Shown here one piece after another: positions 1 through 64,000 of a stretch of 64,000 bases of DNA (positions are counted from its first letter, which is position 1; every line of letters starts with the position of its first letter). The notes beneath the pieces were generated by a model. That model saw only the letters and a list, made by a program, of their open reading frames with translations, was not told where the DNA came from and did not search any database. The stretch is taken from the NCBI GenBank assembly GCA_950295325.1, contig OX485806.1, forward strand, positions 47,487,169-47,551,168. Reading direction: 5' to 3'. The translations under genes were made by a program, and so were the position numbers. Source of the DNA: Polytrichum commune. Lineage: Eukaryota; Streptophyta; Polytrichopsida; Polytrichales; Polytrichaceae.

Positions 1-1534
1 TAAGAGGGGGAGCAGGGCAGGCTTGGGAGGAAGACCGTTATCGTTGCTGGATTTCCAGCCAAAGGGAAGGGGGTTTGGAAGGAAGTTGGAATCGACCTCA
101 TTCTCTCTTTCTCTCGCCAACCGAACTCCAGGAGGGAGTTGCAGTCGCAGTGGGTCGGGGCCCTGAGAAATGTCGTAATTTTGAAGTTGCCTTAGCTGCC
201 CTGGCCAGCAAGATGCTAGGGGGCTTGGCGACAAGAGACGACAATGTTAATCCTTGGCTGAGTGGACAAGGGATTTAGACATAGGAAGTGAGCACAAAAG
301 GAGATTTGGATCTGAAGGGCATTGCCACAGGTTGTGGAAGCTTGGCTTGAGGAGCTTACTCGGTGTGTAAATCACTCATGAAGCAGGGGAACGAGCCGGC
401 GTATCTATGGGGGCGCTGGGTCCTAGAATGATAATGAGAGCTCTCAATGGGGAGATGAGTCGAGCAACTGCACAAGGCAGGTGAATCTCGGAGAAGAGTA
501 TTCGAGCTTGCGGAAAACGAGGAAGAATTTGCACTTGAACTACGACCCAGGGACCTGCAAAGGGAGATTTAGTGCCAACAATCGAGCAAGGTAAGCTGTT
601 TGCATTACTGGGAAGGGAATGTGTGTATGAGCTCCAGCACATTCTGCAACAGAAAGAAGGTGGAGGTTTACTGTTCCAAGGGACACGAGATAGAAAAGTG
701 GAGCTGCAACATTGATAATGTTATTCCGATTGGGAGTAGTCAGAGGAAGAAGAATCCAGAGGGCATTTATGCACTAGCCATTCAATTCTATTTGAATTTT
801 GCTGACCCAGTTGACTTAGTAGCGATGAAATTGGAGTTGCCATTGTCATGAGGTGGCCAACTGTAGCCGCAGCTAGTTATGGAAGGCCGGAGTTTACCGA
901 GTGGCGCAGCAGAGTAGCTGCATTAGCATGAAGGGGAAATTGTAGTTGCTTGTTGAAGGAGCGTTCTGCCATAGGCAAGAGGCTTAATGCGGGGATGATG
1001 TTGGTTTACGGTGGTCGAAGGGCCTGAGAGGCAGCCGGAACAGGGTGCAGCTACTGCCAAAGTTATGGGAGCAGCTCATCCAAGCTGGAACAGGGGACGG
1101 TGGTGAACTGATGGCGCCAAGGGATAGGCATTAGTGGACTTGGGAATTAGGATCAGTGAGGTTGGAGAATTAGTGAAGAGGGTTGGGTGTAACCCAATTA
1201 GTAATTAGTAAGAAGGGTAGCTTGGGCGACCGTGTAATTAGGCGTTGGCCTTAACTCAAACTCAACATTATTCAATGTAGTAGGGTTTAGGGTTTTAAGT
1301 GTGGTGTGTAGAAGACATGATAGATGATTGTGTGTATGGCAATGATCACAAGGGCATAGAGTATTTCTCAATACTTGAACATGTGTTATTTGAATAAAAG
1401 TTGTGTGTTTGATATTTACATTATTGGAGTATTGGAAGCGGAGTGGCAAAGCTAAGTAAGGTCAAGCGATCACATGTGAGCCTTAGGCTCTCACCCAGAC
1501 TATGACGCACAAGGGTGGGAGTTTAGGGCTAACA
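1..1534 (+). repeat. LTR-like dispersed repeat, copy 1 (3' part; begins before the window)
   Basis: The last ~60 bases (about 1474-1534) share a block with two inverted copies ending near 47474 and 62130: a TGTGAG/CTCTCAC stretch, then GACTA-GACGC, AAGGG and GGGAGTTTA, closing in CTAACA. A CA end fits an LTR terminus. Bases 1-1440 are GC-richer than the neighbouring DNA and hold only short open frames with no recognisable domain; that they belong to the same LTR is inferred from the length of the other copies (~1.8 kb) and was not aligned base by base. No primer-binding site is obvious just after 1534. Confidence 0.45.
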
Positions 1535-1706
1535 CAAGCACCTCACTCGAGAGGTGGATTTTCTCCTATTTCTCATGTAAATCTTCTTGAAGCACTTTTA
1601 TGACGCCATCTTCACCATGGACAGGTTTTGAAGAGGCCGCCCGAGCAAAAAATTGTTTGTCTGCCCGCTAAACTACCCATGGTTTATCAAACCACACCTT
1701 AAGTTT

Positions 1707-4700
1707 TCATGCAGCTTGTGGATTTGATGCCATGTTCAAAGTAGTAAGCATCTTTAGTCTTTTCTTTAAGGCTTCCACAATGTCCCCATTAGTTGACACA
1801 AAAATATAGTCTACAAGGTTAGGTTTCCTATCCTCTTCCCCCAATTTATGCAACTTTGCCCAAATGTTGTTCAATTTGTTGTGTGCCCTCGCAAACTTAA
1901 TCCCATTCTCTCCATATTCAATGTTCAGTAAGTTATTAATAATATTTGTACAACCCACCAATTTATGACAATCATATGCCTTCTCCATGCCTACCATACC
2001 CCCAACCTTTGAGAAAAATATCTCGCACGAGTCACTACCAGTCAAGTGAAATGGCACACTCAAGTGAGGATATTTGTCACAAAAATGGCAAACAAACATA
2101 ACAATGAAATGACACAACATTTGTATATCCCAAAAACATTGTTGACTAATAAAGTTCATTTCTGGATCCACATAATTAGTATTCAATAAAACCCCATGGT
2201 TGTCGTGCCTCATTTGTAATTTCTAGTTTCCAAAACAAATGAGACCTTGCCTCCTTTGACAATTTGAACGCGAAGGTCGTGATCGGGGGAAAAAAATATC
2301 AATATAATCAGCACATATCTCTAGGTACATCTCAATTCCAAGTGTGTTTCATGGTGCAAATCAATAGACACACGAAGGGACCGCAAGCAATCTCAATTTT
2401 TTTGCAAGCATAACCTTTGTGCACTAGCCCAATTCTACCAATCTTTTTTTATCATAATCCTCTTGTAATAAGCTATGTTGATCCACTATGAAGTGCCTGA
2501 ACACTTGGCAAATCTATTGGTGAAGGGCCACATCACCCCCTAATCTCAAAGTACGGACATTGCTATCGATGGGATTCAGCAATTTCTTATCATTTTGTAT
2601 ATAGACATGGTCATTCATTGATGAAATGAAAACCCAACCCTCCCAATATACACTTAACATTGCCCCCTAGAAACCTCTATAATCTAAAAACATTCATTGC
2701 CTTCTATGGGAGTCTCTATCACTAGCATGTCCTATAATCGGATCCATAGCCACATAGCAATGTTTTATCTACAACCCATCCATTCTATCCCATTGTTGTC
2801 TAACCCAACTCCATCAAAACAACCGCAAGTATAACAAACAACCAACATTAATCGAGGGAGTTTATCATGCATGGGGTCTACAAAAATTACTCTCGCAAAC
2901 CCCCTAACCTTGTCCAGCCTAAACAAATCTACCATTTTGTTGTAACCTACTTCACCAACTCTAATAGTGGGTTTATAATGAGGTATACAACTATATCCCC
3001 TTTTTAGCCCTTAAAAACCCACCATAGTATCCCACCTTGCCTCCCAAGAAACCCTCCTTCTCACCTAGGTTTTGTCCTCAACAAGTATAACCATGATGGG
3101 GCCACTTCTTCCATGCACAATTTTAGCATCCCATATTGGCAATTGATTTAAAGATTTCCGCATGTGAACCCGATATGAACTGTAGATTTTTTCTACACTC
3201 CTTTTCAAATTTTGTAGTTAATGTCATAACTAGGTCCAGCAAAATTGAGGGCAAATAAACATAAAGATGTCAGCCCCCATAGATCCTCGTCACTTGTGAA
3301 AAACATTTTGTATATTTCCTGAAGCAATTCCCAAGACCCTTCATATTCAAGTTCCTTGCCACATCCTTCATGAAGTCCCACAGTCCTGCTTTGCCCCCAA
3401 ATATTCCTATCATATGGGAATTATTTATAGTGTCATAGAATTAAATCATAATATTATCTGATGACGCGCACTCTCATGCATCGTTGGTCTTCTAGCCTTA
3501 AATTGCACAATTCTTGTTCTAGCATGCCAAAAGTGTAGTTTTTCTAAATGATATTGTCTAGACAATTTTTTTTAATGTTTGGACACTTCATATATAGACA
3601 AATATCCTAATCAAATCCCTCTTGCAGTGGTTGTGTGGTCTTTCTTAACCAATGCATGGTCCTCTCTTCTAATTGCCATTTTGAAACCATTTTCAAGTGG
3701 GATCTGGGCACAAATAGGGGCAATCAAGTTTGGGAAAGCCTCAAAGGACACGGCCATGTGATTACACGTTCTAAGCCAAAATGTACCACTCACATGCACA
3801 ACAACACTATGGACTTCTACAACTACACAAAAATATGATTTTGAGTACCATTCAACACCAAATTGGGGGTCGTTAAGTAAAACGTTCACAACATAGGATT
3901 TACCCATGTATTCAATAGTTGGACCATGAAATCCGTAGCACATCAAACTAAACAATATGTTCCCATCAATTATTTGAGATGTACGTTCCAAGTTGTTTGA
4001 TAAAACTAACCTAAACCATGTGTGAAGGTCACCTTGATTAGAGTGAAAACTTGTTGTGGTGGACCTCTTTGGGTGTCTTAGGCGACCCGTCCTTGTTGGT
4101 TCCTTGAATAGTTGCTCTATTACCTCGACAATTTTTATGTGTTTTGGACCTTCGAGACAATTTCTAAGATTCACCTCAAGTGTCTTCCTTGGTGGGCAGA
4201 GGACCATCATGTCCCTACAATATTGGCATTTCACTTTAAACCAAATACACTCGGTATCCTATGCTACTAAATTTCCCAACACTATGAAGTTTTTATGCCA
4301 ATCTAAAAGAGCAATGCTCACCCCTTCTAGAATCTCTACACGCTCATTAATCAACCATTTATGATCTTTGGAGTTAGGGTAATTGGCCTTTCATTCTTGG
4401 CCTCAGACTAGGGATGGTCATCAAAATCAATGTTTTTGGCAGCACAAAAAATCCAAACATGAGTAGTGTTAAGAGTGTGAAATCTCCTTAAATTGTTGAA
4501 CAAATTGTCTATATGTGCTTTGGTGTGATTGTTGTTGCCACCCCTGCAATCTTTTTTGCATTCACTGCATCATAGTTTCACCACTACGTTGCCATTCGTG
4601 TTAAACATCTTCAACCACTACTCATGGTCAGACATGGCTACCTTCTTCGATTTTTCCCTTAATTTCTTTGCCCTCTCTAAATACTGATCCATGACATCAT

Positions 4701-5180
4701 TCAATATTAATATGGATCTGAGAGGGCTGTCAATAAAGTCGGCGAAGTCTGCATTTCCATTAACCCTAGACAATCTCTCAGGCAATAGTGTTAGATCCAT
4801 TTTTTTGCCTCCAACTTTGCTTGCTATGGCGTCTTCGGTTACCATAACAGGGGCGGCCTTGATAGTGGTGGCAGTGAATGACCCATTTCCCAATCGACGA
4901 CATTTGTTTCCATCATTTTCTCCTTCTCCAACCCGAATAATGTGCATTTTTTTAGAAAACCCATTTAGGTGCTCCAACTTCTTAAACACGCACCGTTTTT
5001 TTTTTGGCGTCCCAAAAATCAAAAAGCCATTTCAATGCATTATTGGTTTTCAATGCAATCCAAAGTGCATGTAGCGTCAATGCGCCTCCAATGTCCACCT
5101 TTTCAAAACACTTCAGATTTGCTCCCTCCCCCTCCAACGAATACAACATGATCGTATCAGGCAAAATCACAACCATACCT
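1707..5180 (-). pseudogene. Decayed transposon-type coding region
   Basis: Read on the minus strand, open blocks of coding character follow one another in shifting frames: 5176-4982, 5022-4618, 4234-3611 and 2213-1707, separated by stops and frameshifts. The last block (168 codons) has a Gly-Ser-Asp-Ser-Cys-Glu segment and a Lys-rich C-terminal half; the third has spaced Cys (CQYC near its start) and Trp/His-rich stretches. I do not recognise a named domain. The single orientation, the ~3.4 kb size and the advanced decay suggest a mobile-element protein rather than a host gene. It could instead be a relic host gene family; a translated search of the concatenated blocks would tell. Confidence 0.4.
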
Positions 5181-5279
5181 GAACCCTAAATTGCAAACTT
5201 TGCTTGCTTTTAAAATATAAGAGAGGCTATAACCAAACCATAAGAAAATTTGCAAAGGCCCACCTAACCACAAACATTC

Positions 5280-5830
5280 GAAAAAAACTAGAATCCTCAA
5301 ATGTTGTTGAAAACACGTAATTCTACATACACACTCGAGTGTGCATTAACATGGACAAGATTGTTAGCAAGGTTGGTTTGAAAAACACATAGAACTTTAC
5401 ACCCAAACCCTAGGACAATTTTCAATAGCCCACCTAAACAAAAAAATTGAAAAAAAAAAAAACCCCAACTGTTGTTGAAAACATTAAACTCTACATCCAA
5501 ATTCCAAAACAATTTGCAACAGCCCACCCACACAATAACATTGGAAAGGAACTAAGCCCTAACCCCATGTGTTGTTGACAACACAAAACTTTACACCCAA
5601 ACCCCCAAAATAATTTGCAATGGCCCACCCAAACAATAACACCGGTAAGGAACTAAATTTTAAACCCAACTATTGTTGAAATCATTGAACTATGCACCCA
5701 AAGCCCATGATGATTTGCAATGGCCCACCCAAATAATAACATTGGAAACAAACTAGAAACCCTAGGTGTTGTTGAAAACACTGAACTCTACACCCAAATC
5801 CCACGACGTTATAAGTTTAGCTTGTGGTGA
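5280..5830. repeat. ~95-bp tandem repeat array, about 5-6 diverged units
   Basis: The unit contains GTTGTTGAAAACAC, then AACTCTACACCCAAA, a CCCA-GA-AATTTGCAATGG-type segment, GCCCACCCAAACAATAACA and TTGGAAAGGAACTA. The GTTGTTGA(A) element recurs near 5300, 5473, 5569, 5673 and 5768, and the ACACCCAAA element near 5395, 5590 and 5690. Units are diverged by point changes and small indels. The array abuts the decayed coding region and may belong to the same element's flank. Confidence 0.7.
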
Positions 5831-8600
5831 CCCTTGTGCATGTTGGTCCTTGAGCACCTATCATGTTGCTCATTTTTCATCCTCTGTATAGAATTATAGT
5901 GCATGTTGCAAGAATTTAGGGTGTTTGCCTTAAGTGTTTCTCTCACCTTTCTTACATTAAATTAAATTAAATTAAAACTTTATAACTTATACTTATACAA
6001 AAGCTTGGACCTCTAATGTTAATGTTAAGCCTTTCCAAATTATAGATAAAAATAAGAGGCATGAACCACCCAACCTTGAGCCTCTTATACTTATAGGTAC
6101 TAGAAATTGAAGCTCCCCTTAACCACTCCTCAAGCATACAAACAACCAATTTTCCCTCCATGCCTTTGGGGTGGGTGAAATGTTCTTAACTAATGGTCAT
6201 TATTACGAGGTGAAAACATCGTGTAACATCATAATCCCAATTAATGAGTAATTTCCCTTGCCTTTTGGAACCGTTTGATTTCCCATAATGAAGTCCTTTA
6301 ATCTTGAAAATCATCGAGTTTGGTTGGAATTAATGATAGCAAAGGTAATTAATAAACAAATATGTGTTTCACACATCTTTGGCAATGCACAATACATGCG
6401 TGTTGGGATGTGGGTAGGGCGATGGGACTCATGGCCTCAACCAACAATGTCACGAGAACCAACTTATTACCCCCTATGTCCTACACAAGACCCGCCGGTT
6501 GCATGAGTTGGCAACGGTTGGTTTACCACAACACAATTAACACTTGTGGTTCATATAATGTAAGGAAGGCCATTCAATGTAATTTTTTGTTGTAAGCACT
6601 TGACATTCCTGTGATAGGTAATTGTTTTGGTTACATGTCATGTTATGGATAAATTTTTGCCATTCTTTTGATGCATTCAATTAAAAATTGATGCATTTAT
6701 TTTTTCTAGTATAATTATATAAAAATAAATCGTAAAAATTATGAAACAAATCTGAAAATGATAAAATTTCACAAACTAAGTAAGATATGTGTAGAAAAAT
6801 ATTTTGGAAAGGCCAAATTTTTGTATAGTATTTAAATATAAAATCTGCTATAGTTGTAATCTTAGACCTATAGAGCTTGTACACGCAATCAAAAACTTCA
6901 GATAATGCAAATTTTTTTCTCCTGAAATGAAATAGAAAGAAACTTCTAAAATTTCCATTGCATTTGCAGATCTCATAAATACTACAAAATGTTTGCAAGC
7001 TGGAATTTAATTCTAACAAATCAAAAGCCTCAAAAAGGTTTATTAGTTAATTAATAATAAACCTCTTTCAAGAAAAAACTTTACATGGAAGATGCATTTT
7101 TTGAGGGTTCAACAATTAATTTAAGACATAGACAATCCTTAATAAATTATAGTGAATGATAAATATCTCACCCTTAATTGACAAATTCAAAAGTCATATT
7201 AACGTAGATGGTGCTAAAACATGATTTTGATTCTTGGGCATAGATATCATTATTGATCTTAAATTTTTTAAGTGATCATCATTAGTTGACAATATATTCC
7301 AACACATTTTACCATGTCTTAAGGTGGATGTGCCTGATTTGAGTATTTCCACTAAGATATGAAACACGCAACAAGTGCAAGATGATTATCACATCTAAAT
7401 AGTGCATGTGGCCATTTGCCTCATGATTTTTGGACCTCATATGAATATCTTATTTATTTTCATTGTGAAGATGTTTGTGTTCATTTAAGTGGTTATAGGT
7501 CCCCCCAATTACATTGAATATTGAACCTATAGCGGTTATCATATTTTGAGCATGTAATCCAATATTTTTTAAACACATGTGTTTTTGGTGTTTGTTCCTT
7601 GATCCACACCTAACCACATATCATTCAAATATGGGTGTCATGATGGATTCTATTTTGGAATATCAAACATGTTTAGCTTATGTGAATCTTGAATGCAAAT
7701 GTTGAAGATCTCAATGTTTATTCATAGATGACCCATAACCATCATGGAAACCTGATATCAAGGTGGCAAATATTTTCATGTTCATACTTATAACTTGTTT
7801 GCACAAGATTTTGGGGTGTTGATTAAGGATGGAATCTCATCTTCTACCTTAATTCATGTGAAATGTAATTTATGTCCATCTTATTATTTAGATGAATGCA
7901 TGAATCATATATAAAATGAATTGTTTTCAAGTACATTCTAGACATTTGATGGTTTAAAATGTTTCCCTATTAATTTGAAATCAAATGTGACATGTATATA
8001 TATTTCATTAATGGTATTTTTTACATGCATCTTCATGATTACATGTCCATGACGGGTGGAAAAATTTCTTGCATTCCGTGCAGTGGATTCACGAATATTT
8101 TGATGGAAATTTGACATGTGACGGGTTAAAACGGGCACAAAAATCCCTAAGCTCATCTATTGGTGGCTAATGTTTGGATATTGAACTTATAAAATCCATT
8201 TTAGTCATGGGCCGGATTGAGGGCCGGTTTGAACTTTAAAAATTTGGTCCAACAAAATCACTCAGTTTCATCAAATCTATTCCAAGGGCTTCAATACCAG
8301 GGTTTGGTCCAAAACTTACTCATCCCATGTGGCATCTTAGTGGCACAATTTTGGCGCCAACTTGCGGACTTGTTTGAAGATACTAAAATGAGTATTTCTT
8401 TAGCCTAAACTCTAAACGTGTGTCGGATTGGGCTCATCATTGGATAATGAACATCTCTACTATTGATCCATGGAAGGTCGATTCTCTTCACTATCTTTTC
8501 CCCTCGAAAACATGACGAACTAAAAGCGGACCCCATCAAGTTTGGGCCTGCAAAAAGTTGATAAAGTTTGGCCGGTTGAGGATCGATAATGTACATAATC
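5831..8600. other. AT-rich intergenic region, no gene seen
   Basis: Only short, low-complexity open frames on either strand; none has a domain, a convincing start or splice-linked partners. Several poly-T and AT runs (6660-7140) look like old non-coding repeat sequence. Confidence 0.45.
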
Positions 8601-8631
8601 GGGCTGGTGCTCCAGCAGGACCCAAGCCGTG

Positions 8632-8637
8632 TATAAA
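8632..8637 (+). promoter_or_regulatory. Candidate TATA box of the RNase E gene
   Basis: TATAAA lies 144 bases before the only in-frame ATG (8781) of the first RNase E exon. A start site about 30 bases downstream would give a ~115-base leader. No other core element is clear; this is inferred from position alone. Confidence 0.35.
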
Positions 8638-8780
8638 CTGGGTGAAGAAGCAAGTAGGAGAAAGTGCTTGTCTATTCGTTACTTCTTCTCGTCGCTGGGG
8701 TTGGTAGTGGAGGAGTTAGGGTGTGGAAGGAGAGGCTCTCGAGGGCATGGCAGGTATCTGTTGCTACATTTTCTCATTCT

Positions 8781-10875
8781 ATGGCCTCAGCTCTTTCAAC
8801 AGGTGTGGCCATATCCCCTCCTGTATCTTGCTACGCCAGATTCCTCTACACTTCACCGTATCATTGTGTTTCTTGTTCGAGTGTCCGGTCATTTGTCAGG
8901 TGCAAACAGCATGGGATTGGAGTCTCCGGCAATAGACCTCACCATTGGACCATCCTGGCGAAGGTTGGAATAAGTGGAGGTGGTGGTACCAGGAACACGG
9001 AGCGTTGCCTGCATAAGTCTGCGAGGAAGCCGAAGAAGCTGGTGAGAAGGGTGGAGGTTGTGAGTGGCTCGTTATTATCTGGGAGCTTCTCTAAGGAAGC
9101 GAAAAACGATGAAAAATCTGGGAACGACAAACCCGAACGTCTTTCTGATGAAAGGACTGTGAATGATCAAACTCGAGCGCCGAGGAAGAAGTGGATTGGC
9201 AGGGCAGTTCAAGGGTTGGAGCCAGGGCCAAATTGTGTTATGGGTCCCTACGAGAGAGTAAAGACAGCTGAAGTGTACTTAAATTGCGAAATTAGCAACG
9301 ATGTGGAGGTAGAACTGAATCATAAAGAGAAAAACAACGTAATCATTAGTTTGTTGGAAGAACCAGTCAAGTATCGAAGTATGGGGCGTAGGGTTTCGTC
9401 TGCAAGGTCTGGAAGATCCTCCTTCGAAATAATTAGAAGATCGTTCAACAGCAGCAGCGACACGGAGTCTCCTACAATAACATACAATGTTAGCGAGTCA
9501 GAAGGAACCAAACCTAGTTCGACAATTGAAACTAATGACGAGGGGAGAGGTGAGGAGAAATCTCAGGTAATTCTGGAATCGGTTACCAATATAGAGAGAC
9601 ACACGAAAGAATTGCTGGTTTCCTCGCATATTCAAACGAATAAAATGAGTCACCATCTCAATGGTCAACAGGCAGTGACATCTACCTTTGTTACAGGTCT
9701 GGAGTCCAATTCTTTTGCCAAGGAGACCTTGGTGGATTCGAAAGTACATGACATCCTATCAAAATTGCGTTCAGAGAATAGTTTCATGGGGATTGGGCGG
9801 GACATGGCATGGAATCTACAACGGCCAATTGATTCCTGTGATTCTTTGTTTGGGAAATCGAGAAGAAGGCACACAGAGGTTAAGTGTGTCTCTTTGAAGA
9901 GCAAAAGAAGGAAGGAGTTCGGTGGGAGGAAAGTCGTTGGAGATGGAAAGGTGAAGAGAAGATTGCAGGACACTGAGGTATTGGGCCATCAAATGTTCAG
10001 GGGTGGTGTAGTTGAGAACAAGATCTCAGGTTGCTCTTTAACGTACGCAAGTAGTGCTAGGGGTGGACCTCTGGAGGGTTATATGTTTCGTGAAGGGAGT
10101 GGATCTTTGGGTTTAGATGAATGGGTGGAGGACGAGGATCAAGCGGACATCGAGGCAAGAGGCATAAGTCATGGAGGTGGTTCTACCAAGGACTCATATG
10201 AAAAATTTGGTGCTGAGGTGAAGAAGAGGGTGACAAGAACAAGGATAACGTCTGTAGATTCCGGGGCTATGGAGCAAAGTGCTACAAAAGACATCAAGGA
10301 CTCGAATCAAGCTGTCATGCCAATTGGACATATAAGTCTTAAGACTGAAACGGAAAGGTGGTATGAAGACGTTCTTTTGTTCGATTCCAAATTAGGCGTT
10401 AGACTGCACGTTAAAGATGAAGCTGGTTGGAGTGGTTCACGATTTCCTGCACCGTTGGAAAATGAAACTTCTGATAGTGCAGATGGGAGTGTGTTTCTAG
10501 CAAGAACAACAATCCAGAGTATTACAGATGACAGGGCATTAGTTCCTGCAGTAGACTGTGTAGGAGTCGATAGCCATGAACTCATTGGACTCAAAAAATG
10601 GTCAACGAATGGTGATGTACTTTTCATGTTGAAGAATGATGGTGTTGTCTTCAATTCTGAAGCTATTTGTAACGAGGCAAAGATACCTGAAGGGAAAGAT
10701 GTCGGGACTTTCTTGGGCAGCAGATTGGAGGAGGTGAAGACCACCGTGAAACTCCAGTTTCCTGCTCCTAATTGGGGCCCTCAGTGGTGGGAGACGATTC
10801 AATTGAGGTCACAAGTAACCATCTCCTTTCAGGACGTGGCCTGGAAGAACGAAGGCAGTGACACCCAAACACCAG
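8781..10875 (+). CDS. RNE: RNase E/G-like endoribonuclease, exon 1 (transit peptide and long N-terminal extension)
   Basis: First exon of the window's intact gene. ATG 8781 is the first ATG in a frame open from before 8664 to 10907. The first ~60 residues (MASALSTGVA..., rich in Ser, Ala, Cys, Arg and poor in acidic residues) look like a chloroplast transit peptide. The remaining ~640 residues are Ser/Lys/Glu-rich with basic clusters (KSKRRKEFGGRK) and no domain I can name; flowering-plant RNE carries a starch-binding-type domain here that I cannot see. The end is placed at a CAG/GTTTGG donor at 10875 because the phase (one base left over) joins exactly to the exon at 12326, forming an Ala codon. 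If this junction is wrong the frame stops at 10907. In plants RNE acts in the plastid on polycistronic transcript processing. Confidence 0.7.
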
Positions 10876-12325
10876 GTTTGGAACCATCCTCTACTTTAGT
10901 ATCCTAGTCAAGTGAAGGTGGACTGTTGTGCAGTTTTCATTTCTGCACGTCTTTAGCATGAATGAAGTAATGAAGTTGTAGCAACTTGTCATTGCACTCT
11001 CTTGTCTTCATGCAATCTTGAAATTGGTAGTCAACTGGTTGCAGAAAGGATACTTATTTTCATTTCTATTGATGAACATACTGCCTCATAAGTTACACCT
11101 AAGACCTCAGATGGACATTTAAATGACGGTACAACATCACACACCTTTATGTTACTTGTGCTATATGTGCTTCCTGAGAGTGCTGGATAAGATCTCTTGA
11201 CTAGATATTTCACTCATGCTTCACCTCTATATGTGAGTGTTATCTGATACACGATGCTTACAAGGATATTCCTGAGAGTGCTGGCCTCAGCATGGCTGAC
11301 TTTCCAACCATTTTGTAGATGCCACACATTAGTTGAGTATGGAGGCTCTGCTACAATGTGTTAATATAATGTAGGTATGCCAGTAGGAGGAATACTTTGA
11401 GGTCAAGGTTATTGTTTGTGGTAACGTCTTTCAATTACTTTTGCAGTTTGATACAAAGTCTTTATGCGAACTGTAATATCTTTTGGCTTCAATCAGTGCT
11501 TATGAAACTTAATCTCTTTCTTTCAAATTTTAACCTCAGTAGCATAGAGCTTGTTAAGCAATATTCTGAAAGGGGCAACTTTGAGATAGGTAGGTAGGTA
11601 CAGTTGTTATGTGGTCAGTAGGTACAACTTTTCCATGCAATTTGTGTGGGATATTATTTGGAGTCTTTCCATGCTGTGTTATGTTCTTTTGAAGAACACA
11701 CCAATTTTATGAATTACTCTTTATGTTCTATTCTGTGCATACTACCTATTTGCTATGTTTGTGAAATACGGATTTTGTAGTAAATATTCATAGCACCCTG
11801 TAACTTTGATGTGTAATCCACATGCAGAAATAGATTGTAGTTAGGTAAGAGGTGCTAAGGGAAGGAGGCTTATTGCAGAGTACATAACGTAAGGCACACA
11901 AGTTCTTCCAAACTGGAGGTTCTTTGTATTTATACATCCAGTGGGACATCATGCAAACCTGTGATCGCATAGTTATGGAGGTGTTTTGACACCTCATGAC
12001 CAATTGTCACTTTGTTTTGGTGGAATTTGTAAGAAGTTATGGTAGTCCAGGTTTACTCTAAGATGATGTCCCTGTGTTTACATAGGTTTACATGGGTCTT
12101 TGCCACTGCCTCACTGATGTATACAGATTTTTAAAGTTATAGACCTCTTTGGATTTCTGTTCCCAATTCTGTGAGATTATATGTGATTATTTATTTATTT
12201 ATTTTTAAATAATTTTTTAATTTTCAAGGTAGATAGCATAATGCAAAAACAAAGACGTAGAGAGTGCACTTGAATTGCACACCTGTCCCAATCTGTTGTT
12301 TGTGATGACACGTGTATAATTGCAG

Positions 12326-12495
12326 CAGAACTAATGAACCCAGGAGGGGTATCTAGCGAGAATCCTGCAAAACAGAAAGAAACAAGGAGGAGTCATCAAG
12401 ATGATGCAGGTTCACTCCTAAACACCCCACATGAAGGAGGTATTGGAAGCTATTGGCATGGGACACCTGACAAATCTGGAAAACGTGGTGTTCAG
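12326..12495 (+). CDS. RNE: RNase E/G-like endoribonuclease, exon 2
   Basis: Bounded by TGCAG at 12325 and a CAG/GTGCAT donor at 12496. The 57 codons (ELMNPGGVSS..., ending KRGVQ) are hydrophilic linker. Phase in (two bases) matches exon 1 and phase out (zero) matches exon 3, which is the main reason for calling this short exon. The preceding intron is about 1450 bases, the longest of the gene; it has no recognisable gene, only AT-rich sequence including an ATTT repeat near 12190. Confidence 0.7.
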
Positions 12496-12894
12496 GTGCA
12501 TGTTTGCAATTATGTCTAACTACTTTGTGAGTATGATCTTTGCAAGTCTGGTATCATTTATGTCTTGGATGGCCAAAATAATTGAAAATCGGGAGATATG
12601 AGGGCCAAAGGATGTGATTGTACCTCTTTGAAACATCTTTTTGCGAGGGATGATCTACATACATACTAATTAGTGTTGATAATCAGAATGAGGGAACATT
12701 CATATTTTTGACATACTCCTTAGTTCTGGTGATTAGGTGAATAGTTTTTCTTTCATTAATGAGAATTTCACGGCTGCTTGTGGTCATTTTTCTTCTTTCT
12801 ATGGTTAATCATTTTAGATACTTTTTGTCTTGGATACGCAATTTAGTCTACATTACAGTATCTTCAGCTAATTTAGTTGATGTCTGTACAACAG

Positions 12895-13816
12895 CCATGT
12901 GTAACTCAAAGTTCAAAAACAGAGTGCCATGAGGAATGGCTGAATGAAAAGCTGCGGCAGACACTCAATCTTACAGAGGAACCATGGATCCTGGAGGCCA
13001 TGCTCTCAGCACAACCAAGGCAGGTCCAATGTTTACACAAACAGAAAGGGTTTGAAGGGCCAGGAGTTCTGGAATCATCAATGGAGGGTTGTAGCAGAAT
13101 AGATTCCCCTGGCATGGGCTTTAAGGGAACAAAGAAAGAACCTGACATGGAGGTTGAGATATTGATTAACTCCTCTGAGTGTACAATGCAACGGATGGCT
13201 ATTCTTGAGGATAAAAAACTTGTGGAGTTCTCTATTGAACCTGTCAATACCAAAGTTCAAGTTGGTAATGTGTATTTAGGACGGGTGAAGCAGCTCCTAC
13301 CTGGTATGTCCGGGTTGTTTGTTGACATTGGGGGACCACGTCTAGCACTTCTCGACATTGCCCGGAATCAATATCCTTACACCTTTCCTCCTGTCTGGGT
13401 ATCTGAGAAGCAGTTGGATAGCTCAAATTATGATTTGTTTCCTCAGGGAGGTGATCTTGATCTGCATGAAGGAAAAGAAGAAACAGAATTATTTAACAAG
13501 GAAACCTCCCACAGGAATGAAACCAATGGGGATGTTCAAGACCATAAGCAATGGGAAAGTTCAGAAGATGGTCGTCAGAGAAATCTACCAACCTCCTGGA
13601 GCCCACTGGAGCAGCGTAATCCAATTACAGTGAATTTTGGGCGCAAATTCAGTAAATGGCGAAAAGTGGAAGAAGGAATGCCTATGATAGTACAAGTGAA
13701 GAAGGAGTCAATGGGGAAGAAAGGCCCTAGATTAACAGCTTTCCCTACTCTTGCAGGGAGATTTTGGGTTCTTGTACCTCGAGGAAGTACAGTAGGAGTC
13801 TCTGCTCGTATTACAG
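12895..13816 (+). CDS. RNE: RNase E/G-like endoribonuclease, exon 3 (S1 RNA-binding region with insertion)
   Basis: Starts after an ACAG acceptor at 12894 in phase zero and ends in phase one before GTATGCGC at 13817. Residues after MEVEILINSSECTMQRMA correspond to the start of the RNase E/G fold; NVYLGRVKQLLPGMSGLFVDIG is the S1 domain core that binds the single-stranded RNA substrate. The S1 domain is split by a ~90-residue acidic, Gln/Asn-rich insertion (about 13400-13640) before FGRKFSKWRKVEEGMPMIVQV resumes the fold; an insertion here is characteristic of plant RNase E. The linker motif TEEPWILEAM lies near the exon start. No stop or frameshift is seen. Confidence 0.88.
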
Positions 13817-14366
13817 GTATGCGCATATTCTAACTACAATGGGATAAGATGTTTCACAAACTGTTGCAGTTGTCTACAGGTCCTGTGCCTTTGGGATGTG
13901 GCTACTTTTAGCTTTGTTAATTTTAGATTTTCAAGTTTTTCTGTAGGTGATTTAGAAATCTAGGAGTCCATAATGTCTTATCTGTTTTTCTTAGAAAATG
14001 CAGTCTGAAAGACATCTAGATGCTTTTGTCACGTGCTACTTGAAGAGTTTGATGTTGCCTTGGCAAGTTATTCTTGTGACCTTATTGTGGTGTGGCACAT
14101 GCTGATACTAATTTTGCAACCACATCAAAGATCATAATCAGTGTAGTTCTTTGACAGCCTGTGTATATTAGCATCCCCCCGTGTTTGCACAAGCAAGTCC
14201 TGTCCTCGGTGTAATAAAATGTTCATTTTGTTCACAGAAACTTTTCCTGGAATGTGACTGGAAGGGCTAAATGATGCTTATGTGTAGGTTCTCTCTTTCA
14301 CAAAGATAATTTGTATGATTCTATTCTGCAGCAACTTTCTTGTGAAAGCTGAAGTATTGATTGCAG

Positions 14367-15595
14367 GACCTGAGAGACGAAGGTTGAAGCTTATAGCTCA
14401 AGCATTGCAACCTCAAGAGTTAGGAATCACTGTGAGAACTGAGGCAGTTGGTCATGCGCAAGAAGAGTTAGAAAAGGACCTCAATCGACTGATGGAAACT
14501 TGGAAAGAAATCATGGAAAAAGCTGCTGCAGCTGCATTGGCTGTAAACAAGGGAGAGGAAGCTGCAGTGCCTGTTCTTTTGCACCGAGAGATGGGTCAGA
14601 CGTTGACAATCATACGTGATTTCTTTACAGAGAAGGTTTCTAGGTTAGTTGTTGACTCATCTCAAAGTTATCAGGAGGTCATTAGCTATCTCCAAGAAGT
14701 GGCGCCACATTTGATAAGCCGGGTGGTGCTTTATAGCGGCAAAGTTCCCATCTTTGACATGTTTAATGTGGAGGAAGGCCTAGAAAGATTGTCCAACGAA
14801 CGTGTGAAACTTCCCAATGGTGGTTACCTTGTTATGCAGGAGACTGAAGCACTTGTGTCCATTGATGTCAATGGTGGCATGGGTATGCTTGGGCATTCAA
14901 CCAAACAGCGGAAGGCAATTTTGGAGGTGAACTTAGCAGCAGCTAGGCAAATTGCCAGTGAAATCAGGCTGCGTGATATAGGGGGCATAATTGTTGTGGA
15001 CTTCATTGATATGGATAATGCCATTGATGAAAAGTTGGTGCATGAGGAAATGCGGAAAGCCATACAAAGAGATCGCTCTAAAGTTACCATATCTGAAATT
15101 TCAGAGTTTGGATTGATGGAAATGACTAGAAAGCGAGTGCGGCCAAGTGTGACATGGACGATAAACGATTCATGTTCCACTTGTAAAGGGACTGGGCGTG
15201 TTGAAGCTCTGGAAACGACGCTTTCAAAAATTGAGCGAGCAATACGACGTTTCCTTGCTGTTTGCCCAGAGAGAGAAAGAGTGAACTTTGGTGCAAATAA
15301 GTGGCCACAGGTTCTTCTTTGCATTGAACCAACCATGCTAGATTACCTCAAATCTTGGAAGAAGAAGCGAATTATCCAACTTAGCAATTCTCTCAAGGTT
15401 TGGATATCACTGAAGGTGGGGATGGACCTATCCCCGGGCCAGTTTAAAGTGCTGGAGGTAATCAAAGCAGTTCCTGAGAAGGACATTGTTGGTGCTCCCA
15501 GTGGGTCTCAATCAAATTTGCAGCAACAGCAACAGCAACTTTCCAGTGTTAGCTCTCTTGATAAGCAGGGCTCAGCCAGACCCCATCTGTTTTGA
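14367..15595 (+). CDS. RNE: RNase E/G-like endoribonuclease, exon 4 (catalytic domain and C terminus)
   Basis: Begins after TTGCAG at 14366 in the phase left by exon 3. The four exons sum to 4416 bases, exactly 1472 codons including the TGA at 15593-15595. The 5'-sensor/RNase H-like part is followed by the metal-binding aspartates in SIDVNGG (about residue 1229) and VVDFIDM (about residue 1274), equivalent to D303 and D346 of E. coli RNase E. CSTCKGTG (Cys about 1332 and 1335) is the zinc-link that joins protomers. RKRVRPSVT and the small domain follow, and the tail is Gln-rich. Every key residue is present, so I judge the enzyme functional. Its ~1471 residues exceed the roughly 1000 of flowering-plant RNE because of the N-terminal extension. 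Confidence 0.93.
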
Positions 15596-16428
15596 AGGAG
15601 TTAATAAGATAGAATTAGGGCTACTTGAGATAGCATTTCTTCTAATATTATGTTCTGAGTCCATGATGACATTAAACAGAAATATTAACTAGCCCCAAAC
15701 CTACTCAAGTGATTTAGATTGATTGCATACTCTTGAGTTTCATTCAGATGTTTGAGCCACTTCAATCAAGCCACTCACTGTTGGAGTTATATTTTCCAAT
15801 CAGTTCGCATGGCTCCACAAAATGCACATAGTTAGCTCTAAATGTCTAGAATAATGTTTAGTTGCAAGCATGTGTTAATATCCAAGGCCAGAGAGCTCTA
15901 GAACTTATGGTGTAGTTCTTAATATTTTCTTCTTTGGTGGAAGGAAAAAAACAATGTTGTCAGTATTAGGGTCTTAATAGAAAAAGTTCAATGTATGTCT
16001 GTTCTTAAGTCTTTACAGGGAGCAATATGTTCTGTGGAAAAGCCACACCACTCTTGTGTGTATTACAATATTTTTAGTAACTCGACCCCGGTGATGGCAA
16101 TATGTGTGCAAAATATAATGCATGTTACCCCGCAAAGTGTAAGAACCTCCAACATGGGCCCCTCCTGTCCCACTTGCCATACTAAGTAATGGATCAACTC
16201 TTGTCTCAACAAGCTCAGGGTGGTGTGAGCTAAATGGGGAGGTTGGCATGCTTATATGGCATCTCTCATAAATCATTTCAACAAATGACTTAATTGGCGT
16301 CCCCATCCACCCTTTGCAAATTCCTCATTTGGATTCAAATTTTCTTGTGGGACATTAGGGGTTAAGGAACTGGGTGGTGGCTTAGACTTAGGTTAAGAGT
16401 TAACATAGGTTTCCACTTACTTCTTTGG
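15596..16428. other. RNase E 3' flank and intergenic DNA
   Basis: No coding signal. The first few hundred bases are presumably 3' untranslated sequence. Sequence up to about 16400 has no clear counterpart outside the right arm at 38.5 kb, so I could not carry the inverted-repeat match further left. Confidence 0.4.
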
Positions 16429-17003
16429 TAAGATGAATTCACAAAAGTGCAAACTCAATTCCATGAATGTACTAACCAATTTAGTAGTAGGGTCCATCAA
16501 TTTCATTTGGAATCATGAACCAAGTTCACTATATAGACAACCAACTTAACTTGAACTTTCAGCCAAATTTATTACATGTTGTGAACAATTTCATGATTTG
16601 GCACCCATATTCACAACTTTACAAAATCAATTTCATGAATTATTTCACAAAGAACGGTACATTATGTATAAGATTCTCCTCATTGTTCCCCCCGACTACC
16701 TCTACCACAATTTTGATTGACCTCTCTTATCCAACCTTGGACCATGTTTGGAGTGATTGCTTGTAAGGCTTCCATAGTTGACCAGTTCCACTTAACCGCT
16801 TACTTGAGTTATGTAATGCCGACATAGACGAGATCTATAATGTTTTGGCGAACAATGCAAAGTTTATGTGGTGGTGACTTGTGATTGATTACCTTCATAG
16901 GATTTTTGATAATTGTCACAGCCAAGGAGTAGCATAGAGATGAGCAGTTATGGGTTAACCTACAAATCGACTTGCTAGAAGGAATCGTGTCCAAATCAAC
17001 CCT
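16429..17003 (+). repeat. Left inverted arm of a putative giant gene-capturing element
   Basis: Bases 16429-16746 match the reverse complement of 38171-38502, for example GTAAGATGAA, CCAATTTAG, CATGAACCAAGTTCACTATA, ACATGTTGTGA, CCCATATTCACAACTT, TTTTGATTGACCTC and CAACCTTGGAC, at roughly 80-85% identity by eye. A second block, 16975-17003, matches the reverse complement of 37331-37359 (CTAGAA, GTCCAAATCAACCCT). The order of blocks is conserved; the spacer is 229 bases here and about 810 in the right arm. TCATGA occurs several times (about 16513, 16590, 16631), as in the right arm. Outer limits and a target duplication are not resolved. Confidence 0.72.
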
Positions 17004-17099
17004 CCTCTGCGGTGATGGCAGGGTCTGTGTCCACTGCCATTCTGACTGTAACCCGCTGTCTGACTGCCGCCGCGACTGTAGTTTGGGTATATGGCAACA

Positions 17100-17360
17100 A
17101 AAGTTGGGTGTAACTTGGTTTACTTGGGTGACGGTTGCCATGTCATCCCGTTCGGATGACCGCCACCGTTTTGGTAGCCTTTGGGTGGCGTTTTTCGGGT
17201 GTCGGGTTTGGGTTTTGGGCATACGGTTGCAAGCGGGTTGGCGTTCATGGGTTGAACAATACACTGCCGAGGGTGGCCACCATATGTGGGTGGCTTGGCA
17301 CCCGTCTTGGATGGCTTGGCACCCATGTTGGGTGTCATTGGCGCCCCCGGGGCACTATTA
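17100..17360 (+). repeat. GC-rich degenerate repeats inside the left arm
   Basis: Rich in GGGTGTCGGG, GGGTGGC, GGCTTGGCACCC and similar words. Related words occur on the opposite strand at 36335-37260 in the right arm. A short doublet, GGCTTGGCACCC then GATGGCTTGGCACCC, lies at 17290-17325. Open frames here are artefacts of GC content. Confidence 0.5.
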
Positions 17361-18211
17361 TTTTGGTCTTTTCCTCTCTTTTCCTTTGATGGGTTTGTAC
17401 TCTCCCAGGGTGTCTGCTACCCAAGCATAACCCGATTTTCCCAGATGAACGGGTTTCTGCACAGACAAGAAGTATTGTTCCATACGAAACCCTAGGGTGG
17501 GAGGGAACAACATTTGCCTTAATTTACACGCAGAAGCTTTATTTGTGACTAGATTTGCCTCATATTTGTGGGTCTAGACCACAATGGGAGATGGCAACCG
17601 TAAGCCTCCCGGTAACCGCAATTGCCATGAACATGCGGTGGACTCACATCCGCAATCCACCTCCTCAACATTGACAGCCAGGCTCCATGGGCGTGTCCGC
17701 GGTTTGGGGGCGTTCCCTGCACACACAATGGTCGCCTGCACAATTGCTTCCCTCAGCGACGCGTGTGGAATCGAGCCACCAGGATGTGCAATTGCTGCAA
17801 GTGAAGATGAGGTTTTTCATCAACAACAGCACGGGCCTCATCCAAGGGCAATCAATCCAGTGGGTTCATTTTCCACCTGATACAGGAGCCGAGCTTATGG
17901 TAGACTTGTGATGCTCGTTTCGGAATTACGTACAGAATTACAGTACTATTTACAATATGGAGCAACATCATATTTCACGCAGGTGATTTCGTGGGACTCA
18001 TCTCCTCTTCTAGGTAGGGCATCATCGAGTCCTGTTTTGAAAGGGTAGGCCAGGAGACAGGCGATGCATTGTTTATCAAATTAGTGACGTCTTGCAAATT
18101 CGTGATTGTCGAGAGAAAATCATTGCAATGAATCTGAAATGTAGATTTAAATTTTACACAACTTCATGGATTATGTTGAACTGGCTCCTGTCTAGGTTAC
18201 AAATTGCTGAC

Positions 18212-19840
18212 CTGCAAGTAGGGGCCCTTGGCAGCCTAATCTCGGGAACTTCCGCTTCCATACTCTGCCCCTGCCAGTATAATGGTATCTTGAACAACAT
18301 CCTTGTATTTTTGCAAAGAAAATTGCAGAGCTACAGTTGTTACAAACAGTAGAGCGGACTAGATGTCTGCTGCTTGATAAGACCAAAGAGAAGAAAGTGC
18401 AGGTCACAGGAAACTCTGTTCATGGCCAAAATGCCTAAAAAACGTTACAAGCACATACCTTACCTGCGTCATATATGAAAAGCTTTTCTTTCGAAGGAAC
18501 GTGTATTGTTTAGGACCAACTTCTCCCTCCAGAAACATGTTCACAATCCGAATGTCTGCAAATGTCCCTCTTGCCATAATTTCATCGTTGCCACGGCGAC
18601 TTCCATATGAATTGAAATCCTTCCGTTGCACTCCCCGCTCCATAAGAAACTTCGCAGCTGCACTGCCTTTGTTGATATTACCAGCTGGAGAGATGTGGTC
18701 TGTTGTGGTGCTGTCTCTAAAATTGGGAAGACAATATGCATCCTTCACAGGCTTTGCGCCAGGAGGAGTTTTTGTCACGCTTTGAAATAAGGGTGGCTCA
18801 TGGACATAGGTTGATTTTTGGTCCCAAGCATATTGAGAACCTTTTGGTGTTGGTGGATTATTCCACATCTGATTGCCACTCGTGGTGGTTTTGTATGTAC
18901 TTTTGAACATCTCTGGAGTCACTGAGGATTGTACAACCTACACAAGGCACTCTTAACTCAAATCAGGGGTCACAACCTGGTTTGAACAAATTGGATGAAT
19001 AGCACCACAACGAATTTTGAAATTTATGTTTAGAATTTTGACTGCATTGTGTGAAAACTTAGCAGGGAAGGCTTGTATACGAGTTTTTGGGCACTTAATA
19101 GTCTTGGATTATGCACCTTTGCAATCCCCTCAGTTGAAGGCCAGATGTCATTCAGAAACACATCCTTCCCACCTTTACCCTTCCCAATAGGTTCCTTAGC
19201 AAAGTCAATATCGACCTGCTTGGGCAAGTCAAGGCGTCGACCAGAACAATTATGATATATATAAATTCTGCTCATGAACAGAGGGTCATAGAAATAATGC
19301 CCTCTGCAAGTCTGTGGATTTCAACCTTTCGTCAACCACGTCTAGAGGACTGGACAAGAAGATGATGTGATTTGCAGTCACCTACCGTCCCAGTGGACGT
19401 GTATGCAACTACCAGAGCAGGGGACGCCAGACAGTTTGCACGTATTAATGGATGCCCTCGACCTTCGAAATTCCGATTTCCTGTGAGAACTGCTGCTGCC
19501 ACGATATCTACAAGCAACACACTTTCCAGCAAATGTTCACTACACTTTCCAAACTTTCACAATGTTTTTGAATCAATCTAAACAGTCTGGTAGAATGTAT
19601 ACTGTAGAACTAGGAAGTCACCAAATTTCCTGATTGCCAGGAAACGATGTCTGCCTATTTGTGCCACTATCTCTTTAAAGACAAAGATTACTTAGAACCC
19701 CAAGTATCGTTCTTCGGTAAAAAAACATATTGTTGCAGTATGTACCATTGGCCACAATTGCTTTGGAAACATCTTCGTGAAGCTCCCCATAATTTCCAAT
19801 ACACGTCGTCCAGCCATAGCCCACAACACTGAACCTTTGT
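18212..19840 (-). pseudogene. ACO: Aconitate hydratase fragment, C-terminal half, broken
   Basis: Five exons in correct order on the minus strand: about 19840-19746 (GYGWTTCIGNYGELHEDVSK), 19507-19386 ([20 protein letters not shown]), 19215-19117 ([14 protein letters not shown]), 18937-18464 (swivel-domain start, with [17 protein letters not shown] and [20 protein letters not shown]) and about 18311-18212 ([17 protein letters not shown]). Most splice sites keep AG and GT. Lesions: the first Cys of the CTTC cluster motif is Trp (TGG at 19812-19810), losing a [4Fe-4S] ligand; a one-base deletion near 18510 shifts the frame just after GPK; and the Trp following SSRD is TAG (18238-18236). The final exons and the N-terminal half are absent. 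A working aconitase interconverts citrate and isocitrate in mitochondria and cytosol; this copy cannot. It is the only fragment of the cluster on the minus strand. Confidence 0.92.
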
Positions 19841-19849
19841 TTCATGTTG

Positions 19850-22040
19850 AACTTTTGTTTCTAATATGTCCTACCAAACATGGACTCCAACTCAATTATA
19901 CGTCCATTTTGGGGTTTTTCTTCTTTAGCCATTGCATATGCGTATCACCCCCCCACTTACGGCTCACATGTACATGTATCCATTACATTCAATTGTCGTT
20001 TTGAATATGTATTGATGTAGGGAGCATACACAACTTACAAGGTTCCTAAACTCCCAAAATTGGGCACTAAAACCCTATTTGTGTCTCTTCTAACCACTGT
20101 TTTTGCTCCATGGACTACATGGTTCTGACCATATGGGGTTCAACACAATCTGCATGCCAAAGTGTGCGTTTAGTATTATGCATGTGCAGGAACCTTTGTC
20201 CCGTGTTGACCTACTCTAGGCATGTTTGAATGGGCATGCTGGATAATTCCATGGCTTGATCAAGTTCTATGTGGCTTTTGACACCGATTCGTATGAAAAC
20301 CCAGCCATACCATAAACATCGAGGCTGGCTATTGGCATAAATTTTGAGATTGCAGGAAACATGTTTCCATGCAGGTTGTCGCTCGCCAAAATTCCAAATG
20401 GGATGGACCAAGAACATGCACGTGCATTTGCTTTTCCGCTCTCCCTTTTGTTTTTACATGCACACTGGTTGTTTGTGAATATTATTAAGTACAAGAACAT
20501 GTAGTCTACCTACTTCAGCCACAAATATTTGTGGCTGCTAATAAGTCCATATATGCTCAATTGACGAAATTGTGACTAATGCGGGCAAAATCACTTTGAA
20601 CGCACAAAATGTGCCATTGTGTAAATTACACAATAATGTCCAATCATCATTGGGTTCTTAGCAAAGAAATATGAACATGATCAGGTGCCTCGCGGGCTGC
20701 AAGTACTTCTGATGTGTTGTCCGCCCACACGGTTGCCCATGTGGGTGACAGTCACCAAACATGGTGAATGTGGCACCCACCTCAGCCATGTCCTCAGCTA
20801 GGGTATTGTATGTGCCTAGGTTAATGAGTTATATGCGTATAATCCTTCCCTCGCATGAAGAAGTCCTCCACGGCTGCCTGCCTGGGATTCTTTGGGCGTG
20901 CCAAATTATTGCGGCACGCTAACATTGGAGTTGTCCAGGTGAGTAGAGAGGTCGAGTTTCTTGGTGCTGGCTTCTTCCAACCTATATTCCAATGCATTGA
21001 ATGGAGAGGGCAATGCGAATTGAGGCATGCAGATGAGGGAAGAGGAGAGGTGGGAGGGAGCAATTGCGACCAGGGGATAGGGGGATTGGGGGGCCAACTT
21101 AAACGACCAGGGGCAAGAGGATGCGGAAGGCAAAGCGCATGCGAGTGTTTGTGGAAGGAAGGGAGGACATAGAGTGCATCAGGGATTGTGGAGGTAGCGC
21201 GCATGACGGAGGAAACGTAGAGGAGGAAGGGAGTGTGGAAGAGGGAGGGGGCATTCTGGAGGAAGGCTTTGTTGTGCAACAACCAAGCACCTACGAGGCC
21301 GACGCAACAAACGTGTGGCAAAGGTTCAGGAACGACTCCAACTATTATTGAGTGCAAAATCCAGCATGTGGATTGGATCAATTTCTTGGGTTTTGTTATT
21401 CTTGGGTTGTGGGTGTTCTCTCTTTCCGTCCGCCCGAACTGGAACCATGGAATGTGGTAAATGGTCACCCGCACAGTCACACCTGCCTGTTCTCCTCCAA
21501 ACCCTAGACCTAAAAACCTAATTCTCCTTTATGCAACTTGTTTTGACGCCATGTTTTGGAGGAATAGCAGGTTGGGAGCCCCCATTCCACTATTTTGTGT
21601 GCGGTGCAACCGATGCTTGCATTGTTGTATGTGTGTCAAGTTAGAATTTGCTTGTTGGAGGAAATTGTGGGTTCTTCGGGTACAAACCCAGACAACCTCC
21701 TCAAACCCTTATTTGTTGTCCACCTTTCGTGATGTCTGGCTCTGAGGGTGACAAGATTGAGCATGAGATTGTGGTTGGAGGGGGAGGGTTTGAAGGTGGT
21801 GGAGGTGGAGAATGAAGGAGATGTTGGTGTCCCAGTCAATGGTCCACATTATCACTCTGTAGAGTAGTTTTGAGAGGAAGATTCGAGGCTTTGTGTTCCT
21901 TTCGAGCAATTATCAGAGTGCATGATTATCATGTGGATGAGGGAGTGACCGTTCTGGAGGAGAGAATGCAAATTGGAGGAGGAGGAGGAGTTGGCTTATG
22001 GTGGACAAAATTGCAGAGTAGAGCACCAGGAGAAGGAGGT
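19850..22040. other. Spacer between captured fragments, no gene recognised
   Basis: Open frames at 20855-21480 on both strands are compositional (G+A-rich strand). A G-rich stretch at about 21770-21840 recurs at 27320-27395 (see separate entry). I recognise no exon here; 20267-20417 minus has mild coding character but no identifiable family. Confidence 0.4.
21770..21840 (+). repeat. G-rich segment duplicated at 27320-27395
   Basis: Both copies read GGAGGGGGA-GGTTTG, AAGGTGGTGGAGGTGGAG, GAATGAAGGAGATG and TGGTGTCC in the same orientation, with small indels. They lie 5.5 kb apart inside the gene-fragment cluster. They may be related 5' regions of two captured genes or an internal duplication of the element. 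Confidence 0.65.
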
Positions 22041-22071
22041 GGAATTTTCTTGGCGACCTAGGTTAGCGCAG

Positions 22072-23704
22072 GGCAAAGTGTCCCCTCGCTTAGCAGTTCC
22101 TAAGGAAATTGCTCGTCCTCCTTATGTTAATTTCAAGAAAGCACATGCGTTCCTTGATGATTATCAAATACAAAATACTGAGGGAATAGAGCGCATGAGG
22201 GCCTCTGGCCGCCTGCCGAAGGCCGCATAGCGCTTGGATAGGTGACATTCCTAGCAATTGATTCCCACCACTATGGTCCACTGAATTATAGTGAGAGTAT
22301 CCTAGTGAAACACATATTTTCAACCAACCATGTGGGAACCTGGGGGATTGCGCCTTATTGAGGGAGATTAGGGAGATTAGGCCTGGGTCGGCTTGTCCAT
22401 GCCCGTTCAAGGCGTTTACCCTTAAAAAGAGGCAGGAGTCTTCAAGGTCCCTCTCATCCTCGTGATGTCCAATTTGGAATGATATGTACAATTAGACTAA
22501 TCTGAAGATGAAGCAACACCATATTTCACACTGTCATCGGAGTCATCTCCCTCTCTACGTCTACTTCCAAGTTGTGAGTTTTCCACTCACCCATTTCTGA
22601 TGTCAAATTCTTTAGCATTTTGCATATCCCCTGTAACACCTTTAAGTCTGATGCGGTGGTTGCAGCCAGGTGTGACAACGGACGAGATCGATAAGGTTGT
22701 TCATCAGATGATCATTGATGCTGGTTCTTACCCTTCTCCTCTCGGCTACGGTGGCTTTCCCGAGAGCGTATGCACTTCTGTGAATGAGTGCATCTGTCAT
22801 GGCATTCCGGACTCTCGTCCTCTCCAGGTTTGTTCCCCTTTGGACCTGCACATGAACTTCAAAATAGTTAAAAGGAGCTAACAAGTTTACCTAGCCATCT
22901 CAAATTCAAATGCAGAAGTACACGATGGCCTTGATACTAGAACATTGGTAGGGATGGATGCTTTCCTTAGTAAAGGGAGGAGACCATGGAAGTGTATGTG
23001 TTTAAGGACGCATGACCTTACTGCACATGTTTTATTACGCGTGAAGCCTATGCAAAGGGCTTGTCTTTAACCTTCTTATCAAACATGAAGGTTATCACAT
23101 GTTTGATAGCTTTTAGTTCTGTTTTTCTTGTTAATAATGGGGAGGTCTGTGCAGGATGGAGATATTGTCAACATTGATGTAACAATGTATTTAAATGTAA
23201 GCTTTCTTTTCTTGTAATCTTCGTATGAACTGTAAACCTCAACTTGAATTTTCCTCTCCAGCAACATTTGTCTCCCAGTTTTTCTCATAAACCTTAATAC
23301 TACACTTCTGTTGAATAGAAGGATGTCAGACAGTTATGTGGAGCTGGAGAATAGTTTGTTGTTGTCATTCTTTGCAACAAAGTCATTTAACAAGGTCATG
23401 CTGATTGTAATGGCATAGCAGCGACTTTCTTGTGACTGGTTGTTTGTAAGTATGAGTGTGCTTTTACATTGAAGTGATTTTGTAAAGACTATTTTGAGTT
23501 TTCTATACTGTGAAATATGTTGGTAAATTAAGTTCTCTGGCCTGCTCTCCAGCTTGCACGACATATCTTGCTCATGTGAACGGTGTTGTGAAGTTTTAAA
23601 TGACCTCAATTTTGTGACATGATGAATGGCAGGGCTAGCATGGAGACACTTCAAAGACTTTCTATTGTGGGATTGTGGATGATGATGCCAAACAATTAGT
23701 TGAG
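22072..23704 (+). pseudogene. MAP1D: Methionine aminopeptidase 1 fragment (organellar MAP1 type), broken
   Basis: Exons: 22072-22241 (GKVSPRLAVPKEIARPPYV, then NTEGIERMRASGRL), 22666-22827 ([20 protein letters not shown], then [20 protein letters not shown] and [11 protein letters not shown]), 23155-23196 (DGDIVNIDVTMYLN) and 23633-23704 (HGDTSKTFYCGIVDDDAKQL). Metal ligands Asp (NIDVT) and Asp (HGDTS) and the substrate-side His (CHGIP) are present. In-frame TAG stops lie at 22228-22230 and at 23636-23638, where the Tyr of the G-Y-H-G-D motif is expected. Later exons with the remaining metal ligands are missing, and the first two exons do not join in phase, so an exon is probably lost. Intact enzymes remove initiator Met in plastids and mitochondria. 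The plastid/mitochondrial subtype is a judgement from the [11 protein letters not shown] region. Confidence 0.88.
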
Positions 23705-24794
23705 GTGGATAACTGTTTTTATGACCTCTTTAAACTCTTCCCTTGGATTATTTTCATACATCTGCTTTTACTTGCTTTGTTTTGATGCCTTTTGGAAGGT
23801 TTGTCACTCCACACTTTTTTTTGATCTGGAGAGCAGATTCTAGTTCCTAATACAAATTTAAGGTGAGTGCAATTAATTGTTCTACCTTTTTTCCTTTTGG
23901 GGGTTGGAGGTGGGCATTAAGTGACTATTACAAGGTTTGTAGGATTGTCAAAGTCTCAACAAGTGGATGTAATGATGTAACTTCCATTCCAATTATATTT
24001 ATTTTCTCAGGGATATATATGCAACTCTGATCCTCGTAGCTGCATTGGTGTAATGTTTGCAGGAAGAGTATTGTCGAGAAGAAGTCTATAGGCGATGAAA
24101 GCAACTTCTGGCTTCTGGTGAGGCCACGTTGCCTGTGCTTTCTTGACCATCGGATTTGACCGATGTAAGCCTCCTCCCCTGATCTCCTCTGTTCCTGCCA
24201 CCACTCATCCACTGCGTGTGCAGACAGATAGACAAAGAAGACAGACAGACACTCACTCTCTTCACCTTCCCGATTACGATTTCTTTGCCGATTCTCTTCG
24301 CCAGAGGTCATACTTATTAGAGACACAAACTGTAATCAAGCTGGAGAAGATGTCCAACATGTGGATTTCTTTGCAATGGACTATGGAAATCGATGTATGT
24401 AGGTGATTTTGAGATGTATCGAAGGATTGCACATAAGAGTGGCCTGTTGAATTATTTGCGTGATGTGATGGTCCTCCAGCTTAGTTTCCTCTTAAACCCT
24501 AAACCTTTCTGCACCTGAAACCCTCAATCTAGAATTTGGCAGTGGATTCGGCCTTTTAGATCCTTCTTACAGAGACCGGGAGCTAAGAATCGTGGGTTTT
24601 CCCTCTACTTTGGTTGCAAAGTGATTACCAATTAGTCAATTTTAGCAGGTTCATGTGGCTTTTCAGTTGCTTTGAAAGTAGAAGGTTGTGCTGAAGGCAC
24701 GAAGGGTTGCATTATCGTGGAATTACAGGAGACGCTTGGGTGATACAGAAGTCACAAAATGTACTGGATGTTGTTGTTGTGGTGGTGGTGGCAG
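23705..24794. other. Spacer between captured fragments
   Basis: No exon recognised. A first exon of the DnaJ gene might be expected here, but I could not identify one. GAC/CAGA-rich sequence at 24215-24255 is low-complexity. Confidence 0.35.
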
Positions 24795-25218
24795 GGTTCC
24801 AACTTCTGCAACGGCATCGGATATCAAGGAGGCCTATTACAAATGATCGCTTAAACAGTATGTGATATTGTGCAGCACAGTGCATTTGACCTTTTACACG
24901 CCAATTTTACATCATAGATTGATAAGTGGCATTTGTACTTACACGTTGTATTGCAGCCATCCAGATGAAAATTCTGATCCAGAGACCAAGGAGAACTTTC
25001 AAAAAATTGCTACTGTTATTGAGGTACTCAAGCGGAATTGTCATCCTTCTTCCTGGATTCTGCATTTGTGCTCCAAATTGGCATCATTGAAGGCTTATGC
25101 TGGGCAGCTTGCTCCAAGCATAAATTCTGAATATGGTTGTTTTTTGGTGTTTGGCTAGATCTTGAAAGATGAAGTGAAGCGGGAACAATATGACTATGAG
25201 ATTGCTCATCCAGAGGAG
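24795..25218 (+). pseudogene. DnaJ50-like J-domain protein fragment, broken
   Basis: Three exons spell most of one J domain: 24795-24857 (VPTSATASDIKEAYYK, stop, SLK), 24957-25023 (HHPDENSDPETKENFQKIAT across the junction) and 25159-25218 (ILKDEVKREQYDYEIAHPEE). The HPD motif that stimulates Hsp70 ATPase is intact and split by the first intron; the usual HPDKN is HPDEN. TGA at 24844-24846 interrupts helix II. The ...YDY-IAHPEE ending is typical of the DnaJ50/DNAJC25 group of membrane J-proteins. The N-terminal signal and helix I exon, and all exons after the J domain, are missing. Donor and acceptor dinucleotides are conserved, so this is a genomic copy, not a retrocopy. Confidence 0.86.
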
Positions 25219-27439
25219 GTTAGCCACGTCTTTTCCTCAGGGCCATCTTCAGATTGAATGTGTATATGTGCACGCTAGTCTAGTACATTTGAGGTACATT
25301 TGAATACTAAAATTTTTGTAGGTCCATCAATCAGATAGGGCCAGAGTATTTGGGCTGCTCAATCCTTTGATGTAGGTTCCAATTAGAGATAGTTACGGTG
25401 AAGTCCTTGGCATTCCGGAATCTAAGGCCTCATGACCTTTATACTCTGGTCCAAATTCATCAATTGGGTTTTGAGACTTGTTTTTGCAAAACAAATAGTT
25501 GTGGTTTGGTGCAGTTCTTGTGCCAAACTGCTAGTACTATCAAGCTTACAGTCCCCAAGCAGTATGTGCATTTCTCATGTTACCACCCAGTTTTGGATAC
25601 CGAAGTTGGAGTTTATGAAATTCTTGCTTCAGAATCGTTAGTTGCCTCCAAATGCTATCTTTTCGTTGTGATCCCTGCAAGAATTAGTAGGTGATGCTGT
25701 GTCGATTTTTGAGTTCGTCAGAGTAGTACTTCTTCGATTTCTGTCACTTGTATTATTGGATTGACGGTGCATAAATTCATCACAAGAGGAAGCTCTCACT
25801 CATCGTCATATCATCACACACTTATTTGTCACTCCAATCCATCAGGTTTAGGGTTTAGCATCCGCTAGATTTTGCACTCTACAGCGTCTTGCATAATTCA
25901 AGTGTAATTCTGTAACATGAATGTGTTGTGTTGAAAAAAATTCATTGAATTTGTTGGTTCCTCGTTCCAGGAATCGCCACTGCTAAATTGTCAGTGAAGC
26001 ATCATGCAGGTATTAATTCCTCTTTATCATCTTTCAACTCTATGAATTACCTCCCAGCATTGTCCTTAAGAGTTCTTTCACCTTAGTGTAAAGCAGGAGA
26101 CAAACACACTCTGAGCGAGAGGACCAGATTTTCTAATCCACACATGGAATTGTGCTCTCACATGGCAAGCCAGTAAACATCAACAGTCAACTTGAGCATC
26201 TACAGGCGAAGTATGTTGGAACTGGGCATGCTGATGTCAATCACTTGTAAGTGTACACATCTCCTTGGACTAGACATTCCTGTTGTCATTGTGCAGGACT
26301 TATATACTTATGGATGAAGACAATCGGAATGTGTACTTGTGCATGTATATTGCACACAGTGCATGCATGTCCATATCAACAAAGTAGCTTGTGCTACAGT
26401 ATTCGTATTAGGCCGCACATGTAACATTCAGGTCCCTTAAGTGGAGAATTCTGAAGTTTTTTGCACATTTGATTTGAAAGCTGGTTCAAATCTATAAGTA
26501 TTTATTATTTCTTTTTCATTGTTGCAATTCTTCTGTATGATTCTTTGGTGGGGAAACTTGCACATATGATTATGAGATGGACTTCTTAGGATGATGAGAA
26601 GACAACCCACTGTGTAATTCTTCACCCATTTTTCTTGCCTCATTCTTGTGCAATTCTATTGGGCATAATCATTTTCCATTATTGACATCATTGTCCATAT
26701 TGACATTTTCCAGTTTTTCCGCCATATGTTTGATTTTTTTGCGAGTCCTCCTCATATTGTAGTCTTCTATATGAACCTATGGTTGATATCACATGCAGTC
26801 ATGGAATTCTTTACAATATGCGGCACATAGTTATGCTGTGGTTTTGGTGTGGTGGTGTCTTGGTGAGTCTTGTGAGAATGTAAAATGGTCGTTTACGCCG
26901 TCCAAGAGGTTGTCCAGATCTATATGCCAGTCCGAATTTGGTATGGACAGAGAGAGCGCGCGAGCGAGCGAGAGAGAGATTCAGGGGGGGGGGGGTTATT
27001 GTGCCTGACTACCACAAGTTTTGATCTTGAATGCCATAGTAATGGCAATCACGGGTCTGCTTGCAAATGGTCTGTGGGGACTCTATTCCTCTGCAGTTTC
27101 TTGAAAGGAAACATCACTTGAAAAAAAGGACTTGCTATGTCAGCCTTTCAGCATCTTCGGGGTTGTTTATGAAGTCTGCAACAAAGTCAATAGTTTTAGA
27201 GCGAGCATCATTAAGCTCGGAAGACAAAAGTGCACTACAAAGAATTCGCGTGTGTCGGAATGGGGCTTTGCGTGTGGGAGGGGTCAGGTTAGGGTTCCGT
27301 GGAGGGTTCTGTGGTCGGACGAAGTTGGAGGGGGAAGGTTTGGAGGTGGTGGAGGTGGAGGTGCAGAATGAAGGAGATGCTGGTGTCCTAGCACCTAGAG
27401 TAGGTTGAAGATTTGAGAGAGAGAAAGAGAGAAGGCCGA
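25219..27439. other. Spacer between captured fragments
   Basis: No recognised exon. Contains a GAGA/GCGA simple-sequence tract and a run of G (about 26948-26995). The minus-strand open frame at 27581-27135 overlaps the duplicated G-rich segment and is not supported by a domain. Confidence 0.35.
27320..27395 (+). repeat. G-rich segment, second copy of 21770-21840
   Basis: Same-orientation copy of the segment at 21770-21840, ~80% identical by eye. It lies immediately upstream of the coiled-coil fragment. Confidence 0.65.
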
Positions 27440-29234
27440 TTGTAGGCATCAATATGTGTGCGAGCTCAAGGGGTAGATGGTGAGGCGTTGAGACAGCTTC
27501 AAGAGATTCTTCGTAAAACAGTGGATTCACTGATGGCTCCTCTTGATGGAAGACGAGCTGATGAAAACTATCACAGTCCAATAGCTAAATGACGGGTGTC
27601 AGCCCTCTCCGAAGATGCACCTGAGTTTCTAGCTCAACAGTTGCTTGGAGAACTTGAGAAAGCAGCTGCAAAGGTAGTCGAGCGTTTTAATGAAAGAATG
27701 TACCTTTCTCTTGCTCTGTTTGGGAGAAGAAATGTCTACGTTCCAATTTAGATCGAAGCCCTTGCTGCAGCTTCCTTTTCCATCTCCATGCTGCTTTCTG
27801 ATCTATTAAACAACATATCCAGAGGGTGCACCTGTACTAGTACTGATGTGAACCCTCTCTCGTTTGTAAAGGTTGCAGGCATGGAGAGCCAGATGATCAG
27901 CTTGAAGCAGTATGTGCGCGAGACTGATGCCCAACGTGAGAAAGTTGAGCTCAAGCTTGCAGAGGCCATAGCTCGTGATCACCAAAACCAAGTGATTCGA
28001 GAAAGCTCGTCCTTTGGAAATAATTGTCGATCCCTCAATTTTGTTCATGTGGTGATCTAACTTGTCATTGTTTACTAAGTTTCATTCTCTCGATTGCAGG
28101 AAAAATTTGAGCGTGAAATCAATGAGCTAACGAGGCAGCTTCAAGAGAAGGAGACAGCTTACGATGACTTGGTGCGCAGTCAGAAGGTTGGATGCTCTAG
28201 AATATCTTTTACTTCCACACAATGTAGAGACAGAATCTTCCAATGTCTTCAATACTCTCTACGTCCCACGGTTTTGATCTGCTGGCCTTGAAGCAAAGTG
28301 TCAGAAATGTTTTATGGGGGAAGATAGACCACGGTCCCTTCTTTGTAATTATAAAGGGGCTAGAACAAGTATTTCTTACAAGCATTACAAGCATAAGGAG
28401 AGCCGATTACAGGAGCGCATGTGGACTATAGGATTTATATTTTGCTGGTTGTAGCAGAAAATGAAAGTTACCGTTAGCAAGTTTGACAATCAAGGCATAG
28501 TCTTGAGTTTCACGAAGGGAGACTTCTTAGGTTGCAAGGTGCGCACAGAGATCTGAAATTATCTTGGTCTGGCAGGTGATGTTCCAAGTTAAGTCAAAAG
28601 AGATAGCTGAATTAAAAGAAGATTGCCAGAGGCGTGATGCAGCCCTTGATGACATTACGGCTGCTGCCCAAGCAACCCAAGAAGCAAGTGATCAAGTAGT
28701 TTCCCAACTTTCACACTCAATTTATCCACCCCCTTGACGTGCAATATGGATTTAATTTTCTTGCTTCAAGTGAATTTTTTAGGGATCATCTTACACCTCG
28801 TTATGGCTGACTCTTGTGGTGGCTCTGCTTCTGTAGAGATTGGCAGTACTGGAGGATATTTGTAAACGCAAGGACTCAGCAATATATGAGCTAAAACAAG
28901 AAATTATCGCTCTGGAGAGCAAGGTCTGCTTCTCATCTCAAGTTGGAAATCTTTTCTGCTTTTGCTACACTGCAAAATATTTAAGGGATGCAAATGAACT
29001 GTTTGTTGTCATCGCAATCATGTTTTTATCACGAATCTCACACAACCATCTCTTCTGATTCTTTTGCTGTTCCAGGTTCATGACCCCAACATCCGATCTC
29101 CTCTCTATTGCGGTGACAGGAGGCGAAACTTTAAAGCAGTCCCATCTTCCACTGAAGAAGTCCTAGCCCTTAGAACATACATTCAACGAAATCTCGCAAG
29201 AACATACTTGGACCCGGCCATCGTCACCCATTGA
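27440..29234 (+). pseudogene. Coiled-coil protein gene fragment, C-terminal part
   Basis: A run of exons with good splice sites: about 27480-27673 (LRQLQEILRKTVDSLMAPLD, later EDAPEFLAQQLLGELEKAAA), 27751-27869 (uncertain), 27879-28005 (MESQMISLKQYVRETDAQRE), 28101-28186 (EKFEREINELTRQLQEKETA), 28577-28700 (VKSKEIAELKEDCQRRDAAL), 28838-28923 (LAVLEDICKRKDSAIYELKQ) and 29076-29234, ending with SPLYCGDRRRNFKAVPSS and TYLDPAIVTH before TGA. Heptad-like Leu/Ile spacing with alternating Lys/Glu marks long coiled coils. TGA at 27590-27592, after SPIAK, interrupts the first exon. I do not recognise the family. It could be a cytoskeletal, flagellar or nuclear-periphery protein. Apart from that stop the later exons look open, so a shorter product from an internal Met is conceivable. 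Confidence 0.6.
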
Positions 29235-29332
29235 TGGATTTGCTCTGGCAGTTTAGTGTAGCTGGTTAGTGCATTGCCAAGTTTGGTGAAAGCCACAATG
29301 GCTTGTGTGCCAGGAATATGTGCGAATCGAGC

Positions 29333-29535
29333 TAACATTGAGGTTAATCCTGCTATCTTTTAGTGGCACGCGTGTACAGACAACTGCCGATTGCTTTTGG
29401 GGGGAATAAGGCTATGTATGGGGAATTTGTGTTTGGCATTATTGACATTCAGGTTGATCCTGCTAGCTTTTAGTGGTTCTCGTGTGGATGCACTGGCCGA
29501 TTGCATATTGGGGGAGTAAGGCTCTGTATGGATGA
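29333..29535 (+). repeat. Tandem duplication, two ~100-bp units
   Basis: Unit 1 (about 29333-29432) and unit 2 (about 29443-29540) share TTCAGGTT/AGGTTAATCCTGCTA, CTTTTAGTGG, CGTGT, GCCGATTGC, TTGGGGG and AAGGCT-TGTATGG in the same order. Located between the coiled-coil fragment and the polymerase fragment. Confidence 0.75.
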
Positions 29536-29599
29536 TTTATGAAGGGTATTTTTGACTGCCTATGCAATGCATCTTGCGGGGGTGACACTACATTTGCAG

Positions 29600-29710
29600 T
29601 GTTTCAACAGTTGGTAATTGACTACGTTGTTGGTGAAATCCACAAGGACCCATGCCCTTACAGGAGTGGACCTGCTGCAGTGCTGCGAATGTTCGGAGTC
29701 ACCCAAGAAG
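29600..29710 (+). pseudogene. POLD1: DNA polymerase delta catalytic subunit, single-exon fragment
   Basis: One exon between TTTGCAG and a GAAG/GTGACA donor encodes FQQLVIDYVVGEIHKDPCPY and GPAAVLRMFGVTQEG. This matches the N-terminal region of POLD1, just ahead of the conserved VCCHVHGF segment, which would start the next exon and is absent. Insert length and the Ile-Asp-Tyr / Gly-Val-Thr pairing favour polymerase delta over zeta (REV3), which has a similar N-terminal start. A 37-residue exon without exonuclease or polymerase motifs cannot function. Downstream sequence to 29853 is open by chance only. Confidence 0.75.
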
Positions 29711-29859
29711 GTGACACTTGCCTCCTCCTCGATTCTTGGTTTCCGATGATTCTGTTAGCTGAGTTCCGGTTGTTTCTTGATTGGCCAGGTTTTTCTTCCA
29801 AAAAATTGAACTCTATGAACATGCAATTTGATGTGCAATATTGCAGAGTTTAGATTCTG

Positions 29860-30638
29860 GTTTTACCCCACCAAAATGTCATTGTCAATACGGTATTTGT
29901 TCAAATTTCAGGTGCAGGGTTTAAGGATGAAATGGCACCCAAGTCTCCACACATAAGGAGTTCGAGGCCCATACTATTCACTTTTTCCTTAGTTTCCTAA
30001 AGACCTAGCTTATGCTCTGTTGCATGATTGTGATACACTGAAGTCACACAAGCACCATGACACATTTCTGGAGCCATTGAAGATTCAATGAAAGATATTC
30101 TATTATAAGCTTAAAAGAGATTAGCCTTCAAAGGCAGACTGGACATATTCTCAACCTCTCGCATATATTTATGCGAGAGAAGGATTATCACACATGAAGA
30201 AACAAGAGCTAAGCATGTTGATATCTGATATTTGAGACAATTTCCATAGTAAAGTTATACTCCATGTGTCGGAGCCACTCCATGGCGAGCCCCGGGAATT
30301 TTAGGGGATGCTTCATGTGGATATTCTCGGCTTGTCTACAGTTGGAGCTACTGCATGACTTGATATGAGATCTTGAGTGGGATCATTACGTTTGGAGGAT
30401 TGACTAAAATGTATTGCCTATTGTACGATTGAAGAAGAGGGACGTGTGTCGGCTCCACTCACTTCGTTACTATACTTTTATTCCCCATATTACAATTTAG
30501 ACAAAACAATATGTACCTTAGCATTCCGGTCACAGTTATCGCTCCAGTTTGTTGAATAACCTTAAACAGCCTCGAGTTCATAGGGTTTGGTAAGATTCTG
30601 ATATTTCATACTATTTGGTGATATGGGTACCAGGGAAT
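29860..30638. other. Spacer between captured fragments
   Basis: No exon recognised on either strand. Confidence 0.35.
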
Positions 30639-31047
30639 ATGATGCGTGCCTGGGATGGAACTCTCTCAGCTGCGGAATTTAAGAAGGCGGCAGTGCATCT
30701 TGTGAAGGTATGGGAGCGGCACTGCCCTAATTCTCCACCTTGGACCTGGCAGCGGAGGCAGCAGAACCCTGTGATTTCCCCACTTGCACACGTGAGTACC
30801 GAGATGGGAATCCCCGAGGAATGAACTCTTTAATGCCACATACAATTTTCTTCGATATAATGTTGTTTCATTCAGCTTTCTCTGGTGAGGTGAGATGAAC
30901 AATTTGTGATACGGTCTTGGCAGCCCTGTTGCTGCAATTGTGGAACTGTGACCTTACAGCCAAGGACTTCAAAGACTAGACAATGATGATGAAGGTAGTG
31001 CAGGTTGGGTGCAGGTTGTGGGATACTTGGAGCTTCAAGATGTTCAG
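30639..31047 (+). pseudogene. ATG10: ATG10 (E2-like autophagy enzyme) fragment, N-terminal exons
   Basis: Exon 30639-30791 begins with MMRAWDGTLSAAEFKKAAVH and continues VWERHCPNSPPWTWQRR, the plant ATG10 start (WDG-LS---F, later PPW-W). Exon 31015-31047 reads VVGYLELQDVQ, the following GYL-LE segment. The catalytic-Cys region (HPC) and everything after are absent. Donor GTGAGT after 30791 and acceptor GCAG before 31015 are intact, with no stop inside the two exons. Intact ATG10 transfers ATG12 to ATG5. The next exon-like block belongs to a different gene (UTP20), so transcripts starting here would be chimeric. Confidence 0.82.
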
Positions 31048-31077
31048 GTGAGAGGATACTGAGAGGTGTTAACCAGG

Positions 31078-32493
31078 TGTTTGTGGTAGAGAGTGAGGTG
31101 GCAACAGGTAATGCTTTATATGAAACTGTGGAGGAGGGCCTGGATGTGCTTGAGAAACATCCTAAGGGAGAAGCAGGGTCTGTCAGGTCGTTGGTGGAAA
31201 GGTTTCTACTCCCACATGTTCGCAATGGAATGGCCTCAGAACTGCTTGTTGTGAGAAGGGTAAAACACCAAACACATCACTCAATTTGCATAGTTGTCAA
31301 GGACTGCAGGGTGCTGATGATCAATTGACGATGTGATATTTCTCGTTGTATGAAGTTGACTTCAATTTTGACTTCAGATATATGTATATATCTATCTATC
31401 TATCTATCTATCATTTGATCAGTGTTAGGATCTCTGGATCAAGTCTATTTTGACAATCATCTCAGTAACACAAGGGCTAGAATGGCCCTAAGGAGTATTT
31501 ATGGTGTGCAACTTATAAGTGCAAAAGCAGACTTCTGGAATGATGTATGAAGTTGAGTTCAGATCCTAACAAATCAACAGGTTCAATGTGGTCATGCAAC
31601 CAGGATGAATATTTTATGCATAGCATTGTCTTACAAAGTTTAATACTGCAGGAGTGGGTTGCCTTACTACGCGAGATGGCGTTGCATTTTACAACCATTC
31701 CAGCCTTGAATGAGTACCAATGCCTCCTGAATTCATATCTAGAAGTTGACTTCTTCAACAATGTTGTGCACCTTCAGGTTAGCTTACGGAATTTATACCC
31801 TTCATGCAAGTGTGAAGTATCTCCTGGTCTAATGTTCAATACATTCATTGTGAGGGCATTTCAATGTGTGAATTCTACTAATCATCTGGTGCGGTGGCAA
31901 GTTGGCTGCTTCCAGTTGGAGTGGTAAATAGGTTGCATGGACTTTCATGCCTGCAGTCATTTAGCAATACAATCTAATGAATATTTATTTACTTGAGGAC
32001 GACAATGCTGACAAATGCTCAATTGTATGCAGATCCATAGAAGAATCAAGGCTATGACAAAGTTCAGGACTTTGTGCTCCTCTGGACATTTCTCTCAGGT
32101 AAACTGCTGGGATTTTCTGGAGGATAATATTCTGAAGTCCTTGGAACAATTTTGTTGCCATTTTTCGTCCATGTGATGTCATTTCTAAGTTGTGTATTCT
32201 ACGTTCCTTTTTTGTCCAATTTTTTGAATTATTCGATTTTGGTCGTAAAACATGCACTCTTCAACAGTATCAATAAGAGTGTGGCCTTTGATTTGGGAGT
32301 GAATGATTGCAATCCTGTTAAGATTGCTTACTGCTTATGTGGCCTTGTCCAGGGGGCACTCTTGAGGATTTTTGTGCCCCTGTTCATGAACCCCATCGTC
32401 GAAGCAACTGGTGACAAAGAAGGAAATCTTGTGGGGTCTGCTATAGAGACCATCGCCTGTGTTGCTAAGCAGTTGCAGTGGGAGGAACTAAGG
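31078..32493 (+). pseudogene. UTP20: UTP20 (U3 snoRNP, HEAT-repeat) fragment
   Basis: Exons about 31078-31259 (YETVEEGLDVLEKHPKGEAG, then LVERFLLPHVRNGMASELLV), 31652-31777 (EWVALLREMALHF, then VDFFNNVVHLQ), 32033-32098 (IHRRIKAMTKFRTLCSSGHF) and 32353-~32493 (LLRIFVPLFMNPIVEATGDK, then IETIACVAKQLQWEEL). D-FFNN--H-Q-HRR--A--RFR and IFVPLF are hallmarks of the central UTP20 region, an 18S rRNA-processing scaffold of some 2500 residues. This is well under a tenth of the protein, with no start or end. The four exons are open with good splice sites, so decay is less advanced than in the aconitase copy. The assignment of the first exon is the weakest. Confidence 0.78.
31390..31412. repeat. (TCTA)n microsatellite
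   Basis: About six TCTA units, preceded by ATATGTATATA, inside an intron-like stretch of the UTP20 fragment. Confidence 0.85.
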
Positions 32494-32591
32494 GTCCCTA
32501 GCTCCTGACTTGTAGCTCTTGGAACATATTCTTGGTTCCTCTTCCAACATTAAGTGTTGACTACTTTGTGACTTGATAAATATTGGGACAG

Positions 32592-35500
32592 GTACATGGA
32601 CGGAACAAACCTACGGCAGAAGAGGTGGACTATGATGCTGTAGCAGAGATGACAGATGGTATGGTGGGAGCCCAACTTGCGAATATTTTGGATGTAGCAG
32701 CCCTTGCTGTACTGAGGGATCGACGCCCTGAGGTTGGTCGCAAATTCCTGAGTTGAAGTCTTTGTGAGTTTGGTGAGCCTTGTTCAAAGGTTTAAAATAT
32801 GATGTGCAAGCTGTAATTTATTTGAGCTTTTGAGATACCGTCATATATTGAGGGAGGTTTGACTCTCCTTTCCTGTAAATACAATAAGTTGGGCACTCTG
32901 AGGAGTTGTTTCTAGGTATTCTTCATATGTAATGTTCTATCACAGCTTAACTATAAGTGCCTAAGAGGCCCAATCCAGGTCTCTTTGTCCATGTATACGT
33001 GTGTTTGAGCTATATACTTCCAATTTTAGCCAATTGTGTCAAAATGACCCTGTCTAAAATTAACTCATTCTTCAAGTACACTTTTTAAATTGGTTGAATA
33101 CCTTAATGTTATTGAAGATTTGGGTTCAAATACACAGCCTGGGTGGCATTGGATGCAAGTATATACTCAGTATATTCATTGTTAAATTCACATTTGAGTA
33201 TATTTCGATTTTCTCCTTGACATGAGATGATTTATAAAATAAGTTCAAAACTCATAAATATAAAATGTATGATTTCTAGACTTGACGAAGGCTTGCAGAA
33301 ATTGTGTATATGGCTGTACATTGAGCCATTTGGTCCTTCAAGGGTTAAGCTACGAGTCATAATGTGACCCAACTTGATCTCTCTAATCTTGTTTTGATTC
33401 TGTGAGTATCATTTGTACTGTTCTTACATGTGATTTGTTTGTTGGTGTCATAGATTACCACAGATGACTTGCTGGAGGCTGCCCAGCTGCAGGAAGGAGG
33501 TCACCGTGATCCCCGTCCTCGAAGTGACTATCTATTGTGGATGCTTGCTTTAAATGAGGCTTCAATGGCAGCCTTCGCTGCAAACTGCCCAGACTTGAAG
33601 CAGATTCAACTGGTTTGTTTCTCGAGTTCTTAACTCAGCACTTTTTTTTGGGATATGTTTTGACACAGAGAGTTATCCTTTAACTCCATGGGACTTTCCG
33701 TCGGGAGTGGGTCCCCTCTGATATTTCATTGGCGGTTTTGCACACAATATCCATAATTTCTTTCCACTTTTGGTGCATGCTCAGAGGTAATGTTTGAATT
33801 TGAATGAAGAGCAAGCTGTTTCAGTTCATTGAGGGCCAAACTCATTTTAGCATCTCTTGGCATGCCATATTGAGTTTGACCCTTAATGAATCAATATAGA
33901 ATGTTCAAACCTCCCACACTAACTCCAAGCATGCACTGAATACTTACCGAACATGGAAAGTGTTGTATGCAAGACAACGAAGTCCTGACCAGAAGTCCCT
34001 TGGAGAAAGGATAGTTATAATGCATCCCTGTAAAGCTTTGTGAAATTCTTCAAACCTCCCTTTGTTTTCTCCTTCCTTTTAGTTGTTATCTGCATTATTA
34101 GGGTTGCAATTTATAATATCTATCTATTTTATTAGCATCCTGCTGACTGCACTGGGTATGCCAGGGATTCTAACACCAAAATACTTTTTGCAGGTCACAA
34201 TTGTGCCCAGGATAGGAGAGGAGAAAGGTGCAGTCAGATTCAGGACTGACCACACCAAATTTGAACTTCAATCTATCAGGTATTTGCAACCTGCTCGGGA
34301 ACACAGATATATAGAAACAATGTGTTTAGACTGGATCCTAGTTGAGGGGTATAGGATGGCGGAAGTGAAGCATATTTGAATCTTAATTATATCTTATCAG
34401 TGAAATCTATCAGGGTTGGGAATAACCAATGCTTGCAGCCATAGGTTCAGTGATGAACACATATATATGTCTTCGCATTCTTGGGACAGATCTAAAGATA
34501 TATCTGCAGGTTATTGATATTAGAAGAAAGACCGCTTTGAAATGATAAATATAGTGTTGCTTGGCAGAGGAACCAAATCATTAAGTATTTGCATGTACTG
34601 AAACTTGACTTCAGTCTGAAACAATAGTGTGCTGGAGGTCTTGGCAATGTTTCTACCCAACTTTAAATTGTGTTGTTATACAGTCGACAGGGAATGCTTG
34701 ATTACATCACAGTTCAGCTTGCACCTCGAGCAGCGGATGAAATCTGGAATAGTGTTGAAAATGTAATCTTCATTCCATTTTTGTATTCCATAATTTTAAT
34801 TTGACACTGAAAGGCTGCTTTTGTAGTACAAATAGGACTTATGAGTAGGATTAGCTGACCTTTACCTTTCCAATCCCAGATTGCATTTACTGCTAGAACA
34901 TTTTAATTGCCGTACATATTCTTCAATTTTCCAATTTCTCAATTCTAAAATCTGATCAAATATGCTGTGATGATCTCACATTCTGAAAGTTTATGTTTGC
35001 AGATGAGCACAATATGGGCCGATACAGTTGATCAAGCCCGTGCTACCGCTCGTGACTTTGTGTTTGCAGGACTTTCCGAAAAAGGAGATCTGTATGGTCT
35101 ACACAATTGTGTGTACAACTATGAATCTGTCATGGTATGTTCCTCTATTTTTCATGAATCCAAAGCTAGAAAACGTTGTGATGAATTATGTAGAAGTTGT
35201 CTGACAAAACCTGGAAGCCTTTGAAGGTAGGGGTGGAAATTGTTGAAAAACCTTATTGCCTTATATTGGAGAACACCCACTTTTGGCCTATTCCTGAATA
35301 ATTAATCTTTCTTTTTCACCATCTAACCCTAAGTGTGTGCTCCTGGTTATGTGCAGTCAGTGGACATTGAGGCATTGAAGGTGATAAAGCAGTGCTATGA
35401 CCGTGCTATTGAGGTATAGATTTTTTTTTCCTGGCCTTTTTATCTGAATTTCTTAATTGTGAAAGATTCAAGAATCTGTGATTTATAGGATCATTGTGGA

Positions 35501-35736
35501 TAACATGATTTGTTGGATGTGTTTGGCAGTACTTGAAGCGGAACGAGAAGTTAGTGAACAAGATAGTTGAGGTGTTGGTAAAAGAAAGAGTTATTTGACA
35601 GGCCGAATTTGCAGAGCTTGTGGCAACATATGGGAACCTTGACACACCTCAGCCTACACCACTGGAAGTGAAGAATCGTAACCTTGCATCTTTTCAGGAA
35701 GGCATGATTGCTGAGAAGCGAGCCCTCCGAAAGTGA
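32592..35736 (+). pseudogene. FTSHI2: FTSHI2-type inactive FtsH fragment (C-terminal part), one nonsense codon
   Basis: Seven exons: 32592-32732 (VHGRNKPTAEEVDYDAVAEM, then DGMVGAQLANILDVAALAVL), 33454-33612 (ITTDDLLEAAQLQEGGHRD), 34194-34279 (VTIVPRIGEEKGAVRFRTDH), 34684-34763 (RQGMLDYITVQLAPRAADEI), 35003-35134 (MSTIWADTVDQARATARDFV), 35357-35413 and 35530-35736. They cover the AAA+ lid and the degenerate peptidase domain to the natural C terminus. The zinc site HEXXH is replaced by LNEAS, as expected for the FtsHi group, so this loss is ancestral. TGA at 35596-35598 (probably from CGA) truncates the last 46 codons. Walker A and B exons are missing. Intact FTSHI2 belongs to the plastid inner-envelope FtsHi/Ycf2 protein-import motor. 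The first exon starts only ~100 bases after the last UTP20 exon. Confidence 0.88.
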
Positions 35737-36334
35737 AGGAAACTCATTTTCCAGAAACCAGTTGCTTTACAACTTGTATCAAGTGACCCAACTTGTATTA
35801 AGATCATCCACAGTATTTTTTCACATGGAATTGATTGATAGGGATGCCTTTACTTCCAGCCAAGGTAGTAGTTGCAGAGAGAGGTATTAGTGTGTTGGAA
35901 TACTCCGGCAGTTGTTTTGTTCCATGCAGGACTTGAAAATTTAGGTGAGCATACGGTAGTCATAGCATGCACCAACACTGAAACATGTTGGTTTCCCCTG
36001 ATCCAACTGCAATATCTGTAGAATTAATAGAGCCATTTGGAATTTTGACAAGACTATTCTTCTTGGACACATTTTTTCCTTGGAAGAGAGGTGGTGGCAA
36101 TCTTTTAGATTGCTGTTGTTAATTTTGAAAAAGCAGTGTGAAGTAACTGTATAGCACTTGGTGTTCCTGTGATTTTTGATTCTGGCAATTAGGATGTTCT
36201 TTCTGATGGAAGTGTAGTATAGAAAATGATGTTGGGTTGACAGCATTGAAATAGACTTTGAGATGGAAGTGGAGCAAAAGCACCGACAGTGGAATTGTTC
36301 TGGTAATGTGAGCCAATAGTTATCATCTCAAAAT
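35737..36334. other. 3' flank of the last captured fragment
   Basis: No gene seen. Probably the native 3' flank of the FTSHI2 copy carried with it, followed by the GC-rich right arm. Confidence 0.35.
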
Positions 36335-36625
36335 AGTGAACCACCCAACACCACCCGACATCCACCCGGCCCCCACCCTGCCACCCACGACGCCCACCTG
36401 ACACCCACCGACCCCCACCCTGTCACTGAGGACGCCCACCCGACTCCCACCTGACACCCACCATGTCACCGAGGACGCCCACCCGACCCCCACCCGACCC
36501 CCACCCTCTCACCAAGGATGCCCACCGACACCCACCCGACCCCCACCCTGTCACCGAGGATGCCCACCCGACCCCCACCGACACCCACCCGACCCCCACC
36601 CTACACTAACACGTCAACACCCATG
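36335..36625. repeat. C-rich minisatellite (CCACCCGAC / CCCCCACC words)
   Basis: Irregular tandem words CCACCCGAC, CCCCCACCCT, GTCACCGAGGA(T/C)GCCCACC and CACCCACCGAC. A longer unit (~60-65 bases) beginning CCCTGTCAC-GAGGA-GCCCACC recurs near 36418, 36463, 36504 and 36547. Strong C/G strand asymmetry. Reverse-complement words occur in the left arm. Confidence 0.75.
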
Positions 36626-37359
36626 CCCGAGTGAACACTGGGCCACCCACACACACCGAACAACCCTAAACCCATTGAACGCCACCCACTGACGGGTAAC
36701 GAATTTCACCTATTTGGTCACTTGCAAGCCGACGTGGCATGCTTGGATAGGACAATCAGAAGCGAAACCAGCAGTGGTGTCCATGGGGGTGAGTATCCAC
36801 CCGAATGTCACCTCCGTGGGTAGCCTATACCCGACCCGACACCCAACCCGGTTTATGGTAGTGCAATATGCCACCCAATATGTCCACCCTCGGCCGGTTA
36901 GTTCGGTGACCGGTATGCGAAACCCGTGAACGGGTAACTTGTCATACCCTCCATGTACTCTAATGTACAACGTGTCAACACATGATAGGTGGATGGCATG
37001 TGTGCACCCACAACGGTGGCCCTCTTGGTATGTCCACCGATTCGGGTAGATGATGCGCACCACAAAGCACCCAATTCCGGCGCACGTCACCAAGAGGGCA
37101 CCTACCCAATGTCACCCTAAACCCAATCCACCCCACCCATTGTGGTAGAATGGGCAAAGGGTATGCATCACCCTTGGGATGGGGACCGTCACCCACAGAA
37201 GCCCCAAAGGTGTGAACAGAGGCATTTTGGGTCCGTCACCCTGCTTTTAACTAGGCCATCAAGATTGCACCGACAAACCACTACCCACCCATACCGGTGG
37301 CCTTTTACAGTGAAATTCCTGCTACCCTGCAGGGTTGATTTGGACAGGATTTCTTCTAG
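36626..37359 (-). repeat. Right inverted arm, inner GC-rich part
   Basis: 37331-37359 is the reverse complement of 16975-17003. The GC-rich stretch to its left contains GTCGGGTCGGG, GGGTGGCG and GGGTGACGG words (minus strand) shared with 17100-17360, but order is not conserved. Open frames such as 36710-37093 are compositional. Confidence 0.5.
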
Positions 37360-37879
37360 TGACTATGTGTAACCCCAAATTTTATGCATTGAAATTTGTA
37401 GCAATTTTCCATATGCACTTCTTTTTTTTTATAATAATTGCATTCTAAAAATTATTTCCCACTGTTACTCCTCCCAAACAAATGCAAACTCTCTTATTTT
37501 ATCAGTTATAGATGCCTCTACCTCACATCATCATTGATGTGACACAACTAGACAAGGTACTCTAAACATGCTATGTCCTTTGCTCACATGGCCACAATGA
37601 AATTCACAATCACACTACACTCTCAAATCTACAAGATTGTGCACTCCAACTACATTGAGTTTGTGTTGCTTGCTTCAATGTATAGTGTTCAAAGACCAAA
37701 GAAGAAACCGCACTACTTGCTTCCAACTTTGAGGTACTATAATGAAAGACCAAAGAAAAACCAATGTCAAGGCTATAGCCTTCAATGTAAACACAAGAAT
37801 AAAGAGGAACCAATGAACAACGAGAAGGCCAAGAATGTGAAAGGAGGGTGCAAGAATTGAGAAGTTGAGAATATGAAAA

Positions 37880-38502
37880 CTACATAGTGCAAAAAGATTT
37901 ATGAAATTGGTTTGGAAGATTCATGAAGTTGCTAGAGGTAAATGTCCACTATCATGAAATTGAGGTGTGCCACATGTCATGTCGGTTTGGAAGAATCATG
38001 AACCAATTTAGAACATTCATGAAATTGGTAGAACATTCTCATAACATTGGCTAAACGTTTCATGAACTAGCTTGGAATTTTCATCAAATTAAGTTTGCAC
38101 TTTTGTGAAGTCATCTTACCAAAGGAGTATTAGGTCACATTAATGATGATGTACACATAGTCAGTGTAGACATGGGTCCAAGGTTGAATAAGGGAGGTCA
38201 ATCAAAATTTGGGTAGAGCTACTAGTGGGGAGCTAAGAATGTGGAGCAATTAGGAGAATCTTAGACATGATGTATTGTTCTTTGTGAAATACAATTATAC
38301 AATTCATGAAATTAATTTTGTGAAGTTGTGAATATGGGTACCAAATCATGAAATTGTCACAACATGTAGTGAAATTGGCTGAAGGTTCATGTAAAGTTGG
38401 TTGTCTATATAGTGAACTTGGTTCATGACTCCAATGCAATTGATAGAACTTATTGCTAAATTGGTTTGTACAATCATAAAGTTGAGTTTCCTTTCATCTT
38501 AC
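37880..38502 (-). repeat. Right inverted arm, outer part, with TCATGA array
   Basis: 38171-38502 is an inverted copy of 16429-16746. The adjoining 37880-38130 consists of loosely repeated GAAATTGGTTTGGAA-ATTCATGAA words, with TCATGA or near matches at about 37920, 37954, 37987, 38010, 38058, 38301, 38346 and 38421, plus a second partial copy (38068-38120) of the CTTTGGTAAGATGA...ACAAAAGTGCAAACT segment seen once in the left arm. Such subterminal short repeats are typical transposase-binding arrays in TIR elements; here that role is inferred. Confidence 0.7.
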
Positions 38503-41500
38503 GAGATTAATTACAATGTTTACATGGACTTTATTACAGTACAACTACATCATTTATGGTAAGTATTGTCATGTGCACTATTTGCGAAGGGCCTAAACTA
38601 GATGCCTAGAGGTCTCAAAGTGTCCACCCGCTAATTGCCAATATGAATCCATTCATCAACATAAGTAATTTCTTTTAAGTGAAAAAATATGTACATTATG
38701 ACATTTAAAGTAGCACATTGGGATACTTTAGATGATAGTCTTGCATTTTAATATGAAAAGGGAAAATATTTCTACACATTCTAATGACAAGTGTCATGTG
38801 TTTACAATTTAATATGCAAGAGGAAGACATTCTTGACAATACTAATGACAAGTGTCATTTGTGTATACTTCAGTCAACTTGTACACCATTGTGTAACATA
38901 GGTGTGCTTCTCATAACACTATTGAACATACTCATGCCAAGCTAGTAGTAAGTGCACCTGAATACCAAGTATCATGAGTGACACTTATGGTGAAATTGTT
39001 AATCATCAGTGTAACCTAGCATATGCCTCAAATAGGGGTAGTAACACTATTCGCATGTGACACAAAACGGTGTAGTGGGGATGGCATCGAGCAGCAAAGA
39101 TCCTCCAGAGTGGCCACATTAAGGGTGATGAAGGCAAGTAAGGGGTGCAGATCTGTTTCCAAACATCAACGACAAGATGAAGAACAAGTTTGAGACGTGC
39201 AAGATTAATGGCTGCACTATTCCATAGGCAAGAAAACCTTTCAAGTTCGTAAGCTCTCTTTTCTTGCTTAGGACCAGTCCCATTACTGTCACGTGCACAT
39301 TCAGGACACACTGAATGGGGAACTTGTTGATTGGCCTGCTTTGTTCCATTTCTACATTAGAGCCGAACTGGTCACTCTGAAGGAAGTACATTACAAAGTC
39401 AAAACCACCACATTAAAACCATGGTTGGTCCGCCATCAACCATGCTTATGATCAGCGAAGGTGGCAAACAACAGTACAATAATTAAATGTAGGGATACTT
39501 ATTCTGTCAGGCTTTAGAAGATGAGCCAAACAACAACATGCGTAAATGCATTACAAGGGAAATCATACCAAAAAGAGGAGAATGTCAATTGAAACAACTG
39601 TAACCCATACACTTATGGTTAAACCTGTCCACAACAAAGAGATATCAATAATGGAGAATTCCAAGCTCAAAGAAAAGGAGAATCCAAATCAAGAAGCATA
39701 ACTAATGGAGAAACCTGAAGGAGGTAATAGTTTGGAATCAGGTGAGGTTCCGAGTTTCCTGAAGTAGTTTAGCTCCACAAATCAGAAGATGGATGATTTG
39801 TTCAGACACCTTCCCCAATTAGCACCACCGGATCTGCTTGAAGGCTTGGAAAGCCAGCTTAATGGGCACAAGGAAGGGAAGGTTCTAATAGAACTAGATC
39901 CATTAGAGATGAACAAGGAGATGGCGACCTCGAAATTGACAATTTAGCAGCTAGAAAGACAGCTTACCAAAACATAGAGACAACTAAAACAAACTGAGGA
40001 AGAGAGTTCGAAATAGAAACTCGGCACAAGTGGAGATCGAAGAATTGAGGAGATCAGTGAAATGTCAAGGGCAGTAGGCAGCGGAAATTTACCAAAAAAA
40101 CCAGTGCCTAGAGAATTTGTTAATCATGTCAAGGAGGAGGCCAAAAATCGAATTGATAGCATGAGAAACAAGATGGAAAGCTATAAGGTCTGAGTTTCAG
40201 GATTCGATTTCAAGGACCAGGTGGCAAAAACCATCAACCTATAGTTGATCAAACCAGGATTGAGGAATTCGATTATGGTTGAATAACGAGCCAGGCATGG
40301 GGGAGAGACTCACAGTGCAAAGGGTATCCATTAACATAAACAATACTTTGAAGGCTTCAAAAGCATAGCTTAACCAAGCACCAAGGAGTGTGATGAGCTG
40401 CAAGGAAGATTAGAGTAGCAAAGAGAGGAATTGCATCGGTCTTAACAGCTGGAGAGAATATTGGGGTTCAATCGGTTGGAGCCAAGAAATTTGATCACAA
40501 TCACTAAAAAAAATTTGGCACCACCACTCACCATTTACCAATATTATCAGGCTTATAAGCCGATATACTTAACGTGCAACAAATTATCAAATCTCAAATA
40601 TAAAAACTCGATTCCAAAACCCGAGTTTCAAGCCATATAGGTTTGGGCAATTTTTGTGGCAAGGGATCTGTTGTGCTTTACGTGAATCCTCAAGGACTTT
40701 GATTGCACTTGAGCACTAATTGAAATCAGAATAGCACAACCTACCTTCTACATCACCAGATTTTGCATCAGGGCCTTTACTCACATCCACATGCATCACG
40801 AGCGGTAATTCTCCAATGGAAACCTCCGGAATCCAAGGAGATCCAGAAAATGGCAAACACCCAATTGGCAGGAAAAAAATTTATGCATTAGACGAACTAG
40901 CAGGAGAAGATACAATTCATTGTTGAATAAGGCAGATCAACAACACCATAACTTAATCAAGGAATTTCTTGACTCTTTTCCTCAATCTTTTCACAGAATC
41001 CAATTACATGGGTACATTACTAGAGCACTGGAGGATAGGAAGCCAACACTAGAGCAAAGACAATTTTTTAGGCCGCATGCATGGGCATTACTCTACGTTC
41101 CACAATATGATCTAGGAAGTATGAGGGTCTACAAGAAATCATTAGGGCAAGATCTCAATCAGGGGAGGGTAAACTGTTAAACAAGAACTGGAGACGAGTC
41201 GGGATCAAGGCAGCCACTACAAGGAGATTCACATGAGGGAGCGCCAAACATCGACAACTAGCTAAAGAGAGGGATCACTCAGTGTCGCAAGCAACCAACA
41301 ACCAAACAGCCATCGCCATATAACCAAAGAACAAGAGGAAGATGAAGTTCCCGGGGGTGGCGGCCGGGAACAATGGGAACATGGATAACTTAGGGAACAT
41401 GCTGATAATGTAGGGAACGCACGAAGAACGTAGGAACGTGCCAATAACATCATGATTGCAATGGGAACCACAACCACATAATTACAAAGAAGACACGTTG

Positions 41501-44500
41501 TTTTAAGGGTTGCCCGCACTATTGTAAGATAAACATAATGTTTTGATGTATTAATGAGAATATCTCAATGTAGAAGAAGATAATGATCAATATTACCAAA
41601 AAACTCAAGAATAACATTATTAGGATATAATAATATAATATAATTGTTAGTATTTATCATACATTGAGAAGAAATATTGCCAACTCGAGCATTTTAAAGC
41701 CACCTCACATGTACCTTAAGGATTGGGTATTGCCAATTATGTGTTTGTATAGAGCATTAGTGTTTTTGTATTTATACAAATGTTGGCATATGCAATCATC
41801 ATATAGATAATTAAATTTGAGGTTTATGAACATCCAAGAGACTTATCGGTTGTAACTATTTGAACCAAGCCTTTATTATGTGATCGATAGGTTAAGATCT
41901 ACATCAAAGAAGACATGTATTACATGAAATATAGAATTAGCCTAGTAGAAAGAGACTATTAAATTATTATTTTTAGAGATTTACCTCTTTTCATTGCAAG
42001 ACTTAAGTTTAATTATATCTTGCATCTTTTGCTCATGCATACAATTGCCTTATACGCAAGATTGTTATTTTTCCTCTCTCAACCCTTTGTAAATTGTTGG
42101 ATGTTATAATACTTGAGCAATTATCAATTATGAGGAAAACAACCTCTGTGAGCCAAATTTTTGGTCATTTAGTTTAACTCTTAGCAAATAGTGAGCAACT
42201 GAATGAAGTTCATCCAGTTAGATGAAAATAATTAAACTATAGGCTAGGAAGTAGTTATAACTATTAGCGTGGCCTTAGGAGGCCCTAGGCGGTTACTGTA
42301 ACTATCATCTTCCTTCCCTCCCCGCCAAGCTAAGAGGGCTGGTGAAGAGGGAGAATGTAGGCATTCACGGATACGTTTGAGCGAATAGTTAAACTATAGG
42401 CTTGTCTCCCTCATCACAGCATTGTGTGAGGTTTATTGTGAAACTATCTTCTACGTAAATTCAGTGATCATCGCAGTGATTGCGGGCACAGATCTCTATT
42501 GAAGTATATTGTTAATTGAGTTTTGAGTTTATTGAAGGACCGAAGTGAGTCGAATTGCTTTATGATCTGGATGAGTTGAATTCTGAACTATCACACATTG
42601 TTGAGGTCGCTACGGAATAACAATGAGTGTAGATAGTTGTTGGTTGAGTGAGTTAGAGCAAGAATGTAAGCACAACTGAATAAAGCGATGATGTTAAGTT
42701 GAATTGCTGAGAGTGATGTGATAAATGATTGTCTGTGTCGAGAACGTAGTTAATAGAGAGAGAAGTTGCGAATATAGTTGAATGAGTGAGAATTGAGAAC
42801 TCGAAGTATGAAGATTGAGGGGTAAGAGAAAGAATGTATGAGTGAACGATTTATTTCATCAGAGAGACAAGGATTGAAGAATAAAAATAGTGAGAATGAG
42901 AACGTGGAATGATTAATGAGAAAGCGAGTGATATTTGAGAAAACAGAGAGAGAGGGGGATCCAAAGTGAAACTATTGGCGACCAAAGCAAACCTCTCGTG
43001 ACTATTGCCTAAGCGTGGATTCTAGAATATAGTTGAGCCTACCAGAATGGCAAACCAGAAATGAAAAGAAGTGGATAACAATGAGCGCAAAAACTGAAAG
43101 ACCTTAGTTAACTATTGTCGAGCTGTGTGAGGAAAAGTATTGTAAGAGGCTGTGTCTAAGCGACTTGGGAGTAGAGAGTGGAAGGGTTGAGAGATAGAGA
43201 GAATCTCCTTCAGAAAGAAAGGCCAGACGAAGGTAGGAGTTGGAAGGTCGAGAGTTAGCCTGAAGGCCAAGTGGCGGGCCGATAGTATAACTATTGGCTA
43301 TAGTTGAGACCTAAAGATAGGTACTGAGAGGAAGGGTAAGGCCAGAGGCCAGCCCATAAGAAAAAATGATTATTGTTAACCTGAAGCGAAACAGAAAGGA
43401 GTGATGTGATAATAGTGCAGCCGAAAAGAGATCATAGTTGAACCTGAGATTTAGGCTGATAGAATTATCATTTGAGGAGTGAGGAGAGATTCTCAATCAA
43501 TTGAAGTGATGAGAAATCACTTCTGATCAATTGATTAGGGAAGAAATCGAGGGATGTGAGAGAGATTAAAGGAATGTAAGATATCATTAACTTTGGATTA
43601 TCAAGAGGACCTAGGCATAAGTTAATTGGATCTTTATTAAGTTTTGATTGTTAAGTAGTCAAGAGATAAGATCTTTGAGTATGAAATGTGAATTAACCCA
43701 ATCAACTATTAGCTTGTGTGTTACCCTGGTTGTTGTTGTTGCAGGTTGTGCAGGGCGACCAAGATTATAGCTTGACTGATAATGGTTAATTGCATAAGTT
43801 GTGAGTAATGATTAAATCCGGAGATAAGGAATGAACAATTGTTTTGTATTGGAATTAACATTGACCAAATAATGAAGGAGTTGTTTTGAATTGAAGATGC
43901 ATTGGCCAATGGTTACCAAAGACAATTGTGATACTCAAACACTATTGTTCTCGAAAAACTATTGTTATACAAAATCTCATGGCGAGATGGTTACTACTGA
44001 GACTGACACACATACCCCACTGAATGAGACACAATGAGAGGAATTATAGGAGAGAAAAGGAGAGCAAAGTGTATATTTAACCTATTTTGGAGTGAAGATA
44101 GCAACCCTTTGGTCTAATTAATGAACTATGAAGTGACAAATGCCTGTAATAGACACCAGTTAAGTCTTCCTTGAGAGTCTGTACCATGGGTTTTGGTTAT
44201 TTTAGTGAGAGCAAAAACCTACTACAACTTCTTTTAAGAAAATTTAAGTGAGACATTCATGGTGATATTTGATAGAGTATGTGGAGGAATATATTGATAA
44301 TTATGTCAATATAGTTAAACTTCTCTCAATCCTTATCATTATAATTATACATCAAGTGGCTAAAAGGAAGAGAGATACGAAAATACATATCTTCTATCAC
44401 TTCAAATATTAATATTTAATTATCACTAATAATTTAATTATTGAGGAAGTGATGTGATATTACATAAGCTAACATAGTCCTAAAAATACGTGAAAACATT

Positions 44501-45690
44501 ACTTATGTGAATAGATGCAAGTACTAATATGAATGGTTTGACGTAATAACAAAGACTTAAGTTATCACATAAATTCTTTAAATTAAAATTAAGAATTCAA
44601 CCTTCTTTGAAAAACTCACTTTAAATCTCAAACGGTTATTTTGTCATCAACAATTAAGAATTTTGTTTAATTTAATGTAGTTTAATATAACATGGATGGA
44701 ACTTTAGAATATTTACACACCTCCAAATACTCACTCCATCTTAGTTGTTCTCACAATCAATGAGCCTCAAATTGAGAATGAGATAATTAGGATCGAGGTT
44801 TCTTATCTCGAGGCATGCATATTCAAAATCTAAAAATATTAGTAATAAGGGTTTAAGTGAACAAGTTAATTAAACATGGTATTTTTTTGAAGCAATTACA
44901 AATTAACATGATGATCTATATTTAAAAATCATGAAACCCAAAATCCATTACAAAATTACGTACCTCTTGGTATCCTTTCCCATTGGTTGTTTGACAATCA
45001 CTTATTCCATTATCCTAAGGAGTTTTAACTCATGTCATCCACTAGGATCTTATGATATCCATCCTTTATTTCATCCACATAAACTCATATAAAACACTCT
45101 CGGCCTTCCATACTTATTCATCCTTTACTCCGTTCCTGATAATCTTTGTTCCCACGGCTCCTATCCCCATTCCCGGGCACCCATGCTGCGTTCTAAGCTC
45201 CCTTAGTGTTTCCAATGTATTTCATTGTTCCCGAGGTTCCCATAACATTTCCCAAATGTTGGTAACTACGTCATTATCCTATGGCTTCTTGGTAGCTTCT
45301 TGCTTCTCTTTAGCTCATCCGCACATCTCGCAATTTTTGGTTCCTTTTGTGGCTTCTACACCATCCAATTACCATCCTCTATAACAACATCCTCCACGTT
45401 GGGTTTGTCTACAATATCTTCATGCCCTCCATGTTTAAGTTTGACATGCACATTGGATATGGCCATTGTTGGCACAATAGGTATTGCCCTTGTTGGTGTA
45501 ATGGGACACATTCACATTTGGAAAAAACTCCTGATCGACAATGTTGGATTACAGGTGAAGCTCATCGTCATCTACGACATCATCATCATTAAATGCAAAC
45601 GGATCATTTGGGTTGTCAACGCCCAAATTCCTTTCATTGTGCATGTCATTTCTATCATTATTGCAAGGTGACTAGAAATATTGATGGATG
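38503..45690. other. Transposon-type intergenic DNA without recognisable genes
   Basis: AT-rich with weak, heavily interrupted open frames. 39640-41180 (+) shows scattered coding-like blocks, such as PPDLLEGLESQLNGHKEGK near 39820 and FLDSFPQSFHRIQLHGYITR at 40957, rich in Lys/Glu and broken by many stops. They could be a decayed retroelement gag-like region, but no motif proves it. 41500-45690 holds nothing I can name, only GAGTGA/GAATGA purine-rich stretches at 42600-43300. Confidence 0.35.
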
Positions 45691-46454
45691 ATTGAATATT
45701 CTAACCACATATGCCAGTGTGTAAGCAGAGGATGATGAGAGCTAGACAACTCTAGATTGACAACATGTGCACTGGAGTTAGACATGTCTGCATTTAGTGC
45801 ATTGGAATTAGACCATTCCATATTGAAAACATGCGCACATGAGTTAGACAGCTCTCGATGAGGTGCATTGGAGTTAGACCACTCCAAATTTGGAAAGATG
45901 AATGCTATTCATTGGAGTTAGACAAATCTCAATGAATACAGAGATCTAGTTGGAATTAAACAATTTCAACTAGAAAAATGGTTGGATGAACCAAGTTGGA
46001 ATTAGACAGTTCCAACTATAATAAAGGATGGATGAATCAAGTGGAAATTAGACAGTTTCAATTAGAAGGAAGGATAGATGAATCTAGTTGGAATTAGACA
46101 GTTCTAACTGGAATAATGAGATTGAGTTAAAAGACGGAAGAAGGTTCTAGAAGAACCAAAGATAGAAAATTCATAGTAGAACTTAAAGATAGAGCTATGA
46201 ATAGAACACTTATACTACATGTGAAATTAAAAAGTAAAAGTAGTCCTTTGGCATAAGAGGAAGCTTGGGGGAGGAGAGAGGATTTTTTTTGTCTATCTCC
46301 TATGGTCGGGTGGTTGAGCTTAAACCAAAACCTACTTGGTCTACAATTGTAATTTGATGTTACGAAGGAAATAAACTGAGTTCTTAAACTCATCGTTTTG
46401 ATTGATAATTGTTAGTGTGAAAATTGGTGAAAAACTTGTGAGAGGTTTGTTACA
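45690..46454 (+). repeat. LTR (3' part, U3-R-U5) of a retroelement
   Basis: Ends in TTACA at 46454, three bases before a primer-binding site, and so is read as the 5' LTR. The 5' limit is not defined and no second copy is found downstream, so the other LTR is lost or outside the window. The LTR carries the palindrome array at 45738-46108. Confidence 0.6.
45738..46108 (+). repeat. Array of ten imperfect palindromes, TTGGAATTAGACAGTTCCAA type
   Basis: Units at 45738, 45773, 45801, 45841, 45867, 45911, 45949, 45995, 46041 and 46087. Each is a TTGGAA-type arm, a conserved TTAGAC(A) centre and a complementary TTCCAA-type arm. The arms change together: GGAGTTAGACCACTCC at 45870, GGAATTAGACCATTCC at 45803, GTGGAAATTAGACAGTTTCA at 46041. 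The last four are spaced a regular 46 bases apart. Likely LTR regulatory or hairpin repeats. Confidence 0.8.
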
Positions 46455-46457
46455 AAT

Positions 46458-46469
46458 TGGTATCAGAGC
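46458..46469 (+). other. Primer-binding site, initiator tRNA-Met type
   Basis: TGGTATCAGAGC is the classic plant retrotransposon primer site complementary to the 3' end of tRNA-iMet. It sits three bases after the CA end of the LTR and 49 bases before the gag frame. Confidence 0.85.
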
Positions 46470-46518
46470 AAGGATGGATCCCATGGAGGGTTTTTAGGAA
46501 AGAATTGTTAGAGTCATC

Positions 46519-47147
46519 TTGACTGCACTGAGGGAAGGCCATTGTTTAGCACAACTTGGTATCCCACCTCTTCCTAGGGAGACTCCTCCTTACTCCCCAC
46601 CTCTCCCAAAAGAAAATCATGCAGTTACACCACCTGTCTCAAGGGAGGTGGATTCGAGTGCTACATCTTCTCCAAGGAGGTTTTCTCATGGAGAAGTTGA
46701 TATTCTGAACGACTTGAAAAAATGTCCAATCAAACCTAGTTTTGGAGGGCGAAATTGCAAACCAGAATAAGTCTTGTCTTTCATTTCGATAGTGGAGGAT
46801 TTTTCCCGTCAAAATACCAAGATGCAGATAAGATCAAGGTTGCGGTGATTTTTTTTCAAGACAAAACTCGGGTTTGGTTTGATACGTTGAAGACGGATCG
46901 CAAAAACCGTGGACTGGTACCTATTTCAACATGGAATACTTTCAAAGAATTGTTTTTTCATCAATTTTTCCCTGACAATTATGGAAAAGACATGCGACAA
47001 AGATTGTATGACAACTTATATCAATATCCATTGATGGCATTTTTTGATTTTCAATTTAATGTTCATTTGTTGAATATGATTCACATATACAAAAATGCCA
47101 TTAAGTATAGTTATATGTTGATGATTGTTTATGAGTTCCCACTATAA
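46519..47147 (+). pseudogene. Retrotransposon gag remnant, frameshifted
   Basis: The first open block (46519-46770) has a Pro-rich N-terminal region and ends KPSFGGRN; a frameshift at about 46755 leads into the second block (to 47147) with FPSKYQDADKIKVAVIFFQD, RVWFDTLKTDRK and FHQFFPDNYGKDMRQRLYDN. The WNTFKE-F--QFFP motif and the Y--DMR(Q)RLY segment are typical of the retrotrans_gag domain. No zinc knuckle, protease, reverse transcriptase or integrase follows: the element is truncated. Gypsy or Copia membership cannot be settled from this piece; gag style favours Gypsy. Confidence 0.75.
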
Positions 47148-47473
47148 TTAACGCGCTAATATCATACTCCCTATATCATTTCATTGTCGTTGATTCATTG
47201 ACAAACTATAAGCGAATAATCATTTGTTTCTAATCATTAATCCAACAACCATATCCAATTTCATTTGTAATTCCTCATCCATGCTTGTTTAAGTTGATTT
47301 CCAAAGAGTATCAAGGCATATTGGTTCCTCAATTCCATTTTGTCTCAAAACCATGTACATATTATCATATAGCAAGTTGATACATTCTATGCTAACATGC
47401 CAAAATTAAATGATATTAGTACATGTATGGCCAAATGTTTTTTCCTCTTTCACCATTCATTACTTATCGTTTT
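47148..47473. other. Unassigned spacer
   Basis: AT-rich, nothing recognised; lies between the gag remnant and the next LTR-like repeat. Confidence 0.4.
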
Positions 47474-49233
47474 GTCAGCCATAAACTCCCACCCTTAAGC
47501 GTCGTAGTCCGAGTGAGAGTCCACGACTCACATGCACTTGTGTAATCCTACCCAGCCCTTGAACTTTAAGCGCTCATAATCACCAAAATAAACACTAAAC
47601 ACACAAATCCTTATTTCAAGAGCACAAGGTAATGAGTATTTAGAAAAAAATCCATTTCCTCTCACTCACTAATTAATTCATTCACAAGCCTCTACCCCAT
47701 AACTATGATGTGGTCCACTAATCCACCCCTTCCAGTGGCATCACGGCTTCACCCAGTCACACAATTGGCGGCCTATGCCTATTACCCTTATGTGCTAAGT
47801 ACCCAACCCTCAACGCACAAACTACCTACCAATACTCAAAACCACTACCCCTAATCTCTACCTTACTCGCTAATTTTCAGTGCCACTAATCCACCATCAA
47901 CTTCCCCAGTCCTCTGCTGCCCTTCTTCCAGTCCTTCCAGCAACCAACTCATTTAGCAGCTATGCCGATTCCTTCCCTGACCTCCCCCCTTAGGTGGAGA
48001 ATGCTCTCCCTGAGACATTTGAGCCTTTCTCCGCATTCCCCGAGGGCGAGATTGACCTTGCTGCCTAATTGCCTCAAGTCGGCCCAGCAGTTGAGTTGCC
48101 GCTGGTGCAGCACTAATCGGTGGATTTCCACCCAGCAGCGGGCTGCAACCCAGCACTGAACGCCGAATGGAGACCATGAGCGCGAGGCTAGTCAGCTGCC
48201 CATCCAGGTGAGTGGCAGTTCAGGTGGCTCGACATTTCTCCTGGAAGCCGCTCCAGAAGCTTACCTTCGGTTGCCGTAGCCAATTCAACCCTTGCTAGGC
48301 TCTCTGCCACCACCCGACCTTTGATTCTTCCGCACGCTGGAGCAGATGCTTGGCATCTGCATTCCTTCCACATGTGGCTCACCTGGCTTTGCTTCTCCCA
48401 ATTACTCACTCGCCGAGGACGAGATTGAGCCTGGACCCTTCCCATTCAATTAGCCACATCCTCTAATCTACGCCACTCCCTCATATCAACTGCCGCTGCC
48501 ATTGCTTCTGGTTGTAACCTGCCTGTCCATTGTCCTTGCTACCGCGTTGCTATGTGCCCCGTCCCTGGAACAGGCTTAACTGAAAACCAGGAAGAAGGAG
48601 TTTGAGCTCCTGCAGAGAATCCTTGATTTCTTCGGTACTGATAGCTGGCATCAGCTATTTGCCTCCTCTTCCCAGATTATCAAAATCTGAGATCCCACCT
48701 GGTTTGGCCCAGCAGGCATGTCTTCATCGCTATTCTCCCTACCTCCAAATTTTGCCTTCAACCATTTTGTGACTAATTGATCCCTCTTCCTTCAATGTTG
48801 GTGTTGCCATTGCATCAGATTCTCTCCTCCTCACCCGCAACAGGGCTTCACCGAGTTTTGCTCCCTGTGTCCGTCTCCAAGAGGCCCGAGTGCGGCTACC
48901 CAACTGCCTCCAGTCCCGCACTCCGGAAAATCCTAGGGCAGAGTGACCCTTCCCGAAAACAAACACTAACCATTCCTAATTCCGCTAAATCAAACCCAAC
49001 TTCCTAACTTAGGATAAAAATCCTACAACCCCATTAACTAATTAATTCCTTTCCCCCTTCTAACTAAGAAGAACTAACACACTAGCCTAAGGTCTAAATC
49101 ACAATCCAACCCAAGACTCCACTATTTTTATGTTTTAAAATAATTAATGAAAAATCCAATTCAAAGCTTTAATAGTTTCTAAGCTTAAAAACACTTGTGG
49201 GCACATAATTTGGGCTCACACGTTTGGTGCTAG
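47474..49233 (-). repeat. LTR-like dispersed repeat, copy 2
   Basis: On the minus strand it begins TGTGAGCCCAAATTATGTGC (at 49233) and ends with a GGACTACGACGC, AAGGG, GGGAGTTTATGGCTGACA block (at ~47474). Copy 3 (63976-62130) has the same two ends, with TGTGAGTCCAAAATGGTGCC at its start. The TATTTTTATGTTTT segment (49130) also aligns with copy 3 (63877). The centre (47950-48970) is GC-rich with no supported gene. TG...CA ends and the 1.76 kb size suggest a solo LTR. Short frames at 48188-48966 are not believed. Confidence 0.6.
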
Positions 49234-49283
49234 TTGCTCATTGCTCACATGATAGCATTCCCCATATGTAGATAGATCAATGG

Positions 49284-49350
49284 AAATACAAATTTTACAG
49301 GGAAGCATATGTGTGAACAAATATGCTTCCCTATAAAATTCATATTTACT
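49284..49350. repeat. Near-perfect foldback (inverted repeat hairpin)
   Basis: AAATACAAATTTTACAGGGA and AGCATAT on the left pair with ATATGCTTCCCT and ATAAAATTCATATTT on the right, around a ~10-base loop (GTGTGAACAA). The stem is about 28 bp with only two or three mismatches. It may be a small foldback element, a decayed MITE or a hairpin-RNA locus. Confidence 0.8.
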
Positions 49351-50129
49351 TGTGGATTGTTGTTGTCTTCTAATGGAGGGTTTGTTATTGGTATATACAT
49401 AGTATTGGTATACGTGACGATCTTTGTGTGTGAAAGGCAATTAAATATTTCCTTTGTTGGAGGAAATGGGAGAATATTTATAGAAAGACAATGGAAAGAC
49501 AATTGTTGAGGGTATCTTTGTGTGTGAAAATATTAAATTAACATGTGTGTAAGGATTATGTGAGAGGTAAAGTGAGATTTTGCATGATGGAGAAATAGGA
49601 GGGTTTTTGTGAGGATAAGAGAAAATAGGCTTGTAGAGTGAGTTGTGTTTTTCATTTAGGTCAAACAATGTAATTTGAAGGAGTTCCATTGAGGCCACCA
49701 ACCCCACACACCCTCAACAATAACCTCCTCGATTACTAACCCAAATTCTCAAGCCTACAAAAGTAGACTAAAAACCAAATTCCAATGTAATCACTAACTT
49801 CAAACACATGGGAATTTGAATTGTTTTTAAAGAACAAAACCTCTTATGGGCACACGTAAGGATTGCGGCTCCACATGAAATGCACTCAACCTCACCAAAC
49901 ACTCCACCAAAACCACACATGAACACCTCCAATAACATTTACCATAAGTAGTACAATAATCTCCCGCTTAAGTATGCATCCGTTTAAGTATGCATCCCAG
50001 CTAAGAACACAATCTTTTTGACAAAAATCAGGGTTCATACTTTATTGTTTGAACATGTCATGCAAAGTCATTTGCTGTGAATGCATGGATTTTTTACACT
50101 TGACATATAATGTTACTTTATTAATGGTT

Positions 50130-50547
50130 TTGTTGAAACATCTCAAACAATGGGCGTACTTCATCATAAATTTGTCCAACTTCCGTTTGAACAATTGGAG
50201 CAAAGCAATTGGTCATCAATGTCAAAGACAATGTTGTGTAGAGCTTCAAAGCCTTTGAAGTTGGTAACATTTTTAGATTTAACAAATGTCTCGATAGGCT
50301 GGATTTCGTCATTGATAGGTGGTTCTGCTTCAATTCGCATCATTTCCAAAACTTTCAGGATGGCGCCTTCACTAACTTCATACTCCCACCCCAATGCCCA
50401 CTTGCTCGGCATGTTTGGCTTGCTCAACTTTCCAATGATTTCACAACGATGGGCTTTGGTCAAGCGGGTTGCCTTAGTTTTCATCCATTTCCCATTGCGA
50501 TTCATCGAATTAGAGTGTCTAGAAAGTGATATGAATAAAGTACACAC
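50130..50547 (-). pseudogene. Possible CENP-B/pogo-like transposase N-terminal fragment
   Basis: A 127-codon minus-strand frame contains KATRLTKAHRCEIIGKLSKP then WALGWEYEVSEGAILKVLE. This resembles the helix-turn-helix of CENP-B/Tigger-type transposases (basic start, R-EI---L, A--Y-VSEG-I-KV). The next part (FKGFEALHNIVFDIDDQLLC) does not show the DDE catalytic region. Short, with neither end; the assignment rests on this one motif. Confidence 0.4.
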
Positions 50548-50559
50548 CTACCAACTAAG

Positions 50560-53540
50560 TGCATACTTAAGCAAGAGATTACCATACCCTTAACCGCACA
50601 AAACAGTCTTTGATAATGATAAGGAGTAGTATTTGAATAAATCATTGAACCAATATATGGTAGCAAGAAAAACATTGGGATTTGGGGTTGTAATAATCAT
50701 AAGCAAAGTCCAAATTAAAATAGCTATAAAGGTTAGCACTTTGAGTTGCTATGTCTATGGTGGAATAATGGTATTTAGCATGGTAGTAAAAGTTGGTTAA
50801 GGGCTTAGGATTACCAAAGAGTTGTTTTAAGAGGGTAGTTTGGTATCATTGAGAAATATAGGTATGCTAAGGAGATTGAGGCTACAATATTGGTAACATA
50901 GTCCATCTACCTTATTAACAATCACCTTTGCCCCTCCTATACATGACCGAGGAGAGCTAGAGGAAGAACCAACGGGAAAAAAAAGGTCAACGGATAGAAG
51001 CTGTGAACAAGCAGGGAGCGAAGCTGACCCACGAGGACGAGTGCTAGCAAAGGAGGTTGCGGGGCCGAGAGGCGGGGAGCTGGTTTGCAAAAAACTAGGA
51101 GACAACTTCGATAAGATGGGTAGTTGTTAGGGTAGGACTGTGGGAACGCAACTAGGAACAGAGCGAGCGTGGAAACATGTACGGCCACACAAACATGTTA
51201 GGAATAGTTGGAAACTAAGTGTGAACATCTAGTTAATAGGATTATTTTATGGAATGAAGATGAGTAGATGAAAGAACACGCCCAAAAGGATGACAATTGT
51301 TTTGGATGGACATAACTATTTCAGCCGCTTTAAATGAATTAACCAATTTTAGATGGATGGGATAATACGAGATGCAACCAAATCCCATGGCACATCTAGG
51401 CAAATCGTTAAATGCACCAAATGTATTCCACAAGCACATCTATTATTATAGCACATGGATATTATTGTAAATAGATATGTCTAGACCAAAATTAAACATT
51501 AGTTATATACATTGCTCAAAATAGAAAAATCACACATTTGGTAAAAGGGAAAAAAGACATAACCGCCACATCAAACACATGCACACATTAAAGAGACACA
51601 AAGGGGGCCTAAAAAAACTCATTTTACGTCGACTATCTCACATGAGTGCCGCGAAGCCTATCGGGAGCCCAAGACCTACCACAACGCCTATTGGAAGCAA
51701 AAGACTTGCCGCAAAGCCTATCGGGCGTGTGAGGCTTGAAGAACTTTTGAAAATAAAGACTTAGCCGAAATTCGAGAAGGCTTGAAGAACTTTTGAAGAA
51801 AAAGACTTAAAAAATTCCAACAAGGCGTAAAACCCTTGGATGGAAAAGAACCTTAGAGACTAAGGGATTTTGCAACCCTTAGAGACTAAGAAAATTCCCA
51901 ACCTTTCAAGACTAGGGAATTCAAGATCCTTGAAGAGACTAAGGGTTTTCAAAACCTTGAGAGATGAAGGGATTCAAGACCCTTGAGACTTAAGGACCTA
52001 AAGGACTTAGGCTCAGCCGACATGAAGACCCTTAGAGACGAAGAGATTAGAGACTTAGAAAGTTACTAGGGCATGAAAACTCCGAGACTAAGAAGATTTT
52101 CCGGAGCTTGAAGACCCCAAGGCTTGAGAGGGAAACCATCGGAGTTAGGAAACTTGAAGAAACTCACATGATTAAGACTCAAAAAGAAATTCTTGATTGA
52201 TTAATCAAAATATATGGTTGAACACCCAAAATTCGAAGGTTGAAGCTAAGGGCACTTACTTACCAAGACCCGTGAGCATCCTTGGGGTTAAAGTTTTGGG
52301 ATAGGTATCGAATGACGGGAGAGGCATAAATCGGCAGACACGGAATCATTAAGAGGAGGAAGACGAGGAAAGGGTTGCCAAGTGGACTACATCGACCATC
52401 ACCGTACAATCAAACACAAATTAAGATTTCACTTCATCATAACCCTCACATCAAGAAAAAATATTTTGGGGATAATTAAGAAAGATATGTAGAAAGTACG
52501 AGAACATTGACATGGATAATATTAGATTATACACATGAATGACTAAGAAAATTGATCAAATACTTTGGATATAATGATTTCATGAAATCATTATGAAAAT
52601 GTACTTGGTAAATGATGAAATAAATAAATTCCCATAATTAAGTGTCATTCATCAACTACGTAGATTTGCATTAGCGAGGGAGTATGCTTGAATTACAAAG
52701 GACTTTTGATACTCTTAACTACACACTCTCGGACTTTGGATGGCGTAAGAGTGATCACAAGTCATTCAAACCATGAAAGATATAGGAGTGATTATACATG
52801 ATGTTGGATATGGGAATAAATTCCATTTCAAAACACTTAACCTTGACATTAGGATTTAGGATAACATACACTTAGAAACCTAGGACACCTACTCCTTAAA
52901 GATTCATGAGAACTTACAAAGAGGAATATTACACAAAACTGGATACCAATAATAGTATGCATGTGACCACCTTCGTTGAAGTGGAAAGCAAGAACAATTT
53001 AATTTTGGTAGGAATGATGTTCGTGTAAACCGGTCAGCAACGGGTTACACCATCTAAGGCTAAGGGTTGAAGGTGACCTTGACACCTCCTTGCAACATAT
53101 CCTTCCCAACAATCTTGTCATACAAGCCAATATTTTCTAAAAACACTTCTTATTCAAAAACTATTACAATACTTTGCCTTCAATACCCTCCAAAAAATCC
53201 TTACCACCTTAAGAAATTTTGGTAAAGATGTCACCAATAAACTTGCCAAATTTGCCCTAGTATACATCCAAAGTGCAACACTCCACCAATGCATAAAACA
53301 CATATCATCATTTTTTGGCATTCCAAATTACTTACACATACCATCATACTACACCCATCATACACTTCAAAGCCTACATACAAAAACGATGTACACCCAC
53401 CAACTCACAACCGCAATCCTACCTCGATACACATTTGTAGAAAAATAACTCAAGATTCCACTAGTTCAATCGTCCATTTTGAAGTATTAATGGTCAAGAT
53501 TCCACCGCACATATGCACAAATCAAAAAGAAAAGAAATAG
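50560..53540. other. Intergenic DNA with degenerate repeats, no gene
   Basis: No supported coding region. 51640-51730 has three loosely repeated segments of CGAAGCCTATCGGGAGCCCA type; 51830-52090 has many CCTTAGAGACTAAGGGATTT-like words (see the repeat entry). The remainder is AT-rich and featureless to me. Confidence 0.4.
51640..52095 (+). repeat. Degenerate short tandem repeats (AAGCCTATCGG and TTAGAGACTAAGG words)
   Basis: First block: (A)AGCCTATCGG(G/A)...AAGAC(T/C)T-CC, three times within 51650-51735. Second block: CCTTAGAGACTAAGG(G/A)ATTT-type words at about 51850, 51876, 51906, 51930, 51955, 51980 and 52028. Imperfect, probably part of a non-coding region of an old retroelement. Confidence 0.55.
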
Positions 53541-54327
53541 AACTCCAGTCTCCGTAGGAGGCCGGAGTGAATAAAATGTCCGTTTGTAGAACATCCTTGG
53601 CCACGCCCTAGGGCAATGGCGTTAGATGTAATACTACTTCACCCCTTGCAGGGAGTAGATACTATATTATTAACTAATAACCGATTAACCGGTAACTGGT
53701 AACCAGTAGCATGTGAACGTTGTTAGTGGGGTTTGTCCAGTATAATGGCATTGTTTTACAGGGTAAAGTGTACGGGGTTATAAGTGTGTTCATTTAGTTA
53801 TGCTAGGTCATGAAGGTCTGTGACAAATTATCGGTTCTCTAATCTTCGTTTATGAACTAATATTGAGTGTGCATATTGTGTGGCGATTATGTTAATTTGT
53901 TGGAATGTGTTTTTTATTTTTATGAAAGGGAGTTTGAATTTTGTTTCCAGGTTTTTCATTGATGGGATGTGTGTAGTGGCTCTTGCGCCTGCGACTAGTA
54001 CCATGAGTGGGGCTACATTCCATCCCCTTGTTATGATGTTACTGATGAGTGGTTGGTATTTTGTGATTTTCCTATCGAGGGTTTCTACGACAAATCCGTC
54101 ATTACAATATATAAAATCTATGAATTGTATGGTGATTCCTATTGTAGGGGCTTATGGTGGGGGTGGTTATAAGGATGTCCTATGACGCACAATATGTCCA
54201 ATTTGAACCTGGCGTTGCAGTGGCATCTCAGGGTACCACATGTGCATGGCAATAGCCATGTTGGCACGGTATTTTCTTAGGGTTGTTCATTATACGTTCC
54301 CGCACTCATAAGTGTATAGTGTCTAGA
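53541..54327. other. Probable 3' region of the RNase H retroelement
   Basis: Lies downstream (minus strand) of the terminal ORF of the relic at 54328-55992. Contains a small hairpin, ACTCC-GTCTCC / GGAGGCCGGAGT, at 53548-53572. No poly(A) or target duplication identified. Confidence 0.3.
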
Positions 54328-55992
54328 TTATTTATTTGACATAATTACTTTACGTGCTTCCCATACATCTTTGTTATGTTGTTTTGTTATAAATGCATGA
54401 ATGTGTTGTTGTTTGCATTTGAGTAGTACATGTAATAATGGATCTGTGTTTGATGAGTTGCAGATGGGACACGTTTCTAATGGGTAAGCTTCTCTACCAA
54501 AGAAGAGTTGCTTCCGGGTGTCACCCATGTACTCTGCCATTTGGAATATGATTAGGCATGTTTTTTGTTTATCCGTAATATTTGGATTTTTCCAAAAATT
54601 GTTTGACAATGTCTTGACAATGTCTTGTCAATATCTTTGTTTTTGAGCCACTTGTGTAGTTGGTGTGTTTGGTTAGCTATGACTTCTAAATTATGTTTTT
54701 TATCATATTTAAGGACGTGTTTTCCAAGGTGTCATATGGGGCCTTTGTTTGGTGTTTCTTGTATTGAGTGCCACCAATTTTTTTGGAGGTAGTATGGTGT
54801 AGGGTGTGCATGTTCGTGTGGCATTGCGGCGTCTCTATGATCTAGTTTGCATCCTAATTTGGCTAATATGTTTGCTTGTTCATTGCCATTTATGTTAGCA
54901 TGGGCTTTGACTTTATGTAGTGTGGTGATTTGTGTGTGGGATTGTAGCATTGTGGTCATGGATTCAAGGATATTTTTGTCTAGGTGGTTATTATGTAGTG
55001 TGGGGTGTTTGATTTGAGTGTTTAATAAATATAGGACATTAAGGCAATCCGTGAAGATATGTGTTGGTTCGTCACGATATGTGGTGGTTAGGAGTTGGAG
55101 AGTGTGGTGTGTGGCCATCATTTTTGCTCTTAGTATGTTCTGTAGCCCTGGTAGTCTTACTGCAATTTTAGATTTTTTATAGAATTGTAGATACCATACC
55201 CTATTTTTTGCGTTTCCAGTGTCCTTTGGATGTTTCGTTAGGTGGTTTGAATGATCCATCTATGTAGTAGCATAATTGTGGTATGTATTTGAGGGGTAGA
55301 CATCTATCAATGTTAGTGATTAGTGGAATATTGGGGGTTTGGGTGGTTGGTGGATGAGGGGGGTATATAAATTTAGACCATTTTATACTACGATTTATTG
55401 GGGTGTCTCGCGGTGTAGGTGATGTGGGTTGAGTGAACATTGTGGATATTTGTAGGGTGTTAGCAATATTGTACATCTGTTGGGTATATCCTTCTGATCC
55501 AGTGGGTGTGCCTTTGTGGTGGACACATTGAGTGTGTATGGTGCGACTTTTCGTTCTAGGTTCAGTTCGTAGTTCTGGTGGAATTGTTGGTTCTTTGTAT
55601 GTGATGGTGTCAGCTTTGAACTGTGCAATAACATATGAGTCTAGAAAAGGTCCTTCGTGGGGGTTGAGGTTGTGATACCAGTTCTCGTTTGGTGTTATGA
55701 GGATTGTGACTGTGTTTGGGTTATTTTTGAATGCGAGACGTGCCCAATGAAGGGTTTGTTGGGCTTTTTTTTCCGTGTGTGGGTGTGCATATCCGTGTCC
55801 TTGCCATTTGTACTGGAACGATGTGCACAAATCACACAAAACCTCAAATTGTGATACATATGATACATGGACAGTTAGAAAATACACTCCTTCTGCCCCC
55901 ACCAAATTTCCCTCACCCTTCTCGAACCTTTTTCCACGACAAATGGTTGACATATGTCTCCACTTCCTCACCACGTGCACCAACCACACCAT
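54328..55992 (-). pseudogene. Non-LTR-type retroelement relic with RNase H domain
   Basis: Read on the minus strand: 55992-55201 (contains NPNTVTILITPNENWYHNLN and, near its end, CYYIDGSFKPPNE), 55259-54732 (the rest of RNase H: HIFTDCLNVLYLLNTQIKHP, then VKAHANINGNEQANILAKLG) and 54609-54328 (CPICNSSNTDPLLHVLLKC, then QHIHAFITKQHNK, a Cys/His cluster as at LINE C termini). Frameshifts separate the blocks. RNase H residues: Asp in YIDGS and Asp in FTDCL are present; the Glu expected in RAELMA is Lys (RAKMMA), and the final Asp in GNEQAD is Asn, so the domain is inactive. The upstream ~150 residues are not a reverse transcriptase that I recognise. Confidence 0.7.
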
Positions 55993-56537
55993 TAAATTTT
56001 TTTGAACAACCTAACACAACAAATGAATATGGTATATACATAAATTGCTTTTCTTCCATTCCACATTTTGCAGCATTTCCCCAATGAACACATGCATGCT
56101 CACCATTCTCAACCATTTATCCACTACAAATGGTTGACACATGTCTCCACCTCCTCACCATGTGCACCAACCACACCATCAACAAAAGTCGAACAACCTA
56201 ACAAAACAAACTAGTCAAGCTCAATGAACACATGCACCCATCTTGCCCCCCCCCCTTGTCTCAATAATACATTTCTTATACTCATGCACTGCATAAATAA
56301 AATGCCAATGTTTTTTCATACTCAAATCTGACATATTAATCATCACCACCACCTTCCCACATAAAACCACACACTATACCACCAAAAATGTTATGTACAA
56401 TTTGTTGATTTTATTTTTTGCCTTGATTGCAACCTTACCACCCCAACCCAATAAAAAAAAACTTAGATACCAAACATTGGTGCACACTCTAGAAGACAAT
56501 GGATAATATATTCTATTCCTTAGCCTAAAAACATGTA
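55993..56537. other. Spacer left of the mariner element
   Basis: A partial duplication: a block with ACAAATGGTTGACATATGTCTCCACTTCCTCACCACGTGCACC (first at 55940-55982) recurs at 56122-56167 about 180 bases on. Rest is CA-rich and non-coding. Confidence 0.5.
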
Positions 56538-58463
56538 CTCCCTCCGTTTCATATCAAAAGTTACGTTTCACTAAATATGTGGGATTAAGGTCATTTTTCG
56601 CATTTTTATCACGAAATTGTGTGCGTTGTATAGCTCTCACTAAGCACTTTCCGGTGAGCTAGGGGTGTCCAAAAAAAAATCAATTTTTTTTAACGCCAAT
56701 TTCATTGGAAGCCCGTCATTTTGGGCGGATGGCACCGAAGCTCATTTGCTAATGAGTAGTGAGGTTGAGACTTGTGCTCCTTAAGGTTTGTGTTTAGGGT
56801 TAGGGTTTTTGAGAAGAAACGGAATGGCGATGTCCATTTCTGATGAAATCGATGTTGACGGTGATGCTCACGGATTGGAGATGGAGCCCATTGTGAACAA
56901 CAAGAAAAGCCCAACCTGGGTAATGAGAACCGCCAGTTGATCTACCAGAAGTTGTTCGCCAAGAAGCGAGATGATGGATCGCTCCCGAAAGGTGTTCTAC
57001 TCAATGTTGGCAAGGAGTTCGGTGTCACACGTCAATCCATCTCGCGAATCTGGAATCGTGGAAAGCAATCACTTGCGGCTGGCGATCGGTTGGCCAACAT
57101 ATTGAATCGCAAGCAGAAGACAGGTCGCAAGAATAATCATCGACATGGATCGGATTAAGGCGGTTCCGCTAAGACAACGCGGAACTCTGCGGGCGTTAGC
57201 AGCTGCGCTTGGCGACGTGTCATCCACGACCATTCATCGTCGCATTAAGGACAAGAGTCTCAAATTCCATTCAAGTGCGGTTAAGCCCTTCCTCATCGAT
57301 GCGAACAAGTTGGAGCGGTTGAAGTTTTGCCTGTCCATGTTGACGTACGACACCTTGCAGCACCGGGATTACGAGTTCGACAGCATGATGTGGCGTATCC
57401 ATTTGGACGAAAAATGGTTCCAGGTGACGAGAACCCAGAGGATACATCCTTGCGCCAGACGAGACGGACGCTCATCGTACGTGCAAGAGCAAACGCATTA
57501 TTGACAAGATCATGTTCCTCTATGTTGTCGCGCGGCCTCGATGGGATACAGTTCGGAATCAATATTTCGACGGCAAGATCGGAATGTACCCATTCATTAG
57601 GGTTGAGAAGGCCAAGAGGGCTAGCCGCAATCGCCCAAGAGGGGCAGACGTGATCAAGCCGGTGGATGTCGATCGGGAAGTGTCACGTCGGATGCTGATC
57701 GACAAGGTGCTCCCAGACATTCGTGCGAATTTCCCGAAAGGATGGGACGGGATGGGCCTTGAACGGGAGATTGAGCTTCAGCAAGACAACGCGACACCCC
57801 ATGTTAATGGCGATGATGAAGAGCTCGCTCCTGAGCTCGTCAAGGACGGCATCAAGATTGTGCTCATCAATCAGCCGCCGAATTCGCCTGACATGAACGT
57901 TCTAGACTTGGGATTCTTCCGCACAATTCAATCGTTGCAACACACTCTGCCTCAAGAGGGGTACGCTGGGATCATCAGTGCAACAACAAAGGCCTTCGAA
58001 TTGATGTCGATGGACGCGTTGAACAATGTTTTTCTCACTTGGTAGTCGTGCATGATTGAGGCCATCATGACTGAGGGGTCGAACCACTATAAGATTCCAC
58101 ACATGGGAAAGGCAGCGTTGCAGCGCAGGGGCGAACTTCCTCACACTTTGCGTTGTTTGGCAGAAATCGTTAGGAATGCTCATGAATTTGTTGAAGGCAA
58201 CACGCCCGTTCATCACCATTGACGAATGATACACATAAAACCGTGTTGATGTTTGTGTTTAGGTTGAGTTCAAATATCAATTGTTAAATAAGTGTAAATT
58301 GTTAGTTGATTGACTTGGTAGTTCATCAGCAACAACATTTACATTGTTTATAGCAACATTCCAATTCGTTTGATGAAGTTTGAAAGAAATTTCACCAAAC
58401 GTATCTTTTGTTTTGTAACGCAAATTATGTCCAAACGTAACTTTTGATATGAAACGGAGGGAG
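56538..58463 (+). mobile_element. Plant mariner-like element, full-length with intact TIRs
   Basis: Terminal inverted repeats start CTCCCTCCGTTTC, the signature of plant mariner and Stowaway elements, and extend perfectly through ATATCAAAAGTTACGTTT at the left (56538) and its complement at the right (to 58463). Both ends are flanked by TA (56536-56537 and 58464-58465), the Tc1/mariner target duplication. Length 1926 bp, insertion into AT-rich retroelement debris. Perfect TIRs suggest fairly recent insertion, yet the transposase is broken, so it could move only in trans. Confidence 0.95.
56824..58220 (+). pseudogene. Mariner DD39D transposase, frameshifted
   Basis: ATG 56824 opens MAMSISDEIDVDGDAHGLEM; coding then moves frame near 56900, 57145 and 57440. 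Blocks: N-terminal helix-turn-helix (LLNVGKEFGVTRQSISRIWN, about 57003), a middle region (RRIKDKSLKFHSSAVKPFL) and the catalytic core: first Asp in HLDEKWF (57400), second in LQQDNATPH (57785), third in SPDMNVLDLGFF (57910). Exactly 39 residues separate the second and third aspartates, as in plant mariners. A TAG at 58043-58045 splits off the last ~55 codons (CMIEAMTEGSNHYKIPHMGK), ending before 58220. At least three frameshifts and one stop: inactive. Confidence 0.92.
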
Positions 58464-61400
58464 TATCCAAAAAGGCATTCACACGCCCAATATCACCAGC
58501 TCATTTGATCAAAGGTACATCCCCTTAATGCCCATCCATGCATCATACATCAAATCCACTTAATTGCCATTATTTATCTCACATTTTCATGCTCAACAAT
58601 ATTTTTATTAAAATAATGTAATTTTCACCTAAGCAACCTCCAAAATTCCCCACACACACCAATACCTCAAGAATGAATTCTACAATAGGATGCCTATTTA
58701 ATTATCTTAAATAAAAAGATAAACAACCTTCCAAGGTTAGCACTAGGACTCCAACCCATTACATGCTACAACAAATTATCTAGGCTAATAGGAAGGTTAA
58801 TAACCATCCCTTGTAATTTTTTGAGAATGTTTTTTTTTTAAAAAATTAATTTTTTTAAATTTAAATAATAAAATTTGGGTAGGACTAATAGAGCATATGA
58901 AACACTAAAAATTATTTGGAAATAGGTGGGGGGGGGGGAGGAAGGGGAGTTATGGCATGTGGAGTATATGTATGTAGAAAAAAAATGTGAGTTATGGGAA
59001 TTGGGTGTGTTGGGTGGAGATTACAAATGATGGGTGATGTGTTGGCAACACATGATTATGTGGTTGTATTTAAGTTGCTTCATGGTGTAGTTATTGTGAA
59101 AAACTAGTGTGCAAAATAGAAACCATTAGGTTTGTTGAATAATTTGTTGTCATATGTGTGTGCGTGTTGAGTGGGTGATGTGTATGAAAGTGTGGTTGAT
59201 TGATGGTATTGAAGGATTTCATATTCCAATAATAAATAGGTTGTGTATGTGAATATGGTGGAAGTGTGTTTTGTGTGAAGGTTTGGAGGTTTGGAGGTGG
59301 TGGATGGGGGTGTGGTGGGAAGGTGGTTTGATGCAATTTTTGTCCTATTATATGATGCTTGTTGGAATAATGGTGTAGAAAGTGAAAGGGTTTGACTTGT
59401 TGAGATACTTTGTTTGAGGATGTGTATGTGGTATCGATTGTTGTTGTGGGTGGTAGTATGGGTTTTGTAGAACAACCTAGTTTGAACTTCAGGATAGTTT
59501 GAATTTTAGTTTGATTTTTACATGTAATTTGTGATCTCTATTTGATGGTTCCTTAAAAAAAATTTGGAAACCATATGTGGTGGTCAATTAACAACTGTGG
59601 CATTTGACCTTAAAATGATTACTTTATTCATTTTGGTAGCAACATGATAAACATTAATCTTACTCGCATTTTTGAAACTTGCTCTACAACCTGCATGGAG
59701 GGGGGAAAGAGAAAATGTGTCTTCACCGTGAGAGAAAGTGAGAATGAGCCCAACGCTAACCTTCGCGGATTACCTCTTCCAACCACAAAGGCTTATTGGC
59801 CATAGATTTAGCTTTTTCTAAATCTAACGGTTAGTATCTACTATTGATTTCACCTTACCTATCTTTTTTCTAAATTTTTCCACCTTCTTGATCCAATGAC
59901 CTACGCTTTCATCCACACACGTCTTTATTTGCTCGCTACCTTCATCCGCATACGCCATCATTGGCTCAATGTTTTTATCTACTTGATGTTGTGCCGAATC
60001 TTTGTGAATTGTTTAATTGTCTAACATTGCTAACTAATTGATACTAATCTAATTTCTAATAAGTAATTTCATTTCTTAATTAATCAATAAGCTTTAATTC
60101 AAACTGCAAGAAATTTGGATGGTTTACATCCTTATAGACACCAAGGTTGTAACGGAGGCATTTCTTAGGGGAATAACATTCACATGTTATTATTTCATCA
60201 CATTATCATTGAAGAAAAAATAATTATGCAATTCTATGACGTGCCCCCCCCCCTTTATAATGACAAGGTAACCCATCTATGAAAATGCCCATTATATTCA
60301 TAAACATGTATTTGTAATGGTTGCAACCACGTGATTGTATTTTCTAGGGCATTTTCTACCTTGATACCTGTAACCATCTTGAGCTTCCTAGGCTGAACAA
60401 TTTTGCAAGAAATGGCAAGTTGTGCCCTCGAAACACTTGAGAAACCTTAAACATTTTATAGCCTTTAAATATATATTGCAAATCATTTTTCCGTCTAGAT
60501 TCCGTTATACCCACCGGAGCACTCATGTTGTTGCATGCTTGTGTTATTTTTGTTCATTTACAATTTTATTATTGCTAAGATTGTATTTCTAAATCCACAT
60601 CTTTTATGTACAACGGTTTGTGAATGTTGTGCCCCATTGACTTTGGCCCTCATACATTCACAAGTGTTCATGAAAATTATGCCCACCTCTTGATTCTAAA
60701 ATTATGAAAACTCATACCTAAATAAACCCTTGCATTTGTCCTCAGATTAGACCCACATCACTTTATTCGTTAATTTGGGACTTTTTCGGCATTTTGAGAC
60801 AGTTACAAATATAAAAACATGGATAAAATCACACAGATATTGGAGAATGTTGTAAGATGAAAATACTTTGAAGCGGGTGTTCATATCAAGAACCCAATTA
60901 AGAACTCATATCAAGATGCTTTAGGTAGGACGACCCAAACATTAGACCATGTTGTTGTGGTCCATATATTAATTTGAGACAAGAGAAAGTCTCAAATTAA
61001 CGCATATAGTAATCCACCTATGTATCACTTGGCTCCACTGTTGCATTTCCTCGCATTCTATTGTTGTATATTATCTCTTGTTTTCCTAATGTAAATAATT
61101 GTTGTGTTTATAATTATATACATTTCATTCATGGTTTTTTCCTTGTTTTCAATCATTATATGTTGCAAGTTAAAATATCTACCATAGGGCCCTTAGAAAG
61201 ACACCAACACATGCTCCCTTGCATAAACCATTAATCATTTTCTACCTCAATGTTTTCCATGTCCATTTCCGTAGCCCCCAAAATATGGACTATGATGGGG
61301 AAATTGTCATTAACCATCAGGGTGTCCCAATACACCTTAGTATGTTGCGTTTCTTGCGGAAGGTCCAAGATTTTGATCATTTGATAATGAGTAGCTCCAT

Positions 61401-62129
61401 GATCTTGGGGAACATCAAGCCCATCAATGGCTTCTTATTTTGTGATCTTGATCCTTTTTTATTCACCCCCTTTGCTTGATCCTTGGAGAATTTTTTTTTG
61501 CGATGAACTCCATAATAATAGGTGTGGGAGCCCAATATTCTACGGAAATACGGAAATATGGAAATACGGATGCATTTTCCGTATTTTACCCTGCTCATAT
61601 AGGGATAATAGGGTCTCTTAGGTTAAAATTAAATATACTAGGAAATAAGGCATTCTAAATCCGCCTCGCACGATAAAAATGACAAAAAGGGGTATTATTA
61701 CCGGTCCGGCAAATTGGACTAGGTGTCGCAACCTTTGCTAGCCCCCCTTGACAATCTTGCCAATTTTCAATTCTAGCAAAGGTTACGAGCGCTAACCATT
61801 CGCATTCCGCCATGCTAATGATTAGCTCCTCGTACCCCGGACCTTATAGTTCATAGGAGGGAACCAACCCTCCTACTTTGCTTTCAGGACTCACCCCTTA
61901 ATCGGTAACCCATTCCTAGATGTGGACTTCCAATCCCATGTTGATCATCGCATTGCCAGAGCAACACTACAACAACCCGAACCATACTAGGCAACTATGG
62001 CCTCACAATGGGCCAATGCCCATGGAGGCCTTGCCGTTCGGCCTCGGGTGGGTGAGGCCACACCACCTCACCCATATAAGCCTCTAGGACTTTACACGGG
62101 GCCCCTACCCCATGTGAGGCCAAAACCAT
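58464..62129. other. Intergenic DNA, no recognised gene
   Basis: AT-rich and featureless for the most part. 61219-61479 (+) has an 86-codon frame (DGEIVINHQGVPIHLSMLRF) of coding character but no known family and no partners; it may be a transposon relic. 61538-61586 has GGAAATACGG-type repeats followed by the complement CCGTATTT (short hairpin). 61690-61980 is moderately GC-rich without tRNA or rRNA features. Confidence 0.35.
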
Positions 62130-63976
62130 CCCCCTTAAGCGTCCTAGTCCGGGTGATGGCTTTGAGAATCACATGTGTTGCCTAGAAATTTGAAACAAGT
62201 GCGAAGTAACTCTCATGTTCAAGAGAGCGTGTATGGCTTTGAATCATTGTGCTTTATTAACATTAGCCTATTGGCTTGTGGTAGCGTTGGCTTTCTCAAG
62301 AGTCCAACCCGCGGCTTTGGCCACGCACGCCTTCAAGGATACTCCCCTTGTCCTCTTTACCTTAACCTCCGTCGTGGGTTGTGGACAAGGGTCCTTGACC
62401 TTCTCCATCACTTGTGTAATTGATTTAGTTGGTTAAAAGATGTGAGCGTTGAAAAACGCTATTCTCTGTAATAGCCTCTAAATACAACCGTCTGTCAACC
62501 ACACATGCCCCTACCTAGGCTAATGTGACTACCCCCCTATCTATGGGTTTATAATTTGGGCTAAATGCTAAGTGTCCTTAGCCTCATTAACTTCCAACAA
62601 TTTGTAGTTATAGCACCTAATTCAATTCCATCCCTTTCCTAATTAGCCAAACACCATGGTGGCTCCTTGATCCCAACTTAACCCCAGCTGGGCCATCTGC
62701 CTACTTATTTAACCCCTTCACTAATATCCCAGCCACCTTAGCTACCCTTCACCAGCTTCATAATTGAGAGCCCTTAACTGCCCAAGCAGCTGCAGTCCCA
62801 GCCGCTGGAGGTCCAGCAACTGTCTCCCAGCAAGCTGCGGCCCAGCACTGTATCCCAACAACCTTTAGCTCATAAATCTGTATTTCCAGCAGCTGCGGCC
62901 CAGCAACTGTATCCCAGCAACCTTTAGCTCAGAAATCTGTATTTCCAGTAGCTGCGGCCCAGCAACTGTATCCCAGCCACCTTAGCTCAGAAATATGTAT
63001 TTCCAGCAGCTGCGGCCCAGCAACTGTATCCCAGCAACCTTTAGCTCAGAAATCTGTATTTCCAGCAGCTGCGGCCCAGCAACTATATCCCAGCCACCTT
63101 AGCTCAGAAATCTGTATTTCCAGCAAGCTGCGGCCCAACAACTGTATCCCAGCAACTGTCTTCCGGCAGACTGTAATTCGGGAAACCCTTAGCTACTAGG
63201 CTGATGTCCCTTAATCATTGTAACCACAATCTTCTAACCTAGTATCTAGTCAAGCATTCCCCTAATCACCTAACTAATGACTAACATGTCCCACTAATTT
63301 AACCAACTAACAACCACCCATAGGTGTAGTCTAATGATTCTACACTTTCCCTCCTTATGATGGGGGTTAACTTCCTAACTTCACTAATAACTAGCTACTA
63401 CACACATAAAACCTCAAGCTCTAAGAGCTCGCTCCCTTGAGAGGACTTGAGAGAGAGCTTAACTAATTCACTTCACTAAAAACTAATAACCCACACACGT
63501 GGCTCAAGCTCTTAAGAGCTTGCTCCCTTGAGAGCGCTTGATGGAGAGAGAGGAAAATGAGAGAGAAACCACCTTAAGTAGCAAAGAGGGAGAGAGGGAG
63601 AGAGAGGTGAGCATAGGGTGAGAGGATTAGCACCTCCAATCACAATCCCTTAACCTTCACCTTCAAAGTAGGGACTAATCCCCTTCCACCAAGCTTCCTT
63701 CTTCCTAAACTAACAAAGTGGATCCAAAAGTGGGCATTTAACCCGCGGAGCTCACCTTGCCTCACCTTACCCCCTACTCACATAATCAAGGCATCCTCTT
63801 ATTGAAATCAAACCTTGAAATAACTACACAACACATTTTAATGCCTAAACTTAAATCCACACCACACTTCATTCTTTTTATGTTTTGTGAATAATCATAA
63901 CACCTCAAAGTCAAACTAAAATTGGTTTCGAAGAGTTAATCACCACATGTGGGCACCATTTTGGACTCACACCCCA
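62130..63976 (-). repeat. LTR-like dispersed repeat, copy 3
   Basis: Minus-strand start TGTGAGTCCAAAATGGTGCC at 63976 and end block with GGACTAGGACGCTTAAGGG (62150-62131) match copies 1 and 2. The start is followed by CACATGTGG-GATTAACTCTT. The end appears as CCTCACA near 62115. Length ~1.85 kb, TG...CA. The centre differs from copy 2 by carrying the 59-bp array. CTCAAGCTCTAAGAGCTCGC / CTCAAGCTCTTAAGAGCTTG is duplicated at 63412 and 63502. Frames at 62175-62436 are not supported as genes. Confidence 0.6.
62828..63165. repeat. 59-bp tandem array, about 5.6 units
   Basis: Unit: GCTGCGGCCCAGCAACTGTA, TCCCAGCAACCTTTAGCTC, AGAAATCTGTATTTCCAGCA. Starts at about 62829, 62891, 62951, 63009, 63068 and 63128. 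Units alternate between CAGCAACCTTTAGC and CAGCCACCTTAGC variants, suggesting expansion by two-unit blocks. 62783-62828 is a diverged leading copy (CAGCTGCAGTCCCAGCCGCT). Confidence 0.9.
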
Positions 63977-64000
63977 CCGTCAACCAACCTTTTGTCTCTC
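63977..64000. other. Window end, nothing assigned
   Basis: Short flank after the LTR-like copy 3. Confidence 0.3.

Follow-up and report, generated by a model that had tools for sequence, protein, structure and literature searches.

What has brought pieces of about nine unrelated genes together at 18.2-35.7 kb of the window, the whole 64,000-nucleotide stretch of Polytrichum commune DNA analysed here? Our findings make it very probable that the interval 16973..37361 (20,389 bp) is a non-autonomous Pack-CACTA transposon of the En/Spm superfamily that carries captured gene pieces and lies between two inverted repeats older than itself. Published accounts describe CACTA elements as having terminal repeats, 3-bp duplications and subterminal repeats, and in this locus pieces of host genes are enclosed by the ends of the element. 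The original prediction had also proposed one mobile or formerly mobile element with fragments of several unrelated genes, and the CACTA-type ends, the duplication and the repeats around the cargo bear it out on that point; its placing of the ends and its choice of class fared differently.

Ends and target site of the element

The cluster of gene pieces is flanked by two arms in inverted orientation. The left arm is at 16418..16760 (plus strand) and the right arm at 38080..38505 (minus strand), where an extra copy of the arm end occupies 38080-38129. The two match each other in inverted orientation (16451-16747 / 38489-38170; 81% over 322 bp, E 1e-82). The original prediction had taken inverted arms of about 330 bp to be the ends of a single element of about 22 kb, possibly representing a giant Pack-TIR class. 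Its pair of arms around the cluster is genuine, but CACTA-type ends with a matching duplication sit inside them. These ends came to light as a second, shorter inverted match (16975-17003 / 37359-37331, 29 bp, 93%) that becomes a 31-bp pair on the addition of two bases. Read from the outside inward, the left terminal inverted repeat (16973..17003, plus strand) is TGCTAGAAG and the right one (37331..37361, minus strand) is CACTAGAAG; they are identical at 27 of 31 positions. Each is flanked by ACT, the left copy of the target site duplication being at 16970..16972 and the right at 37362..37364 (neither is assigned a strand). None of 200 dinucleotide shuffles of the region between the arms and the cargo yielded an inverted 31-mer matching at 27 or more positions, while the best in the real sequence matched at 28 of 31. 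Taken by itself, the agreement of ACT with ACT would be expected by chance in one case of 64.

Other copies of the left end help to place its edge. An open reading frame that spans this end (16933-17427), used as the query, matched 10 of 25 candidates: 10 predicted proteins on 13 contigs, with E values from 2e-76 to 1.7e-20. The matching reading frames are probably not real genes, and they mark the DNA as repeated. Five of the ten (P0124, P0126, P0127, P0128 and P0130) cross the edge, the other five beginning inside the element and being silent on it. In all five edge-crossing copies the similarity starts at the codon CTA of CACTA, and their flanks differ from one another and from the window, with the exception of one isoleucine in P0127. 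The length of flank that precedes the CTA codon is 35 residues in P0126, 40 in P0127 and 11 in P0130, and merely 2 in P0124 and 4 in P0128. Thus the left end, at least, is found in dispersed copies with different surroundings. Because the similarity of the five copies starts at 16973 and their flanks differ, we place the left boundary at that position, with the arm, which runs to about 16760, outside it.

Within the window the CACTAG motif is found at the right end only, the left end reading TGCTAG. The residues that precede the CTA codon in the five copies (S, S, T, A and S) are consistent with NCA codons; a serine in that place can also be obtained from AGY codons. The family copies imply that the left end once read CACTAG, its CA having apparently changed to TG since insertion. 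Pattern scans with the arm, the terminus and P0124 gave no matches in contigs of viruses and prokaryotes, which are not expected to include plant DNA.

These results make it very improbable that the arms are the ends of a giant Pack-TIR element. The similarity of the edge-crossing copies ends some 210 bp short of the left arm. Mutator-like elements leave a target duplication of about 9 bp, and no such duplication was found outside the arms, where the segments 16370-16440 and 38490-38560 have no exact word of 6-11 bases in common; at an arm divergence of 19%, an old duplication there could have decayed. The arms were therefore rejected as termini, on the inner 31-bp repeats with their duplication and on the edge in the five copies. 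Their 19% divergence fits a greater age than that of the cargo, and the arms need not have begun identical. The case shows how inverted repeats flanking an insertion may pass for the ends of the element itself.

Subterminal regions and the class of the element

Next to each end of the proposed CACTA element is a subterminal region. The left one (16973..17574, plus strand) is common to other family copies, the inward homology to the window reaching about 17574 in P0127 and P0133 and perhaps 17602 in P0131; the right one (36330..37361, minus strand) includes a tandem array at 36.35-36.6 kb. Within the left 528 bp (16973-17500) the motif GGGTG[GT]C is present six times forward and never in reverse, within the right 1032 bp (36330..37361) never forward and nine times in reverse, and in the other 62.4 kb of the window 13 times. 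This count describes the regions and is no independent test, because the motif was picked after the words common to both had been viewed. The two regions, which are GC-rich, have 40 9-mers in common compared with a median of 12 over 1928 random segment pairs, and as many were found in 5 of those 1928 pairs. The alignment of the GC-rich ends scored 82.5, compared with 70.5 for the best of 50 mononucleotide shuffles, a weak similarity to which we give no weight. A scar of element fusion, in the form of an internal second pair of ends, was also considered; when both subterminal regions were compared with the window by blastn, no such pair appeared within the element.

Six-frame Pfam scans of 17.9-36.8 kb revealed no transposase domain at E values up to 1, which is expected since the element is read as a non-autonomous member of its family. 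Nor did they reveal a helicase or Rep domain at that threshold, a result that tells against a Helitron, although non-autonomous Helitrons also do without these domains. Helitrons, the gene-rich ones of maize included, are rolling-circle elements not known to have terminal inverted repeats or target duplications, and both of these are present here. A Helitron that captured gene fragments mostly in one orientation would account for eight of the nine fragments being on the plus strand and for the CTAG that closes both terminal blocks, and the maize Helitrons, with 0-12 gene fragments and lengths of up to 20,874 bp (PMC3288121), resemble this element in their cargo. The CTAG belongs to CACTAG, however, and since the right block continues as far as CACTAG and a target duplication exists, we set the Helitron reading aside as even less probable than that of a giant Pack-TIR element.

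The gene pieces

Within the ends of the Pack-CACTA element we count nine gene pieces, five of them identified firmly, SF3B5 with moderate support, POLD1 weakly, and the coiled-coil and ATG10 pieces on the naming of the original prediction. Identification was by six-frame Pfam scans and by comparison with solved structures in the PDB, with exon pieces joined where appropriate. Eight of the nine are on the plus strand (two-sided binomial 0.039, with three weak or unconfirmed pieces included) and seven of the nine consist of more than one exon piece, most exon pieces having been read by eye.

The exception in orientation is the aconitase fragment (18195..19842, minus strand; PDB E 1.3e-45, with matches to further exons as well), which has several exons with introns; its reading frame shifts once, at about 18509, and is interrupted by one nonsense codon. 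Its exon-intron structure is illuminated by P0007, a 222-residue genomic open reading frame on a different, 8,425-bp contig, which matches the window across an aconitase exon, the intron that follows it and the next exon, entering the latter in a non-coding frame. In the first of these exons the window copy and P0007 differ at 13 of 120 residues, and the window copy has its stop in the next exon. Two named flowering-plant matches, at 70 and 71% identity, are among the best 120 of 3303 relatives of the fragment. We also counted, by leaving out one row at a time, unusual changes at otherwise invariant aconitase columns: the window row has them at 9 of 84, and so does P0030, from a flowering plant. 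Because P0030 equals the window row, this count does not cleanly indicate relaxed constraint, for which the frame change and the stops are the better evidence.

The remaining pieces follow on the plus strand. A fragment of MAP1, a methionine aminopeptidase gene (22053..23715; PDB E 2.5e-21), has four exon pieces by eye and contains in-frame stops. A fragment of a DnaJ-domain gene (24796..25219) has three exon pieces by eye and one stop, and its Pfam match improves from E 1.1e-6 in the six-frame scan to 1.6e-14 on the joined exon pieces. The 5' part of SF3B5 (26004..26247), with a start codon and an intron read by eye and then a partial exon, matches in Pfam at E 2.6e-5, though its 24.7 bits fall short of the cut-off of 27, and in the PDB at E 0.0015; it is a ninth fragment, absent from the list of the original prediction. 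Part of a putative coiled-coil gene (27434..29233) has about six exon pieces by eye with one internal stop, and Pfam gave no family over its cut-off for it. A probable POLD1 exon piece (29602..29721) has as its top PDB match the catalytic subunit of DNA polymerase delta (residues 97-135), at an E value of only 0.37. An exon-like open reading frame at 30633..30790, which had no match in the PDB or Pfam comparison, is probably the ATG10 of the original prediction. The four joined exon pieces of a middle fragment of UTP20 (31029..32493) match residues 1514-1650, in order, of the 2785-residue chain 7mq8_SP (PDB E 2.6e-10). Finally, the 3' part of FTSHI2 (32587..35735) has seven exon pieces and ends at a stop codon; it matches the PDB in the three plus frames (E 8.5e-9, 3.1e-6 and 5.9e-12) from residue 588 onward of an 876-residue chain, and an internal stop interrupts its last exon. 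The structure-matched pieces are thus partial, UTP20 and FTSHI2 being examples, and these two adjoin within about 100 bp, each truncated at the joint.

The original prediction had named eight fragments, each with introns. Significant matches confirm aconitase, MAP1, DnaJ, UTP20 and FTSHI2; POLD1 has its weak match, and the names ATG10 and coiled-coil were not confirmed. The introns stand, that of aconitase through P0007 and the others through exon pieces read by eye. Judged from their sequence, the pieces are unspliced copies of chromosomal DNA that have since decayed.

A duplicated chromosome segment whose neighbouring genes lost parts by deletion would likewise retain introns and one main orientation, but with transposon ends, a duplication and subterminal repeats bracketing the cluster, and with no host-gene domain in six-frame Pfam scans of 38.5-53.1 kb and 1-5 kb (soft evidence, because scans of this type caught just five of the nine pieces inside, or about half), it is as hard to credit as a Helitron. 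The sole domain that those scans found outside the element was a retrotransposon gag; 53-64 kb was sampled by chosen open reading frames. RNE, which is also outside the element, has a long exon at 8748-10904 with relatives at 93, 89 and 75%.

Proposed origin of the element and comparable transposons

The Pack-CACTA element would have been moved by a transposase made elsewhere: by analogy with En/Spm, TnpD would act on the terminal repeats, and the subterminal repeats would be the target of a TnpA-like protein. Such mobilisation in trans, through proteins that work at both kinds of repeat, belongs to published CACTA biology. On the entry of cargo, one paper refers to a mechanism of Rubin and Levy, and a review describes how neighbouring Pack-CACTA elements fuse, while allowing for other mechanisms. 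In the case of this element, the gene pieces may have been copied in stepwise, most likely by switches of template to other loci during repair of an excision gap, or alternatively gathered by fusion of neighbouring elements. We prefer the first of these, given that the adjoining UTP20 and FTSHI2 pieces are both truncated at their joint. The mechanism of Rubin and Levy is said to be interrupted gap repair. The element would then have inserted between two older inverted repeats with duplication of ACT, and decay after insertion would have altered the left end from CA to TG and introduced the stops and the frame change of the cargo.

Several plant transposons described in the literature are of a similar kind. 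The Tpn1 family of Ipomoea nil has 339 elements of 161 to 40,619 bp with a mean of 7,081 bp (PMC5105172); compared by description, its non-autonomous CACTA members are alike in having 28-bp terminal inverted repeats, 3-bp duplications, subterminal repetitive regions and a captured genic interior, and the family differs in its host plant and in including members with transposase genes, whereas no transposase was detected in the element here. Tgm-Express1, a soybean CACTA element (PMC1947982), likewise has exons and introns of unrelated host genes inside CACTA ends, in its case five fragments in 5.7 kb compared with about nine in 20.4 kb; its fragments are spliced into transcripts. Tgmt*, also a soybean CACTA element (PMC2613891), is close in size at 20.5 kb and has imperfect CACTA terminal inverted repeats, a 3-bp duplication and asymmetric subterminal repeats, but it contains its own transposase gene. 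On wheat chromosome 3B, 140 CACTA capture events have been reported.

The new giant class that had been proposed for this locus is not needed, because published CACTA sizes and cargo (elements reach 40,619 bp) and Helitrons with up to 12 fragments suffice to accommodate it. About nine pieces in 20.4 kb make this a large element of a known kind, and we claim no record: the available portions of the literature searched contained no statement of a record gene number for a single CACTA element, and those of PMC8903248 named neither a maximum size nor a gene number. The titles listed by one limited literature search included none on CACTA gene capture in mosses. We consider it rather unlikely that this CACTA family regularly builds long, mostly one-strand exon arrays (about nine pieces here) from many unlinked genes, serving as an exon-shuffling cassette that is spliced into chimeric transcripts; the family may be one of plants other than flowering plants, a guess drawn from how similar the aconitase relatives are. 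The element does suggest room for about nine intron-bearing pieces of host genes between CACTA ends, compared with the five of Tgm-Express1, and its terminal sequence is now at hand for a family-wide search.

Repeats within and beside the probable Pack-CACTA

Inside the putative Pack-CACTA transposon that carries the host gene pieces, a direct repeat rich in GGAGGTGG is present in two copies, at 21774-21835 and 27324-27391, which share 85% identity over approximately 65 bp; it is possibly a low-complexity sequence common to two of the captured pieces. Outside the transposon, the left inverted outer arm lies at 16418-16760, and the right arm with its adjoining flank falls within 37870-38510. 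The right flank next to the outer arm has a loose sub-repeat of approximately 22 bp, TAGAACATTTCATGAACATTGGC, and an additional copy of the arm end is found within the right outer arm at 38080-38129.

A Mariner/Stowaway-like element

A Mariner/Stowaway-like element with perfect 33-bp inverted ends (first bases TACTCCCTCCGT) lies at 56536-58465; these ends resemble those of plant Stowaway/mariner elements. Pieces of transposase in overlapping frames occupy 56865-58045 and include the Pfam domains DUF7769 and HTH_Tnp_Tc3_2. The perfection of the inverted ends suggests that the element inserted recently.

Retroelement remains and tandem repeats

To the right of the putative Pack-CACTA there is a retrotransposon gag fragment at 46740-47147 (Pfam Retrotrans_gag, E 4.9e-8). 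Minus-strand ORFs at 54331-56010, possible LINE remains, produced no Pfam matches above the cut-off and look, by eye, like RNase H or reverse transcriptase remains. Tandem repeats occur elsewhere in the window at 5233-5806 (spacing ~94-100 bp), 45743-46116 (~46 bp) and 62827-63156 (~59 bp).
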